From Paracyclopina nana (lineage: Eukaryota > Arthropoda > Copepoda > Cyclopoida > Cyclopettidae): a DNA stretch of 64,000 bases. A program made the translations under genes and the position numbers. Location of the stretch: the NCBI GenBank assembly GCA_019096065.1, contig JAGUCH010000002.1, positions 17,479,363 to 17,543,362 of the forward strand, written 5' to 3'. A model generated the notes under the pieces. That model made no database searches. It was not told the origin of the DNA and saw only the letters and a list, made by a program, of their open reading frames with translations. Positions 1-64,000 of the stretch are shown piece after piece. Position 1 is the stretch's first letter, and every line of letters begins with the position of its first letter.

Positions 1-52
1 TTGGCAAATAAATTGGATTATATTTTCTTAAATGAGGCTGAGTAATAATTAC

Positions 53-163
53 TTTGGATTTGGAGGACTCATGGTAGAATCCCAGCACACTGCCAATCAG
101 GCAAAGCAAGCCCAAAATGACTGAGACAACGAGAACGCAAATTGTGGTCTTGCTTTCTGCCAT
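53..163 (-). CDS. First coding exon of a membrane protein (partial gene)
   Basis: On the minus strand an ATG at 163-161 opens 37 codons that end exactly at a GTAATT donor (intron begins at 52), in phase 0. The peptide has a short polar start (MAESKTT), then about 22 hydrophobic residues (roughly 8-29), then a polar HESSKSK tail. That looks like a signal anchor or first transmembrane helix. The rest of the gene lies left of the window. I do not recognise the family. The exact codon fit to a donor site and the clean hydrophobic profile are the only support. The motif array at 383-1373 lies in its 5' flank. Confidence 0.5.
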
Positions 164-364
164 GCTCACAAAGGCCATTTTCCAACTAAATGCTTTGCAG
201 CCGAGGCCGCAAGCCTCTTGAGTCCTCTTTGCTCCATAGGCGCAGCCAGCAAGAAAAGCGCATTTCCAGAGATTTGCTATTTGAAAGACTCTTTCCCAAA
301 GCCTCTTCTTCTGTAGCTAAATGCTCCATCAAATATGAGGCTAGATCAAAAGATTTCGCTATGA

Positions 365-1400
365 TATTTCCCGCCAACTGAGAAGATGGCGCCACTGTTG
401 AGTGGGTAAAGGGCTTCCAGATTGGATATTTTGTTTTTGTTACTTTCTGCCAACTATTTACCAAGAAGATGGCGCCACTAAAAAATGAGAGGGTAAAGAG
501 CTTCAAGAGCACGATTTTGCTTTGATATTATCCGCCAAATAGCAACCAAGAAGATGGCGCCAGTTTTTAATATTTTCTGCCTAATATTTACCTAGGAGAT
601 GGCGCCACTAGAGAGGGGGTAAAGTTCTACCATAGCCAAATGGGAGGGAATGTTTAAAAAAAATTGTTTTGTTATTTCCGCCATATGGGAAGATGGCGCC
701 ACTTTTAAGTGGGTTAAGTGCTACCAGATCAGGATTGGACGGAATGTTGTCAAAAGATTTTGTGTTGATATTTTCCATGAACTGAGAAGATGGCGCCACT
801 GTTGAGTGGGTAAAGGGCTTCCAGATACTATATTTTGTTTTTGATATTTTCCGCCAAATATTTACCAAGAAGATGGCGCCACTGAAGAGGGGGTACAGTG
901 CTTAGAGATCCGAGATTTTGCTTTAATATTATCCGCCGAACAGCAACCAAGAAGATGGCGCCACTTTAGATGGTGCTACAGTTGAGTCGGCTAAGTGATT
1001 TCATACATGAGATTTGCTTTAAGATATTTTCTGCCAAAAATGTGCTAAGAAGATGGCGCCACTAGAGAGGGAGTAAAGTGCTACCAGAGCCAAATGGGAG
1101 GGAATGTTTAATAAAAATTGTTTTGTTATTTCCGCCATATGGGAAGATGGCGCCACTTTTAAGGGGGTTAAGTGCTACCAGATCAGGACTAGACGAAATG
1201 TTGTCAAAAAGTATTGTTTAGTTATTTCCGCCAACCGAGAAGATTTGTTGATATTTTCCATTAATTGAGAAAAAGATGCCACTGTTGAGCAGCTAAAGTG
1301 ATTCCAGATGCGACATTTTGATTCTGATATTTTCCGCTAAATATCAAGCAAGAAGATGGCGCCACTGAAGAGGGGGTAAAGTGCTACCAGATAATTGAAA
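365..1400. repeat. Degenerate ~80-130 bp tandem array with AAGATGGCGCC core
   Basis: The core AAGATGGCGCC recurs at about 383, 466, 551, 690, 787, 870, 952, 1050, 1144 and 1363, with variant cores near 596 and 1272. Each repeat carries an ATATTTTCCGCCAA-like block before the core and a GAG-GGGTAAAG-GCT-CCAGAT block after it. The core contains GCCAT on the other strand, the heart of the YY1/Pho binding site. The array lies just upstream of the minus-strand exon at 53-163. It may be a plain minisatellite. Regulatory activity is inference. Confidence 0.8.
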
Positions 1401-2113
1401 TGGATTTTGGCAGTTTTCACAAGGAACTGACGAAAAATAAAGTGAATTATAAAGAAACTATGTACACTTTAGCATGTTATTGGCAAAAAATGGCGAGTTG
1501 CGTGCCACAAAGTTTGGCAAGTCGTGCAAATCTGGTTTGGGAAGCTTGGCCAAGTAAGCCAAAAAAAAAACCATACTTTTTTATTCACACGGAATAAGTT
1601 TTGCTACGCTACTTGACATTGATTTGACAGCCTTTCTTCTGTTTTGAACATTAAACCACTCAATCCTCTCTTGAATTTGAAAGCGCTCAAACAGCCGTGA
1701 ATTTTTAATAAAAAACTCAATTTTGGGCCAAAAGCTACTATGAGAATTTAATGTATCAACATAATTTACATTTAAGCAATTTTGGGCCCAATTCCAGGTG
1801 CTTTGGCTTGATAAAGAAATCAATTCCCGAGACTAATCCAAGCTTACTTAACTTTTGCCTCAATATTGGCCTTGAGTAAATGAGCCTTCCATTATTTAAA
1901 CCGTTAAGGAAAATGGCATTTACATCTTCAGTAATGCAATTTATAAGGGAGAAAGGCAGACTGTGATCTCTTTGTTTCTGGTGCGGAAACTTGAGATAAC
2001 TTATACTGACTTTGGCTCTCCTCTCGATTAAAACCTGCTGCAGAACAAAAGTTTCCTTTATATACACACAAAAGAGGCCCAAAGGGAACTTACAGACCAC
2101 CACGACCATAATT
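1401..2113. other. Stretch with no recognisable gene
   Basis: AT-rich sequence with short, unremarkable open frames on the minus strand. No similarity, splice-consistent exon or repeat structure was recognised. Confidence 0.5.
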
Positions 2114-2127
2114 ATAATATTGCAAGA

Positions 2128-2345
2128 TAAATCTGGTAAATGAGAACCCTAGGGATATTTTTTTCTAAGTAAATGGTAAATGAGAACCCTAGGGGTATTT
2201 TTTACTAAGTAAAAAATACCTCTAGGGTTTCCATTTACTAGGTAAAAAATACCCCTAGGGTTCTCATTTACCATTTACTTAGAAAAAAATATCCCTAGGG
2301 TTCTCATTTACCATTTACTTTGTAAAAAATATTCCCAGGGATATC
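2128..2345. repeat. Short palindrome of CCCTAGGG minisatellite units
   Basis: Units reading GGTAAATGAGAACCCTAGGG face inverted units reading CCCTAGGGTTCTCATTTACC, with the turn near 2210. The sequence is the same family as the larger palindrome at 2438-2925. The transcript or single strand could fold into a long hairpin. Confidence 0.75.
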
Positions 2346-2437
2346 ATTTACTTCATAGCGCAGTGGGAGTGCAAAAAAGCTGAGTCAACCGGCAAAGTGA
2401 ATTACTCACGAGGAAATTCGGTTTATCCCTCTTTAGC

Positions 2438-2925
2438 CTTTTTAGCACAGCCATGACAATAGTCAATGATAACCCTAAGGATATTTTTTTCTTTTAAATG
2501 GTAAATGGAAACCCTAGGGGTATTTTTTACTTAGTAAAAAATTAGCAAAGAAAAAATATCCCTAGGGTTCTCATTTACCATTTACTAAGTAAAAAATATC
2601 CCTAGGGTTCTCATTTACCATTTATATAGAAAAAAAATATCCCTAGGGTTCTCATTTACCATTTACTAAGTAAAAAATATCCCTAGGGTTCTCATTGACC
2701 ATTTATATAGAAAAAAATATCCCTAGGGTTCTCATTTACCATTTACTAAGTAAAAAATGTCCCTAGGGTTCTCATTTACCATTTACTAAGTAAAAAATGT
2801 CCCTAGGGTTCTCATTTACCATTTGCTAAGTAAAAAATATCCCTAGGGTTCTCATTTACCATTTATTTAGAAAAAAATATCCCTAGGGTTATCATTTACT
2901 ATTGTCATGGCTGTGCTAAAAAGGC
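2438..2925. mobile_element. Foldback-like element: 40-bp minisatellite inside inverted ends
   Basis: The outer ends are inverted copies about 55 bp long (2438-2495 and 2870-2925), including CCTTTTTAGCACAGCCATGA. Inside, a 40-bp unit repeats with almost exact register: CCCTAGGG starts near 2560, 2600, 2641, 2681, 2721, 2761, 2801, 2841 and 2881. Left-arm units are inverted relative to right-arm units. The outer sequence matches the interior of MITE family 1, so the palindrome appears to have grown within, or captured, a copy of that MITE. No coding capacity. Confidence 0.7.
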
Positions 2926-3229
2926 AAGAGATAATTGGCAATTGTTTGGATTTTGGAGCACTTGCGCCGAAAACTTTATTAACAAGACTTAATCTACAGA
3001 CAAAATGACACCCTTTCAAGCCAAAAAACATTATGCGTCTCACGCAAATTTCCAAGCTTTCCACGGTTAAAACCAAATTTTTCTAGCCTGGCTCCGCTGA
3101 TCAGCCAATCAAATTTCAGATCGTAATCACGTGACAAGTTTGTCGCTTGACAGTTTTTCCTAAAATACTTGCTCAAAAAGCGCCATCTAACGAAAAAGTT
3201 TGTCCCTTTCAGCCTTGCTCGGAGCTTAT
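2905..3229 (-). mobile_element. MITE family 1, copy A (5'-truncated)
   Basis: Reverse-oriented member of a roughly 385-bp family also seen at 5601, 29502, 29916 and 31458. Shared landmarks are CAAGCCAAAAAACAT, the AATCACGTGACAAGTTT block and GCGCCATCTAACGAAAAAGT near the end, finishing in CTTAT. Its inner end merges with the palindrome at 2438-2925. Confidence 0.75.
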
Positions 3230-5305
3230 AAGGAATAAAGGTGAAAATAAGGCATCAATTTGGAAAGGATTGTTACGCACACATGTTTGCCCCCCAAATG
3301 ATTAATTGCAGTCATTTCCCTGACGTTCTAATATATATAATTCAGGCCAAATGTAGCCTTTTCAACGCAGATGCCGCACTGGCGTGAGATCATGGGCAGA
3401 CAGTTTTCTATTCGCGTTAGTATCACAACAATAACAATGATGCGCAGCGATCCTAGCGGCCATTTGCGGCAACAGCTGGGATCTACAGCTAGCTCTACTT
3501 GAGAGCAAAACTGAGCTGCCTTTTATTTCCGATTCGAGCAATAGTTCCAAATAATGACCCTAATGAATGTCTTTAAACTTTTTAAAATAAAGTATTACTT
3601 GATATTCGGACTTAAATCTATATTTACCATATGATACTTTTAACATCAAGGTGCTAGAGTCCTGAAGCTAAGCATAAGTATCATGAAATCAACCATTTGT
3701 AACAAAGTTCAAAAATTTTGAGTTTGAGCTCAACTCCCTAGTGTTTCTTCAAGTTGTCGGCAGATGGCAAGCCTTTGTTTTGACACTGTTGCCTATAGGA
3801 CAGCCAACAGGCTTAGAGAAAAACGTCTTATTGGTTTCGGATACAGAAATCCTTTCTTTATGCTCACTTTATACCAGCACAGAGCATGCCAATAGAGGGG
3901 CAATTTAGAAAGCAATTCCTCTGTCCGCGTTTTTCCCTTTTATTTTCACTAGTGTAATTGCGGTTGGTTGTTGTTGGTGACATACGCCACATTCCTTCTC
4001 TGTCTTTCAATTGCATTGCAGCTAGCCAAAAAGCTCTGGCTCCTCTTGTTATGGTTGTTGTAATTCTTTGTCATGTAAATACGCAGCCAGGTCCTTCAGT
4101 GGCATATTTATTTAGCCAACAAAACCCTTGGGTTTTCTTGCATCTGCAGCCAAATAGAGAGGAAAGGAAACAGCAAAAATCATTACAAAAAATCTGCAAA
4201 ATAAAGAGAAAATAAATATAGGCAGTTATTTCAGAAGTTTATTTATAACTGCTTGAAGTTGGTGTTGAGTAATGTGGTGTCATCAGGGAAAATCCTCAAT
4301 TCTTTAAAAAGATTTCAGCATTTATTGAAGCTTTGAAACACTAAATTCATTGATGATCAAGCCAATACAATCAAAAGTTTAGATACAATTCTTGGAATTT
4401 TAGCAATTTAAAAAGGGGCTTTGAAAGTAAACATAAAAAATACACAAAGTAGACTGGAATTCTCACAAAAAAACTTTTATTAGGGTAATTTTTGCCAAAA
4501 AAAAACAAGTGAAAAACCCATTTCTGAGCACTTTTAGGTAAAAAATGTTTTGGTTGACTGCATTTATAAATCTACTGGAAATCCTGTATATTATGAGATC
4601 ACTCTAAATGCTCATAAGGAAGTGCCCTTAAAAGTGAATTTTCGCAAAAATGCCATAAATAAAAGTTGTAGGGGGTAAAAAATTAGAGTCATATGCAAAA
4701 TATGAGCTCATTTGGTGAAGGACCAGCAGGACAAAAATGCAATCATCCGTTTGGCGTAAAATAAATAAAAGCCAATTTCGCCCTTAAAGGCTTGAAGAAA
4801 TCCCAAGGGTCAATGTTGATGCTATGATCAGGATACAGCCAAGTTTTGCAGAAAAAAGCAAAAAAATGTGATTCCTCACAGCTACACCCCTGCCTTGACT
4901 CTTTTCACAATAGGGGGCGCTAGTTACCCCAAATGGCAGGGCCTATAGCATAAATGCACTACATGTCTCCTTAGCATGCTAATTGATCAATAATAGCATG
5001 AAAAGCATCAACTTAAGGTATTATTTAACTACTCTTCAGCATACTCTAGCTCCAATATTAGCTTATAAATATACTTTTGCTTTTAAGTAAAGTCAGCAAA
5101 AAAAGAAATATTGGTGAGGTGGGCACTTGGAAAGAAAGCCATGGGAGAGGCTGCTGCAGAAGCAGCTGTCGAGGCTACCACGACCAGCCAAGTGAGGCCA
5201 AGGGAAGAGCAAAATCGATAGTCTGCTGACACACACAAAGTGAGTCGAAATTCACTTGTCCTCTGGCAACTCTTTTCCTCACCTGGATCATTTTCATCAC
5301 CTGCT
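3230..5305. other. Intergenic stretch, no gene recognised
   Basis: AT-rich sequence without a supportable exon, RNA gene or clear repeat. The last 200 bases or so probably include promoter and 5' untranslated sequence of the Fe65 gene beginning at 5306. That placement is inference from proximity only. Confidence 0.5.
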
Positions 5306-8150
5306 ATGGAGACCTCCTCTGCTGCTGGCGAGCTACAGCAGCAGCAACAGCAGGAAAATCTGCTGTTGAGCTTCGAAAATCCCAACTATCAGCTGGAGAA
5401 GCAGTTCAAGAGCATGGATCAGGCCAGGATTGATGACCACTTGAACTCCAACATTGAGCCCAATGTCATGTATGAGGAGCTCTGTCGAGAGCTCAAGATC
5501 TACACAGACCTCTCTGGTATTATACACTTTTCTATAGCATTTCATATTCACTTGAACAGCTTAAAAGATTCTTCAGAAAGGGTTCATTCGGGGCTTTAAA
5601 ATAAGCCAGTGGAGGGACAAACAGTTTCGATAGATGGCGCTTTTTGAGCAAGTATTTTGGGAAAAACTGTCAAGCGAAAAACTTGTCACGTGATTATGAT
5701 TTGAAATTTGATTGGTTGGTCAGAGGAGCCAGGCTAGGAAAATTTGGTTTCAGCAATGAAAAGCTTGAAAATTTGGGTGTGACGCATAATGTTCAATGGC
5801 TTGAAAGGGTGCCATTTTGTACATAGATTATGCAATGCTAATGAAGTTTTTGGCACAAGTGCTCCCAATGCGAAACACTTGCCAATTTTTGATCACCTTA
5901 ATAGCGTAGCCATGTCAAATGAACTTGCTCAAACTCCGTATCTAGATGGCGCTGCGAATCTAGCAACTTTACACCTTTGGCTTATATGCCTTCGCAAAGC
6001 ATTCAAAAGCTTCAAGCATCCTTAGCTGTCACTTTTTTGATCATAAAAGCTTTTAGCTCCCCTCATAAAATCTTAAGGGCTAACTTTTTTTATTTCATAA
6101 GCAAGCAGCTAGGATGACCAGGCAATAAAATTAAGCCGTACAGTTTTTCAGCCATCCTCAACGCTGCATAAAGTTATCTCCTTTCCTGGTCATCCTAGCG
6201 ATTTACTTATGGAGTAACAAGAGTTGGGCCTTTGAATTTTTAGTGGGGTAATAGAAGCAGATGATTTGCCTAAAACTCAGTGGGCCTGAGCTAGAGGCCT
6301 TTAAAAATTTGATGCGAAAAGGACGGTTAGTCCAGGATCTTAACATTATCCCCGATGAACCCTTAGATGAAGCTTTAAGAACATTAATAGGATTAGTGAT
6401 TTCTAAATTGATAAAGTGCATTAATTGAAGGTGAGGGCATGGAGAATATGAAGCAGAACAATAGTAGGTGGACCTACGGACAGCTCAACACTGCAACCAT
6501 GATTGGCACTCCAATGGCAAAAGATGAGGAGAAGGAGGTCTCTTGCGAGAAGAAGAATGACCTCGCTGAAGGCTGGGAAATGCACGAGGACGAGGGCGGC
6601 CTCTACTTTTGGCACGTCAAGAGCGGCACCATCCAGAGGGAGATCCCCAAGGCGTTCAAGATGAGCAAAAGCTCCACCATGAGCAAGCTGCCAAGCCAAG
6701 CCAGCCACGAAGAGCAGAAGAGGAAGAGCCTCCCGCCCGCAGCCACCTCGCCGGTCTTCACGGATGATCCCAATGCTGGCATGCAGGTCCGGGTGCGCAC
6801 GCTCGGCTCCATCCAGCTCAACGAGGAGTCGCTGACAAACGAGAACAGCTCCAAGGCCGTGAACCGGTGCATTGTGCAATTGTCCTCCGGATCCAACCTT
6901 GACGGTCCGGAGTGCAAGGAGCTCATCTTGTCCTTGACCGAGGGAACGCTCCAGCTCACGGATCCGGGGACAGGTGCGGTTGTCAGCAGCCAGCCCATTC
7001 ACACCATTCGCGTTTGGGGCGTGGGCAGGGATGACAGCCGGGATTTCGCCTATGTGGCCAGAGACAAGGCGACCAGGTGTCACACTTGTCATGTGTTCCG
7101 CTGCGATGCTCCCGCCAGGGCCATTGCCAACAAGCTGCGCGACATTTGCAAGAAGATCCTCATTGAGCGCAGCTTGACCTCCTCTTCAGCACGTGCTCAA
7201 GCTGAACAAACTAGTCGAGCTTCTTCGGTGGAGGAGCAGCCTCCGCCTGCTCCCATGGTCCCCAATGCCTCGTCCTCGGGCATGATCCGACCCACTCATT
7301 TCACCAGCAAACTCAAGACCAAGACGGTCAGGGCTCCGGAATCGTTTCCCACTCCGATGGAGGAGCCGAAGAAGATCATCAAGGCCAGATTCATCGGCGA
7401 GGTGGAGGTAATGAATTCCTCAACCTTTCAATGTTCTGAAAGCTTCATCCAAGGGTTCATCGGGGATAATGTTAAGATCCTGGACTAACCGTCCTTATCG
7501 CATCAAATTTTTAAAGGCCTCTAGCTCAGGCCCACTGAGTTTTAGGCAAATCATCTGCTTCTATTACCCCACTTAAAATTCAAAGGCCCAACTCTTGTTA
7601 CTCCATAAGTAAATCGTAAATATGTAAATAAGTAAAAATGTGTTTTGAGTGCCTTGAATCCTTATGTGTATATCTTTGCTTGCAGGTGACTCGACCAGGG
7701 GGCATGGATACGATAAACCAAGCCATAGAATTGTCAGAGAGCAAATGCGCAGAGCCCGAATGGGCGCTAGTCAACGTGGGCGTGGCGCCCTCCACAATCA
7801 CCATAACGTTTAGCGACTCGAGGAGGTCGCCGATCGACTGCAGGGTTCGCTTCCTCAGCTTCCTCGGCATCGGCCAAGACCCCCGCAAATGCGCGTTCAT
7901 CGTGCACACGGCGCAGGACACGTTCCAGGCCTACACGTTCCACTGCGAGCCCACCTCCGGGCCGCTGTGCAAGACCATCGAGGCTGCCTGCACCCTGAGG
8001 TACCAAAAGTGCCTCGACGCCCGACCTCAGAGGCTGCAAAGCCCCTCCCCGTCGATGGAGGGCAGAAAGGGCGGGGAGCAGCCTGCCAAGCAGGCCTCGA
8101 CGACCATCAAGAAGGCCCTCAAGACCATCTTCTTTGGAGGAAACACTTAG
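5306..8150 (+). CDS. APBB1: Fe65-family adaptor (amyloid precursor protein-binding family B)
   Basis: Three exons, 5306-5516, 6431-7407 and 7686-8150, join in frame (phases 1 and 0) to 550 aa. Order: a glutamine-rich N terminus, a WW domain at about residues 114-146, PTB1 at about 188-320 (SIRVWGVGRD, then DFAYVARDK and CHVFRC), and PTB2 at about 383-525 (CRVRFLSFLGIGQD, CEPTSG, LRYQKCLDAR). These are Fe65 signatures. The family binds the cytoplasmic tail of amyloid-precursor-like proteins through PTB2 and links it to nuclear or actin partners. Odd: the second conserved WW tryptophan is arginine (GTIQRE where TTQWE is usual). The protein is shorter than vertebrate Fe65 (about 710 aa), mainly N-terminally. 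Exon 1 is assigned by splice phase, not similarity, so it is less certain. The paralog symbol is nominal. Confidence 0.88.
5601..5985 (+). mobile_element. MITE family 1, copy B (full length, 385 bp)
   Basis: Lies in the first Fe65 intron. It begins ATAAGCCAGTGGAGGGACAA and ends TTTGGCTTAT, which fits a short AGCC/GGCT inverted terminus with a TA target duplication as in Tc1/mariner-type elements. AGATGGCGC occurs near each end. No transposase. Confidence 0.8.
6199..6385 (+). repeat. 187-bp inverted repeat, left arm (Fe65 intron 1)
   Basis: This arm is the reverse complement of 7430-7616 with only a few mismatches by eye, and both arms are 187 bp. The two arms lie in the introns on either side of Fe65 exon 2 (6431-7407). 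See the finding on this pair. Confidence 0.9.
7430..7616 (-). repeat. 187-bp inverted repeat, right arm (Fe65 intron 2)
   Basis: Partner of 6199-6385. It occupies most of the 278-nt intron 7408-7685, starting 22 nt after the donor and ending about 70 nt before the acceptor. Confidence 0.9.
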
Positions 8151-8773
8151 ATACCATATTGTACGATTTAATAGCTAATATATGATCCGAGCTTGTCAGC
8201 CCTCTTAATTCTTCGGAATAAGCAGGCAATCAGCTTGCTCCTGAACTTGATTGAGCACACTGAGCAGTTGCCTGAGCTGCTTCTCATCCGTTTCAAAAAT
8301 GGTGGCCGCCTCCGACTCGAGCAGGTGCCACGTCACAAATGGCCTTCGGGCCTACACGTTCCACTGCGAGCCCACCTCTGGGCTACTGTGCAAGACCATC
8401 GAGGCCGCCTGCACCCTGAGGTACCAAAAGTGCCTCAATGCCCAACCTCAGAGGCTGCAAAGCCCCTCCCTGTCAATGGGGGCAGAAAGGGCGGGGAGCA
8501 GCCCGCCAAGCAGGCCTCGACGACCATCAAGAAGGCCCTCAAGACCATCTTCTTTGGAGGAAACACTTAGATACCATATTGTACGATTTAATAGCTAATA
8601 TATGATCCGAGCTTGTCAGCCCTCTTAATTCTTGGGAATAAGCAAGCAATCAGCTTGCTCCTGAACTTGATTGAGCACGCCGAGCAGTTGCCTGAGCTGC
8701 TTCTCATCCGTTTCAAAAATGGTGGCCGCGAGCTCCGACTCGAGCAGGTGCCACGTCACAAATGGCCTTCGGG
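7929..8773. repeat. Tandem duplication (~421 bp unit) of facing Fe65 and antisense 3' ends
   Basis: Copies at about 7929-8350 and 8350-8773 are offset by 421-423 bp with modest divergence. Copy 1 holds the real Fe65 C terminus plus a broken 3' part of the antisense ORF. Copy 2 holds an orphan Fe65 C-terminal fragment plus the intact antisense 3' end. Before duplication the two stop codons would have been about 54 bp apart. Confidence 0.9.
8350..8571 (+). pseudogene. Orphan copy of the Fe65 C-terminal exon
   Basis: Repeats the last roughly 73 codons of Fe65 PTB2 and tail (YTFHCEPTSG through FFGGNT) including the TAG stop. It lacks upstream exon sequence and has a small frame disruption in the proline/serine stretch. 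It arose by the tandem duplication at 7929-8773 and has no own start or acceptor that I can see. Confidence 0.8.
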
Positions 8774-8907
8774 TCGCCTCGGGCGCCAATTCCATGCTGA
8801 TGCTGAACTCAATGGCTGTCGCGCTTTTGTCCATTTTTCTCCTGATCTGAAACTCCCTCAAAAATAAAGTTCCGCTCAGCTCCACCTCGAGCTCGAAGTA
8901 GCTGCTT
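8625..8907 (-). CDS. Small antisense ORF or terminal exon, family unknown
   Basis: An open frame on the minus strand runs from about 8907 to a TAA at 8625-8627. It may begin at an acceptor-like TTCTAAGCAG just upstream, or at the ATG 17 codons after a GTG. The product (about 69-93 aa) alternates hydrophobic residues and ends in a predicted helix (EKQLRQLLGVLNQVQEQ). That loosely recalls a COMM domain, but the usual tryptophan is absent and I do not assign the family. It converges on Fe65 and faces away from TRMT10A. Confidence 0.35.
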
Positions 8908-8992
8908 AGAAGCAGATTTCAAAATGTAAACAAACATTGTTTTGACCCTCGCGCATTTCGCGACTTTCAAAAAAGCAAAATAATCGGAAAGA

Positions 8993-9865
8993 ATGGAAGG
9001 AAGTGACAACAGCCAAAATGAGGCCGTCTCGAAGAGAGCCTTGAAGAAGCAGTTGAAACGAAAACAGTGGCTTGACAGCCGAAGCGAACGCCGGGAGAAG
9101 GAAAAGGCGAAACGGAAAGCCAAGGTTGAGCAACGAAGGGCCGAAAACCCGGATTTGCCCTCCTACTCCGAGAGCCGCAAAAGGCTCAAAAAGACCGCAG
9201 ATGAAAAGGCCAAAAGTGGCATTCACATCGCGTTCGACTTGAGCTTCGGGGACCTGATGAACCAGAGAGATCGAGGAAAGTGCCTCAAGCAAATGATGCA
9301 CTGCTACAGCCTTAACCGAAGGCTCGACCGCCCCATGCACTTGCATTGCACCAGTTTTCAGGGCGTCATGAAGGAAGAGATGGGAAGGCACGACGGATAT
9401 CAAAATTGGGACCTCAAATTTCATCCAGACTCCTACGTGGCTGCCTTCTCGAACGGCCGAGAAAATCCGCTGTGCAAGGATAAAGCAGACATCGTCTATC
9501 TCACTAGCGAATCGGAGAACGTCATCGAGGGCAGCCTCGACCCCGCCAAAGTCTACATCATTGGGGGCTTGGTAGACCACAACCTGCACAAAGGCCTCTG
9601 CCACAAACTTGCTCAAGAAGCTGGTGTCAGCCATGCCAGACTACCCTTGGACGAGTATGTCAAGTTGAGCACGAGGAAAGTGCTCACGATCGACCACGTG
9701 TTTCAGATCATGGGCGGTGTCGTGTCCCAAAACCGCAGTTGGTCAGAGGCTATTCTTGAAACTTTGCCAGCGAGGAAAGGCGCTGTTGAGGTTAAAGACA
9801 ATGACAGCAAGGTTTCCAAGTGTGCTGATAGTCACACTACAACAAGTGACTCTCAAACCAAATAA
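8993..9865 (+). CDS. TRMT10A: tRNA (guanine-9-N1) methyltransferase, TRM10 family
   Basis: Single-exon gene of 290 aa. A lysine/arginine-rich N-terminal helix (about residues 14-45) precedes a SPOUT methyltransferase domain (about 75-260). Key matches to TRMT10A are AFDLSF, QNWDLKFH, the knot segment YIIGGLVDHNLHKGL, the LPLDEYVKL loop and the C-terminal TRKVLTIDHVF followed by W-EA and LPARKG. The enzyme methylates N1 of guanine 9 in tRNA using S-adenosylmethionine. It is slightly shorter than human TRMT10A (339 aa), the difference lying in the tails. No intron is needed. Partial decayed copies follow downstream. Confidence 0.9.
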   Translation: MEGSDNSQNEAVSKRALKKQLKRKQWLDSRSERREKEKAKRKAKVEQRRAENPDLPSYSESRKRLKKTADEKAKSGIHIAFDLSFGDLMNQRDRGKCLKQMMHCYSLNRRLDRPMHLHCTSFQGVMKEEMGRHDGYQNWDLKFHPDSYVAAFSNGRENPLCKDKADIVYLTSESENVIEGSLDPAKVYIIGGLVDHNLHKGLCHKLAQEAGVSHARLPLDEYVKLSTRKVLTIDHVFQIMGGVVSQNRSWSEAILETLPARKGAVEVKDNDSKVSKCADSHTTTSDSQTK

Positions 9866-9959
9866 ATAATGCAAGACGTACCTATTTACCAAATGGTCTC
9901 TTTGCCCATGACTTCAATCAAATGAATCTTTCTTCAGATATGCATTTGAAAGGATCCTC

Positions 9960-10080
9960 GCCAAAGTCTAAATCATTTTATTAGCTAGGGGCTTAGTGGA
10001 CCGCAGCCTTCATGAAGGCCTTCGCCTCAAATTTGCAGCCAGAAGTTAAGCGCAAGGAAAGTATTCACTGCCAACCAAAT
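9960..10080 (+). pseudogene. TRMT10A fragment 1 (decayed)
   Basis: Nucleotide similarity to the TRMT10A SPOUT segment (compare CCAAAGTCTA-ATCATT followed by GGGGCTTGGT). The frame is lost and the copy is internally deleted. Boundaries are approximate. Confidence 0.6.
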
Positions 10081-10242
10081 GTTTCTGATCATGGAATTCA
10101 TCTCAAAAAGGCAATTAGAAAAACAAGTGAATTAGCTGAAGAGGTCACAATACCAGTTAAACAAATCTTCTCATTGAAGCTCAAAAGTCAACCTGATGAG
10201 CAAATCTGATAACATCTTATGAGAGCTACCTCAACACCGCCA

Positions 10243-10565
10243 ATTGCAAAGTCTTTATGATTGGGCCATATGAAGACAACTACCTTCTGAAAGACCTTCG
10301 ACACAAACTTGCTCAAGAAGCTGGTGTCAGCCATTTCACAGTACCTTTAGTTCGTCAAGCTGCTTTGAGCTTGATGAAAGTATTCACAATTGACCACGTG
10401 TTACAGATCAGGGAGAGTGTTGTGTCTCAAACCCACACGCTGTCAGAGGCTATTTAAGAAACTTTGCCAATGGGGAAAGGCATCGTTGAGGACAAGGAAA
10501 ATGACAATGAGGTTTCTAAATGTATTGATGGTCACACAAAAACAAGCGACTCTCATACTGAATAA
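10243..10565 (+). pseudogene. TRMT10A fragment 2 (decayed 3' copy)
   Basis: Covers the last roughly 105 codons of TRMT10A in the same order. HKLAQEAGVSH is preserved in translation, then a diverged TIDHV-QI and a degenerate tail ending ATAAACC. An internal TAA interrupts where the parent reads ILETLP. It looks like a tandem partial duplication that has drifted. Confidence 0.8.
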
Positions 10566-10640
10566 ACCATAGAGGTCATACCAAGAGAGCAAACGGTCTC
10601 TATTCACTGAACTATTCTCAATTTTTCGTCTATGTATAAC

Positions 10641-11020
10641 TTATGCTGCAGTCGCGTCCTTCAAGTAGGCTATCAGCTGCTTCCTCTCCTTCTCTTTCTT
10701 GAGGCCAGCGAACACCATCTTGGTGCCAGGGATGTATTTTTTGGGGTTGGTCAAGTAGACGTCGAGGGTGTCCTCGCCCCAGATGATGCCTGGGAAAAGT
10801 CAAACATAATAAGAGCTCATAAAGGTTATTATATATAAAAGTAATCCTCACCCTTGTCCTTGTTGGCCTCGGTGTAAGAGTAGCCAGGGGCTTGGCCAGT
10901 CTGTCTGCCGAAAAGGCCGCTAAGGTTGGGGCCAACCTTGTGCTTGCCACCAGCCTCGACGGTGTGGCATTGGGAGCACCTCTGCACAAACAGCTTCTTT
11001 CCTGCTTCAATGTCAGCCAT
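10641..11020 (-). CDS. CYCS: Cytochrome c, somatic type
   Basis: Two coding exons, 11020-10852 and 10789-10641, join in phase 1 across a 61-nt intron to give 105 aa. The heme attachment motif CSQCH is at residues 15-19, followed by [13 protein letters not shown], and the axial methionine lies in [10 protein letters not shown]. The protein carries electrons from complex III to complex IV in the mitochondrial intermembrane space and triggers apoptosome assembly when released. A 5' untranslated intron is likely: donor GTAAGG at 11291 and acceptor TTTTCTAG ending at 11039, with an ATG shortly after. It is divergent from NAA40. Confidence 0.97.
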
Positions 11021-11723
11021 AATTGATTTTCGAGTGAGCTAGAAAAGTAATTGGAACGCTGCCAATAACATGTGAAATCAAATAAAAGTGATCTAAATCA
11101 AAGCTGGGTGAAAAGGAAACCAAGCAAAAAATTGGCTCAAGTTGAATTACATAAGTTGGCCAACCAATGTAACGCCAAGTTCAAGGTACGTTCCAAAAAA
11201 GCCCTTCAATTCATTGCTTCAATGGAAAAAACAGATTCAGCAAAACTAGCAAATTGAAGAGTCGCAGGGAAATTCAAACAATTGTCCTTACCTCGCGAGG
11301 GAAGAAACTGGAATCAAGTCAAGTTGAGCCTTAAAGCTGAAAGTTAGTCAATATGGCGACCCTGCTTTTCTGCCAATCAGCTTACTTTGCTTGCGGACAA
11401 CGCTACCAGACACACGCTTTGTAGGTCAACGAGGGATTTTGGCATTGTTGATTAATTGACCCACGGTGATTTGGCGGACAAAATTTTGTTTATTGTTATT
11501 TATTTACGTTTCATTTCTTCAGTTTGATTTTCTGCCAACTTATTTTTTCCGTCGAATTGTCACAGTTGAAAAAACACCAAAACGTCTCAAATCTGGTAAC
11601 CCTAGGTGGCGCGAACTCGAACAACTAAACAAAAACAAATTCGAAATTGAAGCTTTCAAGGAGCGAAAGGTGTTTTTTTTTTTGCTGCATTTTGTGTTTA
11701 GCCTATTCCATAGGATTTCCGCC
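11021..11723. promoter_or_regulatory. Bidirectional promoter region between CYCS and NAA40
   Basis: The region separates the divergent starts of CYCS (-) and NAA40 (+). It holds the probable CYCS 5'-UTR intron (11039-11291). An ATATGGCGAC near 11350 resembles the ATGGCG core of YY1/Pho sites. No canonical TATA box was identified for either gene. Confidence 0.5.
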
Positions 11724-12805
11724 ATGGCCAAGGCCAAGATGAATTCGAAGGCAGCTGAAAAGAAAAAAGAGCGAATCGCCCTTCAGAGAAAAATGGACGC
11801 CAGGATCGCCATCGTGAAGGCTGCCAATGCTCAACCAGATCCTCTCTCAGGACTGCCTTCGTTCCAGGTTCGATAAATGGTTGTACTTTTGAAATGACAG
11901 CTCAATAATGTCTAATAGGCTTTCAATCGAAATGGTTTGGAAGCATCGCTGACGACCGTGAAAGTGTCCGACCTGAGCGGCGAAGACAAAGAATTCATCA
12001 TGAAGCTCTTGATCAAAAATATGCAATCCTTGTACGAAGCGAGCGAATGGGGATGGAATGAAAAGACCAAAAGAGAGGAAATGTTTGAAGACGCCGCTTG
12101 GTACCTGCTCGCAAAGACGAAAGAGGGGAAAATCGCGGGATTTTCGCATTTTCGGTATGACATGGACTACGACGACGAGGTTGTGTACGTGTACGAGATT
12201 CAGCTTCAAGAGGAGTTTCGGAGGAAGGGCCTCGGCCGATTCATGATGCAAGGTATAAACAAATTGGATAATTTTATCAAATTATTGCCATTCTGGCCTC
12301 TCCTACTTTTTTATTATTCAAAATTATGCAAAATATGAGAATTTTTTGTGCCTTTTAAATTTTGTTAATCCATTTTTATGATGAAGATGACTTTTAAATT
12401 TGAATTTAAGTTGAAATTGTGGTTTCCTGCTAAATTGCTGAAGCGCTTATTTTTGTCGAATTTTTTTGCTGCTTGAAGAGAGCTAAAAATCTTGGCCTGT
12501 TTTTTTTTCTCTTCTTGGCCATCCTGATAACAATAAAAGCCTTCAGTTCCTATCTTGGAATTAAGCTTTATTTTCATTTTTCAGTTCTGGAAATGCTCGC
12601 ATTTAAAGCTGACATGAGGAAGATCATGTTGACCGCTTTCAAGCATAACCCCGAGGCCACCAAGTTCTTCAAGGAGACTCTGAAATACGAAATTGACGAA
12701 ACGTGTCCCCTGGACGACGTTCACGAGCAGTTTGACTACGAGATCCTGTCCAAGTTCAACAAACGTAAGCTGGCCCGGGAGGCCCAAGAAGAGAAGGCTG
12801 TTTAG
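11724..12805 (+). CDS. NAA40: N-alpha-acetyltransferase 40 (NatD)
   Basis: Exons 11724-11867, 11919-12252 and 12585-12805 join in phases 0 and 1 to 232 aa (human 237). The first intron is only 51 nt. An N-terminal lysine-rich helix precedes the GNAT fold. Family matches are EWGWNEKTKREEM, AWYLLAKT, the AGFSHFRYD strand, the acetyl-CoA loop RRKGLGRFM (R-x-x-G-x-G type) and MLTAFKHNPEATKFFKE. NatD acetylates the N-terminal serine of histones H4 and H2A. The ATG at 11724 is chosen because upstream frame residues are unlike the family and the site sits in a good GCCATGG context. Its 3' end is tandemly duplicated with that of convergent UQCRB. Confidence 0.93.
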
Positions 12806-12889
12806 CTCAATTCAGCATTCAAAAATCGATTAAAAATCCACTTGTTTTGCTACGCTGAATGTGTTCAATATTTATTAGCTTCTACGGTT

Positions 12890-13083
12890 TTAACGCTTGC
12901 TCCATTCGGCCTCTTCCTTCATTTCCCGGTCGACTTCGTCCAAATAGGGCTGGAGGTAGCGACCCTTGGCCATGTCTTCTTCGAAGGTCACCCATTCGCT
13001 CTTGGGCAAGATGGTTTTCATGAGAGACAGTTGACAGGCTCTCATAATGCGGTAATTCCTCTCGTCCTTTAAGAACAAAGACT
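12890..13083 (-). pseudogene. Orphan copy of the UQCRB last exon
   Basis: Reads DERNYRIMRACQLSLMKT onward to EEAEWSKR and a stop, nearly identical to the real exon at 13257-13433, including the acceptor AG. It sits behind an orphan NAA40 fragment. In principle UQCRB could splice to it as an alternative last exon. Confidence 0.85.
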
Positions 13084-13085
13084 AC

Positions 13086-13175
13086 ATTCATGAGCAGTTT
13101 GACTACGAGATCCTGTCCAAGTTCAACAAACGTAAACCGGCCCGGGAGGCCCAAGAAGAGAAGGCTGTTTAGCTC
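13086..13175 (+). pseudogene. Orphan copy of the NAA40 C terminus
   Basis: Repeats the codons from HEQFDYEILSKFNK to the TAG stop with few changes. No upstream exon sequence. Created by the tandem duplication at 12720-13446. Confidence 0.85.
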
Positions 13176-13256
13176 AATTCAGTATTCAAAAATACATTAA
13201 AAATCCACTTGTTTTGCTACTCTGAATGTGTTCAATGTTTATTAGCTTCTACGGTT

Positions 13257-13725
13257 TTAACGCTTGCTCCATTCGGCCTCTTCCTTCATTTCCCGGTCGA
13301 CTTCGTCCAAATAGGGCTGGAGGTAGCGACCCTTGGCCACGTCTTCTTCGAAGGTCACCCATTCGCTCTTGGGCAAGACGGTTTTCATGAGAGACAATTG
13401 ACAGGCTCTCATAAGGCGGTAATTCCTCTCGTCCTTAAAGAGCAAGTAAAGCACTCGAAATCGTGATTATTTCAAGCTTTACAAAGCCTACCTGGAGTTG
13501 GGGTGGCAACCTGCGAATGGCCTCTTTGACAGCACTGTCCTCGGGCAGCAAGTCGTCCTTGTAGAGGCCATATTGGTTGAATCCAGACAGGTTGTACATC
13601 CACTTGCGAACGCTGTCGGGAAGGTTGACTCTGTAATGTCTGACGGCCGTCAAAAGTTGGCCATTGTTGTTGCTCCTCAGAGCTTGAGTTCCTAGCCGAG
13701 CGCAACCATAGAGAACTCGAGCCAT
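13257..13725 (-). CDS. UQCRB: Cytochrome b-c1 complex subunit 7 (14 kDa, complex III)
   Basis: Exon 13725-13492 (78 codons) and exon 13433-13257 join in phase 0 to 136 aa. Matches to the family: RKWMYNLSGFNQYGLYKDDL, EDSAVKEAIRRLPP, then LPKSEWVTFEEDVAKGRYLQPYLDEV. The subunit binds near cytochrome b on the matrix side and is needed for complex III assembly. The N terminus is about 25 residues longer than the usual 111-aa protein and rich in R, A and N, perhaps a presequence-like extension. It is divergent from ATP synthase beta with 563 bp between start codons. Confidence 0.93.
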
Positions 13726-14288
13726 TTTGTCGTCAGCAGTTCGCCTACGAATTTTCAGTCAACAATAACGGCTGACCAAGAATGCCCCAATCTTTTGAAC
13801 ATCAAAGCCACAACTGAAAAAATAACTCGATAAAAGTCATAATCATGCCTCAATATTGAGATATTCAAAAGCTGCTCTTGAGACCTTGAAAAGACTATGG
13901 TTAAAGGTTGATATTCGTATTGTTAAGCCTTGGTTGGCTCTAATTTGTGCCTTAGAAAGTGTGACTCGCAGCCGTTGTGGGCATCCATTTGTCACGTGAC
14001 CAACGAGGAATCGTTAAACGCTCTTATTAAAGTTGCATAATTTTTTATCCGGCAAAACACATTAAAAATTCGCCAAATGACACGGGGTCACTTTCCGTTT
14101 GATTAAAATAGTAAAAAGTGCGCGAAATGAGAGCAAAACAAACTTATTAAGCTTAATTGTAAACAAAAAGAAAGCTGGATAATCTGCCCGATAATTTTCG
14201 GCGCGTACACGAGCAGACGGACCGTCCGCCATCATTCCAATAGCCGCTGTGAAACGGCCATCTTGAGTTCGACCTCACTCGTTGCAAG
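13726..14288. promoter_or_regulatory. Bidirectional promoter region, UQCRB / ATP synthase beta
   Basis: Two respiratory-chain genes diverge from this 563-bp region. A perfect CACGTG E-box (GTCACGTGACC) lies near 13993. CGGCCATCTTGAG near 14250, about 40 bp before the ATP synthase start, is a canonical YY1-type site (CAAGATGGC on the other strand). No TATA box is evident. Factor binding is inference from motif identity. Confidence 0.55.
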
Positions 14289-17727
<3,439 letters not shown>

Positions 17728-18065
17728 ATGTTCACAGCGATTTGTCTTGCTGTGCATTTAAAAACTTTAGAACTTGTCTCTCTCGCTTACAACAACATCA
17801 TTATCGCTCGCAGTCCTTCGTTTTTGTAACAAGATCCAATTCGTTATCAGTCAGTGCAAGAGCGAGAGATCAGTTGTCTTCTGAGTAGACGTTTAGCCAA
17901 GACACTCCCTAAATATGAGCGATCTTCAATCTATATTTACGGTTTTTGACCACTAAAGTGCGTGTGTGTATTATCTGAATAAACGATATGTGGGTCTGCA
18001 TACTCCTAAATTATTCAGTCTCTCACAATTAGCTAAAATTCCACTTGCTAGTCGAAGTAGATTTA

Positions 18066-18187
18066 AAGGTGGCTTGGGTGATGTGGTCTTTCTTGGTGGA
18101 GTATTTGCTGACTGCTCTGATTTGGCTGGCCATGTGGGGAACATGCTGGGCTTGGATGAGAAGAGGGATTCTACAAAGTAATCATGC
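18066..18187 (-). pseudogene. CDK11 C-terminal fragment
   Basis: About 120 bp closely matching 19024-19146, the part of the real CDK11 last exon that encodes the FPTWPAKSE region and the proline-rich tail. Same orientation as the gene, roughly 958 bp further 3'. The frame is open for 71 codons only on the opposite strand, so it is not functional coding sequence. Confidence 0.85.
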
Positions 18188-18242
18188 CTTGGAGTAAATG
18201 CAGTTCATGCCCGTTTTCATAATAAGGTTGATGGGGGATGCC

Positions 18243-18807
18243 GTCACTAAGGCCTAAAATGAGGTGGGTTTTAGGATCTAAAATCAAAGCGGGGTTTTAC
18301 GATCTAACAAATAGGGTTTTAAATTTGCTATCAGGGTACTATGATCTAAGTGGAAAAATCAAGTTCATCATGTGTTTTAATATCTACAGACTAGGGTTTT
18401 AACATCTAAAGGCCTGGGTTTTATGATCTAACAGCGTGGGTTTTAAGATCTATTGCATCGGAACAAAAAAAAGTATTCTCAAAACCTGAGCAAGCATATT
18501 GTGCAGCTTACATGATTATTGAGTGAGTCTATCTTGTCTTAAATACTATTTGTGAAGTTTTGATAATTGACATTCAATGTTCCAACATTTTATACCTTAA
18601 AACCCCTGCCTTTAGATCAAAACACCCAGGCCCAACAAAATGATGCTTTTCCAATGTAGATCTTAAAACCCATGTTACTAGATCTTAACATCCAGTTGTC
18701 AGGCTTTGGCATCCAATTCTTTAGATCTTATAGGAGAAAAACTTAGGCTTTAAAACCTATCTTTGTCATAGATCCTAAAACCCACCCCTATTTTAGGCTT
18801 TAGTGAC
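18243..18807. mobile_element. Foldback-like element with GGGTTTTA-GATCTAA units
   Basis: Inverted ends about 38 bp long (18243-18280 and 18769-18807), beginning GTCACTAAGGCCTAAAAT. The left half repeats GGGTTTTANGATCTA units. The right half carries the inverted TAGATCNTAAAACCC units. No ORF. Same architecture, different sequence, as the element at 2438-2925. Confidence 0.75.
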
Positions 18808-18905
18808 TACTCCCGTTGCTGGCAGAAAATGAGCTACATTGTTTTGATATTGACCTTAATAAATTGGCAATTTATTCTTAGGAATTAATGGTATGCCATG
18901 TAGTT

Positions 18906-21900
18906 TCAAAATCGCAAATTCCAACCGGCTGCAGGAGGAAGCAGATTGGCACCAGCCTTGAGCGAAAATCCAAGTCGGGCCTCATCATCATCGTCGTTGA
19001 TACTCTTGAATGCGCCACCACCTGAAGGTGGCTTGGGTGACGTGGTCTTTCTTGGTGGAGCATTTGCAGACAGCTCTGATTTGGCTGGCCATGTGGGGAA
19101 CATGCTGGGGTCAATTGCGAGGGGGGTTTCGACAAAGTATTCATGCCTGAGAGCAGCATCGCAGCTTATTCGCTTCTTTGGGTCGTAAGTGAGGAATTGT
19201 CGCAAGAGGGCAAGACCCTTGTCCGAAAGCATGTCCCGTTGGAACTTGTTCCTCAGCTGGCTCACTGGAAATTCCACAAATTTCATCTTTTGTACTGCGG
19301 GTAGGTCATTGTAGCCAGGCCAAATCTTTTCGCTTGGGGTGCCGAGGAGCTTGAAAATGCGGTTGAGCTGGTCAATGTCACTCTTGCCAGGGAACAGAGG
19401 ATTCATGAGGAGGAACTCGCCGAATATGCAACCAATGGACCAGACGTCAATGAAGGTGGAGTACTCCTTGATGCCCAAGAGCAATTCTGGAGCCCGGTAC
19501 CACAACGTCACCACAATGGCTGTGTAGGGTTTCAAAGGAGAGCCATACTCACGGGCAAGCCCAAAATCACCAACCTGAAATTAATCAATAAAAAGCATTA
19601 TGTAAAATCAATCTCAAAATCAAATGAAGTCACTGAAAATCGCATCAGCTAACCTGATGATATTTTTTCTATAACAAATTAATATCAAGTAATAACAAGA
19701 GTGTTAATTGTTCCACAATCACTTAGGAAACATAATGATAAGAAAAATAATTTAACTATTAACCCAAAAATTAAATATTTTCTGAAAGCATGAGGCTCAT
19801 TTGGTGGTAAAATAAAAATTCTGGCCTATCGGTAAATTTTAAGCACGTTTAGCTCAAAAACGTCTCATTTTTTGGGGATAGGTAGCTTCAATGACCCCCA
19901 CTAAAATTAGAAAATTAAACTTTTGTTATTTTAACAGAAACAGAGATATAGCAATGCAAAAAGTTGATTTCTGCCAACTTGATCAATTTTGCATACTCAG
20001 TAAGGCAGCAAGTATCTCAATTTGAGAACATTTTACAAACTTGCTTATGAAATAAAAAAAGTTAGATCTTCTTTTTTCAGAGGGGGTCATTGGTATAAAT
20101 AATCTCAAAAAATAATAAACATTGCAATTAATAATCTCAAAAAGATAATAAACTGTAGGTACTAGACGTTTTTGACATGTCAAGGGATGACATAGGCCAG
20201 AATTTTTCAATTTCTACCAAATGACCCCTAAGAACACACGCTTTCAGAAAATGTATATTTTAGGGTGCTGTAAAGAGTTTGGTTTGGAACCGTCTTCAAG
20301 TCAATGTGTGTCAAGTTAATGTGTATTGGTTGTGTTGATACCTTCAAAATGCCGTTGTGACTGAGGAGGAGGTTGGAGGTTTTCAAGTCTCGATGAAGAA
20401 TCCAGTTGTCATGGAGATGGGCGATGGCACTCAACAATTGTGTCATCAGGCATTTGACTTCTCCGGGGAGGAAAACTTGGTTCTTTTGTCGCATCGTCTC
20501 CATCAAGCCCTTCATGTCATGCTCCACAAAGTCCATGACAATGAAGATTTTGTCCATGTTGGATCCCACCACAATTTCCCTCACGGTCACCACATTTTGG
20601 TGCTGAGATATCAAGAGAGTGTTGATTTCTCGCAGGGACGTGATGGGAAATCCCTCCTTTTCCCTCTCCATTTTGAGCCTTTTCAGGGCGACAATTTCAT
20701 TGGTCTTCTTGTCTCTTGCCCTGTAGACAACTCCATAAGTTCCCTCCTCAATTCGGTTCAAGCACTGAAAGAAAAAAAGCCCTCAATTTTCTGGCCTTTT
20801 CATATGCATAACAATGAATGGAAATTTTTCCTTTAACCAAACATTTTGTCAGGCTACCCCTGAGGTGAAAGGAATATGTAGTGACTAACCGCAAATCCAC
20901 CCAAACGCAATCCATTTTTACGCAAATCTGCTTGTACGCACTCCATCTAAAAGTAGTCTACTTAAACACAGTAAAAATTACACGCTTTTTGATATAAGCA
21001 TGAATCTTTAAGGTTTTTGAAAACTTACACACTTCTACTGAGTATGAAATAAACGGGTATACTAGTAAAAGGCACTTTTTGGAAAGGCAACTACATAAAT
21101 TGGCACTGCTGTAAAAGGCACCATACAATATCAGTACTCTAGTAAAAGGCTCTTTATAATATTGGCATATAAGGCACCCATCTCAAGATTTTGATCGTTT
21201 TGGAGTAAAAAAAAATCAGTGCTCACAACTTTGGACAACTTTTGAATGTGCGAGTATGAGAGCCCATTTTTGCACATTCATTGCAGCTTTGAATGGCACT
21301 TTTTTGCATCCTTTTTCCTTTTAAAAGTGTATAGGGTGGCACTGACAGTGAAACAAAATACATTTTTATGGCACCAGCACTTTTTCCACTTTTTGTGATA
21401 TTTGACTGAGCTATCAACTCAGGCAAACAACACTTTATATAGGCCTGTATATTTCTTCTTTCTAATTCAATCTAGCAAAAACCTTATGAAGTCAAATAAC
21501 TTAGTTAGCTCAGTCCTAGAGTGGGTCAATGCTGTTCATTCCCTCAGAATAATGACGTACCCATCGGATGGACCGGACTTTTAAAGAATTAATGGTTTAT
21601 TTAGTGTGACAGTGCAGCCAGTCCACACCATTTCTTATGACACAATCGGCCTGCATTCAAATCACTGCAATTACGAATTCAGTTGATCTAATCTAGTCAC
21701 TAATTTCGTACAAACCATTAAAATCAATATTTTTTGTGCACAAATAGTATTGTGAAATAATGATTTTAACGGATTGCGTTTAAGCGGATTTGCGGTTTGG
21801 CAGATATACTGGTCAAAGTGGCAACTATGCACGACTTACGTGAAATTCTTCGACGCTTCGGCAGCCGAGAATGGAGGGCAAATATGTTGGCAAACTGTCC

Positions 21901-22856
21901 CTGATGTCAGGCTCGGGAGATTTTCTGGCTGGCTCGGCTGGCTTTTCTTTTTGGCCGACCACAGCACCCTCCTGGTAGGCCTCTTCGAGCTCGTCCTCGT
22001 GCGTCTCTTCTTCCTCTTCTTCAGAGCCGCTGCTCTTTCGTCGCGGAGTTGGAGACTTTGACGGTGTTCGGCTGCGATCGGATTTCGGCTCGTTTTTCCG
22101 GCTCCATTTTCCCTCGCTCGCTTTCGTCTCCTCTTCATCATCATCATCACTCGCTTTTGCTCCTTCTTCGGCCTCGTCATTGCTCGAATTCGCTTCATTG
22201 GAGTCTTGATCCTCGTCGCGGTCGGGAGTGGCTCCAGATTGCTCAGAGGCCGTGTCGGACTCCTCCGCAGTCGACTCCTCGCCGTCACTCTCCTCGGACT
22301 CTTCTTCCGAGTCTTCTTCCTCCCCAGACTCCTTTTTCTCTTCAGCCGGGCTGCTCGCCGAAGGACTCGGCGGTTTGGATCGCTTCACCTCGTGTCTGTC
22401 TCGGGATCGGTCGCGCTTCCGCTTCACGCGATTCTCAATCTCCGCAGCTTCTCGCTCCAAAAGACGCCTTTGTCGGCGAACTTGGACGTCCCTCCGTGAC
22501 TCGGATTTGGCGGCAGATGCGCTCATGATTCGCTGAAGTCGGAGATCACGCTCGGCTCCTCCTCCTCCTCGGTGATCCGAGTCGCGATGGAGCGACCTTT
22601 GCTGTTGAGGACGTCGTTGGCCATGCTTCGAGTCCGGATGTCGATCTCTCGTGTTGTTGAGCCGGTCGCGCAAATCACCGCGGCGATGCCGCTGGCCGTC
22701 TTCTGCACGACGACTGTGGCCTTTGTTTGGAGGTCGATCGTGCCTCGGAACGTAGACTTGACGATCACGCTTGGACCGCTGATGCCTTCGGTCATCCGAT
22801 GCTTGAGGCGGCCGAATGCTCGGCCCGTCCCAGCCGAGGTCTTCCGAGATGTCCAT
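18906..22856 (-). CDS. CDK11B: Cyclin-dependent kinase 11 (PITSLRE kinase)
   Basis: Three exons, 22856-21840, 20764-20342 and 19574-18906, all phase 0, give 702 aa. Residues 1-300 form the charged RE/RS-type and acidic region typical of CDK11 (RD, RS and poly-E runs). The junction GCRSVEEFH then [11 protein letters not shown] matches the family exactly. The kinase domain shows [11 protein letters not shown] (P-loop), ALKRLK (ATP lysine), the eponymous [21 protein letters not shown] and APELL. The C terminus has [16 protein letters not shown]11 with cyclin L acts in transcription and pre-mRNA splicing. Introns 1 and 2 each contain an inverted-terminus element. It is shorter than human CDK11 (about 795 aa), the loss being in the N-terminal region. 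Divergent from AP3B1. Confidence 0.95.
19775..20255. mobile_element. MITE-like element in CDK11 intron 2
   Basis: Inverted ends share TTTTCTGAAAGC followed by TCATTTGGTNG and AATTCTGGCCTAT (left about 19779-19830, right about 20190-20252). About 480 bp, non-coding. Target duplication not resolved. Confidence 0.6.
20887..21797. mobile_element. Inverted-terminus element in CDK11 intron 1 (911 bp)
   Basis: Terminal inverted repeats of 27 bp at 20887-20913 and 21771-21797, starting AACCGCAAATCC and ending AAACGCAATCC, with a few mismatches. The interior has degenerate AGTAAAAGGCACT-type repeats. No transposase. A related fragment (TTAAACGCAGTCGAC type) appears near 32895-32955. Confidence 0.7.
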
Positions 22857-22954
22857 TTCACTGATTTCGGCTTACTCAGCTAACCACCTGCACTTTGACG
22901 AACAAAAATATAACAGCAGAGGAAAAAATATTGCTATTTAACGAACGTCTGTTG

Positions 22955-23443
22955 TAGTGATGGAACGAGTTTCAGCTTGGCTTGAAAGCTTGAAGCTAAA
23001 ACCCAGCTTGAGCTACATAAGCAAAAAGCTTAGGATCGCTCGAACCAAATTTTGAAAAGCTTGAAAAAGCTTGAACCCAAAAATACAAAGCTTGAAAAAG
23101 CTTGACACCAAAAAATTTCAAAACTTTATCCATTTTTTATCAAAACAAAAAAGGGCAAATTTTAAAATTAGCACATACTCGAGGGAGTGAAGTACTTAAT
23201 CAAAGTTATAGCTATTTCTGTCTTTATTTGCGCTTTTTGGGTAATTTTATCAAATCTGGTGACGAATCGCAATTTTTTATGTTAAAATACTACAAATGTG
23301 AAAAGATTGAAAAAGCTTGAAATGTGAAATTTCGAGCTTGAAAAAGCTTGATAATAATTTTCAAAAGCTTGGGATCGCTCGAACACATTTCTAAAAGCTT
23401 GAAGCTTGATCAAGCTGAAAATTTCCGGCTCGTTCCATCACTA
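22955..23443. mobile_element. Non-autonomous hAT element (489 bp) with 8-bp target duplication
   Basis: Inverted ends TAGTGATGGAACGAG and CTCGTTCCATCACTA are flanked by a perfect 8-bp direct repeat GTCTGTTG (22947-22954 and 23444-23451). That is the hAT target-site length. The interior is built of AGCTTGAAAAAGCTTGA-type repeats and codes for nothing. It sits in the roughly 1.1-kb region between the divergent starts of CDK11 and AP3B1. Confidence 0.9.
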
Positions 23444-23995
23444 GTCTGTTGTTGTTTTGACTTTTACAGCGGTACCAGATATTTCTTCGGCGAGGGAGCC
23501 AAATATTAGTGGAAAAAGCCATAATGAGTCTATTACTAAAAGGAAGAGAGGAATAAGTTGCCTTGTTTTAGTTGTAATTTTTTATAATGGCTCAAAAATG
23601 GGTTGAATTGTCAGCAAAATGAATTCAAAATGAATTATGTTAAATAACTGCCTCACATTGGCCCAAAAGTGGCCATTTTGCCAAATCTGGCTACGCTGTC
23701 TGTTAACTTTACTCCAGAGACTGCGGGCATGCATTTCTAAGGCTCAATGTTTAGGCAATTTATGATGTAAACTCAGGAAAAAACGCCCTCAAAGCCTATC
23801 TTTTTGATATGATGCACCCACAAAATTCTTTCTTATATGTGTGTTGCTCTATCAAGCAATATAAAGACAAAAGATGAAGTGGGCGTTTTTGAAGTGACTG
23901 GCTTGAGGCTTTTTGATTCCTCACTCATTGTTTACTTTCTCTCCTTCTGAGTTCTGACACATTGTTGATGTGGAACAACAGATGTCAGTGTCATA

Positions 23996-26900
23996 ATGGC
24001 ATCCATGTCTTCGTACAATGATTCTTCTCCGACTGGAGCAATGGAGGCCATTGACCTCGACTCCTCAACCGCGGGTCCTGGTTTCTTCAGCGGAGACCCA
24101 AAGAAACACGAGGACCTCAAGGCAATGCTGGATTCCTCCAAGGAGTCGCAAAAGTTGGAGGCCATGAAGCGGATCATTGGCATGATTGCGCGTGGAAGAG
24201 ATGCTGGAGATCTCTTCGCGGCTGTGGTCAAGAATGTTGTGAGCAAGAACATTGAGATCAAGAAGCTTGTGTACGTCTACTTGACTAGGTATGCGGAGGA
24301 GCAGCAGGATTTGGCCTTGCTCTCCATCTCCACATTCCAGAGGGCTTTAAAGGTACATCAGTCTATGGTGTCGAATGTCTCTAAATCTCATTTCTTGTCA
24401 GGATCCCAATCAACTCATCAGGGCTTCAGCTTTGAGAGTCCTGTCATCCATCAGGGTACCAGTCATTGTGCCCATTGTGATGTTGGCCATTCGAGACTCT
24501 GCTGTCGATATGAGTCCTTTTGTCCGGAAGACTGCAGCTCATGCCATTCCAAAGTTGTACAGCGTTGATCCTGACCAAAAGGAAGAGCTGATTGGCCTGA
24601 TTGACAAACTCCTGGCTGACAGGACCACCTTGGTAGTTGGCTCTGCTGTCATGGCATTTGAAGAGGTGTGCCCTGAAAGAATTGAGCTGATCCACAAGCA
24701 ATTCCGCAAGCTTTGCAACCTGATTGCCGACATTGACGAATGGGGCCAAGTGGTGATTGTCAACATGCTCTTGAGGTATGCGAGAACCCAATTTGTGGAT
24801 CCCAACAAGGATTGTGATGAGTGGGAGAAAGAGGTGACCAACTTCTATGAGGAGTCTGATGATGAAGACATGTCCGGGGATGAGACTGACAAGAGGTCAC
24901 AACAGAAGACAAAGCAGGCCATGGATCCGGATCATCGGATGCTGCTCAAAAGCGCCAAGCCCTTGCTGCAAAGCAGGAATGCAGCTGTGGTCATGGCCAC
25001 AGCTCAGCTGTTTTACCACTGCGCCCCAAGGCCTGAGGTTCAGGTTGTGGCCAAGGCCATGATCAGGCTGTTGAGATCCCACACTGAAGTCCAATGTCTG
25101 GTCTTGAACTGCATAGCCTCAATGACATCTGGACATGGGAGCAGAAATAATAGCTCCATGTTTGAGCCACACTTGAGGAATTTCTTCATCAGGTCCTCGG
25201 ATCCAACCCACGTGAAGATCTTGAAGTTGGAAATCTTGACCAACCTTGCCACAGCTGGCAACATTGGCATCATTCTGAGAGAATTCCAATCCTACATCAC
25301 TGGCCAAGATAAGGTATGCGTAGCTGCGACCATTCAATCCATTGGACGATGTGCAGCCTCCATTGAGGAAATCACAGACACTTGTCTCAATGGCCTCGTC
25401 CACCTTCTGTCCAACAAGGATGAAGCTGTTGTGGCTGAATCTGTTGTTGTCATTAAGAGACTGCTCCAAACTCAAGCAGGGGACCACATTGAGATCATCG
25501 AGCACATGGCCAAGCTTGTGGACTCCATAACCGAGCCAGCTGCCAAATCTGCCATTTTATGGGTCCTTGGGGAGTACTCGGAGCGTGTGCCCAAGATCGC
25601 TCCTGATGTCCTCAGAAAAATGGCCAAAACTTTTCCCAACGAGGAACCACAAGTAAGTTTTGGCCATTTACTTGTCCCATTTTTTTAATTTTTCAATTTT
25701 TTATTTTTTTGTAGGTGAAGCTTCAAGTGCTGAATTTGGCAATCAAACTGGCACTGACAAACCCGAAGCAAACCAAACTACTGGCCCAATATGTATTCAA
25801 CCTGGCAAAATATGATGCCAACTATGACATCAGGGATCGGGCCAGGTTCATGCGAGCATTTCTGTTTCCACCTCCTGGCCAGGAGAATAACAAGCTGATC
25901 AAGCATGCCAAGAAGATTTTCTTGGCTGCCAAGCCAGCTCCTGCCACTGAATCCAAATTCATGAACCGGCAAACCTTCCAGTTGGGCTCCATGTCTCACT
26001 ACTTGAATGCCAGGACCAATGGCTACCATGATTTGCCTGACTTTCCTGAAACAGCTCCTGACCCTGCTGTGAGGAATGTGGAGCCTCCAAAAGCTCCCAA
26101 CCCATGGGAGAAAACAGTGGAGGCCAACAAAAAGAAAAAGCAGAGTGCTGCCCAAACCAAAGCAAAGTCTTCTGCGAAAGGATTTTACTCTGAGGAGTCC
26201 TCTTCTGGATCTTCCAACTCAGGATCTAGTTCATCATCTGGTTCAGAGGAATCCTCTGGAGAAGAGGATGAAATTGTGAAGAAGGATGGTAACACTTTGC
26301 TCCTTGTGGAGACCAATTCTGCTGATCCCAAACCTACAACCGATGCCAAGCGGAGAGAAGAGGAGTCCGAGGACTCTGACAGCGACAGTGAGTCTAGTGA
26401 TGATTCAGACTCTTCCTCTGATGATGAGTCTGTTGAGGAGAAGAGGGCAGTTCCCTCCCAACAACAAAAGAAGAAGAGCAATTTAGATTTGCTTTTATCT
26501 CTGGATGAGGAGGTTCCTGTCATTTCAACCTCATCACCCTTGATGACCCCCACTTTAGGTGGACTTTTGACCCCTTCATCAACATCAGCATCAGCTGGCA
26601 TGGCCAACATTGCTGAAGCCTCGCCCATGTTCATACCACAAAACCAGACGGAGCTACTGAACAAGCTCACCACTGGAGGCCTCCAGGTGCTCTTCAGGTT
26701 CACCCGGAGTCCACATCTGTTTTCAGCCTCCATGACATCAATCCAACTGACTTTCACCAACCTTGGCCAAGAGGACCTGAGTGAAATCAAGATTGGGGCC
26801 AAAACGTTGGCACCAGGCATGTCAATGCATGATTTTCCAGCTCTGCCAATGCTGCCACCAAATGCTACCCAGTCTGTGAACATAGGTGTGAATTACAACG

Positions 26901-27325
26901 ATTCCACCCAAGCTGCCAAGTTTGATTTGGTCGTGGGTGGGCGGCCTTTTTCAGTGCAAATCCATGCTCCTGTGGGTGAACTGGTGAGGGCCATTTCCAT
27001 GCCTGAAATGGCATTTGACCAGGAGCGAAGCAAGCTGAGAGGAATGAATGAGGTGGATGCTTCTTTTGACCTGCCTCGAACCATCATCGGCGACCTGGAA
27101 AGCATCAAGAAGAAGATCTACCAAGTGGTGAACGTCCTCCAAGTTCCCTCTGCCAATGATGATCTTCTGGTGGTGAAATTTGCAGGGCAAACGGTGGCCA
27201 ACAAGTGTCTGGTTTTGCTCTCAGTGAAGACAACGCACGAAGGCAAAGCCACTCTGATTGTCAACTGTGAAAAAATGGTCATTGGCAACATGCTGGTCAA
27301 GGAGATCAGGAAAGCATTGGAATAA
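23996..27325 (+). CDS. AP3B1: AP-3 complex beta subunit (beta-3 adaptin)
   Basis: Exons 23996-24352, 24402-25652 and 25715-27325 join in phase 0 to 1072 aa (human AP3B1 1094). Introns are 49 and 62 nt. Residues about 35-640 form the adaptin trunk of HEAT-like helices ([14 protein letters not shown]-equivalent segments, [20 protein letters not shown]). Residues about 690-820 are a serine/acid-rich hinge with long S, E and D runs, a known target of phosphorylation in this family. The rest is the beta-3 C-terminal ear region. AP-3 sorts cargo from endosomes to lysosomes and lysosome-related organelles. The start is well placed: the family N terminus begins shortly before the [14 protein letters not shown] segment. 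Confidence 0.96.
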
Positions 27326-27933
27326 ACCTATTTCTCCATACAATTTTCTTTATAATAAGCTCATTGACACAAGCTGGCTTTTTTCTACAAGTTTACTTGT
27401 AACCTAACCAGAAATGTGGTTGCCAAAGTCCTTTGATAATTTTGAACATAATTTACTAAGATTTGACTAATTTGCAACCCTTATATTTCAACATTGAATA
27501 TTCATTAAACTATTTTGCCTGATCACAACTTTTGGTCTGGCTTTTTCCAACTTTTCTTAAACCACTGCGTACTTTTTTGCTCCATTTTTTCTCAAAGAAT
27601 TGACTGTTTTGTCAAAATCTTGGCTATTTTTTATTATTTTATCCTCTCAAGCTGGACCTGTTTGTTAGCAGGGCAATAACCTAACTCAATTTACTGCTCT
27701 GGATATGATTTGTCTCATGCTCCAAAATCCCTTGACTTTCATGAAAATTGCACGAATGTGTACCATTATGCTCCTAGTTTAATTCTTAAAGTTGGAAGCA
27801 CTATCTTAGAATTTTATATTTATAGCAAAAACAGTTTACTTATCGTTTTTTGTTCCCTACTGAATTTATTATTTATACATTTTTTTTAGTAAAAGCCAAA
27901 ACTAATTTCTTTTTTAATGTCTAATATAATAAT
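27326..27933. other. Intergenic, AP3B1 3' flank
   Basis: AT-rich sequence holding the AP3B1 3'UTR. No other gene or repeat was recognised before the tRNA at 27934. Confidence 0.6.
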
Positions 27934-28020
27934 CGCCCAGAAGATGGAATTGAACCATTCTGCCGCTAGGCAGCTACAGGTTTGAAGCCTGCACCCCGGA
28001 CCACCGAGGATCATCTAGGC
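27934..28020 (-). tRNA. trnSec: tRNA-Sec (anticodon TCA)
   Basis: 87 nt on the minus strand, starting GCCTAGATGATCCTCGG and ending TTCTGGGCG. It follows animal tRNA-Sec base for base over most of its length. It has the 9-bp acceptor stem with the usual U-U position, a long variable arm (TAGCTGCC-GGCAG) and the T-loop GGTTCAATTCC. The anticodon TCA is at 27985-27983 in loop CTTCAAA. This tRNA decodes in-frame UGA as selenocysteine. TTTATAG at 28050-28043 lies 24-30 nt upstream, matching the external TATA element of tRNA-Sec genes. A proximal sequence element was not identified. Confidence 0.97.
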
Positions 28021-28042
28021 ACTAAAGTGCATTGTTATTTGA

Positions 28043-28050
28043 CTATAAAT
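28043..28050 (-). promoter_or_regulatory. TATA element upstream of tRNA-Sec
   Basis: Reads ATTTATAG on the minus strand, 24-30 nt before the tRNA start. Animal tRNA-Sec genes use upstream TATA and PSE elements rather than a purely internal promoter. Confidence 0.6.
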
Positions 28051-28465
28051 GGAGAAAAGTGCTATTTCGGTGTGTCATTGAAACGCTCTGTGATTATTGC
28101 AAAGTTTTCATCAGTCATGCTCATAACTATTTTTTAATGGGTAATTGAATAAATTTTCTTGTCAAATGGAAGCGTTTCTTGAATATACAGATTGGTGTTG
28201 ATGCGCAATGGCATTTTCCCCTGGAGGAGTCGACCAAGAGTTTTCACTGTTGCCATCTCGCGGAAAATCCCGATATTTTCCGCTGTAAACAAACATCCGA
28301 GTTGCCAGGTAAACAAGCCTCACTAATGAGTTTTTTGGCGTTTTCACAAGCAAATTAGAGTAAATTGAAAAACTTGGGTAGGTAACTACGCGATTTTCCG
28401 ATCGATTTGTTGTCAGTTGTCACATTCAACTTGAAGTGAGAAACGTCACCAAATTGGCCGAAGAA

Positions 28466-31400
28466 ATGAGTGTGAGGATCAAAAAGATGGAGACGTTGAG
28501 CCTGTGGACGTCGCCAAGGAGTCTTTGGCTGGAGTCGGCGGACAAATCGCAGCCAGTCATCTCAGTGTCGCGCGACTCGGAGTCATCAGTGGGAGTGTCA
28601 AATCACGGATCCATTCCAACCACAGCCACCCGCCGGACCATTCACGGGGTTCTCGGCATGATTGAGCTCCCGCTCGCCAGCTTCCTCGTCGTCATCACGA
28701 GAAAGGTCAAGGTTGGCGAGCTGGTCGGCCAAGGCGTGTGGAGGGTGGAATGCGTGGACTTTATCCCCGTCTCCTCAAAGTCCGCCACGTCCTCCGCCGA
28801 AATGGACGGCCACAAAAAATGCTTGGCCATGATGTCGGAGACCTTGGCCACGCCCTATTTCTACTTCAGCTACGCGGGAGACTTGACCCGGAGCCAGCAG
28901 AAGCTGCATGATTCAGTGGAGGAGGAGGACTTGGATCCTTGGCGGACGGCCGACTCCAGGTTCATATGGAACAATCACATGGCTGACAGGCTGCTCTCGC
29001 GAGCCACCACGGACAAGTCCACCGTCTCGCAGTTCCTCGTTCAGCTCGTTCACGGCGCTGTTTTCATTCAACGGTGCAGCATCAACGGGGTAACTTGATT
29101 TTTATTAGGATTTCTATAAGGATTTTTCTGCACCGACATTGGAAAAGCCATGGTTTGGAGGCTCTCAAATCAATAATTAAAACTTTTTGTCAGGGAATAA
29201 TTTGGAAAAACTTGTCACATTGCAAGTCCATTCGAATAGAATTGTTTCAATTTAGTCGGGTTATGTAAGAGAATCCTGTTTAAAACCATGGAACCCTACA
29301 GAATAGTTATTTATTTCGAGCTGGGGCACGTAAAGTCGGGTGATTAAATAGCTGAGCGAGGATTTTAAAATGGAACAACACGAGTGCCACTTTATGCGCA
29401 CGAGCAAGTTTGTCCCTCCAATGGCTTATTAGCTCCAGCGATATTCTTATGAAGTAATAAAAGGTAGATGTTTTGCTCCTGGATTTTCAATTCTGTTCAC
29501 AATAAGCTTTTGGAGGGACAAACTTCTTCCCTAGATTGCGCTTTTTGGGCAAGTATATTTGGACAAACTGTCATGCGAAAAACTTGTCACGTGATTACGA
29601 TATCAAATTTGATTGGCTGATCAGAGTAGCCAGGCTGGAAAAATTTGGTTTCGGCAATGAAAAGCTTGGAATTTTGGGTGAGACGCATAATGTTTTATGG
29701 CTTGAAAGGGTGCCATTTTATCCTTAGGTTATGTCATATTAATAAAGCTTTTAGAATTAGTGCACCAAAAGCCAAAAAATAGCCCATTAGTTCGCTTATG
29801 TAGTGTAGCCATGTCAAATGTACTGGGCAATGTTGCCAGGCTAGATGGCGCTGCGAATCTAGCGACTTTACACCATAGGCTTATGGCAGAAAAACTGACC
29901 AGTTCAGCTCTACTAATAAGGCAAAGGGATAAAGTCGCTAGATTCGCAGCGCCATCTAGCGAGGCAACTTGAGCAAGTACATTTGACATGGCTGTGCTTC
30001 ATAGAAGATCACAAATTGGCAATTGTTTAGCTTTGGTAGCACTTGTGCTGAAAACTTCACTAATACGGCACAACCTACAGACAACACAGCACCCTTTCAA
30101 GCCATAGAATCTTTTGCAAAGCAAGCAATTTTTCAAGCTTTTCATTGTCGAAACCAAATTTGTCGAGCCTGGCTTCGATTATCAGCCAATCAAATTGGCA
30201 TTCATAATCACTTGACAAGTTTCGCGCGCGACAGTTTTTCCAAATATACTTGCCCCAAAACTGCCATCTAGCGAAAAAGTTTGTCCATTCAACTGCTTAT
30301 TGCAGAAATCATTCGTGTGGTCGTTGGTGTCGCGGAGGTCGAGGCACATGACAGGAACGAGGTTCTTTTGCCGAGGCGCCGAGGCCAAGGGGAACGCAGC
30401 CAACTTCTGCGAGACGGAGCAGATCGTGGAGTTCGAAGGCCAAGTGGCCTCTCACGTCCAGACGCGAGGATCGATGCCATTCGTGTGGTGCCAAACGCCG
30501 TGCATCAAGTACATGCCCAAGCCCGTTGTCACGGGGAGCATGGCCGAGAACAAGGCTGTCATGGTGGCGCATTTCAAGGATCAAATCCTCCGCTATGGCG
30601 AGCAGGTGATCATCAACCTGATCAACCAGTCGAAAAACGAGGGGAAGCTCGAGCAAGCCTTTGCTCAGCTTGTCGCCAGCATTGACATGAGCGACGTTCA
30701 CTACGAGGCCTTCGACTTCCACAAGGAGTGCAGCAAGATGCGCTACGACCGCCTGATCCTCCTCAGTGACCAGCTGTCGCACTACAACTTTGGTTACTTC
30801 CACAAAATGGCTCACAGTGGATCATCATCAGTGGTGAGGCAGACTGGAGTGTTTCGCACCAACTGCATGGACTGCCTGGACAGGACCAATGTCGTCCAGG
30901 CGTACCTGGCCTCCGAGGCCCTGGCCAAAATGCTGTCATCCATGGGGATCTTGAACGCCAACTCGGTCGCTGAGCTGGAGAAGAATGGGCCATTCCAAAC
31001 CATGTATCGCAACTCGTGGGCAGACCATGCAAACCTCATTGCTGTTCAGGTGAGCATTTGAAGCACTTGGCTTGAAGGCGAATCGAATGCTAATTGAAAG
31101 ACCCACTCCGGAAGCATGCATTCTCTGATATTTGTTGACCATTGAATTCACTTGACGAATAATTAAAAAAGTCCCTACCCATAGCATAAAAGAAAAATGT
31201 GCAGCTCAAATAGGCTACAGTTATGATTCCTTTTTCTTGAGCTTTCACATTTTGAACTTGGTTACGGAGTCAAAACCAACAATTCTTTAAAAGTGTCCGC
31301 AATGTTCATTGAAGAATGTTGTGTTTATAAGTTTTTGGTAGGGAGCAGCCAGGATTTTAAACTAATCACCGAATGAACCCTACGGACAACAAATTTCCCA

Positions 31401-32293
31401 AAACACATGTTTCCGGAGTGGGTCATTCAATTAGCATTAGATTCGCCTTCAAGGCATTGAACAAGTACATTTGCCCAGGCTGCTCAACATAGATGACCGA
31501 TAATTGGCAATTACTTGGCTTTTGGAGCGCTTGTGCCGAAAACTTCATTAATATGATTTAATCTTTGGACATAATGGCACCCTTTCAAGCCAAAAAACAT
31601 CATGCGTCTCACGCAAAAGTTCAAGTTTGCCCTGGTTGAAACCAAATTTTCCTAGCCTGGCTCCACAGATCAGCCAATCAAGTTTCAAATCGTGATCACG
31701 TGACAAGTTTTTCGCTTGACAGTTTTTGCAAAAATACTTGCTCAAAAAGCGCCATCTAACGAAATAGTTTGTCCCTCCACTGGCTTAAAAGAGCTCTTAA
31801 AAATGTGGTCTTTTTTCAGTATGCTGGAACAGGGGCGTTGAAGACAGACTATACCAGAACTGGCACCCGCACCCATTGGGGATTGATGCAGGTGAATCAA
31901 TGCCAATAAATGCTTAGACTTTTGAAAACTTTTCTCACTTAGGATGGGTGGAACTCTGGCATTCGATACTTCAAGAATAACTTTTACGACGGCCAAAGGA
32001 CGGATGGGATCAAGTTTTTGCTGGGTGAGCTGACAGTTGGTGATGTCGTGGCCGCCCAAAAGGCCTTGAGGGCCGAAAAGCAGGCTGACATGGTCGCTTA
32101 CCTCCCTCATTTGATGCTGACATTCTTGGCCATTCTCTGCTTCACCTTGCTCACCACATCCAGACTTTCGGCGAGCTGTGTCTTTCTCTGTACGTTCAGC
32201 ATGGGAATGATGGTCATTTTATTCAAGCTTCTCGAGGCCAACAGCTCGGAATTTGTCAACTATCCAATTGGATATCCTGTTAAAAAACTCTAG
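28466..32293 (+). CDS. SACM1L: Phosphatidylinositol-4-phosphate phosphatase SAC1
   Basis: Four exons, 28466-29089, 30306-31049, 31820-31891 and 31943-32293, all phase 0, give 596 aa (human 587). The SAC domain spans about residues 60-460. Shared segments are [41 protein letters not shown]-like [19 protein letters not shown] and the catalytic CX5R motif CMDCLDR in [16 protein letters not shown]. Two hydrophobic segments near the C terminus (about 525-575) anchor it in ER/Golgi membranes, as in SAC1, and the tail ends KKL. The first ATG in frame is 28466; 28487 is an alternative. Introns carry MITE copies C, D and E plus another MITE, and the last intron is 51 nt. Confidence 0.95.
29502..29884 (+). 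mobile_element. MITE family 1, copy C
   Basis: Starts ATAAGCTTTTGGAGGGACAA and ends CCATAGGCTTAT. Full length, in SAC1 intron 1, head to tail against inverted copy D about 30 bp downstream. Confidence 0.85.
29916..30300 (-). mobile_element. MITE family 1, copy D (385 bp), ending at a splice acceptor
   Basis: Inverted full-length copy, the same 385-bp length as copy B. Its last base is 30300. Then TGCAG, then SAC1 exon 2 at 30306. The branch point and pyrimidine context of this acceptor must therefore lie in MITE sequence. Confidence 0.85.
31071..31453. mobile_element. MITE family 2 with 43-bp inverted ends (383 bp)
   Basis: Ends 31071-31113 and 31411-31453 are inverted copies with about two mismatches, beginning CTTGAAGGCGAAT and ending CACTCCGGAA. 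Non-coding, in SAC1 intron 2, directly abutting the truncated end of MITE family 1 copy E. Target duplication unclear. Confidence 0.85.
31458..31787 (-). mobile_element. MITE family 1, copy E (truncated)
   Basis: Lacks the first roughly 55 bp seen in copy D. Contains the AATCACGTGACAAGTTT-like block and GCGCCATCTAACGAAA, ending CACTGGCTTA. It lies 33 bp upstream of SAC1 exon 3. Confidence 0.8.
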
Positions 32294-33100
32294 AACGTGT
32301 TAACATTAAATTCTATTATGTGTGAGAAACTATTCAAAGAGTTAGTCAATAAAAAGCCAACCATCTTCTTGAAACGAAAACTAGCCTGGATATTGATCAA
32401 GCTTCAGACTTTTCCAAAAACTGCACTCTTCTACTAAGCTTAGCTTTTTCATCAGAGGTCAGATTTACTAAACAAATGTTACCTTTAACTTTGTTAGTTA
32501 ATCAGTACCTCAGTCAGCAGAGCGTCGGACTCCTAAACTAAGATGTCCAGGGTTCGATCCCCAATTGAGAAAGATGTACTTTTTCTCCATTTTTCTATAA
32601 AGGGATTTACTTCCTGGACAATGTCCTCTGGTCCTTTTAATGGGTGCCTAACAGTGGAGTGACACACCTAATGAAATACTTTATAATGTGCGTCACTTGA
32701 TAAAGTAAGACATCAGAGCTTTTATCAATGTGTAGTTGAAAAACTAAATTATAGTACATGCAAAAATTGCTTTCCATCATATGAAAAATAACCAACTGTC
32801 TACCTATTGAACTAAACTTCAAGCAGAGACTTTCAAGCACATTGTATTAGCTATTTTATCATCATTCAAGAAGCCAAAAGAAGAAAAATCCACTTTTAAG
32901 CTAATCTGCTTAAGCGAAAATCCATCTTAAAGGAGTCTACTTAAACGCAGTCGACCTGTTAGAGAAGCTAGTTAACGTTCAAAGGCTTTTTGAAAAGAGC
33001 ACAGATTAATTGCCTATTTGCAGAAAAGCTGGTATGCTTAAGAATCTCCATAAACATAGAAATACTAATTTAGACTCCATTCAGAGTAGGTAAATAGGCA
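32294..33100. other. Intergenic, SAC1 3' flank
   Basis: AT-rich, with a tRNA-like sequence near 32508-32573 and a fragment resembling the CDK11 intron 1 element near 32895-32955. No gene recognised. Confidence 0.5.
32508..32573 (+). pseudogene. tRNA-derived sequence (pseudo-tRNA or SINE head)
   Basis: CTCAGTCAGCAGAGCGTCGGACTC resembles a tRNA D-arm with A box. GGTTCGATCCC is a good B box at normal spacing. The anticodon stem and acceptor stem do not pair, so this is a degenerate tRNA or a tRNA-derived SINE head, not a functional gene. Confidence 0.5.
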
Positions 33101-33137
33101 TTGTAAGATGAGCACACATTTGGTTTGAGCTGTATCT

Positions 33138-33948
33138 CCTTTCTGGCTACGCGCATGTCCACCTTTCGAAAAAAACGCGCTCAGGTGCAAGGGTAGATTT
33201 TGTCCCATGAACATTTGTCTCATTGTAGCATATTAATAGAAAAGTGCCCAAGGATTTTTGCCGTAACAAGGTGTGTCATTAAATAAAATACTTTAAGAAA
33301 GTGTGTCATGTATATTGTTGCTAGTGAAATGTATCATGGCACTTTGTATCATAGGGAAATGTATCATAGCACATTGTATCATACAATAGCACTTTGTTAT
33401 GTGCTTGGTTGTGACCCAAAGGCTGACCTTCAAGGTCATCTCTTGGCCTTGTTCTAAAATGACCTCATCCTTAGCCTTTCAAAAAATACCAGCAGCTGAT
33501 TACAGCTGATCAAAAGTTTGTTTGAATTACAAAATTTGACTGGCTGATGTTATGTGCTTGGTTGTGACTCAAAGGCTGACCTTCAAGGTCATCTCTTGAC
33601 CTTGTTATGAAATGATCTCATCCTTAGCCTCTCAAAAACCACAAGCAGCTGATTCCAGATACAAAGTGCTATGATACAATTCCTTATGATACATTTTCCT
33701 ATGATACAATGCTATGATACATTTCCCTATGATACATTTCCTTATGATACAAAATGCTATGTATGATACATTTCCTTGTGATACGTTTTCATTGAGACAT
33801 TATCATGCAAATCCAAAAAATAAGTTTTGGAGAAGTGCATATGCTTATAACTGCGGTGGCAATTAAGGAATCTGCGACGCTCTGTTTAGTAGGTTTGAAC
33901 TTATTTGCCTTTTTCATGGAGCTGGACACATGCGCGTAACCTCCTTTC
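33138..33948. mobile_element. Nested palindromic element with GATACA-type arms
   Basis: Outer inverted segments share TACGCGCATGT (33150s and 33920s). Inside, repeated ATGTATCATAG units (33320-33400) face inverted CTATGATACAT units (33660-33785). The centre holds a 153-bp tandem duplication. Non-coding. Confidence 0.6.
33396..33657 (+). repeat. 153-bp tandem duplication with paired AGGTCA half-sites
   Basis: GTTATGTGCTTGG starts at 33396 and again at 33549. Each unit contains the perfect palindrome TGACCTTCAAGGTCA (33424-33438 and 33577-33591), which embeds TCAAGGTCA, the extended half-site of FTZ-F1/ERR-class nuclear receptors. Confidence 0.85.
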
Positions 33949-35034
33949 TTTTCCACTATATTACCTTCAGAAGTCAAATAAGCTAGTTTTCACTATGTGA
34001 GAGATGGGGTCAAAGCTGTTCATTATTTCAGAAAAATGGCCATAATCTTTTCAAGATTTTATGCTATGGGCAGAGATGGGTTTCAATTTGTTTACTTTTT
34101 CCAAGTTTTGGATGTCTTTTATGGCCTGAGAGTGCCTTTAAAAAAAAGATGAAAAATGGGCTTGCTTTTCTTGCCAGTGCGTGAACTGTAGCATGGGCAA
34201 CATAATTTCCAGAAAGCATGTTTTCCATCAATTTTTTCACTGATTGGCTTTTCTCCATTGAAAGTGGCTATTTTTTTAGGGTTTGTTCTGAAGCAGCAAC
34301 TTTGTTTTGAACACTCAAAAAATTGGAAAGACAAAATAGAAGTCTCTGTTTTCAGGTACAATTTGGTCTTGTTGGTCAAGTTAGGTGAAATGAAATTCAA
34401 AAAAGAGCATAGGAAATTACTCCTTGAACTGCCAGGAATGTTACAAGCTTGGTTTTAGTTGCTTACATGGCTTAAAGCAATGAAGTAGTAAATTAGCCTA
34501 AGAACTGAGGGAAACTGAGAAGCGACACGAGAACGCTTATGATTTTGAGGCAAAATCCACCCTCCGTATGCAGCAAATTGCAAAGGTAACTCTTTAAAAT
34601 GCCATATACTCTCTTAATGATCCATTTCATGGATGAAAGAAGAAATTCAGGGATGATCCCACGTGAACAGTTAAGAAATCAAAGCTTTTTTATCTTTGAC
34701 ACTCTTTATTTCGCACATTAATTAACAGCAAAAAGTTTGACATTTGCTTGATGGAAAGGTCCGGAGACAGTTTAAAAGACAGCAAGCCCAACCTAACCTA
34801 GCCATAATAATAGCTATTCCGAACAATGTTGGGTATGCACTTTTGCACTGTTTAATTTTGGTCATTTTTCATTGCAAATAGATGGAAGCCCATAACGTTC
34901 CCCTCTATGCTCGGCTGAATGCTCAGTACATTGATTGGAGTAGGGAACATGTTCTGGAGTGGCACCCCGAAATACACTTGGATGAGGAGGATTACGCACT
35001 GTTCTGTTTCAAATGGGCTAGAACAGTGGAGGGG
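33949..35034. other. Intergenic, no gene recognised
   Basis: AT-rich sequence with one short open frame (34882-35076, starting ATGGAAGCCCATAACG) of unknown nature that runs into the minisatellite at 35035. Nothing else recognised. Confidence 0.45.
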
Positions 35035-36160
35035 CGGCCGTACTTGGATCGACTAGGACGTACTGTCCTTGGATAGACTACGATGGATCGTCCTTGGATA
35101 GACTATGAGAACGTACTGTCCATGGATCGACAAGACGGATCATCCTTGGATCGACTATGAAGATAAACAGTCCTTGGACCAATGAAACGGATAGTCCTTG
35201 GATCGACTTCTATGACTAAATAGGACATGGGTCGACTAGAACGAACTGTGCCTGGATAGACTGACAGAACAGACTGTCCCTGCATCGAAAAACGGATCGT
35301 ACTAGGATCAACAGCTAGAACGTACTGTACAATGTTAGACTGCAATGACAAACTGTCCCTGGACAGACTAGAACGAGCTGTCCTTGGATCGACTGTAAGA
35401 ACAGACTGTCCTTGGATAGACTGTCAGAACAGACTGTTCTTGGATAGACTGGCAAATGATAAAATATATACATAAAATAAAAGTCTCTGTGATGATATTT
35501 GAAGGCAATTAAGGAATGTCCATGATATTCCTGACAAATTTCCTGAACAATTTGTTCTTAAAGAAAGTTTTGCTTAAGCCCATTTTCTGCAAGTTCTGAG
35601 TGAAGTGGAAGCAACATACTTTCACAATGAGACCAGCAAAGGTCTCTTGGGCTGCCTTTCTTGATGCTTCCTCAAAATCAGCCAACCCTAAGGATGGCTG
35701 AAATTGTGCAACATGTTCTGATCGAAATTTTTTGAAAAACTGCTGCATAATTTGCATAATTAGAAAGTCATTGGCAAATAGCCTGCCTGTGCCAGTGTTG
35801 ACCCGTCGATGCAAGTACAGTCTGTTTTCCCAGTCGATCCAAGTACAGTCACCCGTCTTTTGTCTATCCAAGGACGATCCGTTGGTCGATCTAAGGACTG
35901 TATGTTCTCATAGTCGATCCATGGACGCTTCGTCTCGTCGATCCAAGTACAGTTCGTTTTTCTTGTCTAACCAAATACATGTCAGTCCTGGTCTATCCAA
36001 GGACTATGTGTTCTAACAGTCGATCCAAGGATGATTCGTCTTGTCGATTTGGGGACTGTGCGTAGCAGTAGTCTGTCCAGGGATGATCCGTTTCGTAGAT
36101 CCAAGGCCGGTTCGTCGTAGTCTATCCAAGGACGGTCCGTTGTCGATCCAAGGGTAGGAG
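35035..36160. mobile_element. Palindromic minisatellite element enclosing a MULE transposase fragment
   Basis: Left arm 35035-35455 repeats units of about 30-40 bp with TGTCCTTGGATCGACTA-like sequence. Right arm about 35800-36160 carries the inverted form (GTCGATCCAAGGACG). The unique centre (about 35460-35800) encodes on the minus strand a MULE-type transposase piece. Mutator-like elements commonly have long inverted ends, so this may be a foldback-type MULE derivative with expanded termini. Confidence 0.75.
35509..35760 (-). pseudogene. MULE transposase fragment
   Basis: The peptide contains DFEEASRKAAQETF, then a C-FHFTQNLQ motif, then KLFRKFVRNIM. That is the conserved D-F-E-A and C-FH-Q pattern of the MULE transposase core. 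Only about 80 residues of the domain are present. The first part of the open frame is minisatellite sequence, so it is a remnant. Confidence 0.65.
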
Positions 36161-37108
36161 TCCCAGTGGAGGTGAACAAGAATTGGTTCAAGAGGATGGC
36201 CCCATAACTGGAGGGCAACCATGACTGCCGACAATTCAGACAATTGGGAATTCGGACCAAGCAGGCTCTGGAAATCAGTGGCCCAAATGTCCTGATTGGG
36301 TCCAGTGGTCTAAGAGACCCAGTTTGGGTGTGGTCAAAGTTTGTCCAAATTAATTCAACATTTGGCGCACACCTACCCATTCCTTTCGGCCTCCACGTCG
36401 GCCTCGGAATCTGCAAGTCGGAAGTCCCGCAACCTCGCCGCTCGGCTCACCATCATCTCATTACTTTGCTGTCTTTATTATGATTACTGAATATGCTCAA
36501 CTCAATACAGAATAATCCGCCATTGAAGTAAGAAGTCCAATTTCTTAGACTTTGGCCCAGCGGCCTCTATTTCAGGACTTATAGTGAGAGTATCAAGTCT
36601 TATATAGCGGCCTCATCCTCGGGATCTATCCAGGCCAAGTAGCCCCGTGATTTCGGCCCTATCTTGTCTTGTCATCGGCCTCGACCTCGGCCTCAGCCCT
36701 GACCTCGACCTCAACCATCCCGACCGGGCAGAAACTCCGAGCTCAGCTTTGCAAAGAAGTTTGCGAATTCAAGGACTGCCTCCCAGCGTTGAGCGGGAAG
36801 TCCTTCCAAGAATATTTCCTCAGGCGTGTAAGATACTTTTCAATCTTACCACCACACCGCAGCTTTCCGGTGGGGAAGTAACAAGGAAGCAGCTTCAATT
36901 CCTGGAAGATTGGGACTTATCGGACTCGCCCATTCAGTGGAGCCGAAGCAGCACTCCACAAGTGCTAAAAACCCCACTGACCATCCCTACTGATCAAGAC
37001 AATCCTGGTCCAAGTCAACAGCCGCACGGCAACATCAACTTGGACGGCAATTTGTCACCGAGTCCAAATACTTCAGGAGACAAAGAAGAAAGCCCCAATA
37101 TAACCATC
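36161..37108 (+). other. Region upstream of Bel/Pao gag; LTR not found
   Basis: Expected to hold the 5' LTR and leader of the retrotransposon. The gag frame is open from 36608 without an ATG until 37109. I compared it by eye with the 3' flank (44946-46100) and saw no matching LTR pair, so LTRs are either lost or too diverged to see. Confidence 0.5.
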
Positions 37109-39886
37109 ATGGGGGGCGATGACAAAACTCCTCCTGGCAGCAAGGATCCCTCTCCAGACCCGAAGCCCGCCGAGACTGAAGCCTCGAAAGGAGCCCGAAA
37201 AAAGACCTCCAACGTTGACAATGCCAAAGCTTACAAGAAGGCCATCAAGGCGGTGGATCAATTCAAGGCCACCATCAAAGAGGTGAACACCTTTTGCAGA
37301 TCCATAAGGATCACGGCCAGGAACTGGGACAACCGCACGGAAATTCCAGAAGCTCGGTACATAGAGGAGGTTCTTGAAAAACTGGCAAAGGGCAAGGAGG
37401 CCATGCAAGCATGCTTCAAGGAGGTTGAAAAGCACCAAACTGCCAAGATCGACATCACGAGAGTGCTCAATGGCTTTGATCAAGAGAACAAAGCGGTCGA
37501 CAACTTGGTCACACGACTTGAAGATTGGCTCAAGGCATGTCAAGAAGCGGAGTCCACCGGGATCAGAGTTTTGCCTCACCCAGAAAAGTCCTTTGAAGAG
37601 CAGAGCTTCAACGGGGCTTTTCAGGAGCCAGTCTACTCTTCAGAGTTTGCGAAAAATCTGGAAACAACATTACACCGAGAACGTCAAAAGGAGTCTGTTT
37701 CGGCGACCGCCACCATGGAGCCTCCCACAGAAAAGAAGAAGTCGAGTGAGACAAAAAATAAGCGTGACAAATCGAAGTCTGCCACGCCATCCGTCATATC
37801 GTTGTCAGAACCCAAAAAGCACACCCAAAAGCTGCCAAACGTTCAACCGCTGCCAGAAGAGGTGGACATTGGATGGACTAGAGAAGCTTTGAAGGAAAAG
37901 GCTGCGCAGCTCGAAGCGGCTATTTGTAAGCCAGCAACCTCAGCCGAGATCATTCATGCAGTCACGTCCTTGGAAGCAAAAATTGCCATATATGCACAAC
38001 AGTGGCAAGAACTCTTGGAAATTAGTCCTTCAGTAGCTGCACAGCACGACCGGCATGATCTGGACTATCACAGGATCATCCAAGTTGCGAAGAAAGCCGC
38101 TAGTGTCGTTGCAACTCAAGAGCAAATTCTGCGCACACATTTGGACAAACTAGCCAAGGGCACTGTGTTTAAAAAAGGTGATAGATCCACAAAGAGCTAT
38201 TCCCCCCCATTTGACGAGGTCCACCAATACACAGTGGGTGGGCTCAAGCTCAAGTACGACGCTAAGACTGACTCTTACAAAAAGGTTGGCCGCGTTCCTG
38301 GGAACCAAGGGGGAGGGGAACCTGATGGAGATCCCTCTGATTTGTCTGATTCGAGTTCAAGCTCAAGTTCGGATTCAAGCTCTTCGTCGTCTGACTGGTC
38401 ACGGAAAGACAAGAAGAAGAAAAAGAAAAAGAAGAAGTCTTCATCAAGCGACTCAGACTCGGACCGCGACAAAAAGCGAAAAAAGAAAAAGAAAAAGCAG
38501 GATTCTGACGACGAAGACTTCTGGAACTCAGATTCGTCTGAGGACGAAAAGGACAAAAAGAAGTCCAAAAGGCGCTCGCCACCATCTGAGTTTTCTTTGG
38601 GATCATTTGGCTCCCATCGCTCGTCCAGGTCCAGTAAGTCGAAACCCAAGCACCGTGCGGTCAAGTTGGAGAACATTAAGATGCCAAGGTTCGCCAAGGA
38701 GGGAGACTACTTCATGTTCCGCGACAAATTCAAATTGTTCGTACACAAGGACAAGCAATTGAGCTATCCGGAGAAATACATCCGATTATGCGACGCTTGC
38801 GAGGGCGGTCCGGGGGAGACCTTCGTTTCCAACCAGGATCGAAACAAGAAAGGCTATTATAGAGCTCTCAAAAAATTGGACAAAGAATTCTACAACAAGG
38901 ATCGACTGCTGGACCATGCAACCTTGACGCTCCAGAACCTTCCCCCTATTGACATCAAGAAAAAAGACACAATTGTGACAGTGCGAGCGCATTTGAATAC
39001 GTTCATGGCTCATTTGCGATGTTGCACCAAGGGCAAGATGTCGAAAGGCGAACGCCAAGCTTACGCAACCATGGCCCTCCAAAACATCTCGTTCACGGAA
39101 AATACCAAAGAACATGTCATTACGTATTTGACTGGCCTGGGACATCATCGTTTCACCATCAAGTTGTTCGATGGATGGGCCTCAAGCCTGATGAAGCACC
39201 ATCTCGATGCACTCAAGCCCCTTCAAGTGAGCACTCCAGAGGCGCCCGCCAAGTCGGTGTATCCATCCAAGAAATACGAAGACTATGAGCCGAGTTTTGC
39301 TAAAGGAAACTACCAACAGTACAACAAGTTGGCGATGTCAACCATGTGCAACGAAGAGACAGCAGACCCTACTTACGCATCATCAGGTGACGAGGGGGCG
39401 TGCGCCAAAGTTCTCTTCAGTGTAGTTGCCCAGGACGACCAGTTCACCTTCCTTGTATGTCCGCTATGCAATGAGGAACACAAGATCCCCGATTGCACCA
39501 AGTTTCGCGAAGCTTCAAACAAGGACAAGTACTTCTTGGTCAAGAACAGCGGCGCGTGTTTCCGCTGCCTGAGAGGTAGACATCACAAACCTCAATGCAA
39601 CAAGTCGTCCTGGACCTGCTCCAAGTGCGGTTCGCCAGACCACAACTCATGGCTCCACAAAGCTTGTGAAGAGTTGAAGTACTCCCGAGCGGGACCCTCG
39701 AAGGAAGATCTTGCGAAAGGTGAAGACAATCAGCTGTCCAGCAAAGACTTGCTAGACCAGTTGAAGAAGCACCAGGACAAAGGCATCGAGGAGGTGAGGA
39801 AAACGTGTGCATCCTTGGAAAAGCGCATGGAGGGTAAGGCTCCGTCTGAGAGCAGTGTCGAACATTCAAATACGACAAAAAATTAA
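37109..39886 (+). CDS. Bel/Pao retrotransposon Gag
   Basis: The frame is open from 36608 but the first ATG is 37109, giving 925 aa. Upstream codons may be coding if initiation differs. An acidic, coiled-coil-rich N-terminal half is followed by a serine/lysine-rich low-complexity segment (38340-38580), then a Pao-type Gag domain (DUF1759-like: KMPRFAKEGDYFMFRDKF, then RALKKLDKEF). Zinc-knuckle-like cysteines follow near the C terminus (CPLC, CFRCLRGRH, CSKCGSPDH). Gag packages the element RNA. It ends 11 nt before the protease frame, which lies in a different frame. Confidence 0.85.
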   Translation: MGGDDKTPPGSKDPSPDPKPAETEASKGARKKTSNVDNAKAYKKAIKAVDQFKATIKEVNTFCRSIRITARNWDNRTEIPEARYIEEVLEKLAKGKEAMQACFKEVEKHQTAKIDITRVLNGFDQENKAVDNLVTRLEDWLKACQEAESTGIRVLPHPEKSFEEQSFNGAFQEPVYSSEFAKNLETTLHRERQKESVSATATMEPPTEKKKSSETKNKRDKSKSATPSVISLSEPKKHTQKLPNVQPLPEEVDIGWTREALKEKAAQLEAAICKPATSAEIIHAVTSLEAKIAIYAQQWQELLEISPSVAAQHDRHDLDYHRIIQVAKKAASVVATQEQILRTHLDKLAKGTVFKKGDRSTKSYSPPFDEVHQYTVGGLKLKYDAKTDSYKKVGRVPGNQGGGEPDGDPSDLSDSSSSSSSDSSSSSSDWSRKDKKKKKKKKKSSSSDSDSDRDKKRKKKKKKQDSDDEDFWNSDSSEDEKDKKKSKRRSPPSEFSLGSFGSHRSSRSSKSKPKHRAVKLENIKMPRFAKEGDYFMFRDKFKLFVHKDKQLSYPEKYIRLCDACEGGPGETFVSNQDRNKKGYYRALKKLDKEFYNKDRLLDHATLTLQNLPPIDIKKKDTIVTVRAHLNTFMAHLRCCTKGKMSKGERQAYATMALQNISFTENTKEHVITYLTGLGHHRFTIKLFDGWASSLMKHHLDALKPLQVSTPEAPAKSVYPSKKYEDYEPSFAKGNYQQYNKLAMSTMCNEETADPTYASSGDEGACAKVLFSVVAQDDQFTFLVCPLCNEEHKIPDCTKFREASNKDKYFLVKNSGACFRCLRGRHHKPQCNKSSWTCSKCGSPDHNSWLHKACEELKYSRAGPSKEDLAKGEDNQLSSKDLLDQLKKHQDKGIEEVRKTCASLEKRMEGKAPSESSVEHSNTTKN

Positions 39887-39897
39887 TTGCATGTCAT

Positions 39898-40855
39898 GTG
39901 GCCAAATCAAATAAACGTGTTGGCCATGTGACAAAAGCTAATAATGACTTTGGGCAAGGTATTGCATCTGAGCGTGATAAGAAAATGATCATCGTTGCGA
40001 ATCTGATGCGCATCTTCAGACATTTAGAAATGCCAAAACTGACCAAAGTGTTAAGTGCTGTCCAGCGAGGTGAGTCTCTCCTGCCCAAAGATCAAACTGT
40101 ACTTTTTCCAATTGTGCCACTGTACATATCACATCCAGATCAACCAGATAGTGAGCTGTTTGTGAATGGGTTTCTAGACACTGGTAGTGAAATGACATTC
40201 ATCACAGAATCGGTAAAAAATAAACTGAAAATTGTGGGGGTGCCAGACAATCAAAGCTTGCAATTTGTGGGTGCTCACTCCAAAATAAAGAGTGAAAAGG
40301 TAAAAGTGATGCTGAGGCCAGCCAATCCAAAGCCTCCCCCTAAACGGTACTTGCTCACGGTGAACACCATTAACACTTTGCAGCCCACCATGAGGTTGCC
40401 ACCAATCGGGTTGTTGCAATCAAAATATGAACATATAAAACAATGTGACTTTCCTACCTTTGCAGAGGGTGCTCCTGAGATCTTGGTAGGTCAGGATAAC
40501 TTTGATTTGATTTGCAGCCTCAAGACAGTGTGTGGTCCACAACGAGAAGATCCAGTGATACAGCATACCCGACTGGGGCCCACAGTGTCATATTCAGAAA
40601 ACCCCTCCAAGAGTCTGGTGTGCACCTCCCTAAAAAGTGAAAGCAGTGATAATCATTACAGTGCAGAACCACCCCCTTATGAAGCCTTGAAAGTGTTGTA
40701 CGAATTGGAAAAGTACCCTGAAGAACATGTGAAGCCCCTAAGTGTCAATGAGAAGCGAGCTCTAGAGATTCTGGAGCAAACTCGTCAGTTGCCAAGTGGT
40801 GAATACGAAGTGCCTGAACTTTGGCGACCGGGGGAGCCTGACTTCTTATCGAATA
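39898..40855 (+). CDS. Bel/Pao aspartic protease and start of Pol
   Basis: A separate frame after gag, opening at a GTG. The protease active site is FLDTGSEMTFIT (D-T-G). The frame continues to YEVPELWRPGEPDFL, where it is cut by the MITE at 40856. Bel/Pao elements normally fuse gag and pol in one frame. The frame change and lack of a good ATG suggest decay, or a frameshift strategy I cannot prove. Confidence 0.75.
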
Positions 40856-41358
40856 CTTGATTGCTTGCACTGCGCCGATTTAGTTGTCGATGCCGCCACA
40901 GATGGCGTTAGATGCTTGGCGCTCATAAATCCATTTGATTACGTAATGATCTAAACTAAACCTAAATTGCAATTTTGAACTTTTTCGGTAGTGAATTCCT
41001 GAAATTATTACGCCACAGCAAGGAATTGCGAAAAGGGAAAGAAATAACTCCTAAAAGATATCTGCAGTGGCTGAATATTCGTTTGTCTGCATTTATGTGA
41101 GGGAGAATGACAACCTTTTTTATTGTAATTTGAGACCATATTTTGGATTTTTTGCTTTTTTCGGGTCTGATATACTTCAACGGTGTTGGAAAGATTGTAA
41201 TGTAACCTTTTCTTACTATGACTATTTATGAAAGAATCAACAAAAAGCGGAAACTTCTCAGAACCCGCTTCATACGCCAATATTTGGTGTTCGAATTTTA
41301 GCAGCGCCCCCTAGCGCCGCAACTGGGCTTAAAACAAAGCTTACACCAAGCAATCAAG
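40856..41358. mobile_element. MITE (503 bp) inserted in the Bel/Pao pol gene
   Basis: Inverted ends CTTGATTGCTTG and CAAGCAATCAAG flanked by TA on both sides (40854-40855 and 41359-41360), a Tc1/mariner-like signature. It separates the protease frame from the reverse transcriptase frame. Non-coding. It contains AGATGGCG and AGCGCC motifs seen in other elements here. Confidence 0.85.
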
Positions 41359-44300
41359 TATTATTACGAAGTCTTAGTCGACACCCGTGATGTTGAGAAG
41401 AAATTGCTCAGCAGAAACCAAGCAGCTTATGATAAGGCGTGCGCCGAAATCCAACAGTGGTTGGACCTTGGTTTTATCAGGTGTCTCGATCCTGAATTGG
41501 AAAAGATCACTGATGGCAGGTTTCTGGCGTGGCTGTTTGTCAACAGGCTCGATAAGCCATCAATGCCCGTGCGGGTTGTCTTTGATGGAACCCGTAAGTC
41601 CAAGGACGGAAGTCGTTGAACGATGCTCTGCTGCCCGGCCCCAAACTCCAAACTGATTGCTACGATATCATGCTTCTTGCAAGAGAAAAGCCTGTGTGCT
41701 TCACCAGTGACATCAGCAAGATGTACTTACGGTTCAAGCTGAGGCCCGAAGACCGAAAGTACCATCGTTTTGTGTGGCAGGACAAGGTCTATGAGTTCAT
41801 GTCAGTCCCATTTGGAACTACGGCAGCCCGATGCATGGCACTGTACTGTGTTCAGAAGCATGCGGAATTGTACATAGAAAAGTACCCCGTAGCGTACAGA
41901 CTCATTAAGACCTGCCTTTATGTCGACGACTTCATCGCAAGTGTTGAGAGTACTGAGGAATTTGTGGAAGTCTCCAAACAACTCTTGGAAATCATGGATG
42001 CTGCCAAGTTGCCATTGCGCAAATGGACATGTTCAGATGCCGCAGGGCTCAACCACATTCCACCAGAATGGTGTGCTTCGATGTACCACATCAAGGAAGA
42101 AGATGCTGAAACAACAAAAGCTTTGGGGATGCACATCGACCAAACGACTGACACTATCTTCTTTGAAAAACCCTCGTACGAACCATTCAAGAACATTCTG
42201 CTAACCTTACGAACCATGGTCAAGTACACCCCAAGATTGTTTGACTTATTAGGCTTGGTCAACCCGGTCACATTGCCTGCCAAATTGTTGATCCAAGCGG
42301 CGTGCGCCATAAGGTCGTTACTCAAGATCAATTGGGACACAGATCTTTCCAAAATCGGGACAGAAGAAGCCAATGAAATTGTAACAAAGTGGAACATGTA
42401 TGTCCAAGATCTGGATGACATCGGGGGTATCTCAATCCCACGAGCACTTCGACACAAGGCTGCTAAGAAGAAATATCTTCATGTCATGTCAGATGCAAGC
42501 GACGTAGCATATGCGGCGTGCGCCTACCTTGTCTGCCACTATGAAGATGCAGAGACCACATCAACTCTGGTGACCTCAAGAATGAAGTTGTGTCCCTTGA
42601 ATGAAATCCGATCCATTGCAGAAAAAGAGTTACTTGGAGCAGTTCTAGGAGCAAGAATTGCATGTCACCTGCACAGACTTTATGAAGGCATTGATGATGT
42701 CTTTTTATGGACAGACTCCAGAGTGGTTCTGCATTGGATTTCAAAACCTGCCAGAAATTGGAGAGTCTTCGTCGGAAGACGTGCGTCAGAAATCTTTCAA
42801 ACGATGCACCAATGGTCATGGCGTCACATCAAGGGCACCTTGAACGCTTCGGACAAAGCCACTCCTGGTGTCACGGCGAAAGAGCTAGCCACAGACCAGG
42901 CCTGGTTCAGTGGCCCAGCTTTCATCAAAGATTCGCCAGAAAACTATCCCGCTGAAAACATCGACCTCACCGATGACGACAAAGCAATTGTGGAGAAATC
43001 TGCGAAAAAGTCGTTAATAAATTCAGCCACGCAAGAATTTATTAAAGCGGGGGAGGGCATCATCCCAGACCATCTGAAATTGACAAAGCGGATCAAGATG
43101 AGATGGAAAAGTTGGAGGTCCACCGAGTTCATGTTTGACATAGCCAAGTTCAAATATGGCTACCTGGTCAGGAAGTTGGCTTTCTTCATGAGATGGAGGA
43201 ACAAGGCAATTGACAAGGAGATGATCGTGGGCAGCGGTGAACCTGGTCCCATGGAGATCACCCATGCGGAAAGTGCACTGGCAGGCATCTTTCAGCAGCA
43301 GGAATTTGCTGAGGAGCTCGACTACCTGTACAGGAACAAAAAGTGGCCTCAGTCATCACGGCTAGCTTCGCTCAATGTGTTTATTGGCAAGCATGGTGAT
43401 CTGCGCATGAGGGGGCGGACTTACAAAGGTGAGCCCACCTGGATTGGGCGAAATCGACTGGTGATCCCCGAAAAGTTGGCTGTACAGCTGTGTGAGCATC
43501 TTCACCAGCAAATAGGGCATGGCTATGGCCCAGTCACCATGGCAGCGACTCTCCAGACCAGGTACTATGTTCGCAGTGCTAAGGCTATCTTTCAGAGTGT
43601 CACCCAAAGTTGCTGGCTGTGTGCGATCGCAAGAGCAAAGGTGGTAAGACAAGTCATGGCTCCATTGCCGTCAAACTTCTTTGTGTCAGCTGAGCAGATG
43701 TTTCCGTTCAGAAGGATCTCGCTGGACTATGCTGGCCCCTTTGTTGTGAAATATGGCAGAGGCAGCATCAAGGTTTATGTGCTCATAGCTCATTGCCAAG
43801 ATAGCAAAGCTATCCATGCCGAAGTGACCCCTGACTTGACGGCGACCGCCCTAAAAAATGCTCTGGATCGAATGATCGCGAGGACTGGAGTGCCTCAGCA
43901 GATTCGCAGTGATCAAGGGGCAAGCTTGAAAAAGATTCGTCTTGAGATATACAATAATCCAAGACACAAAGAGTTGACTGAAAAGCTTGACTCCATGGAC
44001 TGGACTGAAGTGAGGAAAAGTGCATCGGAAATTGGTGTGCAAGATTGGCGACTTGCCCCCCCGTACGGGCCCAACTGTAACGGTTTGGCTGAGAGCTCCA
44101 TAAAGAACTGGAAGAGAGCTCTTTACAAGATCTGCGGGGAATCTGTGTTGACATTTGACGAGTTCTCCACCTTGATCAAAAGGGCGGAGAGTATGGTCAA
44201 TGCCAGGCCGATCGGCAACATAGATGGGCATGTTTTGACGCCCAATCACTTCCTCACGAGGGGGCCTGGAGGAGACCTAATCCCCAGCATCGACCCCAAG

Positions 44301-44945
44301 GACATTGAGACTTTGCCGAAAAGGTACTCTTTGATGGAGAAGTGTCTGCATCACCTGTGGGAGTTTTATATCCAAGGATGGCTGTTGCGCATCCAGAAAT
44401 TGCCAAAGTGGCAGAACTTTGTGCGATCACTCAAAGTCGGCGATCCGGTGATCATGATTGATCCCAGGAAGTATGCCAAGAGAAGCAACTGGCGGCTGGC
44501 CATTGTGGACAAGGTGTACACCAATGCAGATGGCATGGTTCGTCGAGTAATTGTCAGATATGCGCTCACCATGAAGGACAAGCAAGGGAAAGAGTTTGTA
44601 GCCTTTCATTACAAGGAGCGCCCAATCCAGTTCGTAATTCCGATGCCAATCTTAGCCGAAGAGGAAGCAGCTGAATTAGTGCCGCCTTTAAAAATCAGAA
44701 AAGGCACACTAATGGAAGAACCAGTCTCAGGGGCCCTGCCTTTTGAAGGACCCTCCACTGAGCCACATAAACCTGGCGAACTAGTCGACGATTGGGAAGA
44801 AGACCTGGAAGATGCATTCGAGCAAGCCGATGATGGAGAAAAAGACCTCTTGATCCACCTGGACCAAGGCCTAGATTTCTTGCATGGTCCTATTGCCTCG
44901 CGTACGAGCTCCCAGAGAAAGACTCCCCAGCCTCATCTAAATTGA
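41359..44945 (+). pseudogene. Bel/Pao Pol: reverse transcriptase, RNase H, integrase (frameshifted)
   Basis: Coding resumes after the MITE (YYEVLVDTRDVEKKLL) and runs to about 41613, where a one-base shift moves it to the frame open from 41616 to 44945. Reverse transcriptase: FDGTRKS, SDISKMYLRF, FGTTAARCM and catalytic YVDD (near 41920). RNase H: MSDASDVAYAA. Integrase: an H-H-C-C zinc region (QIGHGYG through CWLC), then catalytic D (SLDYAGPF), D (IRSDQGA) and E (CNGLAESS). The C-terminal DUF5641-like region (SLKVGDPVIM) closes Pol. Catalytic residues are intact, so the insertion is fairly young. It is still disabled by the MITE and the frameshift. Confidence 0.9.
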
Positions 44946-46100
44946 CAGTGGTGAGCCCATGGAGCTCAAAAGAAAGGCCGCACGGCTGATCTTACCTGGC
45001 TGCAGAAGACTTCGTCCTGGTTGCAGAAGACATCGTCCTGGAAGCAGAAAATTACATCAATCAACAAATGAAACTGTATCGATTTTATTGTCATTATTAT
45101 TAGCATGCACATGAGCTGTCCAGCGCAATTTCTGTCTTGTTTGCATACTTGTATTTCAGGGCTGAGAGGGCAAAAGTGCCTGCGCTGCGCAAATTTCAAA
45201 GGCTACAAGCGTCGCCCCATTCAAAAGGGAGTAGTTTTGAAACTCATGTGCAATGCTATCATCTATTGTTATCTCATGAATGTTAGGTGAGGGTAAAATG
45301 TGTGCTGCGCAGCTAAATCCTTCGCAACATTGCGATTTTTGTCTTGGCGACGCGATCCAAAATTTTGAGAAAGAAAAGCTAGGCTTTTCCGCAACGTAAA
45401 GACAACTCGCGCACGCATAACATTTTACATCTTGAAAATGATTGGAACCTGCGTGTTCAAATTCATTCTTGTTGGAGCGTAATTGTAGTTGAAGCATTTT
45501 TGGCGCTAAAATTCAAATTGCGAGTGCATTTGCTGGGCGGCGTGTCAGCGATTTTGCTCGTTTTTTGCGAATTCAAATGCTGGCGGCAAAATCTTTGTAA
45601 GCTGACGTGACCGGGCTGTGCAGCTTGCGCGCGTGTTTTTGCTCAACTTTGACAGTTATGCTCAACCTTTTTGTATTATGTTCTCATTATAATCACTTGC
45701 TGTTATGAATTCGTGGAGTTCAGTTGAATAAAATCAACATCCACAAAACTTGTGGCCAACATCAGATAGTTTAGATTTCTCAAAGCAAAGAAAGAAAATT
45801 GCTCCTTCGTCAACAGCCGCTACCAAAAATGTCGACGCCAAGTGGTGCATTGTAATGAGAGCTCCAAACTCCTCTGCCACGAGCTTGGCCCTTTTGGAAA
45901 CTTTTCGGCCAATTACCTCGCCACGAATCGAGAGCGGCGCTTTTCAATGCAGCGCGCAAATCCAGTTGAGCCGAGACAACATTGCCATCTTGCCAAGACC
46001 CCGCCGTAAAACCGTCGTGGAATTGAAGTGCCGAGCCTAAGTGCGACGCAATTAAATAGTAAAACCGTCAACGCAATTAAAAGTGCGTCAAATCGCCAGT
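44946..46100. other. Retrotransposon 3' flank, no gene recognised
   Basis: A purine-rich AAAAGAAAGG at 44970-44980 could be the Bel/Pao polypurine tract, but no matching 5' LTR was seen. The rest has several short unconvincing frames. Confidence 0.45.
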
Positions 46101-46299
46101 TGTAAGAGGTTCGTATAGACCCCCCGAGGGTGACACGCGCGCCCACGGGTAGCGATGGAAGAACTTGCTACTAGAAACTAGTCGAGGTGTTTACTCGAGT
46201 GCGTCCGTTTATTAACTGCTTCTGTACAATTAGCTTCACCGGGACGTCGCGCCCGCTGCGCGTCTGCGAGCACGCCCGTCTACCCGTGTTCCTGCTACA
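46101..46299 (-). repeat. Probable LTR (199 bp) of the minus-strand env-bearing element
   Basis: Starts TGT and ends ACA on both strands. Read on the minus strand it follows a purine tract AGTAGGGGGA, contains AATAAA, and is followed by ACTGGCGATTTGACG, which looks like the TGGCGA-type leader seen after many LTRs. No second copy in the window, so this rests on structure alone. Confidence 0.5.
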
Positions 46300-46467
46300 A
46301 CTTCCCCCTACTGAAGGGTTGTCGTGTCCTCACGACGGGGCCCTACGATCCTTTGCCTTGGCGTAGCAGGCCACCAGGGAGGCTGGGGGTGCTCCCGCAG
46401 TCTCGACTTCGGGGAATGGTTTTAAAGGCGTCGATGCACGAAGGCACCATGGCTGCGGGCAGGACCG

Positions 46468-48465
46468 TCATGAGATAATGGTGCATCGACTTGCTCTGTC
46501 GAGCCAGCACGTCCACTTGGGCTTGTAGGTTCTTGTAGCCCTAATTGTGTTCCTGGAACAGGGTCTCGCACAGTCGTTGGAGAAGGCCTTGGGGGATGTC
46601 CGGTGCGGCGTCGTCAGCCTCCCCGTCTCCCGCTGAGCCGGCGGCGGCCGTAGCATACTTGGGCGGTGCATCCTCATCCTCACCATCGTCATTGGAGCTG
46701 CCCAAGTTAGCCAGGCAGAAGGCCTGAGTGGTCCCGCCCCGGGGTGGTGACGTCCTCGCCTGGAGGGCCGCTCGTCGTCACTGTCGCCCCTGGGAAGAGG
46801 ATCCGGTCTTGCCTCAGATTGGTCACCATTCTCCATGTCATCTTCTCCATCAAGAATGCCGTGTGCCAAACCGCCAACAGCATCCACCACCCTAAGCCAC
46901 GCCAGCGGTATAAGACCACCATGCGCAGCAGAGCTCCGAGGATCAGTCTCAGGAGGCCCACCGTAATGAGGAATCCTGTGAAGTACAAGTAGTGCTTCCC
47001 TGCCAAGCTGAAGAAGGGGATGATGGCACTTCCCACATGGTCGACCATCTGATCAATGTCTCCCTGAGACCAGAAGGTGGTGGAGCGGCTGCCAGTGATG
47101 AGCGAGTTGTGAAGCACGTTGCTGGTGATCATGTTGACGACAGCCCCCCTGGCTGCTGAAGAGGTGGAGATAGAGGATGTGGTTGGCCTGCCGCTCGGCT
47201 GAGAAACACCTCCACCCAGTCCACGGCTGACGTCGTATTGATGATTACGAGGAGCAGCATCCAACATGGAGTTGAGCTGGGCATTTGATGGGCGTGATGG
47301 AGTTGCATGGGACAATGCTGGGCCGGTCCGTCAGGATGAACAACAGCAGGTCCGCGAAGCGAGTCTCGCGGTTCACCAATACTGCGATCTCTTGGGTGCA
47401 GTTGTTGATGGACCAGGTGACTGCCTGCACCGGGTAGCACGAGGTCACATTGGCCACTGCTCCGGCCCGGGTGACGAGGTGACCTGGCCCATGACTGTTC
47501 AGGGTAGCATACGTTGACGACCCCGAGGCAATGCTCTGCAACTTATAACATATCAATTCCTGCAGAAACTTTGAACCGGTCCTGGATGTGCAATGCATGT
47601 TGAGGGTGAACGAGTGCCAGTTGGGTTTGGATATTGGCCCCGTCCATGCCTTCCTGGTGCAGATACTTGGCCTGAAGGGGCCCCATCTCCAGGTTCGATC
47701 AACAGCATCACGAAGTCTCTCAACTGCGTGGTGAATAGCTTCTGCTGGCACATTGACTGCGCGCCCTTGAGGGCAAATCCGGCAAATCGGGACTCCTCCT
47801 CAGGGGCTAGCAGGAGGAGGTCGCCAAGGTGCCCAGTTCCTCCCAGCGAGCTGGTGGCATTTCGATGGGGGAAGAGCACCGCAGGTCCCTGGTAGACTTC
47901 ACTCAGTTGATCCTCACAGCGTGGAGACTTGCGTTGGGCCACACGATCATGCCCTCGGCGTCGTCCTGCACGATGAGGTCCTGGAAGTTCGCGGTCAGGT
48001 GGTTGGAGAACACCACCCGCCCGTTAGCCGTGTTCAACTTCCCGTAGATGGCTCGACCAAGGCGTGGATCGTGGTGGTCTCATTTGATTTGTAGAAGGTC
48101 ACGCCCCCGCTGGTGAAGGTGGTCGCGGTGCACTTGTGGTCCTTGTCCAAGACTCCCTTGGAGAAGTATGAGAGCAACGTCGGGTTGTTCAGCGCCACCG
48201 CTACCTTCTTGTACCCACACCTAGTCACAAGCTCCGGCTGACTTAGATTGATGGCCTCGTGGATTGCATCGGGGTGTGCGCAGTCGTAGGTTGTGAACAA
48301 GGCCGCTTTAGCCTCAGGCTTATACAGGTCTGCGCTTCTACCTGCCAATGATTTGACCTTGGAGGATGGCTTCCAGTGCCACCTCATTGAGGAGGACCCA
48401 GTAGCCATACATGAAGAGGGCCAGCAGCAGAAAAGAAGCGTTGCACCACATTGGCATGGGCATGG
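46468..48465 (-). pseudogene. Decayed envelope-like glycoprotein (possibly chuvirus-type)
   Basis: Minus-strand coding-like sequence split over several frames. It opens with a hydrophobic signal-like segment (about 48460-48395), then a cysteine-containing ectodomain (YDCAHPDAIHEAI near 48290), N-glycosylation sites, and a strong hydrophobic segment near 46990-46900 before a basic tail. The order fits an envelope glycoprotein. Together with the downstream LTR it suggests an env-bearing LTR retroelement. Bel/Pao elements in arthropods have captured chuvirus glycoproteins, and the N-terminal pattern is reminiscent of them, but the assignment is tentative. At least three frame breaks make it non-functional. 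Confidence 0.5.
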
Positions 48466-48607
48466 TTAGTGTTCATATTTGGTACTGTTGGCTAGATTAT
48501 TGTGATAGTTAGCAACTCAGACTGTAAGAGAGAGAGAGTAGAGTGTGAGTGTTATGTAAAACTGTAACTTGTGCGACCAAAATACTGAAGTTTTGTACAT
48601 GAGTTCA

Positions 48608-48849
48608 GGTTAGGTTAGGTTAGGTTAGGTTAGGTTAGGTTAGGTTAGGTTAGGTTAGGTTAGGTTAGGTTAGGTTAGGTTAGGTTAGGTTAGGTTAGGT
48701 TAGGTTAGGTTAGGTTAGGTTAGGTTAGGTTAGGTTAGGTTAGGTTAGGTTAGGTTAGGTTAGGTTAGGTTAGGTTAGGTTAGGTTAGGTTAGGTTAGGT
48801 TAGGTTAGGTTAGGTTAGGTTAGGTTAGGTTAGGTTAGGTTAGGTTAGG
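48608..48849 (+). repeat. (TTAGG)n telomere-type array
   Basis: About 48 uninterrupted copies of TTAGG on the plus strand. TTAGG is the ancestral arthropod telomere repeat. It starts just after the env fragment and gives way to mixed sequence (AGGATAAGTTAACCTAAGG). It may be an interstitial telomere block in a subtelomere. Confidence 0.97.
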
Positions 48850-50100
48850 ATAAGTTAACCTAAGGATGATCCTCGTCTCTTCCGTAGCCTGGGGCCCTGG
48901 GGGCTTGCCCTCTTGAAAAACTTCATTAATACAAAAAAACCCGATTTTCATGTAGGTAATTTGATATTTTATGGTCCTTCACGATTCACCTTTGATTTCG
49001 GCCGCTAGGTTAAAAAAACCGTTTTACTCTATGTTTCATCTGTAAAAGGTGTCTCTTCCGCCCATGGGCGGGACGGGGTGTGCCCTCTCGGCCCACCCTT
49101 TATATCCTAGCCCATTCATGACACGCCCTACAACTTCTATTAGTGAAATTTTTTTGCCCACCTTCTAGATTGGCCCGCTCGCTTCATAAGGATCATCGTT
49201 TTAACCCGATTTTTCACTTTTTGGCCTCCATTTTCAACTTTGAGGCCAGGGTTGACCTCATTTTCATAGGTAGAATGGGCTGAAAAAAAAACACCAAATT
49301 GATTTCAAACTCTGGGAACCCGATGGCGTTGGTCCCGTTCCAAGAGGGCAAAGATTTGGGGAGCTAGGGGCGGAAGAGACAGTGAAACCTTGCAGGCTGA
49401 CCCCGCCAAGATTCAGAAGGAGTGGCCCAGGGGCCACACCCTCTCATTCTTATTATGAAACTTGGGCTCTGGGAACCCGAATCAGTTGTCAAAATCGGGT
49501 TAGGACCCGATTTGGGGGTACTTTATTAGTGAACTGCACTTTTGGCAGGAAGCCACCCCCCAGGCTGAGGTCAACTCCTACGTGGAGTGGCCTATCGGGT
49601 CGGCTGAGGTGTCCTCGGACAGGTTTTCAGGGGTGGGGAATCCAAATCTGCAGTCAGATTGGCGCTAGCTCCACTCCTAGTACCCGCAGGGTCCCAAATG
49701 GGGTACCCTATGTACTCCAACTACCTCTTGGGGGGGTCTGACCCCAATGACCCATAAAATAAAAGTTGTTCAGTTTGGCCTCAGCTTTCATTTGCCGTAT
49801 CGCGCGACCCGATCGGACCGGAAATAGCGATACTGGGCGGTCGCGGGCCATGTGGGCGCGCGGGTTTTGGGGCAAGTTTGGGCCCTGGGGGTAACTCGGG
49901 GGTCCTTTGAGATATCGGGACGTGCTCGGTGTCCTCTATAGGGTTTTTGGGGGTGCTGAACCCGATTCTGGACCCCGATTTGGGCTACGAGGACCCGGTC
50001 CGTGACCCCGACTTGGGGAGTCACCCCAAAACTTTAACCCGCCCTAGATGGCTTATTTTTCACCCAAACTCGATGAAACTTTGGATTCTGGCTCCCAGCA
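48850..50100. other. GC-richer subtelomeric sequence, no gene recognised
   Basis: Repeated phrases such as GGAACCCGA, ACCCGATTTGGGG and TCTTCCGCCCATGGGCGGGA. No credible coding frame. Confidence 0.5.
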
Positions 50101-50104
50101 CTTT

Positions 50105-53100
50105 CCTTTATGGAGGCTACTCAGCACAGTCAGCTGATTTCAAAACTGCTGAGTCGTTTTCTCAGCATTCGGTAGGGCCGGAACGGTAAGAGATATCAAA
50201 AAACTTATTTAGCAAAAGTTGCTCAGCACCCCAAAATATGTAAACATACCGAATCTCAGCATCTCAGTAAAGTGACTCAGCACCCTAAAATGGCAAGATA
50301 CAGCAAAGTCATTGAAGCAAAAGTTGTTGCAAATAAATCACTGAGTTCAGAACTGGTCTTGTTTTTGAGCTAGGCCGCTTTTGACGAAATCGTCGAAAAA
50401 TCCCTAAGGCTCTGGCCTTGGGAAACTCGACTTTTTCCCAAGTCATTTTATGGACTTGACTATGATATGCAAAGTGGTAGAGGAGCTCAGCACGACTTCA
50501 TAACAGTAAATGGATGTGAGCTGAGACGCTCCGTTGCTGAGATATTGATTCGCAAAGTTCATTGTAGTGAATAATGTCTCTTCCAAGGATTGTGGGCCAA
50601 CGGCTTGCCCTCTTGCCAAGCCCTTTGATACATGAATACATAAAGTCATTCTCTAGAACTTTTATAAGTAAACTTTTTGATTCCATCTTTGAATTTTGGA
50701 ATTGGCTCAGCACAAAAAGTGCGAGTTCGAGCGGGAGTAAATGCTGAGATATGAAAATGACTTTGAAGCAAAAGTTGTAGAGAATGAGCTCACGACTTCA
50801 AAACAGTAAATTGAAGTGAGCTGAGACGCTCCGTTGCGGAGATATCGCGGGTCGAAGTTTACAACTATAGACTTTGTTTACTTTTGCATTTTAGCTCGAA
50901 TTTGGCCAGTTTTTGGGGCTAAAAGTGCCGGGAAAGCGGTAATTCTTGCAGCCAAGCTTCCTTTTACTGTTTTCTTGGACTTTTTCATGAATTTGAAGAC
51001 TTTATTGCATTCTAGAGTGGAATTTTCCGCGAAAAACGGCTCGCGTCAAATTTCGAGCGATCAAATTAAAGTCGGTCTACGGCCTTTGACACCTTGAAAC
51101 CTTGTAGAGGAGGTTGCCCTGACTTCATAGCATCAAATTGTGGCAAAATATCTGGTCTAGAACCGGAGATATCGCGCGCCAAAGTTTTCGCTTAATAGCA
51201 GCCTAACTGCTGAGCTTTACGGAGACTTCTAGCTGAGCTATCTTGTTTACTATTTAGCAAAAAGTGTTCAGTTTGGTCTCCCATTTCCAAAACTGTAAAG
51301 AGTTCCAAAATCGGGGCATTTTTCGAATTTTCGCATGCTTAACGAGTTTTAAGTACAGTGCTATGTACTACGTAGTACATAGAGCTTTTCGTTAAGAAGT
51401 AGCGGGCGCAAAAGTGGAGATATCAATTTTGCTATTAAGTAAAAGTAGTTTCTGCTGAGTCTCTGGATTCCATAGGTGTAAACAGTTTTAAAATCGGATA
51501 AATACAAGCGGAGATAGCGCTGAGCGCTCAGCAGTACAGAACTTCGTAAACGAAAATGCGCTGAGGGACTTTGAGTACTTATAGAAGTGATAGAGAATGT
51601 CAAGACGAATCTCTGGGTGCAAAAAGAAGTGATCTGAGGCTCTCCGTTGCTGAGATATAGCTCCCCGAAGTTTACTACTATAGACTTTGTTTACTTTTCA
51701 TTTTGGGCACGAATTTGGCCTGTTTTGGGGCCTAAAACTACTCGAAATGCGGCGATTCTTAGTGCCAAGTCTTCTACTTATTGTTTTCTTGGACTTTTTC
51801 ATGAATTTGATGACTTTATTGCATTCTACAGTGGAATTTTCCGCGAAAAACGGATCGCGTCAAATTTTCGCCGATCAAATTAAAGTCGGTCTACGGCCTT
51901 TGATTACTAAAAGACCTTGTAGAGCTGATTGCCCTGACTTCATAGCATCAAATTGGGGCAAAATATCTGGTCTAGAACCGGAGATATCGCGCGCCAAAGT
52001 TTACCGCTTAATAGCATCCGTCTGCTGAGTTTTACGGAGACAAGGAGCTGAGATATCTTGTTTACTATGTAGCAAAAAGTGTTCAGTTTGGTCTCCCATT
52101 TCCAAAACTGTAAATAGATCCAAAATCGGAGCAATTTTCGAATTTTCGTATTGAATAGACGGATGAAACGCAGCTCTATGTACTACGTAGTACATAGGGC
52201 TTTTCGTTAAGAAGTAGAGCCAGTAAAAGTTGACTTATCAAGTTTGCTATGAAATGAAAAAATGATCTGCTGAGTCTCAGGATTCCATTGGTATAAATAG
52301 TTTTAAAATCGGACAATAACGAGCTGAGATAGCGCTGAGCGCCGGTACCGCTAAATAGCAGCCTAGCGGGTAAGTTTTACGGAGACTGAAAGCGGAGATG
52401 CTGAGTTGCTTACTTATAAAAGTGATAGAGAATGTCAAGACGAATCTCTGGGTGCAAAAAGAAGTGATCTGAGACTCTCCGTTGCTGAGATATCGCGCGC
52501 CGAAGTTTACTATATAGAGACTTTGTTTACTTTTGCATTTGGGCCCGAATTCGGCTTGTTTTGGGGCTTAAAACTGCCCAAAATGGGTCAATTCTTCCTC
52601 CTAAGCTTCCTCTTATTGTTTTCTTGGACTTTTTCATGAATTTGAAGACTTTATTGCATTCTAAAGTGGAATTTTCCGCGAAAAACGGCTCGCGTCAAAT
52701 TTCGAGCGATCAAATTAAAGTCGGTCTACGGTCTTTGACACCTTGAAACCTTGTAGAGGAGGTTGCCCTGACTTCATAGCATCAAATTGTGGCAAAATAT
52801 CTGGTCTAGAACCGGAGATATCGCGCGCCAAAGTTTTCGCTTAATAGAAGCCTAACTGCTGAGCTTTACGGAGACTTCTAGCGGAGCTATCTTGTTTACT
52901 ATTTAGCAAAAAGTGTTCAGTTTGGTCTCCCATTTCCAAAACTGTAAAGAGGTCCAAAATCGGAGCATTTTTCGAATTTTCGTATTGAATAGACGGATGA
53001 AACGCAGCTCTATGTACTACGTACTACATAGGGCTTTTCGTTAAGAGGTAGCGCCAGTAAAAGTGGAGATATGAACTTTGCTATGAAATGAAAAAATGAT

Positions 53101-54439
53101 CTGCTGAGTCTCAGGATTCCACAGAAGTAAACAGTTTTAAAATCGGACAACTACGAGCTGAGATAGCGCTGAGCGCTCAGCAGTACAGAACCAGCGGACT
53201 TGGAAGTGGACTTGTGGACTTGGCTTTGAAGTACAAAGTGGTAGAGGAGCTCAGCACGACTTCAGAACAGTAAATTGATCCGAGCTGTGACGCTCCGTTG
53301 CTGAGATATCGATCGTCAAAGTTTACTGCTGCTGAGCCCCCTGAAAAAGTGCTCATTTTCGCTGAGTTCTCCGATTGGGCTGAGACTTGGCACAAATGAT
53401 CTACTAGATGCAATAAGTCAGCACACCAAAGGATTTGGCGCTCAGCAGCTCAGCAGCGGAGTTATTCAGCCAGATATGCTCAGCATAAAACCCTGCTCAG
53501 CAGAGAACCAGCTGAGCTGTGATAAAAACTGATGACACTTTCTAATAGCCCATAAGACAGTGATCATTTATCAGTAAAGACATTTCATATATCTCATCAT
53601 TCTGCTGAGTTCTGATGCAAAAACCTGAAAATGGGGTCAAATGGGAGCCTGAATAACTCAGCTGCTGAGCGTTTTTGGGCATATGTTTACTTGGGATTAT
53701 CTGCTCAGAATGTGACGGAGAACAATCGTACCAAGTTTCTGCTCGATCCGAGCACTTTGAAAAATCGGTCACTTTTTCTAAGGCTACCCCCTTAGGAAAA
53801 CTCGACTTTTTGGCAAGTCATTTTATGGACTTGACTATGAACCAAGACTTGTAGAGGAGCTCGGCCTGACTTCAAAACACTAAATTGAAGTGTGCTGAGA
53901 CGCTCCGTTGCTGAGATATTGGGGGTCAAAGTGTGGAAATCGGGTCCCAGAAGGAGCGGTCTGTCAGAAAATTTCATAAAATAAGAAATGATGGGGACAT
54001 CAAGGGCTACTTGCATATCAAATTTCAGCTCTGTAGCTCAACATTTAGAGTTGCTGAGTCGGTTGTTTACTTCGCTGAGACTCGGTCAAAATGATGTTTG
54101 ATTTATTTGCAACAACTTTTGCTTCAATGACTTTGCTGTATCTTGTCATTTTGTGTTGCTGAGTCGGTTGTTTACTTTGCTGAGACTCGGTCAAAATGAT
54201 GTTTGATTTATTTGCAAACACTTTTGCTTCAATGACTTTGCTGTATTTGCTCATTTTGGATTGCTGAGTCACTTGGCTGAGATGCTGAGACTTGGTATAT
54301 AAGGGTATTTTGGGGTGCTGAGCAACTTTTGCTAAATAAGTTTTTTGATATCTCTCACAGTTTCCGAGATACAGAGTGCTGAGAAAGTGACTCAGCAGTT
54401 TTGAAATCAGCTGACTGTGCTGAGTTGGCTCCATAAAGG
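50105..54439. repeat. GCTGAG-rich satellite block bounded by inverted arms
   Basis: Arms 50105-50342 and 54204-54439 are inverted copies (roughly 80% by eye), both carrying CAGCTGATTTCAAAACTGCT and AAACTTATTTAGCAAAAGTT. A second partial right arm lies at about 54093-54170. Between them, units of about 810-840 bp start near 50822, 51630 and 52471, each with CGCTCCGTTGC or CTCTCCGTTGC followed by GAGATAT, CATGAATTTGA-GACTTTATTGC, CCGCGAAAAACGG and GAACCGGAGATATCGCGCGCC. The hexamer GCTGAG/CTCAGC is strikingly frequent throughout. No coding. Confidence 0.85.
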
Positions 54440-55334
54440 ACTCAGCTGTATCTCAAAAGTCAGTTTTGGGCTCGTTCCGAGTGAAAATCTGCGAAAAAAA
54501 CGGGGTCCATATTTGGGTGGCCCCCCCCAAACGGGGTCAAAATCGGGGTCAGGGGGCCAAAGTTAGGGTCTATGTAAGGTATAGTGGGTCAGTAATGTGC
54601 TCAGTAGTTAAGAAACGGGGTATATAGTGGGGGCGGGGCCCAAAATCGGAGTCAAAATCGTCCTAGGCCCCCAGGGTCATCTGGGGGTTGCGGTAGGTTG
54701 CGGTAGGTCGCGGTAGGGTAATGGGCGAATCGCTGAGCGATTCCCAATGGGTGAAAAGTTAAAGTCCCTGTCTCTAGTCGTTTGCTCCGTTAGCTGGGGT
54801 GGGGCTAACTTTGGGCCCGATTGGTGCAGAGAGCCATTTCAAACGCCAGTGCGTAGCCATGACCCTAAGGAACCTGGGGTACCAGCCCCGGGGCCCCTAG
54901 GCCCCTGGGGGCGGGGCCAGGGGCGTTAGTGCAGTTGTCTGCAGTTTGGTACAAAGAATCCATAGTAGTATATATATACCCTATGTAGTGATTGAGGCTC
55001 TCGGAAAACCTTATGTAGTAAAGCCAGAGTTGGTGCTGGAGCAAAGTGGTCATAGGGAAAGTTGTTCATCTTGATGAGGGGCATCTTTTTTATTAATGAA
55101 ATTTTTCACCTAGGCCTAAGGCCTGGGAGCTTGGGCCTAACCTAACTTTGACACGTATTGAGGGCTGCCCCAAAAACGTACACGTGGAATCAGCTGATTT
55201 TTGGTGAAGAGGTAGCCAGGGGCAAGGTCTACCACCATGCCAAAAATCAGCTTCCAGTTACGTCGTTTACTTGCAAGCATACCCAGGATCATCATGGATC
55301 ATCTTGAAGATCATCTTTTTATGTAATGGGTAAC
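54440..55334. other. Subtelomeric sequence, no gene recognised
   Basis: GC-rich, with tandem GGTTGCGGTAGG-like and GGGGTC runs. CCTAACCTAA occurs near 55135. No supportable feature. Confidence 0.5.
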
Positions 55335-55423
55335 TTACGTTAGGTTAGGTTAAAGAAAGTTAGGTTAAGGCCAGGTTACAAGAAGAAGTTAGTTAGGTTA
55401 GGCCAGGCTTAGAAGCCAGAAGC
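55335..55423 (+). repeat. Transition zone mixing TTAGG, AAGAAG and CCAGG units
   Basis: Contains GTTAGGTTAGGTT, AAGTTAGGTTAAGGCCAGGTT, ACAAGAAGAAGTTAG, GTTAGGTTAGGCCAGG and AGAAGCCAGAAGCCAGG. Telomere-type units, AGAAG units and CCAGG units are interleaved within 90 bp. Confidence 0.9.
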
Positions 55424-58400
55424 CAGGCCAGGCCAGGCCAGGCCAGGCCAGGCCAGGGCCAGGCCAGGCCAGCCAGGCCAGGCCAGGCCAGGCCAGGCCA
55501 GGCCAGGCCAGGCCAGGCCAGGCCAGGCCAGCCAGCCAGGCCAGGCCAGGCCAGGCCAGGCCAGGCCAGGCCAGGCCAGGCCAGGCCAGGCCAGGCCAGG
55601 CCAGGCCAGGCCAGGCCAGGCCAGGCCAGGCCAGGCCAGGCCAGGCCAGGCCAGGCCAGGCCAGGCCAGGCCAGGCCAGGCCAGGCCAGGGCCAGGCCAG
55701 GCCAGGCCAGGCCAGGCCAGGCCAGGCCAGGCCAGGCCAGGCCAGGCCAGGCCAGGCCAGGCCAGGCCAGGCCAGGCCAGGCCAGGCCAGGCCAGGCCAG
55801 GCCAGGCCAGGCCAGGCCAGGCCAGGCCAGGCCAGGCCAGGCCAGGCCAGGCCAGGCCAGGCCAGGCCAGGCCAGGCCAGGCCAGGCCAGGCCAGGCCAG
55901 GCCAGGCCAGGCCAGGCCAGGCCAGGCCAGGCCAGGCCAGGCCAGGCCAGGCCAGGCCAGGCCAGGCCAGGCCAGGCCAGGCCAGGCCAGGCCAGGCCAG
56001 GCCAGGCCAGGCCAGGCCAGGCCAGGCCAGGCCAGGCCAGGCCAGGCCAGGCCAGGCCAGGGCCAGGCCAGGCCAGGCCAGGCCAGGCCAGGCCAGGCCA
56101 GGCCAGGCCAGGCCAGGCCAGGCCAGGCCAGGCCAGGCCAGGCCAGGCCAGGCCAGGCCAGGCCAGGCCAGGCCAGGCCAGGCCAGGCCAGGCCAGGCCA
56201 GGCCAGGCCAGGCCAGGCCAGGCCAGGCCAGGCCAGGCCAGGCCAGGCCAGGCCAGCCAGGCCAGGCCAGGCCAGGCCAGGCCAGGCCAGGCCAGGCCAG
56301 GCCAGGCCAGGCCAGGCCAGGCCAGGCCAGGCCAGGCCAGGCCAGGCCAGGCCAGGCCAGGCCAGGCCAGGCCAGGCCAGGCCAGGCCAGGCCAGGCCAG
56401 GCCAGGCCAGGCCAGGCCAGGCCAGGCCAGGCCAGGCCAGGCCAGGCCAGGCCAGGCCAGGCCAGGCCAGGCCAGGCCAGGCCAGGCCAGGCCAGGCCAG
56501 GCCAGGCCAGGCCAGGCCAGGCCAGGCCAGGCCAGGCCAGGCCAGGCCAGGCCAGGCCAGGCCAGGCCAGGCCAGGCCAGGCCAGGCCAGGCCAGGCCAG
56601 GCCAGGCCAGGCCAGGCCAGGCCAGGCCAGGCCAGGCCAGGCCAGGCCAGGCCAGGCCAGGCCAGGCCAGGCCAGGCCAGGCCAGGCCAGGCCAGGCCAG
56701 GCCAGGCCAGGCCAGGCCAGGCCAGGCCAGGCCAGGCCAGGCCAGGCCAGGCCAGGCCAGGCCAGGCCAGGCCAGGCCAGGCCAGGCCAGGCCAGGCCAG
56801 GCCAGGCCAGGCCAGGCCAGGCCAGGCCAGGCCAGGCCAGGCCAGGCCAGGCCAGGCCAGGCCAGGCCAGGCCAGGCCAGGCCAGGCCAGGCCAGGCCAG
56901 GCCAGGCCAGGCCAGGCCAGGCCAGGCCAGGCCAGGCCAGGCCAGGCCAGGCCAGGCCAGGCCAGGCCAGGCCAGGCCAGGCCAGGCCAGGCCAGGCCAG
57001 GCCAGGCCAGGCCAGGCCAGGCCAGGCCAGGCCAGGCCAGGCCAGGCCAGGCCAGGCCAGGCCAGGCCAGGCCAGGCCAGGCCAGGCCAGGCCAGGCCAG
57101 GCCAGGCCAGGCCAGGCCAGGCCAGGCCAGGCCAGGCCAGGCCAGGCCAGGCCAGGCCAGGCCAGGCCAGGCCAGGCCAGGCCAGGCCAGGCCAGGCCAG
57201 GCCAGGCCAGGCCAGGCCAGGCCAGGCCAGGCCAGGCCAGGCCAGGCCAGGCCAGGCCAGGCCAGGCCAGGCCAGGCCAGGCCAGGCCAGGCCAGGCCAG
57301 GCCAGGCCAGGCCAGGCCAGGCCAGGCCAGGCCAGGCCAGGCCAGGCCAGGCCAGGCCAGGCCAGGCCAGGCCAGGCCAGGCCAGGCCAGGCCAGGCCAG
57401 GCCAGGCCAGGCCAGGCCAGAAGCCAGGCCAGGCCAGGCCAGGCCAGGCCAGGCCAGGCCAGGCCAGGCCAGGCCAGGCCAGGCCAGGCCAGGCCAGGCC
57501 AGGCCAGGCCAGGCCAGGCCAGGCCAGGCCAGGCCAGGCCAGGCCAGGCCAGGCCAGGCCAGGCCAGGCCAGGCCAGGCCAGGCCAGGCCAGGCCAGGCC
57601 AGGCCAGGCCAGGCCAGGCCAGGCCAGGCCAGGCCAGGCCAGGCCAGGCCAGGCCAGGCCAGGCCAGGCCAGGCCAGGCCAGGCCAGGCCAGGCCAGGCC
57701 AGGCCAGGCCAGGCCAGGCCAGGCCAGGCCAGGCCAGGCCAGGCCAGGCCAGGCCAGGCCAGGCCAGGCCAGGCCAGGCCAGGCCAGGCCAGGCCAGGCC
57801 AGGCCAGGCCAGGCCAGGCCAGGCCAGGCCAGGCCAGGCCAGGCCAGGCCAGGCCAGGCCAGGCCAGGCCAGGCCAGGCCAGGCCAGGCCAGGCCAGGCC
57901 AGGCCAGGCCAGGCCAGGCCAGGCCAGGCCAGGCCAGGCCAGGCCAGGCCAGGCCAGGCCAGGCCAGGCCAGGCCAGGCCAGGCCAGGCCAGGCCAGGCC
58001 AGGCCAGGCCAGGCCAGGCCAGGCCAGGCCAGGCCAGGCCAGGCCAGGCCAGGCCAGGCCAGGCCAGGCCAGGCCAGGCCAGGCCAGGCCAGGCCAGGCC
58101 AGGCCAGGCCAGGCCAGGCCAGGCCAGGCCAGGCCAGGCCAGGCCAGGCCAGGCCAGGCCAGGCCAGGCCAGGCCAGGCCAGGCCAGGCCAGGCCAGGCC
58201 AGGCCAGGCCAGGCCAGGCCAGGCCAGGCCAGGCCAGGCCAGGCCAGGCCAGGCCAGGCCAGGCCAGGCCAGGCCAGGCCAGGCCAGGCCAGGCCAGGCC
58301 AGGCCAGGCCAGGCCAGGCCAGGCCAGGCCAGGCCAGGCCAGGCCAGGCCAGGCCAGGCCAGGCCAGGCCAGGCCAGGCCAGGCCAGGCCAGGCCAGGCC

Positions 58401-61400
58401 AGGCCAGGCCAGGCCAGGCCAGGCCAGGCCAGGCCAGGCCAGGCCAGGCCAGGCCAGGCCAGGCCAGGCCAGGCCAGGCCAGGCCAGGCCAGGCCAGGCC
58501 AGGCCAGGCCAGGCCAGGCCAGGCCAGGCCAGGCCAGGCCAGGCCAGGCCAGGCCAGGCCAGGCCAGGCCAGGCCAGGCCAGGCCAGGCCAGGCCAGGCC
58601 AGGCCAGGCCAGGCCAGGCCAGGCCAGGCCAGGCCAGGCCAGGCCAGGCCAGGCCAGGCCAGGCCAGGCCAGGCCAGGCCAGGCCAGGCCAGGCCAGGCC
58701 AGGCCAGGCCAGGCCAGGCCAGGCCAGGCCAGGCCAGGCCAGGCCAGGCCAGGCCAGGCCAGGGCCAGGCCAGGCCAGGCCAGGCCAGGCCAGGCCAGGC
58801 CAGGCCAGGCCAGGCCAGGCCAGGCCAGGCCAGGCCAGGCCAGGCCAGGCCAGGCCAGGCCAGGCCAGGCCAGGCCAGGCCAGGCCAGGCCAGGCCAGGC
58901 CAGGCCAGGCCAGGCCAGGCCAGGCCAGGCCAGGCCAGGCCAGGCCAGGCCAGGCCAGGCCAGGCCAGGCCAGGCCAGGCCAGGCCAGGCCAGGCCAGGC
59001 CAGGCCAGGCCAGGCCAGGCCAGGCCAGGCCAGGCCAGGCCAGGCCAGGCCAGGCCAGGCCAGGCCAGGCCAGGCCAGGCCAGGCCAGGCCAGGCCAGGC
59101 CAGGCCAGGCCAGGCCAGGCCAGGCCAGGCCAGGCCAGGCCAGGCCAGGCCAGGCCAGGCCAGGCCAGGCCAGGCCAGGCCAGGCCAGGCCAGGCCAGGC
59201 CAGGCCAGGCCAGGCCAGGCCAGGCCAGGCCAGGCCAGGCCAGGCCAGGCCAGGCCAGGCCAGGCCAGGCCAGGCCAGGCCAGGCCAGGCCAGGCCAGGC
59301 CAGGCCAGGCCAGGCCAGGCCAGGCCAGGCCAGGCCAGGCCAGGCCAGGCCAGGCCAGGCCAGGCCAGGCCAGGCCAGGCCAGGCCAGGCCAGGCCAGGC
59401 CAGGCCAGGCCAGGCCAGGCCAGGCCAGGCCAGGCCAGGCCAGGCCAGGCCAGGCCAGGCCAGGCCAGGCCAGGCCAGGCCAGGCCAGGCCAGGCCAGGC
59501 CAGGCCAGGCCAGGCCAGGCCAGGCCAGGCCAGGCCAGGCCAGGCCAGGCCAGGCCAGGCCAGGCCAGGCCAGGCCAGGCCAGGCCAGCCAGGCCAGGCC
59601 AGGCCAGGCCAGGCCAGGCCAGGCCAGGCCAGGCCAGGCCAGGCCAGGCCAGGCCAGGCCAGGCCAGGCCAGGCCAGGCCAGGCCAGGCCAGGCCAGGCC
59701 AGGCCAGGCCAGGCCAGGCCAGGCCAGGCCAGGCCAGGCCAGGCCAGGCCAGGCCAGGCCAGGCCAGGCCAGGCCAGGCCAGGCCAGGCCAGGCCAGGCC
59801 AGGCCAGGCCAGGCCAGGCCAGGCCAGGCCAGGCCAGGCCAGGCCAGGCCAGGCCAGGCCAGGCCAGGCCAGGCCAGGCCAGGCCAGGCTAGGCCAGGCC
59901 AGGCCAGGCCAGGCCAGGCCAGGCCAGGCCAGGCCAGGCCAGGCCAGGCCAGGCCAGGCCAGGCCAGGCCAGGCCAGGCCAGGCCAGGCCAGGCCAGGCC
60001 AGGCCAGGCCAGGCCAGGCCAGGCCAGGCCAGGCCAGGCCAGGCCAGGCCAGGCCAGGCCAGGCCAGGCCAGGCCAGGCCAGGCCAGGCCAGGCCAGGCC
60101 AGGCCAGGCCAGGCCAGGCCAGGCCAGGCCAGGCCAGGCCAGGCCAGGCCAGGCCAGGCCAGGCCAGGCCAGGCCAGGCCAGGCCAGGCCAGGCCAGGCC
60201 AGGCCAGGCCAGGCCAGGCCAGGCCAGGCCAGGCCAGGCCAGGCCAGGCCAGGCCAGGCCAGGCCAGGCCAGGCCAGGCCAGGCCAGGCCAGGCCAGGCC
60301 AGGCCAGGCCAGGCCAGGCCAGGCCAGGCCAGGCCAGGCCAGGCCAGGCCAGGCCAGGCCAGGCCAGGCCAGGCCAGGCCAGGCCAGGCCAGGCCAGGCC
60401 AGGCCAGGCCAGGCCAGGCCAGGCCAGGCCAGGCCAGGCCAGCCAGGCCAGGCCAGGCCAGGCCAGGCCAGGCCAGGCCAGGCCAGGCCAGGCCAGGCCA
60501 GGCCAGGCCAGGCCAGGCCAGGCCAGGCCAGGCCAGGCCAGGCCAGGCCAGGCCAGGCCAGGCCAGGCCAGGCCAGGCCAGGCCAGGCCAGGCCAGGCCA
60601 GGCCAGGCCAGGCCAGGCCAGGCCAGGCCAGGCCAGGCCAGGCCAGGCCAGGCCAGGCCAGGCCAGGCCAGGCCAGGCCAGGCCAGGCCAGGCCAGGCCA
60701 GGCCAGGCCAGGCCAGGCCAGGCCAGGCCAGGCCAGGCCAGGCCAGGCCAGGCCAGGCCAGGCCAGGCCAGGCCAGGCCAGGCCAGGCCAGGCCAGGCCA
60801 GGCCAGGCCAGGCCAGGCCAGGCCAGGCCAGGCCAGGCCAGGCCAGGCCAGGCCAGGCCAGGCCAGGCCAGGCCAGGCCAGGCCAGGCCAGGCCAGGCCA
60901 GGCCAGGCCAGGCCAGGCCAGGCCAGGCCAGGCCAGGCCAGGCCAGGCCAGGCCAGGCCAGGCCAGGCCAGGCCAGGCCAGGCCAGGCCAGGCCAGGCCA
61001 GGCCAGGCCAGGCCAGGCCAGGCCAGGCCAGGCCAGGCCAGGCCAGGCCAGGCCAGGCCAGGCCAGGCCAGGCCAGGCCAGGCCAGGCCAGGCCAGGCCA
61101 GGCCAGGCCAGGCCAGGCCAGGCCAGGCCAGGCCAGGCCAGGCCAGGCCAGGCCAGGCCAGGCCAGGCCAGGCCAGGCCAGGCCAGGCCAGGCCAGGCCA
61201 GGCCAGGCCAGGCCAGGCCAGGCCAGGCCAGGCCAGGCCAGGCCAGGCCAGGCCAGGCCAGGCCAGGCCAGGCCAGGCCAGGCCAGGCCAGGCCAGGCCA
61301 GGCCAGGCCAGGCCAGGCCAGGCCAGGCCAGGCCAGGCCAGGCCAGGCCAGGCCAGGCCAGGCCAGGCCAGGCCAGGCCAGGCCAGGCCAGGCCAGGCCA

Positions 61401-63964
61401 GGCCAGGCCAGGCCAGGCCAGGCCAGGCCAGGCCAGGCCAGGCCAGGCCAGGCCAGGCCAGGCCAGGCCAGGCCAGGCCAGGCCAGGCCAGGCCAGGCCA
61501 GGCCAGGCCAGGCCAGGCCAGGCCAGGCCAGGCCAGGCCAGGCCAGGCCAGGCCAGGCCAGGCCAGGCCAGGCCAGGCCAGCCAGGCCAGGCCAGGCCAG
61601 GCCAGGCCAGGCCAGGCCAGGCCAGGCCAGGCCAGGCCAGGCCAGGCCAGGCCAGGCCAGGCCAGGCCAGGCCAGGCCAGGCCAGGCCAGGCCAGGCCGA
61701 AGAAGAAAGGCCAGGCCAGGCCAGGCCAGGCCAGGCCAGGCCAGGCCAGGCCAGGCCAGGCCAGGCCAGGCCAGGCCAGGCCAGGCCAGGCCAGGCCAGG
61801 CCAGGCCAGGCCAGGCCAGGCCAGGCCAGGCCAGAAGCCAGGCCAGGCCAGGCCAGGCCAGGCCAGGCCAGGCCAGGCCAGGCCAGGCCAGGCCAGGCCA
61901 GGCCAGGCCAGGCCAGGCCAGGCCAGGCCAGGCCAGCCAGGCCAGGCCAGGCCAGGCCAGGCCAGGCCAGGCCAGGCCAGGCCAGGCCAGGCCAGGCCAG
62001 GCCAGGCCAGGCCAGGCCAGGCCAGGCCAGGCCAGGCCAGGCCAGGCCAGGCCAGGCCAGGCCAGGCCAGGCCAGGCCAGGCCAGGCCAGGCCAGGCCAG
62101 GCCAGGCCAGGCCAGGCCAGGCCAGGCCAGGCCAGGCCAGGCCAGGCCAGGCCAGGCCAGGCCAGGCCAGGCCAGGCCAGGCCAGGCCAGGCCAGGCCAG
62201 GCCAGGCCAGGCCAGGCCAGGCCAGGCCAGGCCAGGCCAGGCCAGGCCAGGCCAGGCCAGGCCAGGCCAGGCCAGGCCAGGCCAGGCCAGGCCAGGCCAG
62301 GCCAGGCCAGGCCAGGCCAGGCCAGGCCAGGCCAGGCCAGGCCAGGCCAGGCCAGGCCAGGCCAGGCCAGGCCAGGCCAGGCCAGGCCAGGCCAGGCCAG
62401 GCCAGGCCAGGCCAGGCCAGGCCAGGCCAGGCCAGGCCAGGCCAGGCCAGGCCAGGCCAGGCCAGGCCAGGCCAGGCCAGGCCAGGCCAGGCCAGGCCAG
62501 GCCAGGCCAGGCCAGGCCAGGCCAGGCCAGGCCAGGCCAGGCCAGGCCAGGCCAGGCCAGGCCAGGCCAGGCCAGGCCAGGCCAGGCCAGGCCAGGCCAG
62601 GCCAGGCCAGGCCAGGCCAGGCCAGGCCAGGCCAGGCCAGGCCAGGCCAGGCCAGGCCAGGCCAGGCCAGGCCAGGCCAGGCCAGGCCAGGCCAGGCCAG
62701 GCCAGGCCAGGCCAGGCCAGGCCAGGCCAGGCCAGGCCAGGCCAGGCCAGGCCAGGCCAGGCCAGGCCAGGCCAGGCCAGGCCAGGCCAGCCAGCCAGGC
62801 CAGGCCAGGCCAGGCCAGGCCAGGCCAGGCCAGGCCAGGCCAGGCCAGGCCAGGCCAGGCCAGGCCAGGCCAGGCCAGGCCAGGCCAGGCCAGGCCAGGC
62901 CAGGCCAGGCCAGCCAGCCAGGCCAGGCCAGGCCAGGCCAGGCCAGGCCAGGCCAGGCCAGGCCAGGCCAGGCCAGGCCAGGCCAGGCCAGGCCAGGCCA
63001 GGCCAGGCCAGGCCAGGCCAGGCCAGGCCAGGCCAGGCCAGGCCAGGCCAGGCCAGGCCAGGCCAGGCCAGGCCAGGCCAGGCCAGGCCAGGCCAGGCCA
63101 GGCCAGGCCAGGCCAGGCCAGGCCAGGCCAGGCCAGGCCAGGCCAGGCCAGGCCAGGCCAGGCCAGGCCAGGCCAGGCCAGGCCAGGCCAGGCCAGGCCA
63201 GGCCAGGCCAGGCCAGGCCAGGCCAGGCCAGGCCAGGCCAGGCCAGGCCAGGCCAGGCCAGGCCAGGCCAGGCCAGGCCAGGCCAGGCCAGGCCAGGCCA
63301 GGCCAGGCCAGGCCAGGCCAGGCCAGGCCAGGCCAGGCCAGGCCAGGCCAGGCCAGGCCAGGCCAGGCCAGGCCAGGCCAGGCCAGGCCAGGCCAGGCCA
63401 GGCCAGGCCAGGCCAGGCCAGTCAGCCAGGCCAGGCCAGGCCAGGCCAGGCCAGGCCAGGCCAGGCCAGGCCAGGCCAGGCCAGGCCAGGCCAGGCCAGG
63501 CCAGGCCAGGCCAGGCCAGGCCAGGCCAGGCCAGGCCAGGCCAGGCCAGGCCAGGCCAGGCCAGGCCAGGCCAGGCCAGGCCAGGCCAGGCCAGGCCAGG
63601 CCAGGCCAGGCCAGGCCAGGCCAGGCCAGGCCAGGCCAGGCCAGGCCAGGCCAGGCCAGGCCAGGCCAGGCCAGGCCAGGCCAGGCCAGGCCAGGCCAGG
63701 CCAGGCCAGGCCAGGCCAGGCCAGGCCAGGCCAGGCCAGGCCAGGCCAGGCCAGGCCAGGCCAGGCCAGGCCAGGCCAGGCCAGGCCAGGCCAGGCCAGG
63801 CCAGGCCAGGCCAGGCCAGGCCAGGCCAGGCCAGGCCAGGCCAGGCCAGGCCAGGCCAGGCCAGGCCAGGCCAGGCCAGGCCAGGCCAGGCCAGGCCAGG
63901 CCAGGCCAGGCCAGGCCAGGCCAGGCCAGGCCAGGCCAGGCCAGGCCAGGCCAGGCCAGGCCAG
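55424..63964 (+). repeat. (CCAGG)n tract, ~8.5 kb, probable miscalled telomere
   Basis: About 1,700 copies of CCAGG (GGCCA) with very few interruptions: one-base insertions (GGGCCA), deletions (CCAGCCAGG), AGAAG-type breaks near 57420, 61699 (CCGAAGAAGAAAGG) and 61833, a GGCTAGG near 59888 and a GTCAG near 63421. The unit equals TTAGG with TT read as CC. All three forward frames read the same peptide repeat (PGQAR), because 5 and 3 share no factor. No coding role is proposed. Confidence 0.95.
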
Positions 63965-64000
63965 GTTGTGTTGTGCCAGGCCAGTTGTGCTTGTGCCAGG
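63965..64000 (+). other. Terminal TTGTG-rich edge of the repeat tract
   Basis: The tract ends in TTGTGTTGTGCC and TTGTGCTTGTGCC interleaved with CCAGG. It may be degraded basecalling at a read or contig end, or genuine variant repeats. The window stops here. Confidence 0.4.

Follow-up and report, generated by a model that had tools for sequence, protein, structure and literature searches.

The window, by which we mean the whole 64,000 bp stretch analysed here, is C2:17479363-17543362, in an assembly of 91.95 Mb made up of 10 contigs (C1 to C10, with L and R for their left and right ends). Its predicted domains include a TRM10-type methyltransferase, an ATP synthase, a protein kinase and an adaptin, and they agree with a nuclear animal contig. 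The TRMT10A-like frame at 8993-9862 reaches up to 64% identity among the best 120 of its 431 relatives; the named relatives among the matches listed stand at 43-51% identity, and presumably all of these are arthropods. A 40-bp tandem repeat occupies 2134-2903, with 8.8 copies at 2551-2903 according to TRF and a unit in the opposite orientation, found by eye, at 2134-2213. Further along, a BEL/Pao-type retrotransposon (36608-44945) with Pao peptidase, reverse transcriptase and integrase zinc-binding domains sits in the subtelomere. The features that concern us most fill the outer part of the window (Table 1).

Table 1. Features of the outer part of the window, in window coordinates.
Feature	Position	Strand	Basis
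Interstitial (TTAGG)50, correctly spelled, inner border of the subtelomeric unit	48607..48857	+	TRF, sequence
Subtelomeric unit, near copies at C2-left, C5-left and C3-left	48858..55339	+	sequence comparison
105-bp tandem repeat inside the subtelomeric unit	54042..54296	+	TRF
Array onset, interleaved TTAGG, AAGAAG-type and CCAGG, preceded by the flank ...GGGTAACTTACG	55340..55422	+	sequence
Terminal array, spelled (CCAGG)n in the assembly and interpreted as a miscalled telomere of (TTAGG)n	55423..64000	+	TRF, unit census, contig end, flank homology
AGAAG-type break, CCAGAAG	57417..57423	+	unit census
AGAAG-type break, CCGAAGAAGAAAGG	61697	+	unit census
AGAAG-type break, same as at 57417	61831	+	unit census
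TTGTG-type breaks at the tip (CACAA on the C strand)	63966..63995	+	sequence, unit census

The window extends to the right end of its contig: base 64000 is the final base of C2 (17543362). The initial annotation had supposed that a TTAGG-type strand runs here to something like a chromosome end, and the G-rich strand does read 5' to 3' outward to the contig end, which is the polarity of a telomere. The terminal tract is 8.6 kb long, close to the (CCAGG)n of about 8.5 kb that had been proposed, and TRF describes it as a period-5 repeat at 55422-63965 with 1710.2 copies and 99% matches. Exact CCAGG units cover 8470 of the 8671 bp (97.7%) of 55330-64000, in 23 maximal runs separated by 22 breaks. 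Neither CCAGGCCAGG nor its reverse complement occurs in the first 55 kb of the window, so chance is excluded as a source of the CCAGG tract. The printed unit is not that of a (TTAGG)n telomere; from 55423 on it is CCAGG and not TTAGG. What we claim is that the printed sequence of this tract is not that of the molecule.

The first TTAGG of the onset lies a few bases from the start at 55335 given in the initial annotation. Two TTAGG units are followed by a mixture of TTAGG, AAGAAG-type and CCAGG units, the interleaving that had been described there, and within the tract TTAGG is confined to this onset; the run beyond it is nearly pure CCAGG. Breaks of the AGAAG type do recur as had been claimed, but they are sparse, being limited to the onset and the three places listed in Table 1. 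The TTGTG breaks at the tip are a second type, absent from that annotation. It was right to place a true TTAGG array and a satellite just inside the tract; these are the 50-copy array and the 105-bp repeat that TRF reports.

Our census of contig ends covered, on the left, 20 kb of each contig from C2 to C10 and the initial 14.2 kb of C1, and on the right at least 2 kb of every contig. A telomere-type array stands at 16 of the 20 ends, and all 16 have one polarity. Twelve are called TTAGG (C1R, C2L, C3R, C5L, C5R, C6L, C6R, C7L, C7R, C8L, C9L and C9R) and four are called CCAGG: C1L (12.7 kb), C2R (8.6 kb), C4R (9.7 kb, after a start in TTAGG) and C10R (8.9 kb). We are less sure that the arrays of C8L (3.7 kb) and C9L (0.5 kb) are terminal since they lie just inward of 5 kb and 10 kb of N respectively. 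No telomere-type array was found at C4L, C8R or C10L in the end sequence examined (20 kb on the left, at least 2 kb on the right). C3L also falls outside the 16 array-bearing ends. This contig opens at most 3 bases from the outer border of a subtelomeric copy (C3:1-390), where an array would be expected to start, and to judge from the sequence it looks as if its telomere was trimmed off. Compared with the canonical arthropod (TTAGG)n telomere, the tract at C2R has the period, the polarity, the flank and the length class of the twelve TTAGG-called ends, and differs in that the assembly prints CCAGG.

The assembly has another peculiarity near its ends. The N runs near the left ends (C2:10001-12500, C6:5001-10000, C6:12501-20000, C7:12501-20000, C8:1-5000 and C9:1-10000) have their bounds at multiples of 2500 within the sequence examined, and three contigs end at such multiples (C5 at 7647500, C8 at 6825000 and C9 at 6305000). 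This looks like cutting at fixed bins.

The flank of the tract occurs in the assembly with both spellings behind it. The window is 99.46% identical to C2-left over 6436 bp (48958-55378) and 98.7% identical to C5-left over 4043 bp (51371-55401), and its subtelomeric unit is 97.5% identical to C3-left over 4550 bp. A search of the assembly with the outermost 391 bp of the window's subtelomere gave 21 matches, and 7 of these, the window's own copy included, were at 100%. The flank ending in ...GGGTAACTTACG leads into TTAGG at C2L, at C5L and at C3:5.48 kb; in the window and at C3:12.86 kb it leads into a few TTAGG units and then into CCAGG. Behind the same flank the one unit takes the place of the other, as a miscall would at the same loci. 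The flank at C10:258500-259392 matches C6:7153614-7154507 with 96.3% identity over 895 bp. In C6 it is followed by TTAGG, in C10 by five TTAGG units and then CCAGG.

The subtelomeric unit is about 6.5-8 kb long, carries short TTAGG arrays at its borders and is repeated at several chromosome ends. Copies lie at 48607-55339 of the window, C2:13.6-27.6 kb, C3:1-36 kb and C5:16-23 kb, and some are identical over the outer 391 bp. C10, a contig of 0.27 Mb, has a flank that resembles an inner subtelomeric copy of C6-right, and could represent a chromosome end left unplaced or an alternative haplotype.

The motif (CCAGG)4 has 6363 matches in the assembly's 91.95 Mb, 4489 forward and 1874 reverse, against 11001 for (TTAGG)4, and every one of the (CCAGG)4 matches can be placed. 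The forward matches are at C2R (1634), C4R (1503) and C10R (1352), and the reverse matches are at C1L (1658), C3:12.0-12.9 kb (96) and C2:33.9-34.7 kb (120). At this stringency (CCAGG)n is therefore confined to six telomere-type arrays, and the two of these that are interstitial contain TTAGG too. An assembly search for (CCAGG)9 followed by (TTAGG)2 gave 0 matches; CCAGG runs that start after a base other than G gave 6, only at C1L, C4R and C10R. Deep in the interior of C1 (13052919-13055364) short TTAGG blocks recur every 0.7-0.9 kb, as if they were part of an interior satellite.

Within the arrays the change from TT to CC affects whole units. At both edges of the array at C2:33.8-34.8 kb, for 82 bp at the start and 90 bp at the end of the sequence examined, the units are CCTAA; its core (33882-34712) is mostly CCTGG with CCTAA units scattered through it. 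The 198 units of the array comprise 148 CCAGG, 50 TTAGG and 0 one-base intermediates; by calculation, independent variation at the two positions should have produced about 75 intermediates. Elsewhere such intermediates number 1 beside 1677 units in the window array, 2 beside 135 in the C3 array, 9 beside 1394 in C1L:1-10000, 14 beside 293 in C4R and 8 beside 232 in C10R, the last two counted over the final 2 kb of each contig. Their rarity argues against point decay. It does not argue against every model with a real repeat, since block-wise homogenisation of two real units could leave few intermediates as well. That intermediates do occur in the window, the C3 array, C1L, C4R and C10R counts against the miscall explanation.

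The edges of the arrays are of two kinds. Clean TTAGG opens the arrays of C4R (100 bp), C1L (60 bp) and C10R (25 bp) and gives way immediately to CCAGG; the edges in the window and the C3 array are ragged. The clean starts could be the work of short-read polishing, limited to what the unique flank could anchor. The purity of exact runs goes from 1.00 to 0.37 and back to 0.99 along C1L, and from 0.99 to about 0.65 along C10R.

The noise in the two kinds of arrays is also different. Our counts cover 59,680 bp of the 12 TTAGG ends and 37,387 bp of the 4 CCAGG ends, with C1L and C2L each counted over 1-10000, C6L over 1-5000, and the final 2 kb used at each of the right TTAGG ends. The TTAGG ends hold 8654 TTAGG, 1547 TTGGG, 236 TTAGAG, 13 AGAAG, 9 CCAGG and 0 AAGAAG. 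The CCAGG ends hold 6544 CCAGG, 240 AGAAG, 200 AAGAAG, 40 TTAGG, 0 TTGGG and 0 TTAGAG. Each kind of end has the error classes of one strand and they do not mix; this is plainest in AAGAAG (0 vs 200) and TTGGG (1547 vs 0). The counterpart that the G strand should show, (TTAAA)4, has 0 matches in the assembly. This absence of a TTAAAA-type error counts against the miscall explanation, although only weakly, since the published artefact is an error of reads and the assembly is a consensus. The last 2 kb of C5R (C5:7645501-7647500) are clean TTAGG and TTGGG, with 52 TTGGG per kb and no other type of noise counted. TTGGG may, at least in part, be a real variant unit.

We believe, with a probability of about 0.95, that C2R is an ordinary (TTAGG)n telomere misspelled CCAGG by nanopore-type base calling. 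The initial annotation had proposed a miscalled TTAGG telomere, and the flanks, the interstitial arrays, the error spectra and the full (CCAGG)4 tally all support that proposal. The underlying molecule would be a (TTAGG)n telomere of at least 8.6 kb, and the consensus at C2R appears to be based on nanopore reads of the C-rich strand. In those reads (CCTAA)n would have been called (CCTGG)n, interrupted by CTTCT and CACAA bursts; on this strand the three would be read back as CCAGG, AGAAG and TTGTG. Ends with a consensus from the G strand would be spelled TTAGG with TTGGG and TTAGAG noise. The cause would be that (CCTAA)n and (CCTGG)n give alike pore currents, as has been published for the six-base unit; the platform, the strand that was read and this likeness for a five-base unit are all suggested by analogy. 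The interstitial arrays also raise a difficulty. They lie within contigs where reads of both strands are expected, yet they are miscalled, which counts against the miscall explanation. CCTGG is a CCWGG (Dcm) site, and base callers may have learned such sites from E. coli DNA. The term dcm is absent from PMC9414165.

The portion of that paper available to us (Tan et al. 2022, Genome Biol 23:180; PMC9414165) describes an error of this kind. Base calling of C-strand reads from TTAGGG telomeres yields CCCTGG and CTTCTT, these miscalls are absent from HiFi reads of the same sample, and the current of TTAGGG is close to those of TTGGGG, TTAGAG and TTAAGG. The likeness to our case is considerable. 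In both, the C-strand unit has AA replaced by GG (CCCTAA gives CCCTGG in their case and CCTAA gives CCTGG in ours), the AAGAAG at our CCAGG ends is the mirror of the CTTCTT bursts, and the TTGGG and TTAGAG noise of our TTAGG-called ends corresponds to the G-strand look-alikes TTGGGG and TTAGAG. The differences are that the unit here has five bases, that we see it in a finished assembly and not in reads, that no TTAAA counterpart is present, and that there is an extra CACAA/TTGTG class, which was not found in the available portion of PMC9414165. In that same portion the words insect and arthropod have 0 occurrences, and the telomere table of a moth assembly (PMC11074257), as far as it was available, has TTAGG and CCTAA spellings only. 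A limited literature search found no five-base version of the artefact in print. The CCAGG tract is, in our opinion, the five-base version of the artefact published for TTAGGG and TTTAGGG telomeres.

It can be argued instead that the tract is real, and that genuine (CCAGG)n stands at some ends and (TTAGG)n at others, for example because of block-wise unit exchange or a second telomere template. The CCAGG stretches are kilobases long and 99% pure, and the intermediate-free alternation in C2:33.8-34.8 kb could reflect unit homogenisation. The case for real repeats of this type has been made for Chenopodium, where 'derivative' repeats TTTAAAA and (C)CCTGGG occur beside canonical units in R9.4 nanopore reads; the authors cite Tan et al. 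and, in the part of their paper available to us, argue from FISH and fibre-FISH that the derivatives are physically real (PMC10521516). CCAGG belongs to the same substitution class, and their argument is evidence by analogy against the miscall reading. However, the Chenopodium signal is described as dispersed, with CCTGGG mainly in pericentromeric heterochromatin, whereas CCAGG here forms terminal tracts on contigs and otherwise occurs in two subterminal arrays. According to the same part of that paper TTTAAAA and CCTGGG never share an array, something that strand-specific miscalling would also predict. A real repeat must further contend with near-identical subtelomeres that precede TTAGG at some ends but CCAGG in the window, and it needs extra assumptions to account for the abrupt switches after clean TTAGG at C4R, C1L and C10R and for AAGAAG bursts that are restricted to CCAGG tracts. 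We consider it very improbable.

It is more improbable still that the assembler or polisher alone turned correct reads into CCAGG. The block-wise changes of purity in C1L and C10R do resemble shifts in consensus depth, but reads that were all TTAGG would not give a consensus of CCAGG, AAGAAG and TTGTG. An effect of this sort fits better into the miscall explanation, as its second step.

Published opinion is divided on whether such repeats are artefacts (PMC9414165) or real (PMC10521516), and this assembly bears on that dispute. Its near-identical paralogous flanks with both spellings offer a test beyond the reach of the Chenopodium reads, and the comparison of flanks, together with the one strand class of errors at each end, is a test that can be made from the assembly alone. 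Any nanopore assembly of a TTAGG animal can be checked cheaply by searching contig starts for (CCTGG)n accompanied by CTTCT and contig ends for (CCAGG)n accompanied by AGAAG. A count based on the motif would score as missing the four of 16 telomere-type ends that are spelled CCAGG, and a survey of repeats could report CCAGG as a novel satellite or telomere variant. The CCAGG tract is a warning about assemblies; its motif is new, the kind of artefact is known, and it is not new biology.
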